From a virus, in IMG/VR virus record IMGVR_UViG_3300043464_000370, positions 1 through 43,073 of that record: DNA of 43,073 nt; one strand, written 5' to 3'. A program made the position numbers and the translations under genes. Below the pieces are notes generated by a model. That model was not told the DNA's origin and ran no database searches. It saw only the letters and a list, made by a program, of their open reading frames with translations. Of this stretch, positions 1 to 43,073 are shown in pieces; the stretch's first letter is position 1, and every line of letters starts with the position of its first letter.

Positions 1-4
1 TACG

Positions 5-568
5 ATGAGCAAAACGATGCCGAGCCTTTACGCCGACGACATCGCCGAGGCTAAGTCCGAGGCTAACAAAGTACGCAAGGCGGTGCGGGAGTTTCAAGAG
101 GCCGCCCCCGCACCGGTGCTCGAGCCGACGCTCGGTGACGTATTTGAAAAACTCGTCGACATGATCGTCAAGCGCGTAGTCGCCGAGGTGCGTAAAGAGT
201 TACCCGCGGCCTCACCCACCGCACCGATCTTTGCCGAGGCTAGTGCCCGGATGGAAGAGCGCCAGCGCCGACAGGCTGAAAACAAGGCGCGTCCGACCAT
301 TGACGTATTGATCATCGGGCTTAACGGTTGGCAGTTATCAGCGATTGAAGATCTTGAAGATAAGTTGAACATGGACTTCCGTATGTTGAACGCGGAGGAA
401 GCCAAGACGCGGCCTTACCTCAACCGCACGTACACCATCCTGATGACCAAGTTCATCTGCCACGCGGTACAAGACAAATACCGCTCGGCTAACAATTTGA
501 CGTATTGTAACGGCGGGGTCACTGAGCTCCGCACCCTTTTGAACAGCATCGCGGAGAAGCACAAATGA
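5..568 (+). CDS. Hypothetical phage protein, first gene of the modification cluster
   Basis: Open reading frame of 187 codons whose stop overlaps the next ATG (ATGA), so it is co-transcribed and probably translationally coupled with the cassette downstream. The N-terminal half (residues 1-95) is charged, rich in Ala, Glu and Arg and probably helical. The C-terminal half (about 97-185) looks like a small alpha/beta domain that begins with the strand TIDVLIIGLNGWQ and carries a later FICHAVQDK segment and CNGG. That order of strands loosely recalls DUF2325-type domains, but I cannot establish the relation. The ATG lies only 4 bases inside the window, so a start further upstream cannot be excluded. 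Function unknown. Confidence 0.6.
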   Translation: MSKTMPSLYADDIAEAKSEANKVRKAVREFQEAAPAPVLEPTLGDVFEKLVDMIVKRVVAEVRKELPAASPTAPIFAEASARMEERQRRQAENKARPTIDVLIIGLNGWQLSAIEDLEDKLNMDFRMLNAEEAKTRPYLNRTYTILMTKFICHAVQDKYRSANNLTYCNGGVTELRTLLNSIAEKHK

Positions 569-981
569 TCAATGAGTTGATCAATCTTCACATCATGCAA
601 GGTAAAGAGCTGGTCGACCTATACAACCGGTACAGCTCTAACAAGGTGCTGCGGTTCAGCGACCGGGCTACCGCTATAAAGCGATGCACGCAGGTGCTCA
701 CTGAGGCCGCACTGCGCCAGCCCGAAGTGATCAAAGACCGACCGAACATGAAGGACTCGCTCAAACTCGACCGCACTATTCAGTGCGTTGAGGACGGCGA
801 GCTCGTCGGCGTGTGGCCGAACGCTCACCAGATGTGGAAGGATCGCCCCGACCTGCTCACTAGCAGCCAGCAAGACCGCCTGACCAAGCAGTTGTACTCG
901 GCTGCTAAACAAGGCGTCCGGCTCGTCGTAACGATAAACGATCGGCAGTTTTCACTTGTTAACGTCGCAGGAGTGAATTGA
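565..981 (+). CDS. Hypothetical protein with a YN-x-FxDR-type small domain
   Basis: The protein has 138 residues and starts with an ATGA overlap. The N-terminal part has GKELVDLYNRYSSNKVLRFSD followed by RATAIKRC, a pattern I associate with a small domain shared by DUF3489-type and other phage proteins (LvalYN...vkrFxDraTAikR). It is probably nucleic-acid linked, but no function is established. The rest contains a WPNAHQMWKDRPDLL segment and a C-terminal beta pair. Its place between the first gene and the PLP enzyme suggests co-expression with the modification genes. No catalytic motif is visible. Confidence 0.6.
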   Translation: MINELINLHIMQGKELVDLYNRYSSNKVLRFSDRATAIKRCTQVLTEAALRQPEVIKDRPNMKDSLKLDRTIQCVEDGELVGVWPNAHQMWKDRPDLLTSSQQDRLTKQLYSAAKQGVRLVVTINDRQFSLVNVAGVN

Positions 982-1940
982 TGAACACCGTATTCCCGCA
1001 GTTGACTCTTGACCGTGAACAGGTACATTGGGAAGACTACTTAGGCACACTCACCCCGTGGGAAAACCGCGGCGGTATTCACTTCAAGCGCGATGACTAC
1101 TTTGCCCCGCTCGGTTATGGCGGCCCCAACGGTAGCAAGATGCGCCAACTCATTTGGTATATCAACCGTTACCGGCCCGGTAAGAACCATATTGTCACCG
1201 GTGCGAGCATTCAGTCGCCACAGCTCAGCATGAGTGCGATCGTCGGGCAGCACTACGGGTTACAAGCCCGGCAGGTGGTTTATAGCAAGCCGGAAACCGT
1301 GCTCAAACATGAGAATCCGCGCATCGCCGCGGGGTTCGGTGCGGTGTTTGAATACGCCAGCGGCCCGTATAACCCGATTATTCAAAATAAAGTCGTCAAC
1401 CTGACCAAGCCTAACTCGCTCGTAGTTGAATATGGTATCACGCTCCCACATGACCGCTACCCGGCTGACGATGTGCGCAAGTTCCACGAGGTCGGCGCAA
1501 ACCAAGTGAGTAATATGCCCGAGCAGGTTGAGACGCTTATCGCCCCGGCGGGTTCGTGCAACTCGCTGTGTAGCATACTGCTCGGTCTGAGCCGCGACCC
1601 TAAAAATGTCAAGCGGTTGTTCACTATCGGTATCGGCCCCGAAAAGCGCGATTGGGTCGAGGAGCGTATGGGCTTGATGGGTGTTGATACTAATTGGCTA
1701 CCGTTCAAGTGGGAACACCACAGCCTACACACGACCAAGTTCGCCAAGTACAGCGACAAGTTCACCGGCGAGAACTTTGAAGGCATTACGTTTCACCCGA
1801 CCTACGAGGCCAAAATGTGGCGGTGGCTCCGGCAGAACCCGAACGCGCTGCCGCGCAACGATACCGTAGGCTTTTGGATCGTAGGCTCGGCTCCGAGCAC
1901 TAAAGTGATTGAACCGTTTTTCACCCGGAGGTTGTCATGA
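981..1940 (+). CDS. PLP-dependent enzyme, fold type II (ACC deaminase/tryptophan synthase beta-like)
   Basis: The protein has 319 residues. Hallmarks of fold type II PLP enzymes are visible. GGPNGSKMRQ (48-56) matches the GGNKxRK site, with K53 as the probable Schiff-base lysine. GASIQSPQ (74-81) sits where the substrate-binding GGxxSNH loop is found. APAGSCNSLCS (188-198) takes the place of the phosphate-binding glycine loop, FHPTYEAK (271-278) resembles the conserved DPVYxxK, and VGSAPST is near the C-terminus. I chose ATG 981 over TTG 978 because GGAG lies 7 bases upstream and the overlap is TGATG. The kinase, transferase and hydroxymethylase genes beside it imply that it tailors an amino acid attached to thymine. 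That substrate is inferred; elimination, deamination, racemisation or replacement chemistry are all possible. Confidence 0.72.
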   Translation: MNTVFPQLTLDREQVHWEDYLGTLTPWENRGGIHFKRDDYFAPLGYGGPNGSKMRQLIWYINRYRPGKNHIVTGASIQSPQLSMSAIVGQHYGLQARQVVYSKPETVLKHENPRIAAGFGAVFEYASGPYNPIIQNKVVNLTKPNSLVVEYGITLPHDRYPADDVRKFHEVGANQVSNMPEQVETLIAPAGSCNSLCSILLGLSRDPKNVKRLFTIGIGPEKRDWVEERMGLMGVDTNWLPFKWEHHSLHTTKFAKYSDKFTGENFEGITFHPTYEAKMWRWLRQNPNALPRNDTVGFWIVGSAPSTKVIEPFFTRRLS

Positions 1941-2149
1941 GCGACAAACTGCTACAGTATGAAAAGCTGCTTAAAGCACACGATTGGTACTACGACTATT
2001 CAGACGATCACCGCGCATGGCGTAAAGGTTCAGACGAGTTTGACGCTCTGCGTAAACTCCGTAACGAACTGAAAGAAGAGTTTGATGTTAGGGTGCTTGA
2101 TCAAATATGGAACAAGTACTCTCCGTTCTCAAAAGAGACGCAGTCATGA
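1937..2149 (+). CDS. Small hypothetical protein in the hypermodification cassette
   Basis: Seventy residues, joined by ATGA overlaps to the PLP enzyme upstream and the transferase downstream, so strongly coupled to both. It is charged and mostly helical, with an aromatic cluster HDWYYDYSDDHRAWRKG at residues 15-31 and a C-terminal helix. There is no signal peptide, membrane segment or metal-binding pattern. It may be an accessory subunit of a neighbouring enzyme or an unrelated small phage protein; I do not recognise a family with certainty. Confidence 0.6.
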   Translation: MSDKLLQYEKLLKAHDWYYDYSDDHRAWRKGSDEFDALRKLRNELKEEFDVRVLDQIWNKYSPFSKETQS

Positions 2150-3147
2150 TCGACTACCGACAGCCCCAACACCGACGCGACTACTTCACGCGGTTGTACG
2201 AGCTCAACCTGACCCGCGGTATTATGCCGGGGCTGGTTTACTTGTACATGCCCGCGCTCGCCGAGCGTTATAACTGGGACGATGAACAGCGGCTTTGGTT
2301 CGCGTTCCTGAACGGTCTCACGCAGAACCCGATCACGTCGCTACGTCTGTTTCAACAACTACCCGAGGTGCCCCCCGCCCACGCGCCGCTCACTCGGTTT
2401 GAGCGGTGGTTCAACGATAACTGGGAGACACTGCAGTTTGACACTGATCGCCGGTATCAAAAGAAAGACACCGTCGACGCGATCAAACTCTACGCGCCGA
2501 TCGTCGCTACGCTCGGCTCTCAAAAGGCGCTCTTTCAGGGTCATCCGTTCTCATTCCTGTGGGAATCGGTACGTCACGGGTTTCACTCGTTCGGCCGACT
2601 GTCCGCGTTCAGTTACCTAGAGTATATCTACTTAAACGGGTTCGGCGCAGACTGCGATAACCTGCATTTTGACGACAAGTCGGGCAGCAAGTCTCACCGC
2701 AACGGTATGATGTTCCTGCTCGGTCAAGATCAATACGTGTGGGACAAGCGTATGCCGAACGGGTTTGACGGCAACTACCCGGACTTCAAAAAGATGTGCG
2801 ACTGGTTGGACTCTCAGTCAGTAGCCTACCTTGCTAACTTCCGTATAACTCACCCCAACGTACCGCATGTGGGTAAGTTTACGCTCGAGTCTAACCTGTG
2901 CACTTTCAAGAATCACTTTTTCGGTCGTCGCTACCCCGGCGTCTACGCAGACATGGCGCAAGAGCGTATTGAATGGGCTGATGAGCGCGGCCAGCAAGAC
3001 GTTACCGCGGTGTTCAAAGACATCCGCGCCGGGTTGCTCCCCGAGTGGCTTCGGTGTGAATGTGAACCCGAACGGCTAACACTCAAGCAGAAGGCGAAGC
3101 AGTTCGCTGATACCGGCTATCCGTACCGTGGAGAGCACTTCCTATGA
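2146..3147 (+). CDS. Putative amino acid:DNA transferase (alpha-glutamyl/putrescinyl thymine pyrophosphorylase-like)
   Basis: The protein has 333 residues. The start at ATG 2146 (ATGA overlap) is preferred to ATG 2107, which would need a 43-base overlap. The sequence is compatible with the all-alpha aGPT-Pplase families predicted in thymine-hypermodifying phages and later shown to join an amino acid to phosphorylated 5-hydroxymethyl-dU in DNA. Supporting features are the N-terminal RRDYFTRLYELNLTRGIMPG, NGLTQNPITSLRLF, a central RRYQKKDTVDAIKLY, HSFGRLSAFSYLEY, and a conserved-looking HPNVPHVGKFTLESNLCTFK near residue 260. The assignment rests on family recollection and on the gene neighbourhood. 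The amino acid used cannot be read from the sequence. A swap of role with the 3721-4641 product is possible. Confidence 0.6.
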   Translation: MIDYRQPQHRRDYFTRLYELNLTRGIMPGLVYLYMPALAERYNWDDEQRLWFAFLNGLTQNPITSLRLFQQLPEVPPAHAPLTRFERWFNDNWETLQFDTDRRYQKKDTVDAIKLYAPIVATLGSQKALFQGHPFSFLWESVRHGFHSFGRLSAFSYLEYIYLNGFGADCDNLHFDDKSGSKSHRNGMMFLLGQDQYVWDKRMPNGFDGNYPDFKKMCDWLDSQSVAYLANFRITHPNVPHVGKFTLESNLCTFKNHFFGRRYPGVYADMAQERIEWADERGQQDVTAVFKDIRAGLLPEWLRCECEPERLTLKQKAKQFADTGYPYRGEHFL

Positions 3148-3731
3148 AGCACATAATACTGCGCATTGCTGGCACGTTTGGTTCCGGCAAGACCACCGCG
3201 ATGCGGGAGTTCATGACCCGTTACCCGACGACCGAGCTACGCAACTCGGCTAACAAAATCATGGGGTACAAAACTGACGCGAGCAGTGCGGGTGTTAACA
3301 TACCGCTCTACATTGTCGGTAAGTACGATAACATCTGCGGCGGTACCGACGCGATTGATAAGCAGCAGGAGATCGCTGCCCGTATACTCAAAGCGCACCC
3401 GCTCGGACATGTGCTTTACGAGGGCGCACTCGTGTCGGCTAGCGGTCTCGCCGGTGCGGTGACGCAAGCCATTCACCCAACGGGGTGTGACGTGTATGCG
3501 TTCCTTGACACTCCGCAAGACCTCTGCATCACGCGGGTAGAAGGTCGCCGCGCAGCCAAAGGTAACGAAAAACCATTTGACCCCAAAAACCTGATTCAGA
3601 AGTTTGAAAGCGTCGTCAACTGTCGTCGTAATTTAATTAACGAAGGCACGTACGACGTGCGCGATATTGATCACACCAACCCGCACCCACAGTTGCTAGA
3701 AATTATCAGGGAGTACGAAAATGATAGATGA
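3144..3731 (+). CDS. Putative 5-hydroxymethyl-dU DNA kinase (P-loop kinase)
   Basis: The protein has 195 residues and starts with an ATGA overlap. Walker A is GTFGSGKTT at residues 10-18 after a hydrophobic first strand. A GKYDNICGGTDAI segment (about 54-66) and HVLYEGALVSAS (about 89-100) resemble the glycine-rich and acid-containing segments of phage 5-hmdU DNA kinases. A DTPQDLCITRVEGRR segment gives the lid-like arginines. The reaction inferred is ATP-dependent phosphorylation of the hydroxymethyl group of 5-hmdU in DNA, creating the leaving group for the transferase. An ordinary deoxynucleoside monophosphate kinase is the main alternative, but the neighbours favour the DNA kinase. Confidence 0.65.
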   Translation: MKHIILRIAGTFGSGKTTAMREFMTRYPTTELRNSANKIMGYKTDASSAGVNIPLYIVGKYDNICGGTDAIDKQQEIAARILKAHPLGHVLYEGALVSASGLAGAVTQAIHPTGCDVYAFLDTPQDLCITRVEGRRAAKGNEKPFDPKNLIQKFESVVNCRRNLINEGTYDVRDIDHTNPHPQLLEIIREYENDR

Positions 3732-4641
3732 ATGCCCGTTCCCGATGCCTACAAAAGATCGGGTATGTACGCCCGAAGGGTTCCTGTACTTTGTTTGGGA
3801 GCGCGAAGTCATTCGTGTCGCTCGCAGCAACGGGCACCCCGGCCCGTGGACGCAAGACCCGATACTGCAAAAGTACAAGTTCACCAACATCCGTCGCCGC
3901 GATGACCGCGTGTCGCAATGGATCATCCGTGAGATCATCAACCTGAACCTGCGCGACCCTGACTTGTGGTTCTCGCTGCTCATTGCGCGGCTGATCAACT
4001 GGCCACCGACACTCGGGCAGTTGATTTACGAAGACGTCATCCCGTGCTCTCCGGAGACGTTTGACGCCAAACTGTTCGTCAAAACGATTGAAGAATTCAA
4101 GGGTAACAGCAGTAAAGTGTACTCCGGCGCGTACATGGTGTACCCGACTAAAATGGATCCCGGCGGTAACAAGTCGCAGGCTATCGCCAAGCACATCATA
4201 GGCTCAGTTATTGAAAACGCTAAGAGCATCCGGTTTACGCTTAACACAGAGTATGACAAATCTATCGAGCGGTTTGTCACGGCGATGACCAAGGCTTTCG
4301 GCATCAGTACGTTTATGGCCGGGCAAGTGGCCGCCGACTTAACCTACGCGCCGGGTCATCTTGAAGACGCCGAGGACATCAATAGTTATGCGCCTATCGG
4401 CCCCGGCAGTTCACGCGGATTAAACTACTTGTTACACCGCCCTGCGTTCGCTACATGGAAGCAAGAGCAGTTCAATGCCGAGCTCAAGAAGCTGCGCGGG
4501 CTCATCAATAGCGAGCTGTGCATTGACGACCTCACGCTGCACGACGTACAGAACTGCATGTGTGAGTTTAGTAAGTATTGCCGCACTGTGTTGGGTGAAG
4601 GTTTACCCAAGACTACGTATCAACCCGAGAGAGAATTCTAA
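3721..4641 (+). CDS. 5-hmdU DNA kinase helical-domain protein or second pyrophosphorylase-like enzyme
   Basis: The protein has 306 residues and overlaps the kinase gene by 11 bases, with GGGAG 7 bases before its ATG. It contains an FVWEREVIRVARSNGHPGPW motif, then TQDPILQKYKFTNIRRRDDR (about residues 43-62). The C-terminus carries TLHDVQNCMCEFSKY and a GEGLPKTTYQP tail. This order matches the helical domain found with, and often fused to, phage 5-hmdU kinases, which is related to the aGPT-Pplase group. Here it is a separate gene directly after the P-loop kinase, so the two may form one enzyme. Alternatively it is a second amino acid transferase. No P-loop is seen in it. Confidence 0.55.
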   Translation: MIDECPFPMPTKDRVCTPEGFLYFVWEREVIRVARSNGHPGPWTQDPILQKYKFTNIRRRDDRVSQWIIREIINLNLRDPDLWFSLLIARLINWPPTLGQLIYEDVIPCSPETFDAKLFVKTIEEFKGNSSKVYSGAYMVYPTKMDPGGNKSQAIAKHIIGSVIENAKSIRFTLNTEYDKSIERFVTAMTKAFGISTFMAGQVAADLTYAPGHLEDAEDINSYAPIGPGSSRGLNYLLHRPAFATWKQEQFNAELKKLRGLINSELCIDDLTLHDVQNCMCEFSKYCRTVLGEGLPKTTYQPEREF

Positions 4642-4643
4642 AT

Positions 4644-5651
4644 ATGGAAATCAAAGCACGTAACGTCAATCACGCATTCAGCGAGGTCTTTTGGCTGCTC
4701 AATGCGTACCGCGGCACGAACGCGATAGCGCCTGAGGCGACCCGCAACGGCCCCGCGTACGTATTCCCCGAGCCGGTGATGACGACGTATACTAACCCGA
4801 TTGAGCGGGTATTGTTTCATCAGGGACGCGACGCTAACCCGATATTTCACTTGATGGAATCAATCTGGATGCTGGCGGGGCGGCAAGACGTCGAGTTCCT
4901 GCAGCAGTTCAACAGCAAGATCGGTCAGTTTAGCGATGACCAGCGTATTTTCAACGCGGCTTACGGCTACCGTTGGCGGCATCATTTTGGCCACGACCAG
5001 TTGCTTGAAGTGATTGAAATGCTGCGCACAGACCCTAACTCACGTCAAGCGGTCATTCAAATATGGGATCACTTTGATTTGCTCAAGCCTACAAAAGATA
5101 AGGCCTGCAACACTCAAGTGATATTTGATACCCGCGGTAATCGGCTCAATATGACCGTGTTCAACCGCAGCAACGATATTTGGTGGGGTGCGTACGGTGC
5201 TAACGCGGTGCACTTTAGCATACTGCAAGAGTTCGTGGCTATCGCGACCGGGTTTAAGATGGGTGTTTACCGGCAAGTGAGTAATAACTTTCACCTGTAC
5301 ACCGAGCTGTATAACGCTACCGAGTATATTGACACCCCGCCTAACATGACTAATTATGATCATTACTCAAATGGTAATGTGCGCGCCGTTCCGTTGTTTA
5401 GCGGTGACTACCGCGCTTTCCTCGCTGAATGTGAGCAGTTTTGCGCTGACCCGTTCAGCCTACGCAATGTTTACCGCAATGAGTTTTTCCCGTTGATCGC
5501 TCACCCGATGGCGATGGTGAGCTATGACCGCCGCAATAAACTCAGCGACGGTCGTCAATATATCAACAAAATACTAGCGTCTGATTGGCGTGTAGCGACG
5601 TTTGATTGGATCAACCGTCGTGAAGAAGCCAAAACCCGCTTGCCTTCTTGA
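4644..5651 (+). CDS. dUMP hydroxymethylase (thymidylate synthase family)
   Basis: The protein has 335 residues. Thymidylate-synthase signatures are clear: SRQAVIQIW with phosphate-binding R134, the catalytic cysteine C155 in KACNTQ, RSND (R175, S176, D178), and HLYTE (H217, Y219) near the nucleotide sugar. N187 in GAYGANAVHFS aligns with the Asn that selects dUMP over dCMP (Asp in dCMP enzymes), so uracil is the likely base. Sequence alone hardly separates thymidylate synthase from hydroxymethylase. The kinase and transferase neighbours make 5-hydroxymethyl-dUMP the expected product, formed with methylene-tetrahydrofolate and water. It is the last gene before the first non-coding gap of the cluster. 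Confidence 0.75.
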   Translation: MEIKARNVNHAFSEVFWLLNAYRGTNAIAPEATRNGPAYVFPEPVMTTYTNPIERVLFHQGRDANPIFHLMESIWMLAGRQDVEFLQQFNSKIGQFSDDQRIFNAAYGYRWRHHFGHDQLLEVIEMLRTDPNSRQAVIQIWDHFDLLKPTKDKACNTQVIFDTRGNRLNMTVFNRSNDIWWGAYGANAVHFSILQEFVAIATGFKMGVYRQVSNNFHLYTELYNATEYIDTPPNMTNYDHYSNGNVRAVPLFSGDYRAFLAECEQFCADPFSLRNVYRNEFFPLIAHPMAMVSYDRRNKLSDGRQYINKILASDWRVATFDWINRREEAKTRLPS

Positions 5652-5677
5652 GCGAAGTGAGTTTTAATTTGTAGCAT
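5648..5677 (+). promoter_or_regulatory. Weak candidate sigma70 promoter before the HD-domain gene
   Basis: The 48-base gap between the hydroxymethylase and the HD protein holds TTGAGC (5648-5653), an 18-base spacer and TAGCAT (5672-5677). Each hexamer matches 4 of 6 consensus bases. The -35 element lies partly in the end of the upstream gene. It could give extra transcription of the replication genes, but the match may be chance. Confidence 0.2.
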
Positions 5678-5699
5678 AACTGCTAACTGGAGATCTGAA

Positions 5700-6197
5700 A
5701 TGCGTAAAACCCTTGAATTCATAGTGTCCGGGAGCGAGGTCACGCGGTATCATACCGTGACGACGCTCGTGCGGGAGACCGTCGGTCATCACTCTCACGG
5801 TGTGGCTATGATGGTGCTGCTTATCAACCCGCGTGCTTCTGGCTCGTTGCTCCGGGCCGCGCTCATGCACGACCTTGCCGAGCACCAGACCGGTGACATC
5901 CCGTCCCCTGCCAAGCGCGAGTACGGTATCGGCGAGCAAGTTAACGAGCTTGAACATCGGCTGATGCTTGAGGCGGGTATTGAATTTCCCGAGCTCTCGG
6001 CAGAAGACCTCCGCACGCTCAAACTGGCAGACATCGCTCAAGGCGCAATGTACTGCCTGCGGGAAGTCTCATTGGGTAACAAAATGATGCAGCGGATATT
6101 CCGACGCTACTCGGAGTATGCCGAGGCCATGGAGCCCGTAGGCCGTGAGCGTGAAGTGTTCAATGCTATTTACGATCTTGAATGGGTATACGAATGA
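5700..6197 (+). CDS. HD-domain phosphohydrolase, YfbR-like 5'-deoxynucleotidase
   Basis: The protein has 165 residues and GGAG sits 7 bases before the ATG. The HD metal site is complete: a histidine in VGHHSHG (30-33), H57-D58 in ALMHDLAEHQTGDIPSPAK, and D111 in LKLADIAQG. The HDLxExxTGDIPxPxK run is typical of YfbR-like 5'-deoxyribonucleotidases, which remove phosphate from dNMPs. In a phage that replaces thymine, such an enzyme could deplete competing dTMP or dCMP; that role is inferred. The stop overlaps the next ATG. Confidence 0.72.
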   Translation: MRKTLEFIVSGSEVTRYHTVTTLVRETVGHHSHGVAMMVLLINPRASGSLLRAALMHDLAEHQTGDIPSPAKREYGIGEQVNELEHRLMLEAGIEFPELSAEDLRTLKLADIAQGAMYCLREVSLGNKMMQRIFRRYSEYAEAMEPVGREREVFNAIYDLEWVYE

Positions 6198-6457
6198 GCG
6201 CCAACGACAAGCAGGTGGGCGGTACTCACTACAAGCGCGGCGGCGAGGAGCACTGGGATCGTGTTCACCGTCTCGGTCTGAATTACTGGCAGGCAGCGGC
6301 CACCAAGTACATCGAGCGGTGTTACTTGAAGGGTAATCCTGTTCAAGATTTACAGAAGGCCGTTCACTATCTTGAGAAGCTCATCGAGATCGAGCAGGCT
6401 CGTGCCGCCGCTAATGACGGTAGCGAGCCCGGTCGCGGCTACGTGAATCAAGACTAA
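6194..6457 (+). CDS. DUF3310 family protein
   Basis: The start at ATG 6194 (ATGA overlap with the HD gene) gives 87 residues and is preferred to ATG 6182. The sequence fits DUF3310: QVGGTHYK near the start, LNYWQAAATKYIERC in the middle, then the KGNPVQDLQKAVHYLEKLI helix. The family is common in phage replication regions and has no settled function. The stop and the polymerase start share one base (TAATG). Confidence 0.7.
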   Translation: MSANDKQVGGTHYKRGGEEHWDRVHRLGLNYWQAAATKYIERCYLKGNPVQDLQKAVHYLEKLIEIEQARAAANDGSEPGRGYVNQD

Positions 6458-8298
6458 TGAGCACTTGGGTCTTTGACACCGAGACGCTACCTAACCGCAC
6501 GCTGTTCTGCGCGAAAAACGTAGAAACCGGCGAGTGGTTTGACGTATGGCGTCACCAACCGGACGCACCGGCGCGGTTACTGAAGTTCGTTCAGCAGCCC
6601 GGTGCGACGTTGGTTGGCTTCAACAATCGGTTCTTTGATAACGTGATTGTGGCGGCGTTTTGTCAAGGGCGGCAGGAGATTGAAATCAAACGCATAGCGG
6701 ATGATTTGATCGTTGCGGACACTGCGCCTTGGGTTGCGATGCGCAAGTATAACCTGCGGGAAGTGATACTTGACAGCATCGACTTGGTCGAGGTCGCTCC
6801 GTCGTTCGTTGGGTTGAAAGCCTACGGCGCACGGATGCATATGCCGCGGCTTCAAGACATGCCGATCAAACACACCGCGTTCATCAAGCCCGAGCAAGAG
6901 CCGCTCCTGCTTGAATACTGCCATAACGACGTTGATACGACCGCCGAGTTGCTCCGGCAACTTGAAAAGGAAGTCTTGCTGCGTGTTGAAATGAGCCGCG
7001 CCTACGGGGTTGACATGCGTAGCAAGTCAGACTCGCAAATGGCCGAGCAAGCGTACATCACGAGCATGGGGCTCAAGCGCGCCGACAACGCAGTGCCGCC
7101 GACTATCCGGTATGTTGCGCCGGAGTTCCTCCGGTTCAACGACCCGGGACTGCAGGCGCTACTTGACCGCGTCGTCAGCCATACGTTTGAAATGAATCAG
7201 CGCACCGGGCACGTCATCCTGCCGGACTTCCTCGGGTTAACGACCGTCAAGTTCAATCAGGGTGAATACCAGCTCGGCGTAGGTGGTATTCATAGCACGC
7301 ACGACAAGCAAGTGTGTCACGTTGCGGGTGACGAAGTCATCACGGATATTGACGCGGCCTCGTTTTACCCGTCAATCATCCTTGAGTGTGGGTTCGTACC
7401 GGCGGCGCTCGGGCAGCGGTTTGTTGATGAGTACCGGAACATTTATAACCGCCGCCTTGAAGCCAAGCGGAACGGCGACAAAGTCACCGACGGTACGCTC
7501 AAGATTAGCCTGAACGGTACGTTCGGCAAGTTGGCGAGCCGTTACTCGGTGTTGTACTCGCCTGACCTGATGCTCGCCGTCACCCTGACCGGGCAGTTTA
7601 CGCTGCTCATGCTTATAGAGCGGCTCGAGGCGGCGGGGGCGGTGACGCTTTCGGCGAACACCGACGGCATCGCGATACGCTACGAGAAACGCCTAATGGA
7701 CGTCGTTAACCGCGTTGTTAACGAGTTCAGCGAGCTGTCGCGGTTTCAGTTTGAGTTCACTCCGTACCGCGTGTTGGCGATGAAAGACGTGAACAATTAT
7801 ATCGCCGTTAAGCCTGATCGGTCGCTCAAGGTTAAAGGTATTTACGCGCCGTTATCGCTGCGTAAAAACCCCACCGCGCAGGTCGCTGCCGACGCGGTAG
7901 GTCAGTGGCTCGCACACGGTATACCGTTCATGGAAACGATCCGTAACGCACCGTTCCAAGATTTTATCAGTGCGCGCAACGTCACGGGCGGCGGGCAGCA
8001 GTCGGGCGAATACTTGGGTAAAGTGGTACGTTGGTACCAATCAAACGACCCGGCGCTTGAGCCTATCCGCTACGCTAGTAACGGTAACAAGGTGCCCAAG
8101 ACTGACGGCGCACGGGCCTGCATGACGCTGCTTGACCGAGTAGCGCACCCGGCAGACCTAGACTTTGACTGGTATCACAAAGAGGCTATCAAGATCGCCG
8201 TCGCGGTGGGTTGCGAACGCTTCTTGACAGCAGAGGAAATAGCGATAATCACCCCTCCACCTAAAGTAACCAAGAGACGCAAAAATGGAACCCGGTAA
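6457..8298 (+). CDS. Family B DNA polymerase with 3'-5' exonuclease domain
   Basis: The protein has 613 residues, short for the family. Exonuclease motifs are present: I FDTET (6-10; D7, E9), II GFNNRFFDN (54-62) and III YCHNDVDTT (154-162). GVGGIHS (275-281) matches the linker loop between exonuclease and polymerase. Polymerase motif A is DIDAASFYPS (297-306), motif B KISLNGTFGK (349-358), and motif C NTDG (401-404), in which the usual first Asp is Asn and D403 is kept. It copies the phage genome and must accept modified-thymine templates or hmdU precursors. The next gene begins within its last 14 bases. Confidence 0.9.
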   Translation: MSTWVFDTETLPNRTLFCAKNVETGEWFDVWRHQPDAPARLLKFVQQPGATLVGFNNRFFDNVIVAAFCQGRQEIEIKRIADDLIVADTAPWVAMRKYNLREVILDSIDLVEVAPSFVGLKAYGARMHMPRLQDMPIKHTAFIKPEQEPLLLEYCHNDVDTTAELLRQLEKEVLLRVEMSRAYGVDMRSKSDSQMAEQAYITSMGLKRADNAVPPTIRYVAPEFLRFNDPGLQALLDRVVSHTFEMNQRTGHVILPDFLGLTTVKFNQGEYQLGVGGIHSTHDKQVCHVAGDEVITDIDAASFYPSIILECGFVPAALGQRFVDEYRNIYNRRLEAKRNGDKVTDGTLKISLNGTFGKLASRYSVLYSPDLMLAVTLTGQFTLLMLIERLEAAGAVTLSANTDGIAIRYEKRLMDVVNRVVNEFSELSRFQFEFTPYRVLAMKDVNNYIAVKPDRSLKVKGIYAPLSLRKNPTAQVAADAVGQWLAHGIPFMETIRNAPFQDFISARNVTGGGQQSGEYLGKVVRWYQSNDPALEPIRYASNGNKVPKTDGARACMTLLDRVAHPADLDFDWYHKEAIKIAVAVGCERFLTAEEIAIITPPPKVTKRRKNGTR

Positions 8299-8647
8299 CA
8301 CACGCACGGTATATGTCGTGCAGGTTGACTACAACAAAGATGTTTCAGATGCCAAGCGGTTCGGCTCGTTGCGCGCTGTGTTCGGCAACGCACGCAAACC
8401 GTACGACACCCCGGCGCTTATAGGTAAAGCGCGGCGAGTGTTGTCAAACTGGAACCCGGGAGACTATTTGCTGATGATCGGCGACCCGGTGCTGTGCGCG
8501 GTATGCATGGCGCTCGTAGCCGAACGGTACGAAGACATCAACGTCCTCAGTTGGGATCGCAATACGTTCCAATACATGCCCCAATACTGGAACTTTGGGC
8601 AGATGGAGCTCCCATTTGATGACAACGATTTTGACACGGTAGATTGA
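8285..8647 (+). CDS. Hypothetical protein in the replication cluster
   Basis: The protein has 120 residues and starts inside the end of the polymerase gene. It has a beta-rich N-terminus (TVYVVQVDYNKD), a central GDYLLMIGDPVLCAVCMALV segment that looks like a buried strand-helix, and an acidic C-terminus (DDNDFDTVD). The segment is too short and mixed to call a membrane anchor. No catalytic motif or family is recognised. Confidence 0.6.
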   Translation: MEPGNTRTVYVVQVDYNKDVSDAKRFGSLRAVFGNARKPYDTPALIGKARRVLSNWNPGDYLLMIGDPVLCAVCMALVAERYEDINVLSWDRNTFQYMPQYWNFGQMELPFDDNDFDTVD

Positions 8648-8677
8648 CAACTACCGCTAATCATAGAGGAGAAACAA

Positions 8678-9418
8678 ATGTCAGACTGGCAAGATACTTT
8701 GCGTAAAGGCAAACAAAAGGTACCGCCGCGCATTTGCGTGTACGGCGGCCACGGGATTGGCAAGTCAACACTGGCGAGTCAGTTCCCCGACCCGATTTTC
8801 ATCAGTACGGAAGACGGGTTGGATTCACTTGATGTGGTGAGCTTCCCCAAAGCGACGAATATCACTAGCGTGGTTGACAGCATCAAGAACTTGATCAAAG
8901 ACAAACACGACTATCGCACCGTGGTCATCGACTCGGTTGATTGGCTCGTTGAGCCGCTCATCACGCAAAACGTCGAGGAAAACCACGAAGCCAAAGATTT
9001 GGCTTACGGTAAGGGGCAGATGCTGATCGCGGAAGAGTTCCGTGAGATTCTGCAAGGGCTCGACGTGTTGCGTAGCAAGCGCAACATGAACATCGTGTTG
9101 ATCGCGCACTCGGCGGTGGTACGGTTCGAGGACCCCCGCACCGAACCGTACGACCGGTATCAACCCAAGCTCCCGAACCGCTGCAACGCACTCCTGCAGG
9201 AGTGGTGCGACGTTATCGCATTCGCGGCGTTCAAGGTCATCATCCGTAAGACGGACACCGGGTTCAACAACCAGAAAACTCGCGGTGTTACAACCGGCGA
9301 GCGGTTGCTGCACTTTGTTGAAAACCCGGCGTACGCGGCTAAGAACCGGTACAACTGCCCGGATGAGATTGAGATGACGATTGATAACCTGAAAAAACAC
9401 ATCCCTATTGTGGAATAA
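8678..9418 (+). CDS. RecA-fold ATPase, Sak4-like recombinase candidate
   Basis: The protein has 246 residues with a strong AGGAGAAACAAATG start region. Walker A is GHGIGKST (24-31), Walker B VVIDS (82-86) followed by VDWL, and an IVLIAHS strand could be the sensor. This compact one-domain layout is typical of phage nucleotide-binding proteins of the Sak4 group. That group anneals or pairs single strands and is usually paired with an SSB. The DUF669 gene 15 bases downstream fits that pairing. A helicase-loader ATPase is the alternative. Confidence 0.75.
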   Translation: MSDWQDTLRKGKQKVPPRICVYGGHGIGKSTLASQFPDPIFISTEDGLDSLDVVSFPKATNITSVVDSIKNLIKDKHDYRTVVIDSVDWLVEPLITQNVEENHEAKDLAYGKGQMLIAEEFREILQGLDVLRSKRNMNIVLIAHSAVVRFEDPRTEPYDRYQPKLPNRCNALLQEWCDVIAFAAFKVIIRKTDTGFNNQKTRGVTTGERLLHFVENPAYAAKNRYNCPDEIEMTIDNLKKHIPIVE

Positions 9419-9433
9419 CTGGAGTATATAATC

Positions 9434-9925
9434 ATGGCTAAATTTGGTTTTGACGTGAGTGAGGTTGAGGTCGGTGGTGCGGTCAGTCGTGACCCCATAC
9501 CGGAGGGTGAGTACGTCCTGCAGGCGCTTGAGGCCGAGGAAAAACCGACCGCCCGCGGCGACGGCTCGTACATCAAGGTGAAGTATGAGGTCGTCAAGGG
9601 TGAACACGCCGGACGCTACGTTTGGCAGAACTTCAACATCAACAACCCGAGCGAAAAGGCTCAAACGATCGGTCGTCAACAGCTGGTTTCGTGGGCGACC
9701 GCCTGCGGTATGCCGCAAGCCGACGACACCGATAAATTGATCGGTCGCTCGTTTAAAGCGGTCGTGGCGGTTGAACCCGCTCGCGACACTTACGGCCCGA
9801 GCAACAAGATCAAGGTTTTCCTGTTTGATCAGGCTGAGGAGAAGCCCAAGGCGGCTCCGGCAAAGTCACCGGCACGGCAAAACCCCGCTGCGCCTGCGGC
9901 TAAGTCGGCGAATCCTTGGGATTAA
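9434..9925 (+). CDS. DUF669 protein, probable single-stranded DNA-binding partner
   Basis: The protein has 163 residues. The N-terminal 120 residues are beta-rich, with PIPEGEYVLQALEAEEKPT, GSYIKVKYEVVKGEHAGR and VWQNFNI, a pattern seen in DUF669. The C-terminus is Ala/Pro-rich and ends in SANPWD, recalling the acidic-hydrophobic tail through which SSB proteins contact partners. GGAG stands upstream of the ATG. It follows the Sak4-like ATPase in the same operon and probably coats single-stranded DNA during replication and annealing. Confidence 0.68.
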   Translation: MAKFGFDVSEVEVGGAVSRDPIPEGEYVLQALEAEEKPTARGDGSYIKVKYEVVKGEHAGRYVWQNFNINNPSEKAQTIGRQQLVSWATACGMPQADDTDKLIGRSFKAVVAVEPARDTYGPSNKIKVFLFDQAEEKPKAAPAKSPARQNPAAPAAKSANPWD

Positions 9926-9983
9926 CTCGGGAGGGGGAAAGCGATTATGAGGCGCAAGTACCCCTTTTTAACAGGAGCCAAAG

Positions 9984-10826
9984 ATGGTAGCCATACCTCC
10001 ACGGCCCGAGCAGGTGATCATTGAACGTATCTACGGCGCTATCGTCAAATCAAAAGAAAACCCAGACCTTTACTTGGGTCGGTTGGGTTCGTCTTTTATA
10101 GGTCAAGAATGCTTCCGGCAGGTTTGGCTTGATTGGCGTGGGTTTGCCCGTGAGAAGTTTGAAGGCCGCATGCTCAGGTTATTTGAAACAGGTCATCAGC
10201 AGGAAGAGCGCATCGTCGCCGACCTGCGACGAGCCGGGTTTTCTGTTTGGGATCGCGATCCGGAAACGGGTAAACAGTTTGAATTCAGAGATACGACTGG
10301 TCATTTTGTAACTAAAATTGACGGCATAATCAAGGGTATTCCGGAGTCTGAAAACAAGCCGCACGTGCTTGAAATCAAGACGCATAACAAAAACAGTTTT
10401 TCTGGTGTAATCAAGAAAGGCGTCCGGGAGGGTAAACCTGAGCACTACGCACAGGTACAGACCTCGATGGCGCTGAGTAAAATGACGCGAGCACTCTACG
10501 TCGCGGTATGTAAAGATGATGAGCAGTTCTATATTGAACGCATCAAAGAAGACAAAGACGAACAGAAAAAACTGTTAGGTAAAATTGAAAAACTAACCGA
10601 GGCTCGGTTACGTCCTGCCGGAATCAGTGATGACGGCTCGGCGTTTGGGTGTAAGTTTTGCGGTATGAAGCAGGCTTGCACCCGGCAGGTTGAACCCCTG
10701 CGGCACTGCCGTACATGTTCAATGTGTACACCGGGTGAGGAAGGTAAATGGGTCTGCGAGTTGAACAAGGAAACACTCAGCATTGACCGACAACGGTTAG
10801 GCTGCGAGCACTACGAGGCATTATGA
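9984..10826 (+). CDS. Cas4/RecB-like PD-(D/E)XK nuclease with cysteine-rich C-terminus
   Basis: The protein has 280 residues, with AGGAG before the ATG. Catalytic residues of the PD-(D/E)XK fold are D113 (TKIDGI), E130 and K132 (LEIKTHN), and the following HYAQVQ helix (Q157). C43 in GQECFRQ with C223, C226 and C232 reproduces the one-plus-three cysteine plan of Cas4/AddB iron-sulfur nucleases. Five more cysteines (242, 245, 248, 258, 274) may form a second metal site. It probably resects DNA for the recombination proteins encoded beside it. Confidence 0.75.
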   Translation: MVAIPPRPEQVIIERIYGAIVKSKENPDLYLGRLGSSFIGQECFRQVWLDWRGFAREKFEGRMLRLFETGHQQEERIVADLRRAGFSVWDRDPETGKQFEFRDTTGHFVTKIDGIIKGIPESENKPHVLEIKTHNKNSFSGVIKKGVREGKPEHYAQVQTSMALSKMTRALYVAVCKDDEQFYIERIKEDKDEQKKLLGKIEKLTEARLRPAGISDDGSAFGCKFCGMKQACTRQVEPLRHCRTCSMCTPGEEGKWVCELNKETLSIDRQRLGCEHYEAL

Positions 10827-11296
10827 TCACTATCGGCATTGATCCCGGGCTGAGCGGAGCGATTGGTATCCTGAACGCAGGAGCTCTCGTAGCCGTTTAC
10901 GACATGCCGATAGTAGCCAAGGGCTCGGGTAGTGTTAAAAACGAAGTAGACCCCGCGGGACTGATCTTCCTGCTCCGGCAACACGTACCGCAGGGTGCGA
11001 CCGTTAGCGTCGTGCTAGAGCGAGTGAACGCGATGCCGGGGCAGGGAGTATCTTCTGTGTTCAGTCTAGGTGACAGCTTCGGCGCGGCTCGGGCAGCAGC
11101 GGCAGCCTGCCAGTTTGAACTAACTTATGTGTCGCCGGTTACGTGGAAAAAGCACTTCAACCTTACTAGCGACAAAGAGCAGAGTCGGTCGCTAGCCACG
11201 CGGATGTTTCCTACTGCTCAGTTACACTTGAAGAAACATTCCGACCGGGCCGAGGCGCTCCTCATGGCCCGGTGGCTTTACGATAAACTACGGTAG
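10823..11296 (+). CDS. RuvC-like Holliday junction resolvase
   Basis: The protein has 157 residues and starts with an ATGA overlap. IDPGLSGAIG at the N-terminus supplies D7, VVLERV supplies E66, and KKHSDRAEALL supplies H139 and D141. This is the acidic set and spacing of RuvC-type RNase H-fold resolvases. It would resolve branched replication and recombination intermediates before packaging. It is the last plus-strand gene. Its final 9 bases overlap the end of the convergent minus-strand gene, and no terminator hairpin is visible there. Confidence 0.82.
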   Translation: MITIGIDPGLSGAIGILNAGALVAVYDMPIVAKGSGSVKNEVDPAGLIFLLRQHVPQGATVSVVLERVNAMPGQGVSSVFSLGDSFGAARAAAAACQFELTYVSPVTWKKHFNLTSDKEQSRSLATRMFPTAQLHLKKHSDRAEALLMARWLYDKLR

Positions 11297-13288
11297 CGGG
11301 AGCTCTTCCTCTTCTTCCATTTCTGGTTCAACGGTCGGATATTCCGGCGCGACAAAAGACATGTCTTCCGGCAGTTCGCCTAAATCTTCAGGTAGCGGGG
11401 CCGGAGCCATTGCACCAATAGTGCCGCTGGTGTAAGCGGCCTGACGCATACCAAGTCGAGCCTGTCGACCGGCGAGTTTCTTTTCAAGCTCTTCAATAAG
11501 TTTGACCGCGGCAGCGATTTCGGCCGGATCGCTAGAAGACAATAATTTGCTGAGCTCTTCGTAATAAGAATCTGGCACGCCCTTACGTAGTAAGTTAGCG
11601 GCTGAATTGAGAACTGAATTCATAAAGCCGCCTTGCGTGAAAGTGTTAGCCGCGCCCTCTAAAACACTGTCACTTTGTTCAAGTCCTTTTTTCATTTGTT
11701 GACGGCGTGCGGTTGGCGAGCCTGACAAAATTTGATTAGCCGTTTTGTAAATTTGGCTCTCACGGTTTAACGCAGCCAAAAAGAAATCTCTTTGGGCAGG
11801 TGAATCAAACAGAGTGCCGATAGCTTCTGGTCGAGTGAGACCGCCAATTAACCGTTGAGCCGCGTTAATGTTTTGAGTAGGGTTAGCAATCGTGTCGTAT
11901 AAATTACGCGCTACGCCAATGCGGAAAGCGTCTTTTTCACCCTGTGAAACTGTTGCCATATAATCGGCAAGCTCTTCCGGAGCCATTTTAGTGAAATCTG
12001 TTTTACCTTTTTCAAGCGCGTTAAGAACTTCTTTATCACCCCTATATTGAGCGCGAGCAGCTTTGTATTCTGGCACGAGTTCATCAAGGCGATTTACGAA
12101 CTGTTCACGAACATCTTTAAGCGCATAAGCCTGTGCAGACCTACCTGAACTAAACAGTTGTTCAATCGTTTCGTCTATACCCTGTTTGATATAATCTAGC
12201 GTTTTAACATCCGGTAGAGAAACCATTTGGCCGCTCTGCGGGTCGTAAATTTCACGCAAAACAAATTTACTAGGATCTCCGCCGGGTTTTAACTCGGCCG
12301 CAAGGCGGTGGCTAGCGAGTATTTCTTTACCGCTCTCAAACGCGCTTTTAAATTTCGGATCGGTAAGGATGCGATTGATAACCGGATCGTTGATTTCACC
12401 TACAGCGTAAGCCGCATCGTAGGCGGTGTCTGCGTTAGCACGTAGATTTTGAAGCATTTCTTTATTTTTAGTAAAGAAATTTTCAGGGCTAACCTCAGAT
12501 TTAACTTTCTCAGCGACTCTGAGACGTGAACCTTCTTGCTGTTTAGCAATCACTTCTTCAAGTTCGCGTCCTGCTTGACCACCGCGTTGCACTACGGTTT
12601 CAGCTAATTGGACTGTACCCGGCGTGACATTAGCGATTGTCGGCGGTACACCCATGCGGAGGTCTTCCGCTACGCGGCGATTAATTTCAGCCGGGTTGGT
12701 TTGATCCAGCGACATGCGGAGCTTATCAATCGCCCACTCTCTAGCCTTTTCGGTAGAAGGCACCACGGTTTCCCGCAAAACTCGGCTTGCGCCCGACCCA
12801 AACTGTCCGAGGACCGGCAGTGTCGCTCCGATAGCGCCCCCCGTCAAACCGCCGATAAAAGCACCCTGACCGCGACCGCCTTCCTCAGCCGTACCTGCAC
12901 CGGAGACCGCACCTTGCGCGGTGCTAGCACCGGTAACACGAGCGAGGTTCTGCCCGAAGGTACGTTGTCCGGCAGTTTTACCGAGGCCGAGCAAACGGGT
13001 TAACGGAACGGTCATACGCGCTAAAGCGCCCGGAGCGGCACCCTGAGTGCCGGGCACGAGCATGGACGCAACCGCGGGAACCGCGCTACCTACGAACTCA
13101 CCACCGACTTGGAGATACGGGCTTTCTTGAGCAAATGTACCGTACTCACCGCGGATCTCTTTGAGCGCCTTTTCGTATTCTTCGTCACCGAGTTTAGACC
13201 GGAGCCACGCCTCGGCTTCATCACCGAAGCCCATCGCGAGCCCTTGACCGAGCACCGCACGGACAGTGTTAATCGCGTCATTAGCCAT
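11288..13288 (-). CDS. Large internal virion (ejection) protein candidate
   Basis: The protein has 666 residues. ATG 13288 (TGATG overlap, GGAG 7 bases upstream) is chosen over GTG 13291. Residues about 50-165 hold glycine/alanine-rich hydrophobic runs (VGGEFVGSAVPAVASMLVPG, GAFIGGLTGGAIGATLPVLG) that could insert in a membrane. The middle is long helical, and the tail is acidic (MEEEEELPLP). It is the last of the large proteins after the tail hub, the place where podoviruses encode proteins ejected with the DNA. There is no enzymatic motif. Function is inferred from position and composition. Confidence 0.62.
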   Translation of the reverse strand: MANDAINTVRAVLGQGLAMGFGDEAEAWLRSKLGDEEYEKALKEIRGEYGTFAQESPYLQVGGEFVGSAVPAVASMLVPGTQGAAPGALARMTVPLTRLLGLGKTAGQRTFGQNLARVTGASTAQGAVSGAGTAEEGGRGQGAFIGGLTGGAIGATLPVLGQFGSGASRVLRETVVPSTEKAREWAIDKLRMSLDQTNPAEINRRVAEDLRMGVPPTIANVTPGTVQLAETVVQRGGQAGRELEEVIAKQQEGSRLRVAEKVKSEVSPENFFTKNKEMLQNLRANADTAYDAAYAVGEINDPVINRILTDPKFKSAFESGKEILASHRLAAELKPGGDPSKFVLREIYDPQSGQMVSLPDVKTLDYIKQGIDETIEQLFSSGRSAQAYALKDVREQFVNRLDELVPEYKAARAQYRGDKEVLNALEKGKTDFTKMAPEELADYMATVSQGEKDAFRIGVARNLYDTIANPTQNINAAQRLIGGLTRPEAIGTLFDSPAQRDFFLAALNRESQIYKTANQILSGSPTARRQQMKKGLEQSDSVLEGAANTFTQGGFMNSVLNSAANLLRKGVPDSYYEELSKLLSSSDPAEIAAAVKLIEELEKKLAGRQARLGMRQAAYTSGTIGAMAPAPLPEDLGELPEDMSFVAPEYPTVEPEMEEEEELPLP

Positions 13289-14481
13289 CACTGTTCTCCG
13301 GGAACGCGGCGAGTGTAGCGACCTTCGTAAATACCTTTACGTTGATCTTTGTATTGAGCCAAGCGGGCTTTCTGAGCTTCAAGAGCCTGTTTGATAATGA
13401 TTTCGCGCTCTTCTTTACTTGCGCCAGACATACCTTGGAGCGCGTCCAACGCGATACGCTCAGAGTCTGTGATACCAGAACCGCCAAAAGTTTCTTTAAG
13501 ACTACCAAGACTTTGAGCCTTCATCAAATTGCGCAAAATGTTCGTAGCGATAACCCGTTTGTTTTTGGGGTCGCGCTGTTGCGTAGTTTGATACTGCGCC
13601 CATTCTGCGGCATTAGTCTTGGGATCCATCGCGAACGCTAACTCGTTATATTGTAGCGCTTGCTGGAGCTTATTCAAGTTCTGCTCAGCAGCCGCGATCA
13701 ACGGATCAAGCCGCCAAACTTCTTTAATCTCTTGCGGAGACAATGCTTCTCGTTTACGGGTGGCTTCACCTTCAGCCAATGCGAGTCGGCTTTGTGAAAG
13801 CGCAAGATTACCCATTAACGCATCAATGCGCGATTGACCCGCTTCTTGAGATTGCCGTGCGAGCTCTTTAACGCGCTCGGTGAACTCCGGAGTGCCGGGG
13901 GTAAAACCCTCATCTTGGGCTTGTTTGCCAAGAGCCGAAGCCGGTTTACTATCTCCACCCGCCTTGGCGATCTCTTTGAGGATACCGGTGCGATCTTGGA
14001 GCTCTTGCTCAGCCAGTTGGCGATACGCGCCAATATCAGTCCCAGCAGACTCGATACCGAGACGCTGCATTTCAGCCTTCGTTTTCAAGCCGCCGAGCGC
14101 ACGTTCGCGCCGAGCAAGACGCTTCTCTTTTTCGTACTCTGCGGCTACACCACCGGCGCGGCCCATAGCCTCATAAAAACTACCCGTTTTACCGGGGTCG
14201 GCAAATGCGGCCGAAAGGCGGTAATAAAGTTCAGCCTTGGAGGGCTCACCACCTTCAACATCAGCCGCCTGCTCGAGCGTCTTTTGATAATCAGTTAGCA
14301 GACCCTCGCGCTTCTTGCGAGCCTCTTCTAACTTCGTGCCGTAACCCGGACCGCTATAGTATTTGTTAAACAGCTCGACGAGTCGATCGGCCGACGTGGT
14401 TGAGATTGTACCGGGTTCAGCCGCGGTGGTCTCCTCGTCGCCTTCTTCATCAGCGCCGTAAACAGAAAGGAAGTTATTCAT
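13288..14481 (-). CDS. Putative internal virion protein
   Basis: The protein has 397 residues, almost wholly helical, with an acidic Thr-rich N-terminus and long Lys/Glu/Ala/Gln stretches that suggest coiled coil (about 110-150 and 205-250). No catalytic motif, signal peptide or membrane segment is seen. It lies immediately between two other ejection-type genes, and its stop overlaps the next start. An internal or ejected virion protein is the best guess. Confidence 0.55.
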   Translation of the reverse strand: MNNFLSVYGADEEGDEETTAAEPGTISTTSADRLVELFNKYYSGPGYGTKLEEARKKREGLLTDYQKTLEQAADVEGGEPSKAELYYRLSAAFADPGKTGSFYEAMGRAGGVAAEYEKEKRLARRERALGGLKTKAEMQRLGIESAGTDIGAYRQLAEQELQDRTGILKEIAKAGGDSKPASALGKQAQDEGFTPGTPEFTERVKELARQSQEAGQSRIDALMGNLALSQSRLALAEGEATRKREALSPQEIKEVWRLDPLIAAAEQNLNKLQQALQYNELAFAMDPKTNAAEWAQYQTTQQRDPKNKRVIATNILRNLMKAQSLGSLKETFGGSGITDSERIALDALQGMSGASKEEREIIIKQALEAQKARLAQYKDQRKGIYEGRYTRRVPGEQ

Positions 14482-15912
14482 TTAGGTTCCCTTCCAAGTC
14501 TTGTAAAGAGCGGTAGCACCCGTAAGGCCCGCCAGAATTTTCTGCAGATCAGACCCTTCAGGCGGCCTGTCAATCGTAGAGCTCGTTTGCGTAGTGCCGG
14601 TTGAGCTCGCCGGGAACCCGCGAATAATGTCAGACTGGAACGCCAGCTGCTGGTACGGGTACTTCGTCTCTTCTTGATACTGCTGGTAAGCAAGATCAAG
14701 TGCTTTTTGAGCCATGTCTTGTTCTTTCTGACCAACACCGTAAATAGATTCTGCTCCGCGCAGGCCGAGCGTTTGCGCCATCTCGCCGAGTGCGCCTTGT
14801 TGTTGAGCAATAGCGCGGAGGTTGGCCGCATCCTGAGCAGTGAGCTGACCACGGGCACTGCCGATGTCAACTAACCGTGCCGCGTCTTGTCCGGTTAACT
14901 GACCGGTGATTTGACCAATATTAGCCAATTTACTCGCGTCTTGAGCAGTTAACGCACCATACGCTTGACCAATGTCAGCGATACTTACACCGCTCTGCAA
15001 AAGACGCTGCAGATCAGAGGTGCTCAGTTGTCCGGTCGTCTGTCCGGCTTCAAGCAGAGCGCGTTGTTGCGCGCCGCCGAGTTGTCCGGCAGTGCCCGCT
15101 AACTGAGCTTGACGAGCGACGTCTTGACCAAAAATGTCGGCGGCTTGACCGTAACCGGCTTGTAGCGCTTTGGCTTGTTCAGCCAGCACGCCTTCTTGCA
15201 CGTCGCGCAAGGCACGAGCGCCGAACTCACCCATACGTGAGCCGCCAAATTGACCGGCTTTGATAAACTCTTCACCGATCGCCGGGAGAAATTTCTCCTG
15301 CAGCTGCCGCACACCGACATCCGCGATCTGATTGACCACGTTTTTAGTGTACGGGCTCATGTATTGTTCAACAGCGCCGGGGAATGTCTGCGCGGCCTGT
15401 TGTAAGTAAGGTTGAGCTGTCGTTAAGGGTGACATCGCCGTGGCTTGACCCAAGAAAGGTTGAGCCCTCTCAAGAGCGCTACCTTGACCAGCCATTTCAA
15501 TCGGCTTGACACCCTGCATCATCAACGGTTGGGCCGCACCTGCGGCGCTCAATCCGGCAGCTTGACCGAGGTAAGGTTGCGCAGCACCCGCCCCGCTCAT
15601 ACCCTCTGCTTTGCCGAACGCACCCTCGGCAGCTCCGGCGGCGCTTTTACCAGCGGCCTGCCCGAGCGTACCCATTGAAGCACCGAGGAACGGCTGAAAC
15701 GCACCTGCCGCGCCGAGCGTGGCTTGCATTCCTTGTTGTTGAATCGGCGTGAAACCGGCTAGTCGCGGCCCTTCATAGGCGGCGTACGGTTTGTTAGCGA
15801 GGTTTTGCGCCCACGAAACTGTGTTATAAATCGCATCCTGCATCCACGGCGGGGTCTGCGTCGTAACGGTTTGCGAGGTGGTACCGGGAGAGCCTTGCAG
15901 CAAACTAGCCAT
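14482..15912 (-). CDS. Repeat-containing internal virion or tail protein
   Basis: The protein has 476 residues, rich in Ala, Gln and Gly. There are two internal repeat sets: degenerate AQPYLGQAA-type units at about 69-175, and four units of about 18 residues around LTAQDA at about 293-373. Between them, MSPYTKNVVNQIADVGVRQL and AGQFGGSRMGEFGARA (about 185-233) resemble a segment recurring in phage tail-associated proteins. The C-terminus has a YQQYQEETKYPYQQLAFQ helix. It lies among ejection-type proteins. No enzymatic motif is seen. Confidence 0.58.
   Translation of the reverse strand: MASLLQGSPGTTSQTVTTQTPPWMQDAIYNTVSWAQNLANKPYAAYEGPRLAGFTPIQQQGMQATLGAAGAFQPFLGASMGTLGQAAGKSAAGAAEGAFGKAEGMSGAGAAQPYLGQAAGLSAAGAAQPLMMQGVKPIEMAGQGSALERAQPFLGQATAMSPLTTAQPYLQQAAQTFPGAVEQYMSPYTKNVVNQIADVGVRQLQEKFLPAIGEEFIKAGQFGGSRMGEFGARALRDVQEGVLAEQAKALQAGYGQAADIFGQDVARQAQLAGTAGQLGGAQQRALLEAGQTTGQLSTSDLQRLLQSGVSIADIGQAYGALTAQDASKLANIGQITGQLTGQDAARLVDIGSARGQLTAQDAANLRAIAQQQGALGEMAQTLGLRGAESIYGVGQKEQDMAQKALDLAYQQYQEETKYPYQQLAFQSDIIRGFPASSTGTTQTSSTIDRPPEGSDLQKILAGLTGATALYKTWKGT
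14794..15036 (-). repeat. Four tandem units of about 18 codons (LTAQDA repeats)
   Basis: Within the 476-residue protein, successive units carry LSTSDLQRL, LTAQDASKLANIG, LTGQDAARLVDIG and LTAQDAANLRAIA. Units two to four are in register at 18 residues; the first is longer. The pattern suggests stacked helical turns. Confidence 0.6.
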
Positions 15913-15913
15913 G

Positions 15914-18811
15914 TTATTTACCCTTCAAATATTGCAGCGGGGATTTAGCGTTCGGGCTGATACCACCCTTAGCCAGTTGCGCGCCCTTGTGTCTACGTAT
16001 CTCTTGACGGAAACTGTCCATGGCTTTGGCTCCGGCATCAGTTGAACCGTTACCGAGCAGCGCCATGGTCTCCGCGTCAATCACGTATTCACCATCGCTT
16101 AACAACGCAGGAATGAGGTCTTCACGTCCGTCTCCCGGCCCTTTAACCCGGTTACCCATTGACATACCGCCACGCGACATCGGAGCGGGCTGGTACTCTT
16201 CAAGATACTTTAACAGATCAAAGTTTGGGCTGTTAAAGTCCATTGAATTATAGCCCTGCGGCGTTGTCGGCGCAACTGCTTGCGGAGCACCGGCCTCGAG
16301 CGCACGATTTTGTATCTTGTTCCAGTTGCGTGCAGTATAGGTATTCAGGTTCATACCGGCGGCATCGGCTTCGGCTTTAACCTTTTCCCAGTCAATCCAA
16401 GCGCCTGCGCCCGCACTCTTGCGGGGGTCGTAGCCTTCACCACCGGCACCTGTGCCAGCACCCGCGCCGCCGGTACCGCCCAAACCGCTAACGGCTCCGA
16501 GCAGCTTAAGTGCGTTTTCAAGAGTGCCGTATTTGTCGAGTAATTGCTTGAATTTGCTCGGCTCGTTGATTTTCGGTTCGGTAACGTCGACTGGCGTTTT
16601 AGTAGGAATAGTGATCGGAGGGGCAACAAGGTCAACATCTTCAGGACGCTTTCCTTCAACTACTACTTCGTCGAGCGGCGCTTCTGGCACATCGACTTCC
16701 GGCGGGGTGGTCGTTTTCGGGATGTCGAACGGCGGCGCGACCAAATCAAGTTCGGTCGGTCGGTTCGTTTTTACGACAACTTCGTCGAGCGGAGTGTCTG
16801 CAAAGGCCGGTTTATCGTAAAAGTCAATTTGACTGCTGAGATCCGGCACATTCAACGACAGATCGACTTCTGCCGGTCGTTGGGCCTCAACGGTAACTTG
16901 CTCCAGCTCCGGATAGTACTCGGCCGGTGCACGGGTGTTCAACACATCCGGCACATTAGAGATAAAGTTAGGTACACCGGCGAAAAGGTCTAACTCAGTC
17001 GGTTTGCTGGCCCGAATCACGAGTTCTTCAATATCGTCTGGTGTGATTTGTTCATCAATAAGAGGCTTTTTGTAACCAGCGCTGGCGAGCTGTTGACTAA
17101 GCGCGGGCCACGCTCCCGCGTAAATGTCTAATTTCGGTAGAGCGTCCGTAGCAATTCTAAATGTACCGGCAAAATCATCCGGCTCTTGCTGCTGCTCTGG
17201 TTGCTGTTCCTGCTGCGCCTCGCGCTGCTCGAGCTCTTGCTGCTCTTGAATCTGACGCTCACTGAGGATATCTTGTACACCTTGCGCACCGGTGCTAGCA
17301 AGCAACGTGTTAACGTCGATAGGCGCACCTTTACGGAGAGACTGAACTACAATCTCTTCAAGATCCGGTGGCACATTTGCGGTGGCTTGAGCCTGCTCAA
17401 GAGGTCCGCGTTGTGTAGCCTGTCGAGCTTGTTCTAATTGTTGCTCCGGGATATCAACGCCTTGCGCTGCGAGTTGGTTAAGCACACTGCCGGTAACTGA
17501 GCCGATGACACTTTGAGCAAGGTTCGGTGCCGCTTGTCGGGCAGCCGTTACAACAATTTCAGCTAATGCGCTCGGCGCTACACCGGATGAAACCGCGTTC
17601 GCCGCCGCGTCAGCAGCCGCCGTCGCAGCTCTAGATGCGGTTGTTGTTACCCCGGTGAGCTGGTCAATGCCCGGAGACAATCCGGCTTTAACCGCCTCGC
17701 CGACTTTCATGCCGACGCCGGTTAGCGCGGCAGATGTCAAAGCGGCTTTTAAGTTACCACCGCTAGTCACGTATTTTTGCGCACCAGAGATCGCCATTGC
17801 TGCCGGAATACCAATACCGGTTGCTGCGAGACCCGCCGCGACCAAATCACCGATAATGCCAATGGTCGGATCCGGGCGGGCGATCAATGCAGCACGAGGG
17901 TCAACAAATCCAACTTCATCATCACCCAAGGCTGCGAGGCTTTCTTCGATACCTTTGTCTAAAATGAACATGTTCCCTTCGCCATACCGCTTGATGTACT
18001 CATCCTGCGGAATGGCTTCGTAGAACTTCTTGATCTCGTCCTTCGTCATCGGGCCGCGCATGTAACGCATCAGCTCCGGATTGACGATATTCTCAAAGAA
18101 TTGACCCTCGCCCGCATCTTCCGCGGCGACGGCAACGTCGAATGCGCCCTTGAAATCGTTCTTTTTAAGTCTGTCACTGATTTCTTGCAGAGTGTTCTGC
18201 CGAGCGCCGTACACCTCGCCGATTTGCTCTTGGCTAGCAGAGAGGTCGGCCTCGGACACACCGGCTTGTTTAGCAACATCAGCCATAGACAACTGCGCCA
18301 ACGGAGACACAGCTGCTTTGTTCGCGTCATATTGAGCCGCGATTTTATCCGCTTCTTCTCGTGTGAGACCGAGCTGTTCGAGTGATAACTGTGCCGCCGG
18401 GGTTGCTCGGACGTTGCGATTCTCGGTGATCGGCAAACCACCTTCAAGGTTACCAAGGCTGAACCCGCGGCCATAAGCGATCGGCTCGAGCTTACCAGTG
18501 TCTCCGAGCATGCCAAATGCTCGGGACATAGCGTCGTAATCAATGCCGGTGCTCTCGGGAGCGGTCGCACCTTCCACAAAAATGTTCGGCCCGGCAGCCG
18601 GTTGACCACTGCTCTCAGCCAACCAATCAAGATACTCCCGTTCAGTGACGAGGCCATCTTCATAGAGTTGCTGCATCAACGGTTTGTCGCTACCACCCGG
18701 AAGCGCAAAGTCCAAGTCAACCGGCGCTGATACACCCACGGCACCGCCATCAGCGTAACCTTTGACAAACTCGTCAAGGGTGAGCGGTCGGCTGAGAGGA
18801 AAAGTATCCAT
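15914..18811 (-). CDS. Large structural protein with TonB-box-like repeats
   Basis: The protein has 965 residues. The N-terminal 300 residues are mixed helical. A hydrophobic Ala/Gly-rich zone follows (about 316-450, including LVAAGLAATGIGIPAAMAIS), then a Gln/Glu-rich linker (520-545). Residues 418-723 contain six motifs of the form E-[ILV]-V-[VI]-x-x-x-[RK], including a perfect EIVVTA at 418-423. The last four are followed by ELDL or VDL segments. A glycine linker (about 775-792) leads to a C-terminal domain with LLSDGEYVIDAETMALLGNG and a KSPLQYL end, seen in other phage tail-region proteins. It is probably a virion protein; the exact role is unknown. Confidence 0.6.
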   Translation of the reverse strand: MDTFPLSRPLTLDEFVKGYADGGAVGVSAPVDLDFALPGGSDKPLMQQLYEDGLVTEREYLDWLAESSGQPAAGPNIFVEGATAPESTGIDYDAMSRAFGMLGDTGKLEPIAYGRGFSLGNLEGGLPITENRNVRATPAAQLSLEQLGLTREEADKIAAQYDANKAAVSPLAQLSMADVAKQAGVSEADLSASQEQIGEVYGARQNTLQEISDRLKKNDFKGAFDVAVAAEDAGEGQFFENIVNPELMRYMRGPMTKDEIKKFYEAIPQDEYIKRYGEGNMFILDKGIEESLAALGDDEVGFVDPRAALIARPDPTIGIIGDLVAAGLAATGIGIPAAMAISGAQKYVTSGGNLKAALTSAALTGVGMKVGEAVKAGLSPGIDQLTGVTTTASRAATAAADAAANAVSSGVAPSALAEIVVTAARQAAPNLAQSVIGSVTGSVLNQLAAQGVDIPEQQLEQARQATQRGPLEQAQATANVPPDLEEIVVQSLRKGAPIDVNTLLASTGAQGVQDILSERQIQEQQELEQREAQQEQQPEQQQEPDDFAGTFRIATDALPKLDIYAGAWPALSQQLASAGYKKPLIDEQITPDDIEELVIRASKPTELDLFAGVPNFISNVPDVLNTRAPAEYYPELEQVTVEAQRPAEVDLSLNVPDLSSQIDFYDKPAFADTPLDEVVVKTNRPTELDLVAPPFDIPKTTTPPEVDVPEAPLDEVVVEGKRPEDVDLVAPPITIPTKTPVDVTEPKINEPSKFKQLLDKYGTLENALKLLGAVSGLGGTGGAGAGTGAGGEGYDPRKSAGAGAWIDWEKVKAEADAAGMNLNTYTARNWNKIQNRALEAGAPQAVAPTTPQGYNSMDFNSPNFDLLKYLEEYQPAPMSRGGMSMGNRVKGPGDGREDLIPALLSDGEYVIDAETMALLGNGSTDAGAKAMDSFRQEIRRHKGAQLAKGGISPNAKSPLQYLKGK
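16643..17560 (-). repeat. Six degenerate E-V-V motifs in the 965-residue protein
   Basis: Motif positions in the protein are 418-425 (EIVVTAAR), 486-493 (EIVVQSLR), 596-603 (ELVIRASK), 637-645 (EQVTVEAQR), 677-684 (EVVVKTNR) and 715-722 (EVVVEGKR). The last four are each followed by Pro and then ELDL or VDL. The spacing is irregular, so this looks like a diverged repeat rather than a recent duplication. Confidence 0.6.
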
Positions 18812-18818
18812 GTTTCAC

Positions 18819-19052
18819 CTAATCCAACATTTCGTAAAAACGCATCGCCCATTCACGCCAGTCAGTATAACCGTACGGAGACGGCGGATTTTGTTGCGAT
18901 ATACCGTTAATGCTAATTATACCTGCTGCCCAGCTTTGCCACTCACTTGTATCTTGCAACTGAGCGATTGGACCATAATTTTCAAGATCAAAAACCGTGA
19001 AGTCTGCCCAGTCTCGCAGTTCAACGAACCGTGGATCGGTGAGTCGACTCAC
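18819..19052 (-). CDS. Small hypothetical protein after the tail hub
   Basis: Seventy-seven residues from a GTG start that overlaps the tail-hub stop (GTGA). It has a helical N-terminus (DPRFVELRDWADFTVFDLEN) and a C-terminal WREWAMRFYEMLD helix joined by a polar stretch with QNPPSPYGYTDW. It is aromatic-rich and has no known motif. The overlap suggests it is made in proportion to the hub protein and may be a small tail component or assembly factor. Confidence 0.55.
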   Translation of the reverse strand: MSRLTDPRFVELRDWADFTVFDLENYGPIAQLQDTSEWQSWAAGIISINGISQQNPPSPYGYTDWREWAMRFYEMLD

Positions 19053-20665
19053 GAGGCTACCTCGCCGAGCACCGTACCGGTGGCCGGTTCAACGTGAGCA
19101 ATACATTGACCCATTTGATAGTCACCGTTTACGGTGTTGCTCTCAAATACGAAGCGCAGCTCGCGCCGTATTTCACGGAAATAAACTAACTGTTCTTGCG
19201 GAGTAGACGGAGTCGCATAAATCGTTTGCGGGTCGCTCGTCACTTCACCAGCTTTAGCGTTTGCTCGGCCCGTAATTTGAACCGTCATGTTCTCACTTTG
19301 AACAAAATCAGGCTCAATATACTCGACACGCATAGCCATGTTCTGCGGGTTGTTTGGCGAGGCTACTAAGGATATATCTGCAGTCTCAAAATATGACCGC
19401 ACAGGTGAAACGGTCGCACCTTCAATTTTGTTCGCGCCGAACTCATGCTGCCAAACGGTGAAGTAAACTGGGTCGTTGATGACGCGATTGTCGCCGTTTT
19501 CTGTGATGCGGTTGTCGCTCGCCTCAGTGATACGATTACCGACTTCGGTGACCGAAGCGGCTCCCACCATGATAGGTGAGTTAAACACCTGCGCGTACTG
19601 ACCGACAGTTCGACCGCTATCCGGTAACACCGTGTCGTACCACGTATTCTCACGCACGTTATAAATCACAGCATGGGTGCACTCGGTTGCGTTACCGAAC
19701 GGGAAGCACCACCAAATCTCACCCCAGCGGGGAATCTTGACAGCGAATACTTTTTCACGCTGGTCAAAATTAAGATTGTCATAAAACCAGTTCAGGTTCA
19801 AATTGTTCGGCACTTCACGCACCACACCGTTGAACATGAGGAACCGGTCTACACCACACCAAAAATAAATACCGTCATATTCAATCACGCTCTGTGACGA
19901 CAGTATTGATGTTTGGGAAGTGATAGTGTCAAACTGAAATACCGGCGCGCCACCTACAAAAGAAGCGCGCACGAGTGCGTTCAGGGACCAGAAAAGCCCA
20001 GCAGGAGCATTACCCGCACCAGCGCGTAACGGCAGTGCTTTGACAATTTTTTGGCTAGTTATGCGAGCGTTACCTGAACCGCTACCGCTCCAATCCTCAG
20101 GAAATCCGGGCCGGTTCCATTGCACAAACCCGTCGCTGCCGTAAGCGAAGACGTATGGATCAAGAACGACAATACCGCCCGATACTGTAACCGCGGGTAC
20201 AAGGGTTAAAGGTGCCGTACCATTGTCATACCCGATGTACAAAGCACCGTTGTCGTCGTTTGATATGTCGTCAAGATTCTTGGCGGCGTGTGCTAGAATC
20301 TCGTTTTGATCGTTCGTGGTGTTGTACGCAACGTCAAAAGTCCATACTACGTCTTCGTTGCTGACATATCCAGCAGGAGTACGGTCAGTGATCGGTGAGG
20401 CTTGAGCGCTTTTATTTAACGTAAATCGCGATATGCCGAACGAGTTACCTATGTGAACATAAGTTAACGCATCATGATTGTGCGTATGAATACCGCGAGC
20501 CAACCCGCCAATATTCTGCGTTAGCAATCGGTAGCCGCCGATTTTGCGAGGCAATCCGCGTTGGAAACGAACCCACTGGCCGTCAACGTAGTTGTTACCC
20601 TCGAACCTCGTTCCGTCCCGCTTAATACCGGGTTCGGAACGAATGATCATCGGCTGCAAAGGCAT
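19049..20665 (-). CDS. Tail hub/head-closure protein, P22 gp10-like
   Basis: The protein has 538 residues. The opening MIIRSEPGIKRDGTRFEGNN and WVRFQRGLPRKIGGY is the usual start of P22 gp10-like tail accessory proteins, which close the head below the adaptor and build the tail hub. The rest is beta-rich with repeating W/F-containing strands (VWTFDVAYN, VQWNRPGFPEDW, GIYFWCGVDRFLMFNG, IWWCFPFGN, AVIYNVRENTWY), as expected for a propeller. Its one-base overlap (TGATG) with the preceding fibre gene and its place beside an adaptor gene support the call. Confidence 0.68.
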   Translation of the reverse strand: MPLQPMIIRSEPGIKRDGTRFEGNNYVDGQWVRFQRGLPRKIGGYRLLTQNIGGLARGIHTHNHDALTYVHIGNSFGISRFTLNKSAQASPITDRTPAGYVSNEDVVWTFDVAYNTTNDQNEILAHAAKNLDDISNDDNGALYIGYDNGTAPLTLVPAVTVSGGIVVLDPYVFAYGSDGFVQWNRPGFPEDWSGSGSGNARITSQKIVKALPLRAGAGNAPAGLFWSLNALVRASFVGGAPVFQFDTITSQTSILSSQSVIEYDGIYFWCGVDRFLMFNGVVREVPNNLNLNWFYDNLNFDQREKVFAVKIPRWGEIWWCFPFGNATECTHAVIYNVRENTWYDTVLPDSGRTVGQYAQVFNSPIMVGAASVTEVGNRITEASDNRITENGDNRVINDPVYFTVWQHEFGANKIEGATVSPVRSYFETADISLVASPNNPQNMAMRVEYIEPDFVQSENMTVQITGRANAKAGEVTSDPQTIYATPSTPQEQLVYFREIRRELRFVFESNTVNGDYQMGQCIAHVEPATGTVLGEVAS

Positions 20666-21861
20666 CAGTAGGTTCCACCCTTGATCGGGTCAAGGTCGAG
20701 CGCGATTTGAGCTGCTGCCGGGTTCGCCGCGATGAACACTGCGTCGCCGACAGACGTCGCTCCGAGTGCCGTGCGCGCACCGCTCGCCGTAGTAGCACCG
20801 GTGCCGCCCTGCGCAATCGTTACGGGTAGGGAGATCGTGTTCGTGTCGGCGTCGACAACATTCGTGCCGTCGCAGTAGAAAATAGCTCTTGAGTTCTGAG
20901 CAATCAACACGCCGGGGCTCGCTTGGCCTGCGGTGCGAACACCCAGCGTAAACGAACCTGTCGTGTTGTTAGTAATCCAATACTGTTGCACCGTAGAAGG
21001 CACGATAATTTCACGATTACCAGTAAGAGCACCGGTAAACACGTAAGCTGTGTAATTAAGTTCGTTAGTAGCAAGCGTATAGTTACCGCTTCCAGCTACA
21101 TTGATAGTCAACAGCGTAAACGCATACGCGGAGCTACGACCATAACCTACGGTGTAAAACTGCGTACCGTTAGAAACGATAATAGCCGAGTCACCCGGCG
21201 CAAGTGTTAAAGTGGTTGCGCCGTTAATGAGCTCTGAGCTGTTCGGGTCAACGGTTAAATCACCGGTGCCCGCGTTACGCACCATAACGAACCAGTCGTT
21301 ACCGAGCGTAGCGGCGGCAGTGATAGCAAGCGTACCGAGACCGCTCGTCCACACAATCGTGCTCGCTCGGTCAGCCGCGCCAGCGGTGTATGTGGTGCTG
21401 ATTTGCGTAACCGGTGACGACTGGTTAAGCGTGGTAGCAATCGCTTTGATGCCGTACCCGGCCAGCGCAGCGGCGCTAGCGGCGGCGGTCGACGCACCAA
21501 ACTGAAATGATCGCCACGTACCGTTAACGGTCGCATTACTCGTCAAATAAACCTGAAACGTCTGGCCAGAAGCGACGGTGCAAATAACATTGCCACCGTT
21601 ATCAGCGACGTTGAAAGAGTTCGCACTGATGTTGTTAAACAGCGCCGACTGACCGTTTGAACCTTCCGCTGCGCTTGGCATACGGATTGTGTAACCAGCA
21701 GACGTCGCGGTGACGTCCATAATATCGGCGACGATGTTAGTTGTGGCAGAGGTCTCAAGCGGCCAGTCTAACGTGACGTTTGCCGAAAGCGTAATCGCCC
21801 GGTAAGACAGTTGGCTTGGGTAAATGTTTTGCCCGCCAAAAACATTGGTGTACGTCGTCAT
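20665..21861 (-). CDS. Tail fibre/spike protein
   Basis: The protein has 398 residues, rich in Thr, Ser, Ala and Gly, with long beta-strand periodicity. The C-terminal part contains PVTIAQGGTGATTASGARTA followed by LGATSVGDAVFIAANPAAAQ, a segment common in phage tail fibres. It ends in GGTY, as does the other fibre at 26101-28395. It lies between the adaptor and the hub. No depolymerase motif is seen. It probably contributes to receptor binding or to the fibre attachment site. Confidence 0.68.
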   Translation of the reverse strand: MTTYTNVFGGQNIYPSQLSYRAITLSANVTLDWPLETSATTNIVADIMDVTATSAGYTIRMPSAAEGSNGQSALFNNISANSFNVADNGGNVICTVASGQTFQVYLTSNATVNGTWRSFQFGASTAAASAAALAGYGIKAIATTLNQSSPVTQISTTYTAGAADRASTIVWTSGLGTLAITAAATLGNDWFVMVRNAGTGDLTVDPNSSELINGATTLTLAPGDSAIIVSNGTQFYTVGYGRSSAYAFTLLTINVAGSGNYTLATNELNYTAYVFTGALTGNREIIVPSTVQQYWITNNTTGSFTLGVRTAGQASPGVLIAQNSRAIFYCDGTNVVDADTNTISLPVTIAQGGTGATTASGARTALGATSVGDAVFIAANPAAAQIALDLDPIKGGTY

Positions 21862-21864
21862 TTA

Positions 21865-22512
21865 TCAAACCTCATTCCGGGTCGCCGACCGGTCGAGTAT
21901 CTTAGCCAAATCTTCTCCGTTCAGAGCAGAGATGGCCCGGTCGTAATACATTTGCCACAGTTGAACTCGCTGATCATCTTTAATGAACGGAGTAGCTTCG
22001 ACTAACGAGGCATAAAGCAGCGCGTTAGGAGCAAATTCGCTCAGCCAGTTAGTCTCAGTCGAGTCATCTAGCAGCGGGGGGAGTTCATAATACAATACTT
22101 CCATCGGATACGCTGCGTCCGGAGTCGGCGCAAGGATCCAATGACGGTAATCATAATCTGCGTAAAACTCTGGCGTCTCGGTCTGCGACTCATCAGGCCA
22201 GTAGTTACGGATATATTCGTATGAACGCGAGAACACCGGCGTGCGCGTATTGTTAGTCACGCCCGTGCCGATGTTCATGCTGATAGTTTCACGCCAGCGA
22301 TCCGGTTTAGGGTAAACCGCCAATCCGGCTTGGAGGTTCGTAACCACTACGGTCTGGAATCCTTGTAACTTCAATTCACGTGCGATTCTACGCTCGGCTA
22401 ACGTGATTAGCCGAGGGATCTGCTCGTAAACGATAGGGTCGGTAACGCTACCGCGCTCAAGGTAGTTGCGGATGTCTGACTTCAGACTTGTGTAAGTCAT
22501 TGCTGCGGGCAT
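21865..22512 (-). CDS. Adaptor (head-to-tail connector) protein
   Basis: The protein has 215 residues. The N-terminus YTSLKSDIRNYLERG followed by DPIVYEQIPRLITLAERRIA is helical, then beta segments (YPKPDRWRETISMNI, PMEVLYYELPPLL). The C-terminal helix LYASLVEATPFIKDDQRVQLW is typical of podovirus adaptor proteins that bind beneath the portal. It begins within the lysozyme stop (TAATG). Together with the 328-residue connector at 28700-29686, the phage has two adaptor-like proteins. Confidence 0.6.
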   Translation of the reverse strand: MPAAMTYTSLKSDIRNYLERGSVTDPIVYEQIPRLITLAERRIARELKLQGFQTVVVTNLQAGLAVYPKPDRWRETISMNIGTGVTNNTRTPVFSRSYEYIRNYWPDESQTETPEFYADYDYRHWILAPTPDAAYPMEVLYYELPPLLDDSTETNWLSEFAPNALLYASLVEATPFIKDDQRVQLWQMYYDRAISALNGEDLAKILDRSATRNEV

Positions 22513-23000
22513 TACGCAACTCCAGTTAAATACAACGCTCGCTCGTCGTTACGACGTTTGACTAATCCCGGCAGAACACGACCCGCCGCTTTAGTCCATT
22601 TTAAAAATTCGTCAGCTGCTTCTTCAAACTCGCCGCGGTTAGTTTTCATACGGAGCGAAGATCGCTGCAAATTTCCTAACCCGACGTTAAACGCAAAAGA
22701 TACGAGAGCATCAAAGACTCCCTGACGGCCAACAGCAGCAGGGCAAAGTCGAACCACACCACGCTCAAACCGGCCAAGGTCTTGAGCAAGTAAAGAGTCC
22801 ACCTCGTCCGTCGTGAGGACGCGAGCCCAGCCTGCGGGTATCGGTAAATTTTTACGCTCTTCATACTTTACCGCGGTATGGCTCGGGTCAATCACATGAC
22901 CTACGCCGACCGTCCACAAAAGAGCCGGGCAGCGGTAAGGCTTAGTCCTCACTCCTTCGTGGTGCTTTATCATTTGAATTGCGGCCTGACTGACTTTCAC
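22512..23000 (-). CDS. Endolysin, GH24 lysozyme (muramidase)
   Basis: The start at GTG 23000 gives 162 residues, makes a GTGA overlap with the holin and puts the catalytic region at the usual distance from the N-terminus; ATG 23030 is the alternative. The catalytic triad is E15 (KHHEGVR), C24 (PYRC) and T30 (LLWTVGVGH). This is the Glu-8-(Asp/Cys)-5-Thr pattern of GH24 endolysins, with Cys in place of Asp. It cleaves peptidoglycan glycan strands at lysis. No signal-anchor segment is seen at the N-terminus, so it likely relies on the holin. Confidence 0.88.
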   Translation of the reverse strand: MKVSQAAIQMIKHHEGVRTKPYRCPALLWTVGVGHVIDPSHTAVKYEERKNLPIPAGWARVLTTDEVDSLLAQDLGRFERGVVRLCPAAVGRQGVFDALVSFAFNVGLGNLQRSSLRMKTNRGEFEEAADEFLKWTKAAGRVLPGLVKRRNDERALYLTGVA

Positions 23001-23482
23001 TTCTTGCCAAAAGCCTGAGTCCCAAACCAAAAGGCAATGATAGATGACAAAATCAACATTTCATCATCTGAAAATACTTCTGCCATTGCGGCGGCAAACG
23101 GCACGCCCGTGTTGTAGGCGTACCAGACTCCGGCAATATTGATGGCGACTAGCTCTAACACGAAAATATACGTCACAACCGGACGAACGCTGGCGCGGAG
23201 GTTAATCATCCACTGCGACGCGCCTTTGCCAATTTCCATGTCGTGCTGGTACAAAGCCACACGCTCTTCGGCTGCGGACTGCACCTGAACCTGCTCCAGT
23301 TTGATCTCTTCTACCCGTGCCTGAGCAATGAAGCCTCGTTCGGCCAGCGCCAACTCGCGCTCCTTCTGGGCAGCGACCAAGGCTAACTCATGTTTCTTGT
23401 CCTGCCGGTCTTGGAAGATTTGCAGGATCTTGGGAAGCCCACCCGCAAGGAAGGACAGAAACGTACTAATCATTGTCATCAT
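22997..23482 (-). CDS. Holin, 3TM-holin type
   Basis: The start at ATG 23482 is favoured: GGAGGA is 7 bases upstream and the overlap with the sulfotransferase stop is ATGA. It gives 161 residues. An N-terminal hydrophobic/amphipathic helix (4-21) is followed by a long charged coiled coil (25-85). Then comes WMINLRASVRPVVTYIFVLE, with a membrane helix at about 102-122 and another at about 141-158, ending FWFGTQAFGKK. This layout matches the phage/GTA three-TM holin family. It lies directly before the lysozyme and would time membrane permeabilisation. Confidence 0.78.
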   Translation of the reverse strand: MMTMISTFLSFLAGGLPKILQIFQDRQDKKHELALVAAQKERELALAERGFIAQARVEEIKLEQVQVQSAAEERVALYQHDMEIGKGASQWMINLRASVRPVVTYIFVLELVAINIAGVWYAYNTGVPFAAAMAEVFSDDEMLILSSIIAFWFGTQAFGKK

Positions 23483-24075
23483 GCGTCTATCCTCCGACCA
23501 AACTTCTGAAACCAAAGTTCGCAGTCTTCGGCGTATTTAGTTTTTACATAGCTAACGACTTTCTTAGCCATTTCTTTCTTACCGTCATACGCGCCTTTAT
23601 TTTCCCAGCCTATCGGGAAATCATCTAACCCAAGACCCACAGTCGCCTTTCTCAACTCAAACTCATAATTGTCAAAGTCGAGAGCCGTTACTTCCAAATC
23701 ACTATTGAAGTATTTGGACTGCGGAAATAGTAAACCCGCAAAATTAACGTCTTTATGGCGTTCGTAATAAACTTCTATAAAGTCTTTATAGTCGACAATA
23801 TCATTTCTTGAGAAAACTTTTATTAACTGCTGGGTGTATTTGTACTCTTTAAACATCAATATTCCACTGACAAACCGTTCAGCGGGATTTCGTAAAAAAG
23901 AGTAAACCTTGTACTCGCTTAAATTTGGCTCAAACTCAATAGCTCTTTCGGGCGTAGCATGTCTATCGTCAAAAACAACCGCATCTTTGCAGTTCATCAA
24001 GAACTTCGCGGCTGTTGTTGACCCCGTTTTAGGGGGAAACAAAAAGGCTACTTTATGGTCTTTGAATAAAACCAT
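23479..24075 (-). CDS. Sulfotransferase family protein (PAPS-dependent)
   Basis: The protein has 198 residues. The 5'-phosphosulfate loop is FPPKTGSTT (13-21) on the first strand, and the 3'-phosphate site is SFLRNPAERFVSG (59-71). These two elements define PAPS-dependent sulfotransferases. It would move a sulfuryl group from PAPS to an unknown acceptor, perhaps a sugar or a tyrosine. The gene lies between a tail gene and the holin and is markedly AT-richer than the capsid region: line 23521-23580 has 22 G/C of 60 by hand count, against 38 of 60 at 38641-38700. It is probably a cargo gene acquired by transfer. Confidence 0.72.
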   Translation of the reverse strand: MVLFKDHKVAFLFPPKTGSTTAAKFLMNCKDAVVFDDRHATPERAIEFEPNLSEYKVYSFLRNPAERFVSGILMFKEYKYTQQLIKVFSRNDIVDYKDFIEVYYERHKDVNFAGLLFPQSKYFNSDLEVTALDFDNYEFELRKATVGLGLDDFPIGWENKGAYDGKKEMAKKVVSYVKTKYAEDCELWFQKFGRRIDA

Positions 24076-24078
24076 ATC

Positions 24079-24474
24079 TTAAGGCTGCCAAATCTCTTCG
24101 GGTTGAACTGGGTCAGTTAAGATTGCCTCAGAACGCGGTTGGGTTAGCAAATTTTTGCTGACCATCATGTTGACCCCATCAATAGTACGAGAGTCTTTTA
24201 GGTCAATTTTGCTTACCGCATAGAAACGATCTAGCCAACCTTGCACCTCAACGTCGGTTTTTGCCGCAGTTAAAATGCCTGTGTATTCAGCATCCGAGAA
24301 TCTATCAATCATAGCCAGCCGTGTAATCGGTGGGTATGGCACAACAGGATCTGGCTTAATCTCAGGGCCGACCAAAACCCACCTGCCGGGATAATATTGG
24401 TCTACAAACGCCTGATCAGAGATGATGTCGCGGGTTGAACCGTCAAGTTCAGTTACTGTGTAAATGTTGTTCAT
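24079..24474 (-). CDS. Hypothetical protein following the tail adhesin
   Basis: The protein has 131 residues and overlaps the stop of the glycine-rich protein (ATGA). The N-terminus carries a short beta region (IYTVTELDGSTRDI). The middle is the helical ITRLAMIDRFSDAEYTGILT, and SKIDLKDSRTIDGVNMMVSK follows. Similar helical proteins occur after tail-fibre genes in other phages, so a fibre-assembly or tail accessory role is possible. I cannot assign a named family. Confidence 0.55.
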   Translation of the reverse strand: MNNIYTVTELDGSTRDIISDQAFVDQYYPGRWVLVGPEIKPDPVVPYPPITRLAMIDRFSDAEYTGILTAAKTDVEVQGWLDRFYAVSKIDLKDSRTIDGVNMMVSKNLLTQPRSEAILTDPVQPEEIWQP

Positions 24475-25499
24475 GATCCTAAAAACCCTATCATAGCGAA
24501 ACCACCGCCACCGGCACCGCCAGCGCCTATGCCGTTACCGGGGCCATAGCCGAGAGAAACTCCGCCACCGGCGCCGCCGCCTCTACCGCCGTCACCACCA
24601 GACGCAGCGCCAGCGGTAGCGCCTGAAGTAATAGCTCCGCCTCCGCCTCCAAACAAACCGGCTCTAGTTCTGCTATTGGAAACTGCGCCTGATACAGCTG
24701 CTCCACCGGCACCAACATCGGGATATGGAAGACTAGGAGCATTGCTCGGGGAAACTGTGGTTTGTCCTATGCCGTTATGTTGTAAGCCAAAAACAGGAGC
24801 CGGACCGCCCCAAGGCTGAAGACCACTAATGATGTAGCCGTTGCCGCCCCCGCCGCCGTACTGGGCGACTGAGTAACCATCACCCGCTCTATTACTACCG
24901 CCTTGTCTGCCGTCGCCACCTGTTCCCGCGCCCTGTATGCCAGCCGCTGTGTAACCTGTGCCCCAAAACCCAACTGAACCGCCGCCTCTAGGAGTCGAAA
25001 CATAACTGCTTATGCTAGCGGATTGAGAGCCACCACCAGTGAAGTTGTAATCACCGCCGTTAGCATTACCACCGACACTGGAATTGAGGTTAGCGGGAGT
25101 AGCTGTAGCATTACCACCGGAGCCAGCGTTGCATGTGATACTGACGCCGCCACCAATTACAGTAGTAATACTGCCACTATTTCCATTACCAGAGCTACCG
25201 GCATTGCCGAAACCTGCGTTGCCCCCTGCGCCTAACGTAATAACAATTGACGCACCAGAAGCAACAAAAGCGGTTTTAACAGCGCATCCGCCAGCACCAC
25301 CACCAATAGCGCCTAATGCGTAGAGGTTACCTAGATTTTGCGTGTCCCATCCTGCGCCACCACCACCGCCGCCAGCACCGACCACTAAGAATTGATACCA
25401 CCCAGACTGAGTAGGCACAAAAGTGGTGGAAGAGTTAAAAGCTCTAATCCAAGCTGCTTGTGTTGGCGTATTGCCAGAAAATTGAGTGTACTGACTCAT
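24471..25499 (-). CDS. Glycine-rich tail protein, possible receptor-binding adhesin
   Basis: The start at ATG 25499 (ATGA overlap) gives 342 residues; ATG 25511 is the alternative. After a short N-terminal domain (QYTQFSGNTPTQAAWIRAFN), the core begins WYQFLVVGAGGGGGGAGW. It continues with many runs of Gly (GGAGG, GGGGGNG, GGGGGAI, GGDGGRGGGAGGG) and ends GGAGGGGFAMIGFLGS. Glycine-rich phage proteins of this kind include T4-type gp38 tip adhesins, which fold as packed polyglycine II helices. The neighbouring fibre genes suggest a distal receptor-binding part, inferred by composition and position. Confidence 0.6.
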   Translation of the reverse strand: MSQYTQFSGNTPTQAAWIRAFNSSTTFVPTQSGWYQFLVVGAGGGGGGAGWDTQNLGNLYALGAIGGGAGGCAVKTAFVASGASIVITLGAGGNAGFGNAGSSGNGNSGSITTVIGGGVSITCNAGSGGNATATPANLNSSVGGNANGGDYNFTGGGSQSASISSYVSTPRGGGSVGFWGTGYTAAGIQGAGTGGDGRQGGSNRAGDGYSVAQYGGGGGNGYIISGLQPWGGPAPVFGLQHNGIGQTTVSPSNAPSLPYPDVGAGGAAVSGAVSNSRTRAGLFGGGGGAITSGATAGAASGGDGGRGGGAGGGVSLGYGPGNGIGAGGAGGGGFAMIGFLGS

Positions 25500-26101
25500 G
25501 CGAAGATCCATCCTTCAGTTGCGTCTGAGTATCTAAGTTGTACCGAAGCGTAAGTCGCATTAAGCGTCAGGTCCTCGGCAAGACCTTGAATGTTTTTACC
25601 ATTACGCGCCACGACATTCGTGACCAAGCCGTTAGCAACCGTAACGTAAATCGTATCACTAATGGTGGGCGAGGCCGGAAGCGTAACCGTAGCGGTTGTT
25701 GCAGCAGTCAAAACGTAGTGAAAATTAACCGCCGCAGTGATCGCAGTAGACGCTGTGACTGTAACGGTAGGAAGACCACCACCACTCGCGGCAATCGTGA
25801 TGCTGCCAGTGCCGTTGGTAACAGAAATACCCGTACCGGCCGTCAACGTCGCACGGGTAAGCCCCGTCCCGTTGCCAATGAGTAACTGACCGATGGTCGG
25901 AGTACCACCGTTCACCGCCGTGATCGTAATGGACGTCGGATTCGTGCCGAGTTCCACAACCGCGCTGGCCGACGTCATGGTGTACATGCGTCGATCGGCT
26001 GTGTTTACAGCAACCTCGACGCCACCGGCAAGATTCGTCAGGTTAGAGCCGGTAGGCACCGCTCCTGCAGAATCGCTCTTTTTGAGAAGGATAACAGGCA
26101 T
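25496..26101 (-). CDS. Tail fibre-associated protein
   Basis: The protein has 201 residues. The opening PVILLKKSDSAGAVPTGSNL and a GGVEVAVNTADRRMYT segment are common at the start of phage fibre or baseplate-like proteins. Residues about 63-105 (NGGTPTIGQLLIGNGTG, TAGTGISVTNGTGSITIA) repeat a block found twice in the 764-residue fibre upstream. The C-terminal half is a beta domain ending in GWIFA. One base of its ATG is shared with the stop region of the fibre. Confidence 0.62.
   Translation of the reverse strand: MPVILLKKSDSAGAVPTGSNLTNLAGGVEVAVNTADRRMYTMTSASAVVELGTNPTSITITAVNGGTPTIGQLLIGNGTGLTRATLTAGTGISVTNGTGSITIAASGGGLPTVTVTASTAITAAVNFHYVLTAATTATVTLPASPTISDTIYVTVANGLVTNVVARNGKNIQGLAEDLTLNATYASVQLRYSDATEGWIFA
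25787..25915 (-). repeat. Fibre repeat block, third copy (in the 201-residue protein)
   Basis: The encoded block NGGT...GQLLIGNGTG...TAGTGISVTNGTGSITIA matches those at 27301-27642 and 26254-26625 in the neighbouring fibre gene. It shows that these fibre genes share modules. Confidence 0.6.
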
Positions 26102-28395
26102 TAGTAAGTGCCTCCGCTGATATTACCTGTAGAGTTAGTCAAATTGACCAACACGCTACTACCAATCGAACCGCCAGTAATCGAGACGTTGCTAGCGTCT
26201 TGAGTGGCCATCGTTCCGAGTCCGAGTGCCGTTCTAGCATCTGCTTGTGTTGAAGCTCCCGTACCACCGTTACTGATAGCCAGAGTTCCAGCCAGCGTAA
26301 TTATACCTGAATTTGTAATTGGACCGCCGGTTAGCGTAAATCCGCTTACCGTGCTAGAAGAATCAACACTCGTGACCGTACCACCGCTGCTCGTCGAGGA
26401 GATCGTGAAGCTCGGGTAGGTGCCGGTGATCGTCACGCCGCCAGCTTGGGTCAAAGTGACCGTCTGGTCAGGAGCCGTATTAGCGATCGTAACCGACCCA
26501 GTAGCATTCGTGACCGAGATCGCGGTGCCTTGGGTCAGCGTGGAGAGGGCGAAACCGGCACCGGTGCCGATCAGTAACTGACCATTCGTAGCTGCGGATG
26601 ACTGCCCGGTACCGCCATTCAACACCGTGACCGGTGTCTCGAGCGAGAACGTCGTCGCCGTCAGGCTCAGACCATTACCGGCTGAATAAACCTGTGACTG
26701 GCTGAACTCGCCAAACGTGATAGCCGAAGTACCAATTACAAGCGATCCCGGCGAGTTACAAACGTAAGCCGCACCCTTCTGGGACGTACCACCAGTGACG
26801 AAGAAATAGCTACCTTCGTCGATGGAATTAGCCCCTTGCTGACCATACGTGTCGGCGTCCGTCGAGCGCATCATCACGTACGGATTCGAGACGTCACCAA
26901 CCGTCTTCACGACGTAGATGCCGTTGTACGCTTGGTTCGTCGAATCTTTAATGAGTACGCGCTGCGTTAGCTGAGCGACCGTGCTGTCGATGACCAACGT
27001 GCCGCTGGTTAGAGCGGTGAGGGTCGCGCTGATACCACCTGTACCATTGTTGTAGGTGTCAACACGCCCGGTGTTGGCAGGAGTGGCGAGGACAACTGCC
27101 TCGTGCACATGCACCGCTGCCGTCGTCATATTGTCGACGTATTGCTTGTTCGCGGCGTCGGTATTCAGCTCGGGTGCAGCTACGTTGCTAATAACACCCG
27201 TCGAGCTGATCGTTACGACAGAATTCTTGATTAATTTACCAGTACCGCCATCATACAGCGAGATGGCATTGCTGGTTGCTCCAGCGGGACCAACAACCGT
27301 ATCGGGCGACGAGACCGTGATGCTGGGGTAAGTGCCGCTAACACTGATATTAGTTCCGGCCGAGACGGTGATCGTCTGGTCTGGTGCTGTGTTCGCGATC
27401 GTGATGGATCCGGTCGCGTTTGTGATCGAGACCCCGGTACCCGCCGTGATAGTGGTCAGTCTGTACCCGGTGCCATTGCCGACCAGTAGTTGACCATTGG
27501 TCGGCGCGCTGCTGAGTCCAGTACCACCGTTCGAAATGGCGAGCGTACCGCCGATCGTGAGCGTACCCGCCGCCGTGATAGGCCCGCCGGTTAACGTGAG
27601 GCCCGTCGTGCCACCGGAACCGTCGACACTGGTGACCGTACCGGCACCCGTGATCGTGAGCCACGTCGGAGCTCCCGTACCGTTAGACGCTAAAACTTGA
27701 CCCGGTGTGCCGATTCCTGTTAAGTAAAGACCGTCGGCACCTGACCAAACGACCGCACCAGCGTCCGGTGTAATGCTTCTTGCGGTACCACCGCTGCTGA
27801 GTCCTAATATATTGTCGACCTGATCATCGTCCGACAGGTCAATCGCCGGGTGCTTATGGTCGGCCCGCGACATGTCGGTGCTGATACCAGCAGTGCCGGT
27901 CGTATCGACTGACTGCGGTGTGGCATTCGACAGATTCGCATTGAGCGTGACGTTTGAGGACAGCGGGCCGCCACCATTAAGACCGGTACCTGCAATCACC
28001 TGCCGGCTGTCCGGAACGAAACCCGAGACACTGAACGGAGAGGTTGTCGCAGCGGTTACGCGACCCGTCGAATCAACGGTCAGTACAGGTATAGCGGAGG
28101 CGCTTCCGTACGTTCCAGGAGTTACACCCGTATTAGCTAGTTCGGTCGTGCCGATACCGCCCGGAGCTACAGATATCGTGACGTTGTTAAGCAGCTGCCC
28201 ACCGCCCATGAGCCCGGTGCCAGCAATAACTTGACGGGTTGTCGGAACACCCGTAACGCTAACAATGTCAGCCGCGGTAACTTGATACGTAACCCCGTCA
28301 CGTACATACGCCAGAATACCCGACACCGAAGGCGACGGGTCAATAGGTAACTGGGTGATACGTACGGGTATCAGATTTGAGGGTACTGTAGACAT
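26101..28395 (-). CDS. Large tail fibre protein with internal repeats
   Basis: The protein has 764 residues, rich in Thr, Ser and Gly and almost wholly beta. Residues 54-76 and 131-153 are paired RQVIAGTGL-type repeats. Residues 252-365 and 591-714 hold related blocks built of TVTSVD, LTLTGGPIT, LAISNGGTG, GQLL and SITNATGSITIANTAPDQT elements. An AVHVHEAVVLATPANT domain lies between them (about 427-565). The C-terminus has NGGTGASTQADARTALGLG and ends GGTY. The composition is typical of trimeric fibres. Host recognition is inferred. Confidence 0.75.
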   Translation of the reverse strand: MSTVPSNLIPVRITQLPIDPSPSVSGILAYVRDGVTYQVTAADIVSVTGVPTTRQVIAGTGLMGGGQLLNNVTISVAPGGIGTTELANTGVTPGTYGSASAIPVLTVDSTGRVTAATTSPFSVSGFVPDSRQVIAGTGLNGGGPLSSNVTLNANLSNATPQSVDTTGTAGISTDMSRADHKHPAIDLSDDDQVDNILGLSSGGTARSITPDAGAVVWSGADGLYLTGIGTPGQVLASNGTGAPTWLTITGAGTVTSVDGSGGTTGLTLTGGPITAAGTLTIGGTLAISNGGTGLSSAPTNGQLLVGNGTGYRLTTITAGTGVSITNATGSITIANTAPDQTITVSAGTNISVSGTYPSITVSSPDTVVGPAGATSNAISLYDGGTGKLIKNSVVTISSTGVISNVAAPELNTDAANKQYVDNMTTAAVHVHEAVVLATPANTGRVDTYNNGTGGISATLTALTSGTLVIDSTVAQLTQRVLIKDSTNQAYNGIYVVKTVGDVSNPYVMMRSTDADTYGQQGANSIDEGSYFFVTGGTSQKGAAYVCNSPGSLVIGTSAITFGEFSQSQVYSAGNGLSLTATTFSLETPVTVLNGGTGQSSAATNGQLLIGTGAGFALSTLTQGTAISVTNATGSVTIANTAPDQTVTLTQAGGVTITGTYPSFTISSTSSGGTVTSVDSSSTVSGFTLTGGPITNSGIITLAGTLAISNGGTGASTQADARTALGLGTMATQDASNVSITGGSIGSSVLVNLTNSTGNISGGTY
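26254..26625 (-). repeat. Fibre repeat block, second copy
   Basis: Encodes residues 591-714 of the fibre. The order of elements (NGGTG, GQLL, SVTNATGSVTIANTAPDQT, GTVTSVD, LTGGPIT, LAISNGGTG) is a circular shift of the block at 27301-27642. That is consistent with a chain of alternating units of which parts were lost. Confidence 0.6.
27301..27642 (-). repeat. Fibre repeat block, first copy
   Basis: Encodes residues 252-365 with GTVTSVD, LTLTGGPIT, LAISNGGTG, GQLLVGNGTG and SITNATGSITIANTAPDQT. It shares these elements with the second copy in the same gene and, in part, with the next gene. Confidence 0.6.
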
Positions 28396-28700
28396 TAATC
28401 ACCCAAAACGATGTATTTGTCATCACCCGTAACGATGAAGGTATCACCGTTCTGAGTAATGAAACCTGCGGGGTCGGTATTGACTGGAGTGTCCGGTCTA
28501 ACGAACGGCAGTGTGATTTTATCTTCCTGCCGAGCAGCCAAGCGGTACGGATCGTATTGATCCGAGTCAACCTTGCAGACCATTAGGTTAGGGTAGTTAG
28601 GATCCGGACTCAAGTCCTCAATAGAAAACTTACGCGAACACCGCGCACATATGCCGATGCCAAGCGTGCTACGTCCTCGTGTGTCAAGGAATACTGGCAT
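28395..28700 (-). CDS. Small zinc-ribbon-like structural-region protein
   Basis: The protein has 101 residues. The N-terminal part has CARCSRKFSIEDLSPDPN (C18, C21) and then MVCKVDSDQYDPYRL (C42). The fourth metal ligand expected three residues after C42 is replaced by Asp (D45), so metal binding may be lost or use Asp. The remainder is beta-rich. It begins at the stop of the connector gene and is probably a small head-tail component; the function is not established. Confidence 0.55.
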   Translation of the reverse strand: MPVFLDTRGRSTLGIGICARCSRKFSIEDLSPDPNYPNLMVCKVDSDQYDPYRLAARQEDKITLPFVRPDTPVNTDPAGFITQNGDTFIVTGDDKYIVLGD

Positions 28701-29686
28701 TACTTAGTATACGGCGAAATATAGGGTTGAATAAACGTCGGCGAACCATCGTTATCGCCGTCCCATGCGGCGCGCTGCGCCACCTCGGCCATTTGTGCGA
28801 GCAGCGGAATCATGTCCGCAGAAGCCGCCGGAGTTTCAAGCGCGAGCTTAGCCGCTAACCGGGCAGTAATCGCCTCAAGCCAGCGTTGCGGCACTTCAAT
28901 CTCTTCCGTCAACGTACCTACGTCCATAATATGACGATGCCGCCACACGACTAACTGCGCGGTCAGAGAGACCGGGTTCGGCGCAGGCCACAGGTACATT
29001 TCAGGTTCAATGCGATCACGCTTAAACCAGTAATTTACGGGTTGCCCCGGAAAAATTTTGTTACTTTGTGCCACATATGTGTCACGGTTAAGAGGGCCGA
29101 GCGGAATTTCTTGCGGAAGGTTTCCAAGGTACACCTCATCATAACTGAAAGTAGCACTCGCATTAATACGGAACCATCCGTACGCTAGCGGTTGACTGAT
29201 GTCATACCAGCTCTTTGTTCCTGCGCTAGCAGTAGTGGTCGCGGTACCGACCGTAGTCCACGTAATGTTATCGTCAGATACTTGAAATGTAAGAACGATT
29301 GCCGTAACCGCTGCCGACCATTTGACGCCGATCGTGAAAACCTGCGTCGAGCTGTCAAACTGAACTTTATACTGCGTCGCGGTGGTCGTCGTAGCGCCGG
29401 TGAGGGGCTGCGTTTTACGGTAGTTAGCATTCAACACTTCTACGGTGCCGACATCAAGAGTGATGACGGGTTGATTCTCGTAAAAAGCGTAGAGCTGCTT
29501 CTCAATACACCAAGACGGAGTCTTGTAGTTAGCGAGGTCTGAAAGTATCAGATACAGCGCATCACGCGCATAGTTCTGAATTTCAGCCGTGATAGCCTGA
29601 ACCGGCATCCGACAACGACGGATAGCGGTGTCAATGACCCGCTGCGTGTTGAAAGTCGTTGTGCTAATTGTGCCGGAGACGGCCAT
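28700..29686 (-). CDS. Head-to-tail connector/adaptor with inserted beta domain
   Basis: The protein has 328 residues. The helical N-terminus (TQRVIDTAIRRCRMPVQAIT, YARDALYLILSDLANY) and the C-terminal LEAITARLAAKLALETPAAS helix match adaptor-type proteins of podoviruses. Residues about 92-190 form an inserted beta domain (VQFDSSTQVFTIGVKW, FQVSDDNITWTTVGTAT, GWFRINASATFSYDEVYLGN) resembling discoidin/F5-8 type C carbohydrate-binding folds. It is the first gene after the promoter at 29736-29764. Its start codon and ribosome binding site lie in the hairpin at 29680-29712. Confidence 0.58.
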   Translation of the reverse strand: MAVSGTISTTTFNTQRVIDTAIRRCRMPVQAITAEIQNYARDALYLILSDLANYKTPSWCIEKQLYAFYENQPVITLDVGTVEVLNANYRKTQPLTGATTTTATQYKVQFDSSTQVFTIGVKWSAAVTAIVLTFQVSDDNITWTTVGTATTTASAGTKSWYDISQPLAYGWFRINASATFSYDEVYLGNLPQEIPLGPLNRDTYVAQSNKIFPGQPVNYWFKRDRIEPEMYLWPAPNPVSLTAQLVVWRHRHIMDVGTLTEEIEVPQRWLEAITARLAAKLALETPAASADMIPLLAQMAEVAQRAAWDGDNDGSPTFIQPYISPYTK

Positions 29687-29712
29687 ACTTACCTCGGGTG
29701 ACAGTATGGCCG
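29680..29712 (-). promoter_or_regulatory. Leader hairpin enclosing the start codon and ribosome binding site of the connector gene
   Basis: A perfect 10-base inverted repeat (29680-29689 and 29703-29712) is separated by 13 bases. In the minus-strand transcript the 3' arm is AGTATGGCCG, which contains the ATG of the 328-residue connector. The loop carries GAGG, its ribosome binding site. The structure could limit initiation until it is opened by a protein, RNA or ribosome. The pairing is seen in the sequence; the regulatory effect is inferred. Confidence 0.5.
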
Positions 29713-29735
29713 CTGTTACAGCAGACCCGGCGTCA

Positions 29736-29764
29736 ATTATAGGTTGTTACGTGCTCAGCCGCAA
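29736..29764 (-). promoter_or_regulatory. Sigma70-like promoter for the connector/tail genes
   Basis: On the minus strand: TTGCGG (29759-29764), a 17-base spacer and a perfect TATAAT (29736-29741). It lies in the 68-base gap before the connector gene, with the -35 element just inside the end of the DUF6496 gene. A dyad GCTGT-n-ACAGC (29712-29722) falls just past the expected transcription start. It would serve the genes from 29686 leftwards. Confidence 0.5.
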
Positions 29765-31149
29765 GCCTTACCGCCCATCGCCTTCTTCGGGATCTTAGCG
29801 CCTGCGGCGCGAGCCTCGGAGAGTGCGATAGCCTTGGCCTGCTTCGGGTTCGTTACGACCGGGCCTTTCTTGCTGCCCGAGTGTAACTCGCCGCGCTTGT
29901 ACTCGCCCATCACCTTGCCGATTTTCTGCTCACCTTTGCTGACCTTACCGCCTTTAGCGTAGGTCATAATGCCGCCTTGCGGTGCGCGGGGGAGTTGAAT
30001 CATCGGCTCACGCGGGGCTACCGGCATCGCACGACGAGCTTTGCTCTCGGCCATACCGCGCATACCCGGAGCCATCGAACGACGCGGCATCGCATTACGA
30101 TTACCAGCAACGTAGCGATCCATAATATCACGAGCCGCCATCATGTTGTCACGACGGGTCGCCATGCGATCAGCCTTCGTCGGCATAGCGGCACGAGCAA
30201 GGGGGCTAGGGGGCAGCGGAGTCCCGATGGGCGGTTCATCACCAAAGAGCGGGACGCGATAATTCGGCTCTTCCGGCAGCGGCCGTAGATCACCAAGCGG
30301 ACGATCCATCAACTCCGGCGCGGGGTAGCGCTTCGAGGCAGGAACAAGGGGGCTCTCTATCTTCGCAGTAAGAGGAGCTGACTTATTTCTCATCGCCTCC
30401 ATCTGTCGCATGAGTTCTTGATTCATTTCAGCCATGCGAGTATGTGCATCGTCTTCAGCTCGCATCCGCCTAACAACATCCTCATAAAACTTCGGGTTTT
30501 CCTCGGCAATTTGCGAGTCAATAGGTCCGGTGTACTTCTCCGCTACTACCTGTCCCATCAGCTCTGGCGCGAACGGTGCCGTCGGATCATACATCCGGCT
30601 ACCGCCCCGATCCGGCCCTTTGCGCATGCCGGTTTCATCGAACTCCGGCGGCATTACGAATTCACGTTTTACCGGCGGCAACGGCGGGACTCGAAGGTCG
30701 AATTCTGCCGATGGCTCCCCAGGCACCATCGGTAACGCTTCAAGTAATTCTTCATACTTGGGTTTTGCCATCGCTTGCAGCGGCGACATGCCGTCGCTCG
30801 GAGTGATCTCGGCAACCGGGCCACCCTCGGCCTTCTTCATCATTTTAGCCTTCATGGGCTTTGCCATCGGCGGCTTCTTGACCTTACCGCCCTTGGCGTA
30901 CTTGGCAATCTGCGGATTAGCCTTAGCCGTGCTCATCGGCGCAACGTCAGACGTCTTGCCGCCCATTTTGCCCGGCCCCTTACCGACCATCGCCGGAGCG
31001 AGTTCCGGGAACTTGCTAATAGGGTTACGGGTGCTGTTATCAAACACCTTACCGCCGCGGTTATAACCGCGCACCGGGGTTTTACCAGCAGAGCCGGTGT
31101 AACCGAAACCAGAGTCGAATGCAAAATCTTTTACGTACTTGACGGCCAT
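29755..31149 (-). CDS. DUF6496-type protein with KGGKV motifs
   Basis: The protein has 464 residues and is basic, rich in Pro, Met, Ala, Gly and Lys, and probably largely disordered. Short glycine-lysine motifs recur (RGGKVFD, AKGGKVKK, AKGGKVSK). The C-terminus GKVMGEYKRGELHSGSKKG followed by PVVTNPKQAKAIALSEAR fits DUF6496, a short module of phage proteins with unknown role. It stands between surface-type proteins and the connector. It may be an internal or assembly protein, but nothing in the sequence proves this. Confidence 0.58.
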   Translation of the reverse strand: MAVKYVKDFAFDSGFGYTGSAGKTPVRGYNRGGKVFDNSTRNPISKFPELAPAMVGKGPGKMGGKTSDVAPMSTAKANPQIAKYAKGGKVKKPPMAKPMKAKMMKKAEGGPVAEITPSDGMSPLQAMAKPKYEELLEALPMVPGEPSAEFDLRVPPLPPVKREFVMPPEFDETGMRKGPDRGGSRMYDPTAPFAPELMGQVVAEKYTGPIDSQIAEENPKFYEDVVRRMRAEDDAHTRMAEMNQELMRQMEAMRNKSAPLTAKIESPLVPASKRYPAPELMDRPLGDLRPLPEEPNYRVPLFGDEPPIGTPLPPSPLARAAMPTKADRMATRRDNMMAARDIMDRYVAGNRNAMPRRSMAPGMRGMAESKARRAMPVAPREPMIQLPRAPQGGIMTYAKGGKVSKGEQKIGKVMGEYKRGELHSGSKKGPVVTNPKQAKAIALSEARAAGAKIPKKAMGGKACG

Positions 31150-31158
31150 GACGTCACC

Positions 31159-31533
31159 TCAAGAAAGAAATCGGAGTTTGTAAAGGGTGGAGTAGTACAG
31201 ACCGACGATCTCATCAATGATGTTGTTTATTGCGGTCTCGGCTTCGGGTGAAATTTCTGCACGGTTCTCGTTGATCCAATCAACGTGCGCCTGCAGAGCC
31301 TCTGCGATGTCTTCTTGTTCAGTGACATTGAGCAAAGGGATTGAAAGCAACTTGCCGAAGCCCCCTTGATAGGCTTCGGCAAATTTGTCGGCAAGGTCTA
31401 TGATGTCCGGGTAAAATTTACCCAGCGCCTTATGTGTTGCGTAGCTGCGAGTCTTTAAATGCTCACGGTGCGCCATGTCGCGGGACATGAACATCAAACC
31501 CATGAACTCACCAGCGGTTTCGTGCTGCGCCAT
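31159..31533 (-). CDS. Conserved small phage protein, DUF5856-like
   Basis: The ATG at 31533 (TGATG overlap) gives 124 residues; GTG 31536 is possible. It is all helical. Opening with HETAGEFMGLMFMSRDMAHR and continuing HLKTRSYATHKALGKFYPDIIDLADKF (split here by the reader as two helices), it resembles a four-helix bundle. The later helices are LQAHVDWINENRAEI and ETAINNIIDEIVGLYYST. The pattern recalls DUF5856 proteins of phages and, at a distance, ferritin-like bundles, but I do not see a convincing metal site. Function unknown. Confidence 0.5.
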   Translation of the reverse strand: MAQHETAGEFMGLMFMSRDMAHREHLKTRSYATHKALGKFYPDIIDLADKFAEAYQGGFGKLLSIPLLNVTEQEDIAEALQAHVDWINENRAEISPEAETAINNIIDEIVGLYYSTLYKLRFLS

Positions 31534-32237
31534 CACGCGATCCTGTTTGCGGTGAAGATGACAGACGGGATCGCCGGAACATTAGGAGGACCGGCAGACG
31601 CGGGGGTATAATCGATCGACGTAGAGGTGCTGTCGGTAGCCCAGTAAAGAGTCAAATACTGACCCGCTGTGACTTCTTCTTGGAACGTGAGTTCGAAGAC
31701 CGTAACGCCACCATCAGTCGCCTTAGGAACACTTATCGTCGACGCAGTGTTGGCGACGTTCGTGCCGTTCTTTTGATACCAAACTGTAACCGTATGGTTA
31801 GAAGTGTTGGTATTTTTTAACTGGAAATTCATCGCACACGAATACACACCAGCCGCCGCCATTGTGATGTTGGTGCTTGATGCGACCGTGATTCCGGTGT
31901 TCCAAGATGACGCGGTATCAAAGGAGACCGCATACGCGACGTTCGCGGAAACCGCGGTCTGATCTCTTGTTGATATGACCTGCGCGTACGATCGACCGGT
32001 AATCGTGTTGAACGGTACCGCACCGGCCGTAATCGTGATGGAGTCAAATTCACCGACCGCATTGCTGATCGTTACCGACCCTAGCACACCGCCGGTGATG
32101 TTGAGCGAGTTACCGATAAACGTCTTGATCTGATCTGCGGTAAGTTTAACCGAAGCAGACGACTGCACCGATTCGAATAACTCGGTACCGCCGAGCGCGG
32201 TACCTGCCGTGAGATCAGTAATTTTGACGTTAGCCAT
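31533..32237 (-). CDS. Surface structural protein with C1q/TNF-like domain
   Basis: The protein has 234 residues. A short N-terminal region (VKITDLTAGTALGGTELFES) resembles the start of phage fibre-like proteins. The C-terminal 145 residues are beta-rich, with GVYSCAMNFQLKN, VTVWYQKNGT, FELTFQEEVTAGQYLTLYWA and a final PSVIFTANRIA, the strand pattern of C1q/TNF jelly rolls. Such trimers are used as head fibres or decoration. It lies downstream of the capsid gene with two other beta proteins. Confidence 0.55.
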   Translation of the reverse strand: MANVKITDLTAGTALGGTELFESVQSSASVKLTADQIKTFIGNSLNITGGVLGSVTISNAVGEFDSITITAGAVPFNTITGRSYAQVISTRDQTAVSANVAYAVSFDTASSWNTGITVASSTNITMAAAGVYSCAMNFQLKNTNTSNHTVTVWYQKNGTNVANTASTISVPKATDGGVTVFELTFQEEVTAGQYLTLYWATDSTSTSIDYTPASAGPPNVPAIPSVIFTANRIA

Positions 32238-32240
32238 GTT

Positions 32241-32876
32241 TTACTGCGTCGACTGCTGCACGATGGTGAAACGGATAGAACCAGTACCAGAATTGACTTT
32301 CAAGCGAACCGCTCGCATCAACGTCGTGGTAAACTGTGTTTCATCTCCGGTCGCCGCTGTGAGGCTAGCAGCCGGGTGCGGTACCGCTAATTGCGTAATC
32401 GAACGGTCAAACGGGTCTTCGTTCGTATATTGAACAGAGTAATTGACCGTACCGCTCGCCTTAGCCGAAATATTCGTCACTTGGTTCGGAACATAAATAT
32501 CAAGCGGAATCCAATCGGTATAACCGATAACAGCGTTACCAACAGAGATAGTCGCACTAGTGGCAGCAGACGCGGCCACATTAGTCACCGTCGCAAACGC
32601 GATACTACCCGTGACCGTACCCGACGCTGTAAACGCAATCGTCTCGGTCTGGGTGGTGACGCCACCGGGTTTAGTGCCGGTAACGACAAAGCTCACAGTA
32701 GCCGATTTATCATTCGTAATGGTAACGTATGCCGGGCTAGAGGTAAAATTAGCCACCCCGCTCACGACCGCAGAGCCGTTAAGCGTGATCGCTCCTGAAG
32801 CGTTCAGCAATTGAGGCGCGGCAACGCTATCGGCGTCAGCAGCAGCCTGAGAATACGTAAAACTAATCGGGCGCAT
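32241..32876 (-). CDS. Beta-rich structural protein
   Basis: The protein has 211 residues, rich in Thr, Ser, Ala and Val with a strong strand periodicity (VVSGVANFTSSPAYVTITND, TVSFVVTGTKPGG, IRFTIVQQSTQ). There is no enzymatic motif and little charge. It stands between two other beta-rich genes and is separated from the gene upstream by a terminator-like hairpin. It is likely a virion surface or decoration protein; no family is recognised. Confidence 0.52.
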   Translation of the reverse strand: MRPISFTYSQAAADADSVAAPQLLNASGAITLNGSAVVSGVANFTSSPAYVTITNDKSATVSFVVTGTKPGGVTTQTETIAFTASGTVTGSIAFATVTNVAASAATSATISVGNAVIGYTDWIPLDIYVPNQVTNISAKASGTVNYSVQYTNEDPFDRSITQLAVPHPAASLTAATGDETQFTTTLMRAVRLKVNSGTGSIRFTIVQQSTQ

Positions 32877-32889
32877 GCCGGTCTCCTAG

Positions 32890-32916
32890 AAAGGCAGGGG
32901 GCCGTAGCCCCCGCCC
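32890..32916 (-). terminator. Stable hairpin with UACG loop, terminator-like
   Basis: In the minus-strand RNA a 6-bp stem GGGGGC/GCCCCC closes a UACG loop (C-UACG-G, a UNCG-class tetraloop), with three further outer pairs, then TTTCT. It follows the stop of the 233-residue gene. The T run is short, so it may be a partial terminator or an RNA 3'-end stabiliser. Confidence 0.5.
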
Positions 32917-32919
32917 TGT

Positions 32920-33621
32920 TTATCGCTGCTTAGCGGCGTAAATGTAGTCCACCGTCATGGTCTTAGCGGCAGCCGCGCCATTCTGAATGGCGAAGGAAAC
33001 CGTCAAGTCCGTGTCCGGCAGATACGAGGACGACGCGCTCATAGAACCGGTAACCGTGCCGTTCACCGAGTACGCGAGCGTACCCTGACCGTCATAGTAC
33101 CAGCCCAGCGTGACGAACGTATCGTTAGCCATCGTAGCAACAGCAGAAGCCACGTTTGAACCCGTCGTCGCATTTTTGCGGCAAACGAGATTCACCGAGG
33201 TGCTGCCATCAGACTTGATGAAGTAGATACCGTCCGTGACGTCAAGCGGCGTGGTGTCTGTCACCTGCAAACCGATGACCACGTCCGAATCAGTCGCGTC
33301 GCTGACTTTGAAACGGGTCTTGAAGAAAGTCTCTTTGCCCGACTCAAGAAGGAAGGACTCGCCTACCTTTTGCAGAGCACAAAGACTATCGTCTTGATCC
33401 GAGTTCGTCACCAGCAGGAGACCACCATCGCCGTCAGTCAGAGCCTGAGTAGCTGTTGATGATGTCTCCGTTACCGTCCATTCACCAGCGACATACGTAT
33501 CAAAATCATTGAAATACGTATGAAGTTGGGTCGGGTCGGGCATCGCCAGATCGCAGAAAAGATCGTTCTCAGCGACGTTCGTCACGCCGTTAGGAAAACG
33601 AGTTACGAGCAGATTTGCCAT
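32920..33621 (-). CDS. Putative capsid decoration/structural protein (lectin-like fold)
   Basis: The protein has 233 residues, with AAGGAG before the ATG. After a short N-terminal arm (MANLLVTRFPNGVTNV), the chain reads as a beta sandwich: YFNDFDTYVAGEWTVTETS, FFKTRFKVSDATDSDVVIGL, TDGIYFIKSDG, GWYYDGQGTLAYSVNGTV. The pattern resembles concanavalin-like domains. It is bracketed by hairpins on both sides, directly after the capsid gene, so it may be made in large amounts. The decoration role is inferred. Confidence 0.52.
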   Translation of the reverse strand: MANLLVTRFPNGVTNVAENDLFCDLAMPDPTQLHTYFNDFDTYVAGEWTVTETSSTATQALTDGDGGLLLVTNSDQDDSLCALQKVGESFLLESGKETFFKTRFKVSDATDSDVVIGLQVTDTTPLDVTDGIYFIKSDGSTSVNLVCRKNATTGSNVASAVATMANDTFVTLGWYYDGQGTLAYSVNGTVTGSMSASSSYLPDTDLTVSFAIQNGAAAAKTMTVDYIYAAKQR

Positions 33622-33646
33622 GGTTGTCTCCTTAAGAGAGTTGTAT

Positions 33647-33687
33647 CAAGAGAGAGCGGGGCCGTCACCAGCCCCGCTTTCCGCTTG
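33647..33687 (-). terminator. Hairpin after the major capsid gene, terminator-like
   Basis: A perfect 8-bp stem AGCGGGGC/GCCCCGCT (33655-33662 and 33671-33678) with an 8-base loop is extended by outer CAAG/CTTG arms. It lies just after the capsid stop on the minus strand. It lacks a U tract, so partial termination or mRNA protection is as likely as full termination. Confidence 0.45.
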
Positions 33688-33690
33688 ATA

Positions 33691-34605
33691 TCAGACTCCC
33701 GCCGTGCCGTAGATGGTACGGGGATCAGTCCAACCGAAGGCATAACGCTCGGTGGCCTTGTAGCGCATGGAGTCGGTTTCAAAGTCACCTTCCATGCTCT
33801 TCTCAAGACCGCGACGCATCATGAGCTTCAAGCCTTCCGGCGCGTCCGTCTTAATCCACCATGCAGTGGTCGACGTGATACGCGACAGGTTGGCCTGACC
33901 ATCAGCCAGCAAGCCCATCGACTTGACCGGGTTGATGTCGTTGTTGGCCGCGCCCGTGCGGAGGACGCTCTTGAGGAGCACCTCAGCCTGGAACACGTTG
34001 CTCGGGCCAGCGACGATCGCCTTAGGCGTCAAACGGATACGCTTGCCGTTGTTGTCAACAGCGTTGCGGATCTGGATGAGCAACTGCTCGAGCGACGTCT
34101 GCGAAAGGTTCGCAGCGGTCGACAGCTGGTTGCTGAACGTGCCGTTGACGATCGGGTGATCGGTCGCCACGAGCGACTTACCGTCGCCGCCCGGATACGA
34201 TCCGTTGAACGCACGGTTAAGGATGTTCGCGCCGAGCGTCTCCTTCGTCTCGATGAGCGACTGCGCCAAGTGCTTGGCATATGTCTGACCGATACGAATG
34301 TGATCGCCGTCTTCCACGAGGACCTTGGTCAGCGCGAAGGCGAGACCGTAGACCTTGTAGAGGTAGCGCTGCAGGAAGAGGACGCCACCTGATTGATAGG
34401 TGACAGCCATGCCGTCCGGGAGCTCCGGAGCAGCGCCGAATCCGTACAGGACCGGCTCTTCGTGGTAGTTACGCGGAATGCCTTTCCTCTCGTCGAAGAT
34501 CTGCTTCCACTCGTCAGCACGCTGGTCGTACACACCGTCGAAGGTTTCGTTGAGGATCGGCTCAACAATACTGCGAAAGTCTGTACTGCGCATTGGGGTT
34601 GCCAT
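33691..34605 (-). CDS. Major capsid protein
   Basis: The protein has 304 residues, with TAGGAG before the ATG. Features recall Mu-like (gpT) major head proteins: an N-terminal helix (RSTDFRSIVEPILNETFDGV), YLYKVYGLAFALTKVLVEDG, AKHLAQSLIETKETLGANIL, then LVATDHPIVNGTFSN, and PKAIVAGPSNVFQAEVLLKS. The C-terminal strand is YAFGWTDPRTIYG. It should adopt the HK97 fold and form the shell. Scaffold, portal and decoration-type genes lie upstream in the usual order. Confidence 0.82.
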   Translation of the reverse strand: MATPMRSTDFRSIVEPILNETFDGVYDQRADEWKQIFDERKGIPRNYHEEPVLYGFGAAPELPDGMAVTYQSGGVLFLQRYLYKVYGLAFALTKVLVEDGDHIRIGQTYAKHLAQSLIETKETLGANILNRAFNGSYPGGDGKSLVATDHPIVNGTFSNQLSTAANLSQTSLEQLLIQIRNAVDNNGKRIRLTPKAIVAGPSNVFQAEVLLKSVLRTGAANNDINPVKSMGLLADGQANLSRITSTTAWWIKTDAPEGLKLMMRRGLEKSMEGDFETDSMRYKATERYAFGWTDPRTIYGTAGV

Positions 34606-34620
34606 GTGTCAGTACTCCTA

Positions 34621-35214
34621 TTAGACTGAAGCAACCGAGGCCTTGTAGTGATGTTCGTTCACACGAACAGTCGCAACTACATAAGCATCAGTCAGGACGT
34701 TATCGGGGCCGTAACCGAACCCGGTGATCTGGAACTGACCAGTACCGGCTTCAATCACACCAAGATACGCGCTAGAAAGACCCGTCGCGGTGGAACCACC
34801 CGGCGAGGCCACTACCCAGTCACACTCTTCGCCGACCGCGGTTTGAACCGTGGTACCGGCCGAAGGATTGTTGTACTGGACATCAAACAGCGTTTCCGGA
34901 TCGTCGTACACGTAGCACTGAATCTCAGTGCCGGTGGTCGACGCAGGCCAGTAGTTAGAAACCACCGGACGGCTGTTGCTGTCGCGATATTGAACACCGG
35001 CGAAGATGCCGAGCAGGTTGAAACCACCAGTGGTGCCCGAACGGGTACCATCAGAAGTTCCCAACTCAACAACACCGGAATCAGTCAACTTCACCGGATC
35101 ACCGGAGAAGATATTTACGCCATACCCGGAGGTGATGACGTAGGCTTTCGGCCGCATCTGGCCACTGTTGTGGAAGGACGGACGAAAACCGAAGGGTGCG
35201 CTTGTCGATGACAT
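34621..35214 (-). CDS. Structural protein beside the capsid gene (decoration-type)
   Basis: The protein has 197 residues, with AAGGAG before the ATG. It opens APFGFRPSFHNSGQMRPKAY and continues with beta-rich segments: GVNIFSGDPVKLTDSGVVEL, FNLLGIFAGVQYRD, TEIQCYVYDDPETLFDVQYN. Proteins of this look often sit just upstream of phage capsid genes and act as capsid decoration or stabilisation proteins. That role is inferred from position and fold impression. Confidence 0.58.
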   Translation of the reverse strand: MSSTSAPFGFRPSFHNSGQMRPKAYVITSGYGVNIFSGDPVKLTDSGVVELGTSDGTRSGTTGGFNLLGIFAGVQYRDSNSRPVVSNYWPASTTGTEIQCYVYDDPETLFDVQYNNPSAGTTVQTAVGEECDWVVASPGGSTATGLSSAYLGVIEAGTGQFQITGFGYGPDNVLTDAYVVATVRVNEHHYKASVASV

Positions 35215-35244
35215 GCGATTTTACTCCTTGGTTAATATACAGGG

Positions 35245-35772
35245 TTAAGTGAGCTCAAAACGAGCTGATCTCTCTTCTGCAAGTCCCGCCATACCATCAC
35301 CCATGGACAACTGAGAACCGGCAGCGCGAGCTTGCTGTTGCATAAACTCGGCGGTGTCGGTGAGCTTCTCCTCCTCGCGGAGTGGAGCATCGTGGTGCGC
35401 TTCCCGCATGAACTTCTCATACAAGCTCATAGGGAGTTTGAACGCCAACATCTCGTTAATTCCAATTAGGCCCGTCCACTCGCCCGTCTTAAGCGTGACA
35501 TACTCGCAGCCGGGAACGTCTTCCGGCTTAATAGGCTCGTAACCAAGACGAATGCGCCCTTGAATTGAGTCACGAGGGTTAGTCGTGGTCAACCAACAGG
35601 TGTGGTATCCGGGGATATTAGGTAAATCGGGCAGTGCAGAATTGAAAAGTTGCTGCCTGAACATCTCAACCCGCTCATCGTCCGTCACTTCACGGTTCTC
35701 GACCACAGCTCGATCTTGCATCGTGCGGCTAGTGCGGTTTTCAGCGGATTTCTTTAATCGTTCATCAGTCAT
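35245..35772 (-). CDS. Hypothetical capsid-module protein
   Basis: The protein has 175 residues. It has a charged helical N-terminus, a central stretch SALPDLPNIPGYHTCWLTTT then NPRDSIQGRIRLGYEPIKPE and a GCEYVTLKTGEWTGLIGINE segment, and a helical C-terminus with EEEKLTDTAEFMQQQARAAG. No catalytic motif is visible. It is the first gene after the promoter at 35798-35826 and lies between scaffold and capsid genes. An assembly role is plausible but unproven. Confidence 0.58.
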   Translation of the reverse strand: MTDERLKKSAENRTSRTMQDRAVVENREVTDDERVEMFRQQLFNSALPDLPNIPGYHTCWLTTTNPRDSIQGRIRLGYEPIKPEDVPGCEYVTLKTGEWTGLIGINEMLAFKLPMSLYEKFMREAHHDAPLREEEKLTDTAEFMQQQARAAGSQLSMGDGMAGLAEERSARFELT

Positions 35773-35775
35773 GTG

Positions 35776-35790
35776 TCGCTCCTACAGCGA
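35776..35790 (-). promoter_or_regulatory. Small hairpin around a ribosome binding site
   Basis: In the minus-strand RNA, TCGCT-GTAGG-AGCGA forms a 5-bp stem whose loop and 3' arm hold the AGGAG ribosome binding site for the 175-residue protein. It lies just downstream of the promoter at 35798-35826 and could tune translation. Confidence 0.35.
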
Positions 35791-35797
35791 TGAGGGA

Positions 35798-35826
35798 ATT
35801 ATAACGTGGAATATGGTGGAAGGCAA
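35798..35826 (-). promoter_or_regulatory. Sigma70-like promoter for the capsid module
   Basis: On the minus strand: TTGCCT (35821-35826), a 17-base spacer and a perfect TATAAT (35798-35803), within the 55-base gap after the scaffold gene. It has the same layout as the promoter at 29736-29764. It would drive the 175-residue gene, the decoration-type gene and the major capsid gene, adding to read-through from upstream. Confidence 0.5.
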
Positions 35827-35827
35827 A

Positions 35828-36799
35828 TCACGCCTTGTTCCGGTCATATTCCATATACTTTTTGATGTATTTCTGGCGCAGTACGGGGTCGTCCCACACA
35901 CCGGCCTCGATAAGCGCGGACTTGCGCTCGGGGCTGATGTAGACCTCGCGCCGCGTCGAAGTCGGTGCGTGTTCGCGCCCAGAGCCCACTTGCGGGCCGC
36001 CGCGTGCTTGACGCTCGGTCTTCTTGGCCGGAGCGGAAGACTCTTGGAACTTTTCCGGCAACCGACGCTTAACGCGGTCGCGGAGTTCGTCCCAGTAATC
36101 TTCTGATCGCGGATTGAATCCTTCTTTGACCAGTGAGTTGTCAATAGCCAACACGATCGCCGAGCTCTCGTCAGCACCCTGCGGGTTATACCACGGGTTA
36201 TCTTTGATGAACTCACGCGCATGAGCGAGCGCCACGTCGTCAACCTGCGGTTGGGCGGGGGGCTTGACTTCCTGCGCTTGCTTTTTAGCGGCTTCGAGCT
36301 GGCGAGCCTTGAGCATCGCCTGATCACGGTAGCGGAGCGCCTGAGCGACGTCCTCGCCGTTTTGAGCGGCAACCGCCTTGGCGATCACCTTCTCGGCGAG
36401 TTGGACCTCGTTGACGGCTTCCTTGAGCTTCTGGTCAAGCATTGACAGGTCGCTCTTTTGAGCTCGCTGTTCAATGCCCGAGATGCGACGCTCAAGATCA
36501 TCGTTCCGCTTACGCAGGAACTCAAGTTCAACCTTGTCACGCTCAATGGCGCGCTCGCGTCGCTCTTTACGCTCTTTCTTTTCAAGACGGCGGCGCTCAC
36601 GGATAGCCTCGCGCTCGTCGTCGCCCTCGCTTGACTGCCGGGCAACCGGCTCATCATCAGCGTCGTCATCGTCTTGCTCGGGGGCGGCAGCGTATTGCTG
36701 GGCTTCCTCCGGGCTTAACTCAACTTCAACCCGTTCGTCGGGTTCGCGACCTTCGACGACTCTCTCGTCGTCTTCGGTCAATAAATCTTTATCAGCCAT
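35828..36799 (-). CDS. Scaffolding protein
   Basis: The protein has 323 residues, with AGGAGATGAGACATG at the start. The N-terminal 60 residues are very acidic (PEQDDDDADDEP). A long Arg/Lys/Glu helix and coiled coil (about 60-175) follows, then DNPWYNPQGADESSAIVLAI, and a basic C-terminus ending KYIKKYMEYDRNKA. A charged coiled-coil protein with a basic capsid-binding tail, between portal and capsid genes, is the normal form of a phage scaffold. It is expected to leave the procapsid on maturation. Confidence 0.75.
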   Translation of the reverse strand: MADKDLLTEDDERVVEGREPDERVEVELSPEEAQQYAAAPEQDDDDADDEPVARQSSEGDDEREAIRERRRLEKKERKERRERAIERDKVELEFLRKRNDDLERRISGIEQRAQKSDLSMLDQKLKEAVNEVQLAEKVIAKAVAAQNGEDVAQALRYRDQAMLKARQLEAAKKQAQEVKPPAQPQVDDVALAHAREFIKDNPWYNPQGADESSAIVLAIDNSLVKEGFNPRSEDYWDELRDRVKRRLPEKFQESSAPAKKTERQARGGPQVGSGREHAPTSTRREVYISPERKSALIEAGVWDDPVLRQKYIKKYMEYDRNKA

Positions 36800-36814
36800 G
36801 TCTCATCTCCTGTG

Positions 36815-37225
36815 TCAGATGAATGCTCGGATCTTGGTCGGGTCGGTGGTTACCTTGCCTACAATATCCAAATCGTTAAAGATCACAAACAGCGCCACAC
36901 CCCGGTCATTAAGGTCGACCTCCCAGCGGTCGCCGCCGTACTTAGGCACTCGCACGAAGTCGCCGGTTTTACACCAGTCACCCTCGGGCCAAGGCTCCAT
37001 CGTGTTGCGGTTTTTGAACGCTAGCGGACCGACAGCAATAACCTTAGCGACTTGCGTATTCCACTTCTCGGTCTCTTGCGAGCCGAGGTCAATGATAATG
37101 CCGCCCGAGGTTTTTTGCTTAGGGTTGCGGATCTGTACCAAAACGCGGCTACCGAACGGCTGAATGCCCGGATCTGCATCCGGAAAAGCCGCCTCCATCG
37201 CGTCTTCAAAGGTCTTTGTCGCCAT
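36815..37225 (-). CDS. GroES-like co-chaperonin
   Basis: The protein has 136 residues, with AGGAG before the ATG. After an N-terminal extension, PFGSRVLVQIRNPKQKTSGG then IIIDLGSQETEKWNTQVAKV reproduces the GroES beginning and mobile loop (usually KTxGGIxLP). AVGPLAFKNRNT and DWCKTGDFVRVPKYGGDRWE match the second half of the barrel. It could replace host GroES on GroEL to fold the capsid protein, as T4 gp31 does. The location between portal and scaffold fits that use. Confidence 0.75.
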   Translation of the reverse strand: MATKTFEDAMEAAFPDADPGIQPFGSRVLVQIRNPKQKTSGGIIIDLGSQETEKWNTQVAKVIAVGPLAFKNRNTMEPWPEGDWCKTGDFVRVPKYGGDRWEVDLNDRGVALFVIFNDLDIVGKVTTDPTKIRAFI

Positions 37226-37400
37226 ACTTCTCCTCTTGGACTATTCCCAGTAATATGTTGATTGCCATCTCATACCCCGCGATAACGCCCACCGCATGAC
37301 CGTATTCAAACGAGTCTTTCTGGCTGGGCCGCTGCAGGACTCCTATGGCATATTCCCGCTGCGCCTCCTTCAGGCGCACGAGGAGCTTTTGCTCAATCAT
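37206..37400 (-). CDS. Small hypothetical protein
   Basis: Sixty-four residues, helical, opening IEQKLLVRLKEAQREYAIGV, with a small hydrophobic stretch YGHAVGVIAGYEMAINILLG too short and polar to be a clear membrane span. The start overlaps the upstream 43-residue gene (ATGA), and the end overlaps the GroES-like gene by 20 bases. Function unknown. Confidence 0.55.
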   Translation of the reverse strand: MIEQKLLVRLKEAQREYAIGVLQRPSQKDSFEYGHAVGVIAGYEMAINILLGIVQEEKYGDKDL

Positions 37401-37528
37401 GCGGGGGTTTTCTTGGCGGGCTGCTTCTTCGGCTCAGCACCGCCCTTGGGGGCAAGTGACTGACCGTCGAGCTTTTCGCCCATCGCGATGCGCTTGTGCT
37501 GAGGAACCATTTCCTTCTCGCTAGCCAT
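37397..37528 (-). CDS. Very small basic protein after the portal
   Basis: Forty-three residues from ATG 37528, with a strong AAGGAGA 8 bases upstream. The sequence opens MASEKEMVPQHKRIAMGEKL and ends in a Lys/Pro-rich tail (EPKKQPAKKTPA). The stop overlaps the next ATG (ATGA), which supports real translation. It fills the gap between the portal and the 64-residue protein. It is basic, disordered and of unknown function. Confidence 0.5.
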   Translation of the reverse strand: MASEKEMVPQHKRIAMGEKLDGQSLAPKGGAEPKKQPAKKTPA

Positions 37529-37541
37529 GGCTTAGGTCTCC

Positions 37542-40040
37542 TTACGGTTGCGGGTTGATACCAGTGCCGGTGGAGACGTCGAACTTCTCTCCGGCGGCGA
37601 TCTCGGCAGCGGCCAACTGCTTGGCCGTCTCGTTGTCCGAGGTGTTCATAAATACGCGGGCCTCGATGTCGTCCGCGGTGCGAGCGTTTTGGCTCTGCTC
37701 GCGCAGCTGTACCAGCGACGCTTCTTGCTGCATTTCGGCCTGCTTCATCTGCAGCTCGGCTTGCTTGACTTGAGCGTCTTGCTGTGCTTTTTGCTGCTCG
37801 AGTTGGAGCTTGGCTTGGTCGGCTTGCGCCTTCATCTGCATCGCCATCTGATCGACCTGCGCACGGAGCTGCGCTACCGCCATTGAGTTGTCCGGCGGCA
37901 TTTGCGGCTGCATGTACTGATCGGCCATCTGCTTGACCTGCCCCATAACCTGAGGCAAGAATCCGAGTTGTTTTTCGACCACAGACTGAACCTGCATGAT
38001 GAAGTCGGCTTCCTGCATCGATTCAGCCGGAATGATGCCTTCTTCCGTGATACCCTGCAGACCCTTGTGGGCCTCGACTAGGTAGTAGTTGAGCAGGTGA
38101 TCACGCAGGTGCCCGAGTATTGCGGGCATGTACGTAGGCGCTATTGCAGGGTTACTACCCAACACAGGCGACTGAAGGAAGGCAAGATGCACACGGAGGT
38201 GCGCGATGTGATCCTGTTTGGGCAGCACGTAGATCGGCTGACCCATCGACGCGGCGACGTTCTCAGACACTGGATCACGGTCGTCTTCTCCTACCTTGGG
38301 CGCGAGTACATCGTCCGGCACTTTGAGCGCCGTGATGAACATTTCCTCAATTTTGCGCAAATTGTACATTTGCGGCATCATTGCGGAGCGTTGAATGAGC
38401 GCCTGAATCTGAGCGAACCGCTGGGTCTCGCTGAAAATGTTAGGGTCAGAGACCGGGATGACGTCCATTGGGCCGTCAAAGTCTGATGGCTCCACTTCCA
38501 TATCGCCCGATTGGAGCTCGATGAGGTCCTCGGTCAGGTAAGCGGAGTTGAGCCGGTGCAATACTTTGAGCACCCGTGCCATCGAGTTGTGCAGCCGCGA
38601 ATGAATCGAGCTGAACACCACCATTCCCTGTTCAATCAGCGCGAGCGTCGTGCCGACCGGCTGGTTGGGGTTCTGGTCGGAGAGCTTCTCAAAGGAAGTC
38701 TGCACCACACCCTTGCCGGCATCCACGAGGAAACCGAGCAACTGGAACAACACGGGTGACGGCGGGTTGAACGGCACCGGCATCGCGATTTTGCGGACGT
38801 CGTCAACATTGACGCCGCCTTCAATATCAACGATCTCGGTCGGCATCAGGTTGATGGTCTGCCCGTTGGGGCCGCCCTTCAACTTGAGCATCGTCGGAAT
38901 GTTCTGAATATGCGCCGAGTCAAGCAGAGCGCGGAGCGCACCAGTGGCCGCCCCCGACAGACTGCCGATCATGTGCGTCAAACCGATAGCATACGCACCG
39001 CGCCAAGGGACGAACGGGAACTCGATGACCCATTCAAGCTCGTTACGCATTGGGTCGTTAGGTTCCCAGTTGCGGTACAGCGAGAGCCCTTTACCGGTCG
39101 TTTTGTCAATGGTGAGCAGGTAAGGGACGGTGCCCTCGCCAAAGTCGAGGAATGTGCACACTTCGTACACGGTGCGCAGTCCGTCCTCGTTGTAGTTCAT
39201 CTCTTGACGGCCTTCGATCTTGTCGTTGGCTTTGCTCGCCTTTGAGAAGTCTATTTCACCCGGCGACCCCAAGTCGACGTCGCGGTACATACCGGCTTCA
39301 ACCCGGCGCTGGTACTCAAACTTGGTGATATACTGCACGTGCGTTTTACGCTCGGCAGTGTAGAAGTTGGTCGCGGCGAACGGCAAGTAAATGTCGTCAA
39401 CCGGAATGAACTCGCAGGTGGGGCGCTGGCGGCGCTTATCCCACGTGAATTTGAGGTATTGCGAGCCGCCGAGCGGGAGCTGTGTTGACAACTGTTCGAG
39501 CTCACCCCGGAACTCCGGGATCTGCTCGGTCAACTGCCAATTCATGTAGTCCGTCTTACGCTTCGCCTTGGTGAGCACGTCAGGATCAGCGTTACCGACG
39601 ATTTTGCTGCGCACCGGCCCGTTAGGAGGCATCATCTCCTTCATCATACGGGCAGAAAAGTCTACGCAAGCCTCAATAAGCATCGGGTGAACGACCTTGG
39701 AGGCACCCGTGAACTGCGCCCCGCCCGGTGCGTCATCGCCGAGTCCGGTGCGTCGGAGGCCTTCCTCGTACACTTCGTCACGGCGCTTGCGTGCGTCTTT
39801 GTCACGCGAGATTTTGTCCAGCAAATCCTCGATTACAATACCGAGCTCGCGCTGGTCGACTTCCTCGATGATGTTAGCAAAGTGTTCGCCTTTTTGCGCG
39901 GCGTCCAGTTCGTTCTCGAGTTTGACGATAGCGCCGCCGTCGTCGGTGTCAATCACCTCGGCGGGGGCGTCCATTTCAATCTCGACCATTTCGGCCTGCA
40001 TTGCGACGGGTTCTTCAGCCGGGTTCATCGGGTCAGCCAT
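37542..40040 (-). CDS. Portal protein (P22-like)
   Basis: The protein has 832 residues. After an acidic N-terminus, the canonical portal stretch includes RRDEVYEEGLRRTGLGDDAP, TGASKVVHPMLIEACVDFSA, MMPPNGPVRSKIVG and PLGGSQYLKFTWDKR. Further on come FIPVDDIYLPFAATNFYTAE, WVIEFPFVPWRGAYAIGLTH and GAATGALRALLDSAHIQN. The C-terminal 130 residues form a Gln-rich helix (MQMKAQADQAKLQLEQQKAQ), as in the long barrel of P22-type portals. It makes the dodecameric DNA channel and joins the adaptor proteins. Confidence 0.85.
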   Translation of the reverse strand: MADPMNPAEEPVAMQAEMVEIEMDAPAEVIDTDDGGAIVKLENELDAAQKGEHFANIIEEVDQRELGIVIEDLLDKISRDKDARKRRDEVYEEGLRRTGLGDDAPGGAQFTGASKVVHPMLIEACVDFSARMMKEMMPPNGPVRSKIVGNADPDVLTKAKRKTDYMNWQLTEQIPEFRGELEQLSTQLPLGGSQYLKFTWDKRRQRPTCEFIPVDDIYLPFAATNFYTAERKTHVQYITKFEYQRRVEAGMYRDVDLGSPGEIDFSKASKANDKIEGRQEMNYNEDGLRTVYEVCTFLDFGEGTVPYLLTIDKTTGKGLSLYRNWEPNDPMRNELEWVIEFPFVPWRGAYAIGLTHMIGSLSGAATGALRALLDSAHIQNIPTMLKLKGGPNGQTINLMPTEIVDIEGGVNVDDVRKIAMPVPFNPPSPVLFQLLGFLVDAGKGVVQTSFEKLSDQNPNQPVGTTLALIEQGMVVFSSIHSRLHNSMARVLKVLHRLNSAYLTEDLIELQSGDMEVEPSDFDGPMDVIPVSDPNIFSETQRFAQIQALIQRSAMMPQMYNLRKIEEMFITALKVPDDVLAPKVGEDDRDPVSENVAASMGQPIYVLPKQDHIAHLRVHLAFLQSPVLGSNPAIAPTYMPAILGHLRDHLLNYYLVEAHKGLQGITEEGIIPAESMQEADFIMQVQSVVEKQLGFLPQVMGQVKQMADQYMQPQMPPDNSMAVAQLRAQVDQMAMQMKAQADQAKLQLEQQKAQQDAQVKQAELQMKQAEMQQEASLVQLREQSQNARTADDIEARVFMNTSDNETAKQLAAAEIAAGEKFDVSTGTGINPQP

Positions 40041-42855
40041 TGAGTTTCTCTCTTACTCGGTTGACGATCTCATCAACGACCGCCGGATTATAACCTACTT
40101 TGCCGCCCGCCGCCATTTTCACCGCGCCGCCGGTGGCGAGTTCTCCCGGTGTGCCGAACTTGAGCAAGAGGTCTTCGTATTCTTTCCGCGTGAGATATTT
40201 AGGCACTTTACCGGCTCGGCGTGCTTTTTCTAACGCCATCGTGCGCCCTTTTTTGTCCATGCGGAACGCTTCGGGCATAATGTTTACGATGTTTTCAACG
40301 TCAAACAGGTCGGTATTATTGATATCGCCGGAGATTTCATAGTTACCAGACCGGATGAAGTCTTGCACGAGCGGGATGTCTTCTGGTTGAGGCTTCCTGT
40401 TATTAACACCTTTGACTTGAACTATTTGCATCGGCGGGTCAGGTAACATATTACCCTCTGCGTCTATGAACCCTTGATTGTACAACATCTCCATTTTGGC
40501 GTTGTCATCAAGATCTGCAGTGTCCGGGTCGGTGTCAAGACGCTGCTTGGCTTCCGCAAACGTGAGGCGTTGGTCACGATCCGGCTGCACTTCAATCGTC
40601 ACCCGCGGGCGACCGTCATCATCGCGCAGGCTGAAGATGCGGTTTCTACCCGAAATGACGTTCTCACACTGACCGCCTACACAATGAATCATCATTTCGC
40701 CTTCGTACTTGAGTGCGTCTTTAAGTGCGGCTTTACGCGGATCTTCTAACATGTCGTTCTTTGTGCCGGGTTGGCGATACGTCGGTTCGCCGAGCGCGGT
40801 GGGTTTACCCGGCTCATACCCTTCCGGCAGGTCATCCGGCATCTTGAGCTCAACCCACTTGAGTCCCTGCTCGGGATATTCCTTGACGGGCACCGTAGCG
40901 ATGTTACCGGCGCGGGCCGCGTTGACTTCGCTTGTTCGAGTAGCGCGGAACGCATTGATGTCGTCGACGAGTTTAGAAGCCTGCGCCATGTTGAGCATCT
41001 TCAACTTGTCGGGTGTGATCTTGAGAGAGTCGGGCAGATCGCTTTCTGGGTCGAGCGCGTTGCGGAGCTCGTCCCGCATGTGACCGAACTCAAGATCATT
41101 GAACCCGCCTAAACCGAGGTCCGGCTGGTACACCATCGTCTCGGGCGGCACTTTAGTCAACCACGGATTGTTCTCTATCATAGAGTACACGCGGCGATTG
41201 AGTATGCCACCCGCCATCTGCGGAGTTATTGACAGGTCGGCCATGTTCTCCCAGCCCTTACCGAGCTCGCTCTTGGCCATACCTTCGGGGTCAAAACCGA
41301 AATCTTTACGGCGGTCGGCTACCAGCTCCGGAACCCAGCGTTGCGCTAAGTCGAGCGGACGCGGGGTCATATGCGCGCCGGACTGCTTGTCAATGTAGTC
41401 TCGCTCGCGACGCAACTCGCGAATACGCGCTTGCGACCGGGTGAGCATCTCCGGCGTGAAACCACGCTCGGCGCGAGCCTTTTCAAGATCCAGCATCGCT
41501 TTGCTGATCTGCTGGTCTTTCTGCTCAAGTAGCTGTTTCTTTTTAACCGCGAACTCGTCAATTTGCTTACGGATCGGGTCGTCGGGTGACGCCAACTCAT
41601 TCTTGACATACTTGGCGAGCTTTTGGTCGAGCCATGTGTCAAGCGCCGCGTTGCGGGTTTCGCTTTGAATCTCTTGCTGAAGATCGTATTCGATGTTTTG
41701 GTTGAACGGATCGTCAGGATCAAGTTGGTCTTTATAAGACTCGTAAGTTTCGACGAGCTCTAGCGGAGTTTTAGGAACTACTGGTTCTGTCTCAGTAACA
41801 AACGCAGCCGGGAGTCGTTTAGGTGTCTTGAAGTTTTCTACCACTGACTCAACCGAACCTTTAGGCCAGTTACCGCCCTTGGGTTTGATCACTTGCGTAG
41901 TGGGAACGGTTTTGCCTACCCCGCGCGTGGGGTCAAGGAACATCTCCGCGGTCAACTGCGCACCAAACTGCCCGGCAGACTCCGGGGTCGCGGCGGCTAC
42001 CTTAGCGGGTAGCTGCTTGACTGACTCCACCCCGCTCAACACCATGTTACGCAACCCTGCCGGTAGTTGCTTAAGCAGCGCGATTTGCTCGGCGGGCTCA
42101 AGTTGGTACAGGTACGTGTTAAGCGCGCTCAGCATGTCCGCATAACCGGTGGCGACGCCTTGGGCCGCACCCGGGAGTGACTTGAGGAACGAACTGCCGA
42201 AGCGAGCAAGACGGTCGTCGGGCCGTTGACCCGGCGCTCGGTAGCCCGTTGCGCGGTCAGCCGGGAGCGCGGGGCCGCCGTTGGCGAACGGGGTCACCCG
42301 CTGGGCACCGGATTCGCGCTTAGCATACTCCCGCGCCAGTGCGGCGATCTCTTTACGGTCGCGCTTGATGTTCGCCTCTTTGTCAGCGAGCGCCTGCTCA
42401 ACACCCGCCAAGTTCTGAGCGTAGTCGGCGACCTCGTTGGACTTGGTGCGGCTCGGCTTCATATAGTCGCGCAGTTGGTACTGCAGCGCCATCGCCCGCG
42501 CATCCTCAGCGGAAACCTCGGGCCGTGCGGCCCAATCGTACCCGCCCGCAAAATTGATCGCTGCGTCAAGGGGGCCGCGGTCAACTCGCTTTGCGCCCAG
42601 CTCGGGATACCGCTCGCGCAGCATTTTGGCGAACACCTCGGGCGCTTGTAGGTGGCCCGCATACGCCTTGGACTCGCCGAACATGTACTTGAGCCCCTTA
42701 CCCGCACCTTTGGCGAGCTCGCCTAGTTTACTGGGCAGGCTCATTTCAGCGTAAGGGTCGGCGTAGTCTTGCAGCACGGGGCCGCCCTCAGCCATATTGC
42801 GGGCTTTGAACTCGCCCACGATACGCTCAACACGCTCGCGGTCGTAGCCGCTCAC
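40033..42855 (-). CDS. Large possibly polyvalent virion protein with PcfJ-like motif
   Basis: The start at GTG 42855 (GTGA overlap, AAGGTG 5 bases upstream) gives 940 residues; TTG 42876 would add 7. The N-terminal part has Gly- and Ala-rich helices, the middle long coiled coil (around LQQEIQSETRNAALDTWLDQ and KKKQLLEQKDQQISKAMLDL). Near residues 722-757 there is MIHCVGGQ then SGRNRIFSLRDDDGRPRVTI, matching the HCVGxY...SLRD...TIE signature of PcfJ-like domains found in large polyvalent phage proteins. KMAAGGKVG lies near the end. It is probably packaged or injected, but its activity is unknown. Confidence 0.58.
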   Translation of the reverse strand: MSGYDRERVERIVGEFKARNMAEGGPVLQDYADPYAEMSLPSKLGELAKGAGKGLKYMFGESKAYAGHLQAPEVFAKMLRERYPELGAKRVDRGPLDAAINFAGGYDWAARPEVSAEDARAMALQYQLRDYMKPSRTKSNEVADYAQNLAGVEQALADKEANIKRDRKEIAALAREYAKRESGAQRVTPFANGGPALPADRATGYRAPGQRPDDRLARFGSSFLKSLPGAAQGVATGYADMLSALNTYLYQLEPAEQIALLKQLPAGLRNMVLSGVESVKQLPAKVAAATPESAGQFGAQLTAEMFLDPTRGVGKTVPTTQVIKPKGGNWPKGSVESVVENFKTPKRLPAAFVTETEPVVPKTPLELVETYESYKDQLDPDDPFNQNIEYDLQQEIQSETRNAALDTWLDQKLAKYVKNELASPDDPIRKQIDEFAVKKKQLLEQKDQQISKAMLDLEKARAERGFTPEMLTRSQARIRELRRERDYIDKQSGAHMTPRPLDLAQRWVPELVADRRKDFGFDPEGMAKSELGKGWENMADLSITPQMAGGILNRRVYSMIENNPWLTKVPPETMVYQPDLGLGGFNDLEFGHMRDELRNALDPESDLPDSLKITPDKLKMLNMAQASKLVDDINAFRATRTSEVNAARAGNIATVPVKEYPEQGLKWVELKMPDDLPEGYEPGKPTALGEPTYRQPGTKNDMLEDPRKAALKDALKYEGEMMIHCVGGQCENVISGRNRIFSLRDDDGRPRVTIEVQPDRDQRLTFAEAKQRLDTDPDTADLDDNAKMEMLYNQGFIDAEGNMLPDPPMQIVQVKGVNNRKPQPEDIPLVQDFIRSGNYEISGDINNTDLFDVENIVNIMPEAFRMDKKGRTMALEKARRAGKVPKYLTRKEYEDLLLKFGTPGELATGGAVKMAAGGKVGYNPAVVDEIVNRVREKLNG

Positions 42856-43073
42856 CACTTCACCTTGTTCGCCCAATACGCTGCGGAGCTCGGCCCCTTG
42901 GCGATGTTCTTTGAGTGGCGCGCTTTGAACGATTTACGCTTTTGGGTCATGCGGTCGGACTCACCCGACTTCGGCTTACCCGCGGTTGAGGCACCCTGCT
43001 CGCCAAAACGGATGATCCGCTCTTGGCCGTCGTAACACGCTTTGACGACGTGCGACTTGTCAGGATGCGACGG
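42852..43073 (-). CDS. Conserved hypothetical phage protein, C-terminal part (runs off the window)
   Basis: The frame is open from the right edge to a TGA at 42852-42854, giving 73 residues without a start. The visible part has HVVKACYDGQERIIRFGEQG, KSGESDRMTQKRKSFKARHS and the end YWANKVKW, and is very basic. Short basic proteins with this RxxFxxRHxxN...YWANKVKW ending are common near the packaging/portal genes of podoviruses. It may bind DNA or act in assembly; the role is unproven. Confidence 0.6.
   Translation of the reverse strand, partial: PSHPDKSHVVKACYDGQERIIRFGEQGASTAGKPKSGESDRMTQKRKSFKARHSKNIAKGPSSAAYWANKVKW

Follow-up and report, generated by a model that had tools for sequence, protein, structure and literature searches.

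The window, that is, the whole stretch of DNA that was analysed, is a linear virus contig of 43,073 bases in which searches for end repeats and circularity gave none. Since several relatives reach 55-61 kb, the record is probably a fragment; the larger of these relatives exceed it by about 12-17 kb. An operon on the + strand at positions 981-6197 codes for a PLP enzyme, a 70-aa ORF, an ADDT, a P-loop kinase, its helical partner, a synthase and a YfbR-like nucleotidase. These genes and their neighbours are as follows.

565..981, + strand: upstream ORF of 138 aa, conserved, whose stop overlaps the PLP start (TGATG).
981..1940, + strand: ViI-type, PLP-dependent enzyme of fold type II that is predicted to act as a decarboxylase (phrog_3650, E=2e-81).
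1937..2149, + strand: small ORF of 70 aa, coupled to the PLP and ADDT genes by 4-base overlaps.
2146..3147, + strand: ADDT (amino acid:DNA transferase; formerly aGPT-Pplase2), ViI type (PF18724, E=4e-16; phrog_3271, E=5e-62).
3144..3731, + strand: P-loop catalytic subunit of a putative 5-hmdU DNA kinase (PF18748, E=1e-4; phrog_800, E=9e-17).
3721..4641, + strand: helical domain of the 5-hmdU DNA kinase as a separate subunit (formerly aGPT-Pplase1; PF18723, E=7e-44).
4644..5651, + strand: predicted dUMP 5-hydroxymethylase of the thymidylate-synthase family (phrog_5131, E=8e-104; Thymidylat_synt, E=7e-23).
5700..6197, + strand: YfbR-like HD-domain 5'-deoxynucleotidase, placed as is M6 gp59 (PF12917, E=2e-9).
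6182..6457, + strand: DUF3310 protein, a member of the operon (PF11753, E=4.5e-5, slightly below cut-off).
6457..8298, + strand: DNA polymerase of the phage, following directly in the operon; it matches B-type enzymes, with 38-39% identity to those of Vibrio phage LP.1 and CAjan-like phages.

The cassette is compact and tightly ordered, with all frames open and most junctions overlapping. Among viral contigs, the 116 loci holding the ADDT, P-loop, helical and synthase genes all keep them in this order on one strand (116/116), and the median distances from gene to gene are -3, -7 and +1 bases; such constancy of order and strand is far beyond what chance would produce. The 138-aa ORF precedes the PLP gene in 95 loci and has a weak match to phrog_4730 (E=4e-4) and none in Pfam, while the 70-aa ORF was seen in L041, L042 and L121 alone, contigs that are nearly identical. 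The longest ORF of the ADDT gene opens at 2107, but its 13 extra residues are unshared and disordered in the model, so that the start is most likely ATG 2146. A "PolA" label for the polymerase was dropped because its matches are B-type, and this enzyme is not needed for the modification chemistry.

A preliminary description, made from the sequence alone, had presented six of these genes as a thymidine hypermodification cassette based on 5-hmdU. This reading is upheld: the six genes all lie on the + strand within 981-6197, each proposed family is confirmed, and the 70-aa ORF is added as a seventh member. For the kinase and the transferase, the profiles recovered were HMUDK_hel for the helical subunit, ADDT for the transferase, which exceeds the Pfam cut-off, and HMUDK_HMUD1 for the P-loop subunit, which lies below it; this same profile is nevertheless matched by 27 of 29 members of the P-loop family (best 3e-8). 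The P-loop subunit has a Walker A motif GTFGSGKTT, shares its PHROG with M6 gp54 and is 35% identical to the Ab19 kinase, and the helical subunit is 34% identical to M6 gp55. Searches of both subunits against the PDB gave chance-level matches only. In the synthase, the nucleophile C155 and the uracil-reading N187 stand where they had been placed, and both residues recur in the sequences of M6, of PaMx11-like and ViI-like phages and of relatives; the motif around the nucleophile is Cys-Asn instead of Cys-His, a trait shared with other hmdU phages. This protein groups with M6 gp58, to which it is 43% identical, its best PDB match is CMP 5-hydroxymethylase (E=4e-21), and it is predicted to act as a synthase of the dUMP-hydroxymethylase type. 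The YfbR-like nucleotidase probably lowers the dTMP pool. The DUF3310 protein is 53% identical to M6 gp61 over 64 aa.

The ADDT belongs by sequence to the ViI type and not to the M6, PaMx11 or phiW-14 type. It falls in phrog_3271 together with the ViI ADDT, whereas those of M6, PaMx11 and phiW-14 are in phrog_6364, and a tree splits, with 100/100 support, a ViI side including the window from an M6/PaMx11/phiW-14 (glycine/putrescine) side, which sets the window apart from phiW-14 as well. More than 25 positions are common to the window and the ViI side and differ on the glycine side; those shared by the ViI group and nearly all 81 sequences of the window clade are spread through the whole protein. 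Within the ViI side, the window groups with the ADDTs of mycobacteriophages and Montesquieu in a clade sister to that of ViI; no record of the amino acid used by these mycobacteriophage and Montesquieu enzymes was found. Single-sequence and profile searches of the ADDT against PDB sequences returned nothing, and a match came from the fold search alone: the best one to the AF2 model (pLDDT 90.8) was 8z2m, a 5-PmdU glycinyltransferase of a PaMx-group phage and the sole ADDT structure among the fold-search results. This match, the identity of about 26% to the ViI ADDT and the grouping with mycobacteriophage and Montesquieu enzymes point away from a ViI-like product.

The PLP enzyme, whose gene starts at ATG 981, is likewise assigned by its sequence to the ViI type and not to the M6, PaMx11 or phiW-14 type. 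It shares phrog_3650 with the ViI enzyme (that of M6 is phrog_7093) and is 34-37% identical to the ViI and phiA8-29 enzymes. Its PLP lysine, K54 counted from TTG 978 (K53 from ATG 981), is invariant and aligned in a profile match to D-cysteine desulfhydrase (E=3e-7). The gene is present in 21 of 23 large related records. Among GenBank phages, ADDT and PLP genes occur together by host in Salmonella (162 and 158 phages, respectively), Vibrio (62 and 61), Klebsiella (44 and 44) and Escherichia (29 and 29), with the exception of Mycobacterium phages, of which 27 have the ADDT and none is listed with the PLP gene. The enzyme is predicted to decarboxylate an O-linked amino acid on the base.

Taken together, these genes suggest a ViI-type route from 5-hmdU through 5-PmdU and an amino acid, serine, to 5-NeOmdU, a reading to which we give a probability of roughly 0.67. 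The synthase-like enzyme would convert dUMP into 5-hydroxymethyl-dUMP while the YfbR-like enzyme may clear competing dTMP, and hmdUTP, formed by kinases which may be those of the host, would take the place of dTTP in replication. The P-loop and helical kinase would then phosphorylate 5-hmdU in DNA at preferred sites to give 5-phosphomethyl-dU, on which the ADDT would swap the phosphate for an amino acid, most likely serine attached via its oxygen. Decarboxylation by the PLP enzyme would yield the base known from phage ViI, 5-(2-aminoethoxy)methyl-dU (5-NeOmdU), and this amine-bearing base would confer resistance to many restriction enzymes. What the sequences show is which genes these are, their order, their catalytic residues and the ViI type of the ADDT and PLP enzyme; each of these reactions, as well as serine as substrate and the final product, we infer. 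In ViI-type pathways, serine transfer and decarboxylation have reportedly been assigned by Lee et al. in 2018 and 2022. The base 5-NeOmdU has been found in the DNA of ViI and CBA120 (PMC11721090, PMC6449724). The operon very likely converts part of the phage thymine to a known amino-bearing, restriction-blocking base, and its chemistry is probably already known. A depletion of TG and TC was sought as a footprint of modification and none was seen (observed/expected about 1.0).

Radical SAM enzymes, acetyltransferases and flavin lyases are features of the M6 and PaMx11 branches, and in ViI the synthase, kinase, ADDT and PLP enzyme suffice to reach 5-NeOmdU. As the ViI endpoint requires none of the three other enzymes, 5-NeOmdU is a plausible endpoint here without additional genes, and the suggestion in the preliminary description that their absence may mean a new final base or genes missing from the window is not supported, in contrast to its families and cassette. 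In searches of 23 large related records, no radical SAM enzyme was found (M6 and Pam3 were matched as controls), nor any DAO-type FAD enzyme or GNAT acetyltransferase, the latter being sought in the window as well (Ab19 was matched as a control for both). FAD and GNAT enzymes of the PaMx11-type branch were thus not found. An M6-type route to 5-(2-aminoethyl)-dU, with its radical SAM gene lying beyond the fragment, would fit the backbone of P-loop, helical, synthase, HD and polymerase genes, which parallels M6 gp54-gp62, and the identities to M6 of the synthase and helical subunit; it is nonetheless very unlikely, because the radical SAM isomerase of this 5-NedU branch was not found in the 23 relatives, and both the ADDT and the PLP enzyme fall in other PHROGs, the former also being separated from the M6 type in the tree.

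A less improbable variant, still quite unlikely, is a ViI pathway followed by an extra tailoring enzyme encoded outside the 43-kb window. A gene outside the record is possible because the record is probably a fragment of the size given above, and 13 related contigs have a methyltransferase-like gene added between the PLP and ADDT genes (in L159 at 8957-9727); in the window, however, the PLP gene, small ORF and ADDT gene overlap without such a gene between them, and the relatives yielded no GNAT or FAD enzyme. The most serious competitor, although we consider it unlikely, keeps the same pathway and supposes that the ADDT transfers another amino acid or that the PLP enzyme does not decarboxylate, giving a base other than 5-NeOmdU. 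The low identity to the ViI ADDT and the position in a sister clade agree with this, as does the wider repertoire of fold type II PLP enzymes, which includes elimination and replacement reactions; the nearest solved structures are D-cysteine desulfhydrase and ACC deaminase. Against it stand the ADDT positions held in common with the ViI group and the partner PLP enzyme, which is also of the ViI type and co-occurs with the ADDT. That the genes are no longer active and survive as a decaying remnant has next to no likelihood: nothing was found in favour of this, and the open frames, the mostly overlapping junctions, the retained catalytic residues and orthologues conserved in 98 contigs all speak against it.

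Compared with known systems, the operon for which we favour the 5-NeOmdU route is by sequence a hybrid, with an M6/PaMx11-like core (kinase pair, synthase, nucleotidase and DUF3310 protein) and ViI-like finishing enzymes. Salmonella phage ViI (Ackermannviridae) has the phrog_3271 ADDT, the phrog_3650 PLP enzyme and a phrog_2396 helical domain, and likewise no GNAT or DAO-type FAD enzyme was found in it; the ViI-like phage SFP10 has an N-type synthase. In ViI, however, the genes are scattered over 157 kb (helical gene at 88, PLP at 141 and ADDT at 151 kb) instead of forming one operon. Pseudomonas phage M6 (Yuavirus) carries in its 5-NedU cassette gp51-gp59 an ADDT and a PLP gene followed by P-loop, helical, synthase, HD nucleotidase and polymerase genes, with core proteins 28-43% identical to those of the window, but differs by a radical SAM gene, Nmad5 and the PHROGs of its ADDT and PLP enzyme. 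Pseudomonas phages PaMx11 and Ab19 share the kinase pair, synthase, HD nucleotidase and ADDT fold (8z2m), whereas a FAD enzyme and an acetyltransferase replace the PLP enzyme and the ADDT is of the glycine type. Glutamicibacter phage Montesquieu (47.6 kb) has adjoining ADDT and PLP genes of the same PHROGs, a helical gene and a synthase, but in two separate clusters, with Ploopntkinase3-family kinases and 30-36% identity. The closest cultured ADDT (38%) is that of Mycobacterium phage VioletZ (Coopervirus), whose neighbours are a Tet/JBP-like oxygenase and a Ploopntkinase3 kinase and in which helical and PLP genes were not found. A 7-deazaguanine link for the mycobacteriophage ADDT neighbour, raised by its PHROG label (queuine tRNA-ribosyltransferase), was dropped since its Pfam match, at E=3.5e-6 and below cut-off, indicates a Tet/JBP oxygenase.

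The phages that carry the operon are podovirus-like and have Caulobacter phage RW and Pelagibacter phage HTVC023P among their relatives, with portal identities of 51% and 34%, respectively; ADDT, helical and PLP genes were sought in RW, HTVC023P, CRP-902, DSL-LC04 and MW202545, and none was found. What is new is a mix of two known pathway versions in one operon: an M6-like kinase core and the ViI finishing chemistry are packed tightly together, and this arrangement is widespread among uncultured phages, in a podovirus-like group that is common. Such an operon could allow 5-NeOmdU DNA to be made with one short set of adjoining genes, compared with genes scattered over a ViI-sized genome. Among relatives, besides the added methyltransferase-like gene, the PLP gene is missing from some and the kinase P-loop subunit is exchanged between two alleles (as in L126 and L127), and these differences could alter the base. 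A bolder and rather improbable extension is that hypermodification in this group is modular and that even closely related phages end with different bases: the P-loop subunit would be a site-specificity cassette, loss of the PLP enzyme would leave the amino acid with its carboxyl group, the new SAM-methyltransferase-like enzyme would N-methylate the aminoethoxy base, giving undescribed bases, and the ADDT of the window would use an amino acid other than serine. The natural variants with or without the PLP gene, with the methyltransferase-like gene and with either kinase allele make the order of steps and the site specificity testable.

Seven open reading frames, all on the + strand, occupy positions 981-6197 of the window, which spans an entire linear IMG/VR record of 43,073 bases and carries no end repeats, and are followed by the genes for a DUF3310 protein and a DNA polymerase.

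Genes of the operon and the two that follow it
981-1940, + strand, PLP enzyme
1937-2149, + strand, small ORF
2146-3147 (frame open from 2107), + strand, amino acid:DNA transferase (ADDT)
3144-3731, + strand, P-loop kinase
3721-4641, + strand, kinase helical subunit
4644-5651, + strand, thymidylate-synthase-like enzyme
5700-6197, + strand, YfbR-like HD enzyme
6182-6457, after the HD enzyme, DUF3310 protein
6457-8298, after the DUF3310 protein, DNA polymerase

Most junctions of the operon are overlaps (TGATG at 979-983, ATGA at 1937, 2146 and 3144, and 11 bases at 3721-3731). The ADDT start at 2146 is favoured because the alignment of its relatives begins at about that point and, in the model, the reading from 2107 opens with 12 disordered residues.

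The preliminary description of this region as a thymine-hypermodification cassette is borne out by protein families, catalytic residues and gene order, and we give this assignment a probability of about 95%. The cassette is real and conserved: two scans of IMG/VR revealed at least 98 distinct contigs with related loci, and the four tightly spaced core genes, ADDT to synthase, keep the same order and strand in 116/116 loci that have them, a set including several loci from one contig. Pfam searches placed the transferase (ADDT, 4e-16), the helical subunit (HMUDK_hel, 7e-44) and the synthase (Thymidylat_synt, 7e-23) over the cut-off in the families previously proposed, as well as the YfbR-like enzyme (2e-9); the P-loop protein stayed below it for HMUDK_HMUD1 (E = 1e-4), a family matched by 27 of the 29 members of its own family, and shares phrog_800 with M6 gp54. 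In PHROGs and numerous GenBank phage entries, that of M6 gp54 among them, this P-loop family of 5-hmdU kinases goes under the name 'terminase small subunit'. A Pfam search with the PLP protein gave no match; its profile led to D-cysteine desulfhydrase (E = 3e-7), with K54 (counted from TTG 978) aligned with the PLP lysine and invariant from the window through ViI and M6. The synthase-like protein has the nucleophile C155 and N187, as first described. In common with M6, Ab19, Pam3, Montesquieu and the ViI-like SFP10, it also shows Cys-Asn at a site where the phiNIT1 and PSD2001 thymidylate synthases have Cys-His. When the AlphaFold model of the ADDT (pLDDT 90.8) was compared with the PDB, 8z2m and 8z2n ranked first, with a probability of 1.00 yet an E-value of only 0.09; both show gp46, a 5-phosphomethyl-dU glycinyltransferase from a PaMx-group phage.

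The ADDT falls in phrog_3271 with those of ViI, VioletZ and Montesquieu, and those of M6, PaMx11 and phiW-14 form phrog_6364. A maximum-likelihood tree separates the two groups at 100/100 and places the window with ViI, the split being the longest branch of a tree with long branches. At more than 25 positions, a residue that is constant or almost constant among the window's relatives is constant on the ViI side too and differs on the glycine side. Likewise, the PLP enzyme belongs to phrog_3650 with ViI and Montesquieu, that of M6 to phrog_7093. The core resembles M6 in gene order and in identity of the synthase (43%), helical subunit (34%) and DUF3310 protein (53%); the P-loop kinase is 35% identical to that of Ab19. 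Judged by sequence, the operon is therefore a hybrid of a ViI-like ADDT/PLP pair and an M6-like core; the chemistry is probably already known, the hybrid arrangement is new. In the Mycobacterium phage VioletZ (L003:785-1759 and 1765-2826), a ViI-type ADDT adjoins a Tet/JBP-like oxygenase and a Ploopntkinase3 kinase, in a cassette without helical kinase or PLP gene; the PHROG name of the oxygenase, 'queuine tRNA-ribosyltransferase', looks wrong.

ADDTs couple phosphomethyl-dU to a free amino acid; in ViI this is serine, which a PLP enzyme then decarboxylates. Read by this pathway, the window's genes would be complete for 5-(2-aminoethoxy)methyl-dU (5-NeOmdU), with kinases from hmdUMP to hmdUTP possibly coming from the host, and 5-NeOmdU is the probable end product. 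The lack of radical SAM, flavin and acetyltransferase enzymes had initially suggested a new base or missing genes; since the ADDT and PLP enzyme are of the ViI branch, where this absence is expected, it is no sign of either. A search of 23 larger related records (50-61 kb, one 102 kb) turned up no radical SAM, DAO-type FAD or GNAT enzyme, the controls M6, Pam3 and Ab19 being matched, and located the PLP gene in 21 of the 23. In ViI-type DNA, 5-NeOmdU takes the place of thymidine at about 40% of its sites (PMC11721090). Once incorporated, 5hmdU receives a phosphate from the kinase before its modification, and the modified DNA withstands many restriction enzymes (PMC6449724).

The P-loop kinase subunit exists in two classes (motifs TFGSGKTT and CNGSGKT). 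The tree of the helical subunit implies 9 or more switches between them, only 2 being forced by well-supported branches. Between two related viral contigs with exchanged alleles of the P-loop gene (L126:10149-10724 and L127:5072-5646), the PLP, helical, synthase and HD proteins are 91-98% identical, the ADDT 84% and the P-loop protein only 50%; DNA identity falls to 46-66% within the P-loop gene and recovers at its end. As sequence context is presumed to be determined by the kinase, to which the TG/TC preference has been ascribed (PMC6449724), the pattern suggests the swap of a putative site-specificity subunit.

In 13 contigs a 248-257-aa protein is encoded just upstream of the ADDT, mostly between PLP and ADDT (e.g. 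L159:8957-9727; L067:2315-3061). Pfam and PHROG searches with it gave no match; its model (pLDDT 84) resembles Trm1, METTL5 and other class I SAM methyltransferases (E about 1e-6), and we regard it as methyltransferase-like. Eleven of the 13 are close; those of L110 and L111, loci where no PLP gene was seen, occupy the same slot with only about 20% identity. A distant homologue also precedes the cassette of Pam3. A clade of cassettes without PLP gene comprises L088, L108 and their relatives L073, L081, L090, L091, L098 and L117; the entire records of L088 (60.8 kb) and L108 (57.5 kb) contain none. Contig IMGVR_UViG_3300047121_000347 (101,830 bases) carries two cassettes about 58 kb apart (L091 and L135), one with and one without PLP, and is probably an assembly chimera in which two phages are joined.

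By its portal protein, 51% identical to that of Caulobacter phage RW, the phage belongs with RW and the HTVC023P group. The ADDT, helical and PLP genes were not found in five cultured or named relatives of this group, the same queries matching elsewhere. A synthase and aGPT-Pplase1 near the polymerase are described in uncultured HTVC023P-type pelagiphages (PMC9599517), the available part of that paper making no mention of an ADDT/PLP finish. Elsewhere in the window, all on the - strand, are a sulfotransferase-like protein among virion genes (23479-24075; PF03567, E = 5e-4, slightly under the cut-off), a GroES-like Cpn10 protein near the portal gene (36815-37225; E = 3e-10) and, adjoining the portal gene, a protein of 947 residues that weakly resembles PcfJ-like proteins (40033-42876); phage DSL-LC04 has an annotated PcfJ-like protein at the same place.
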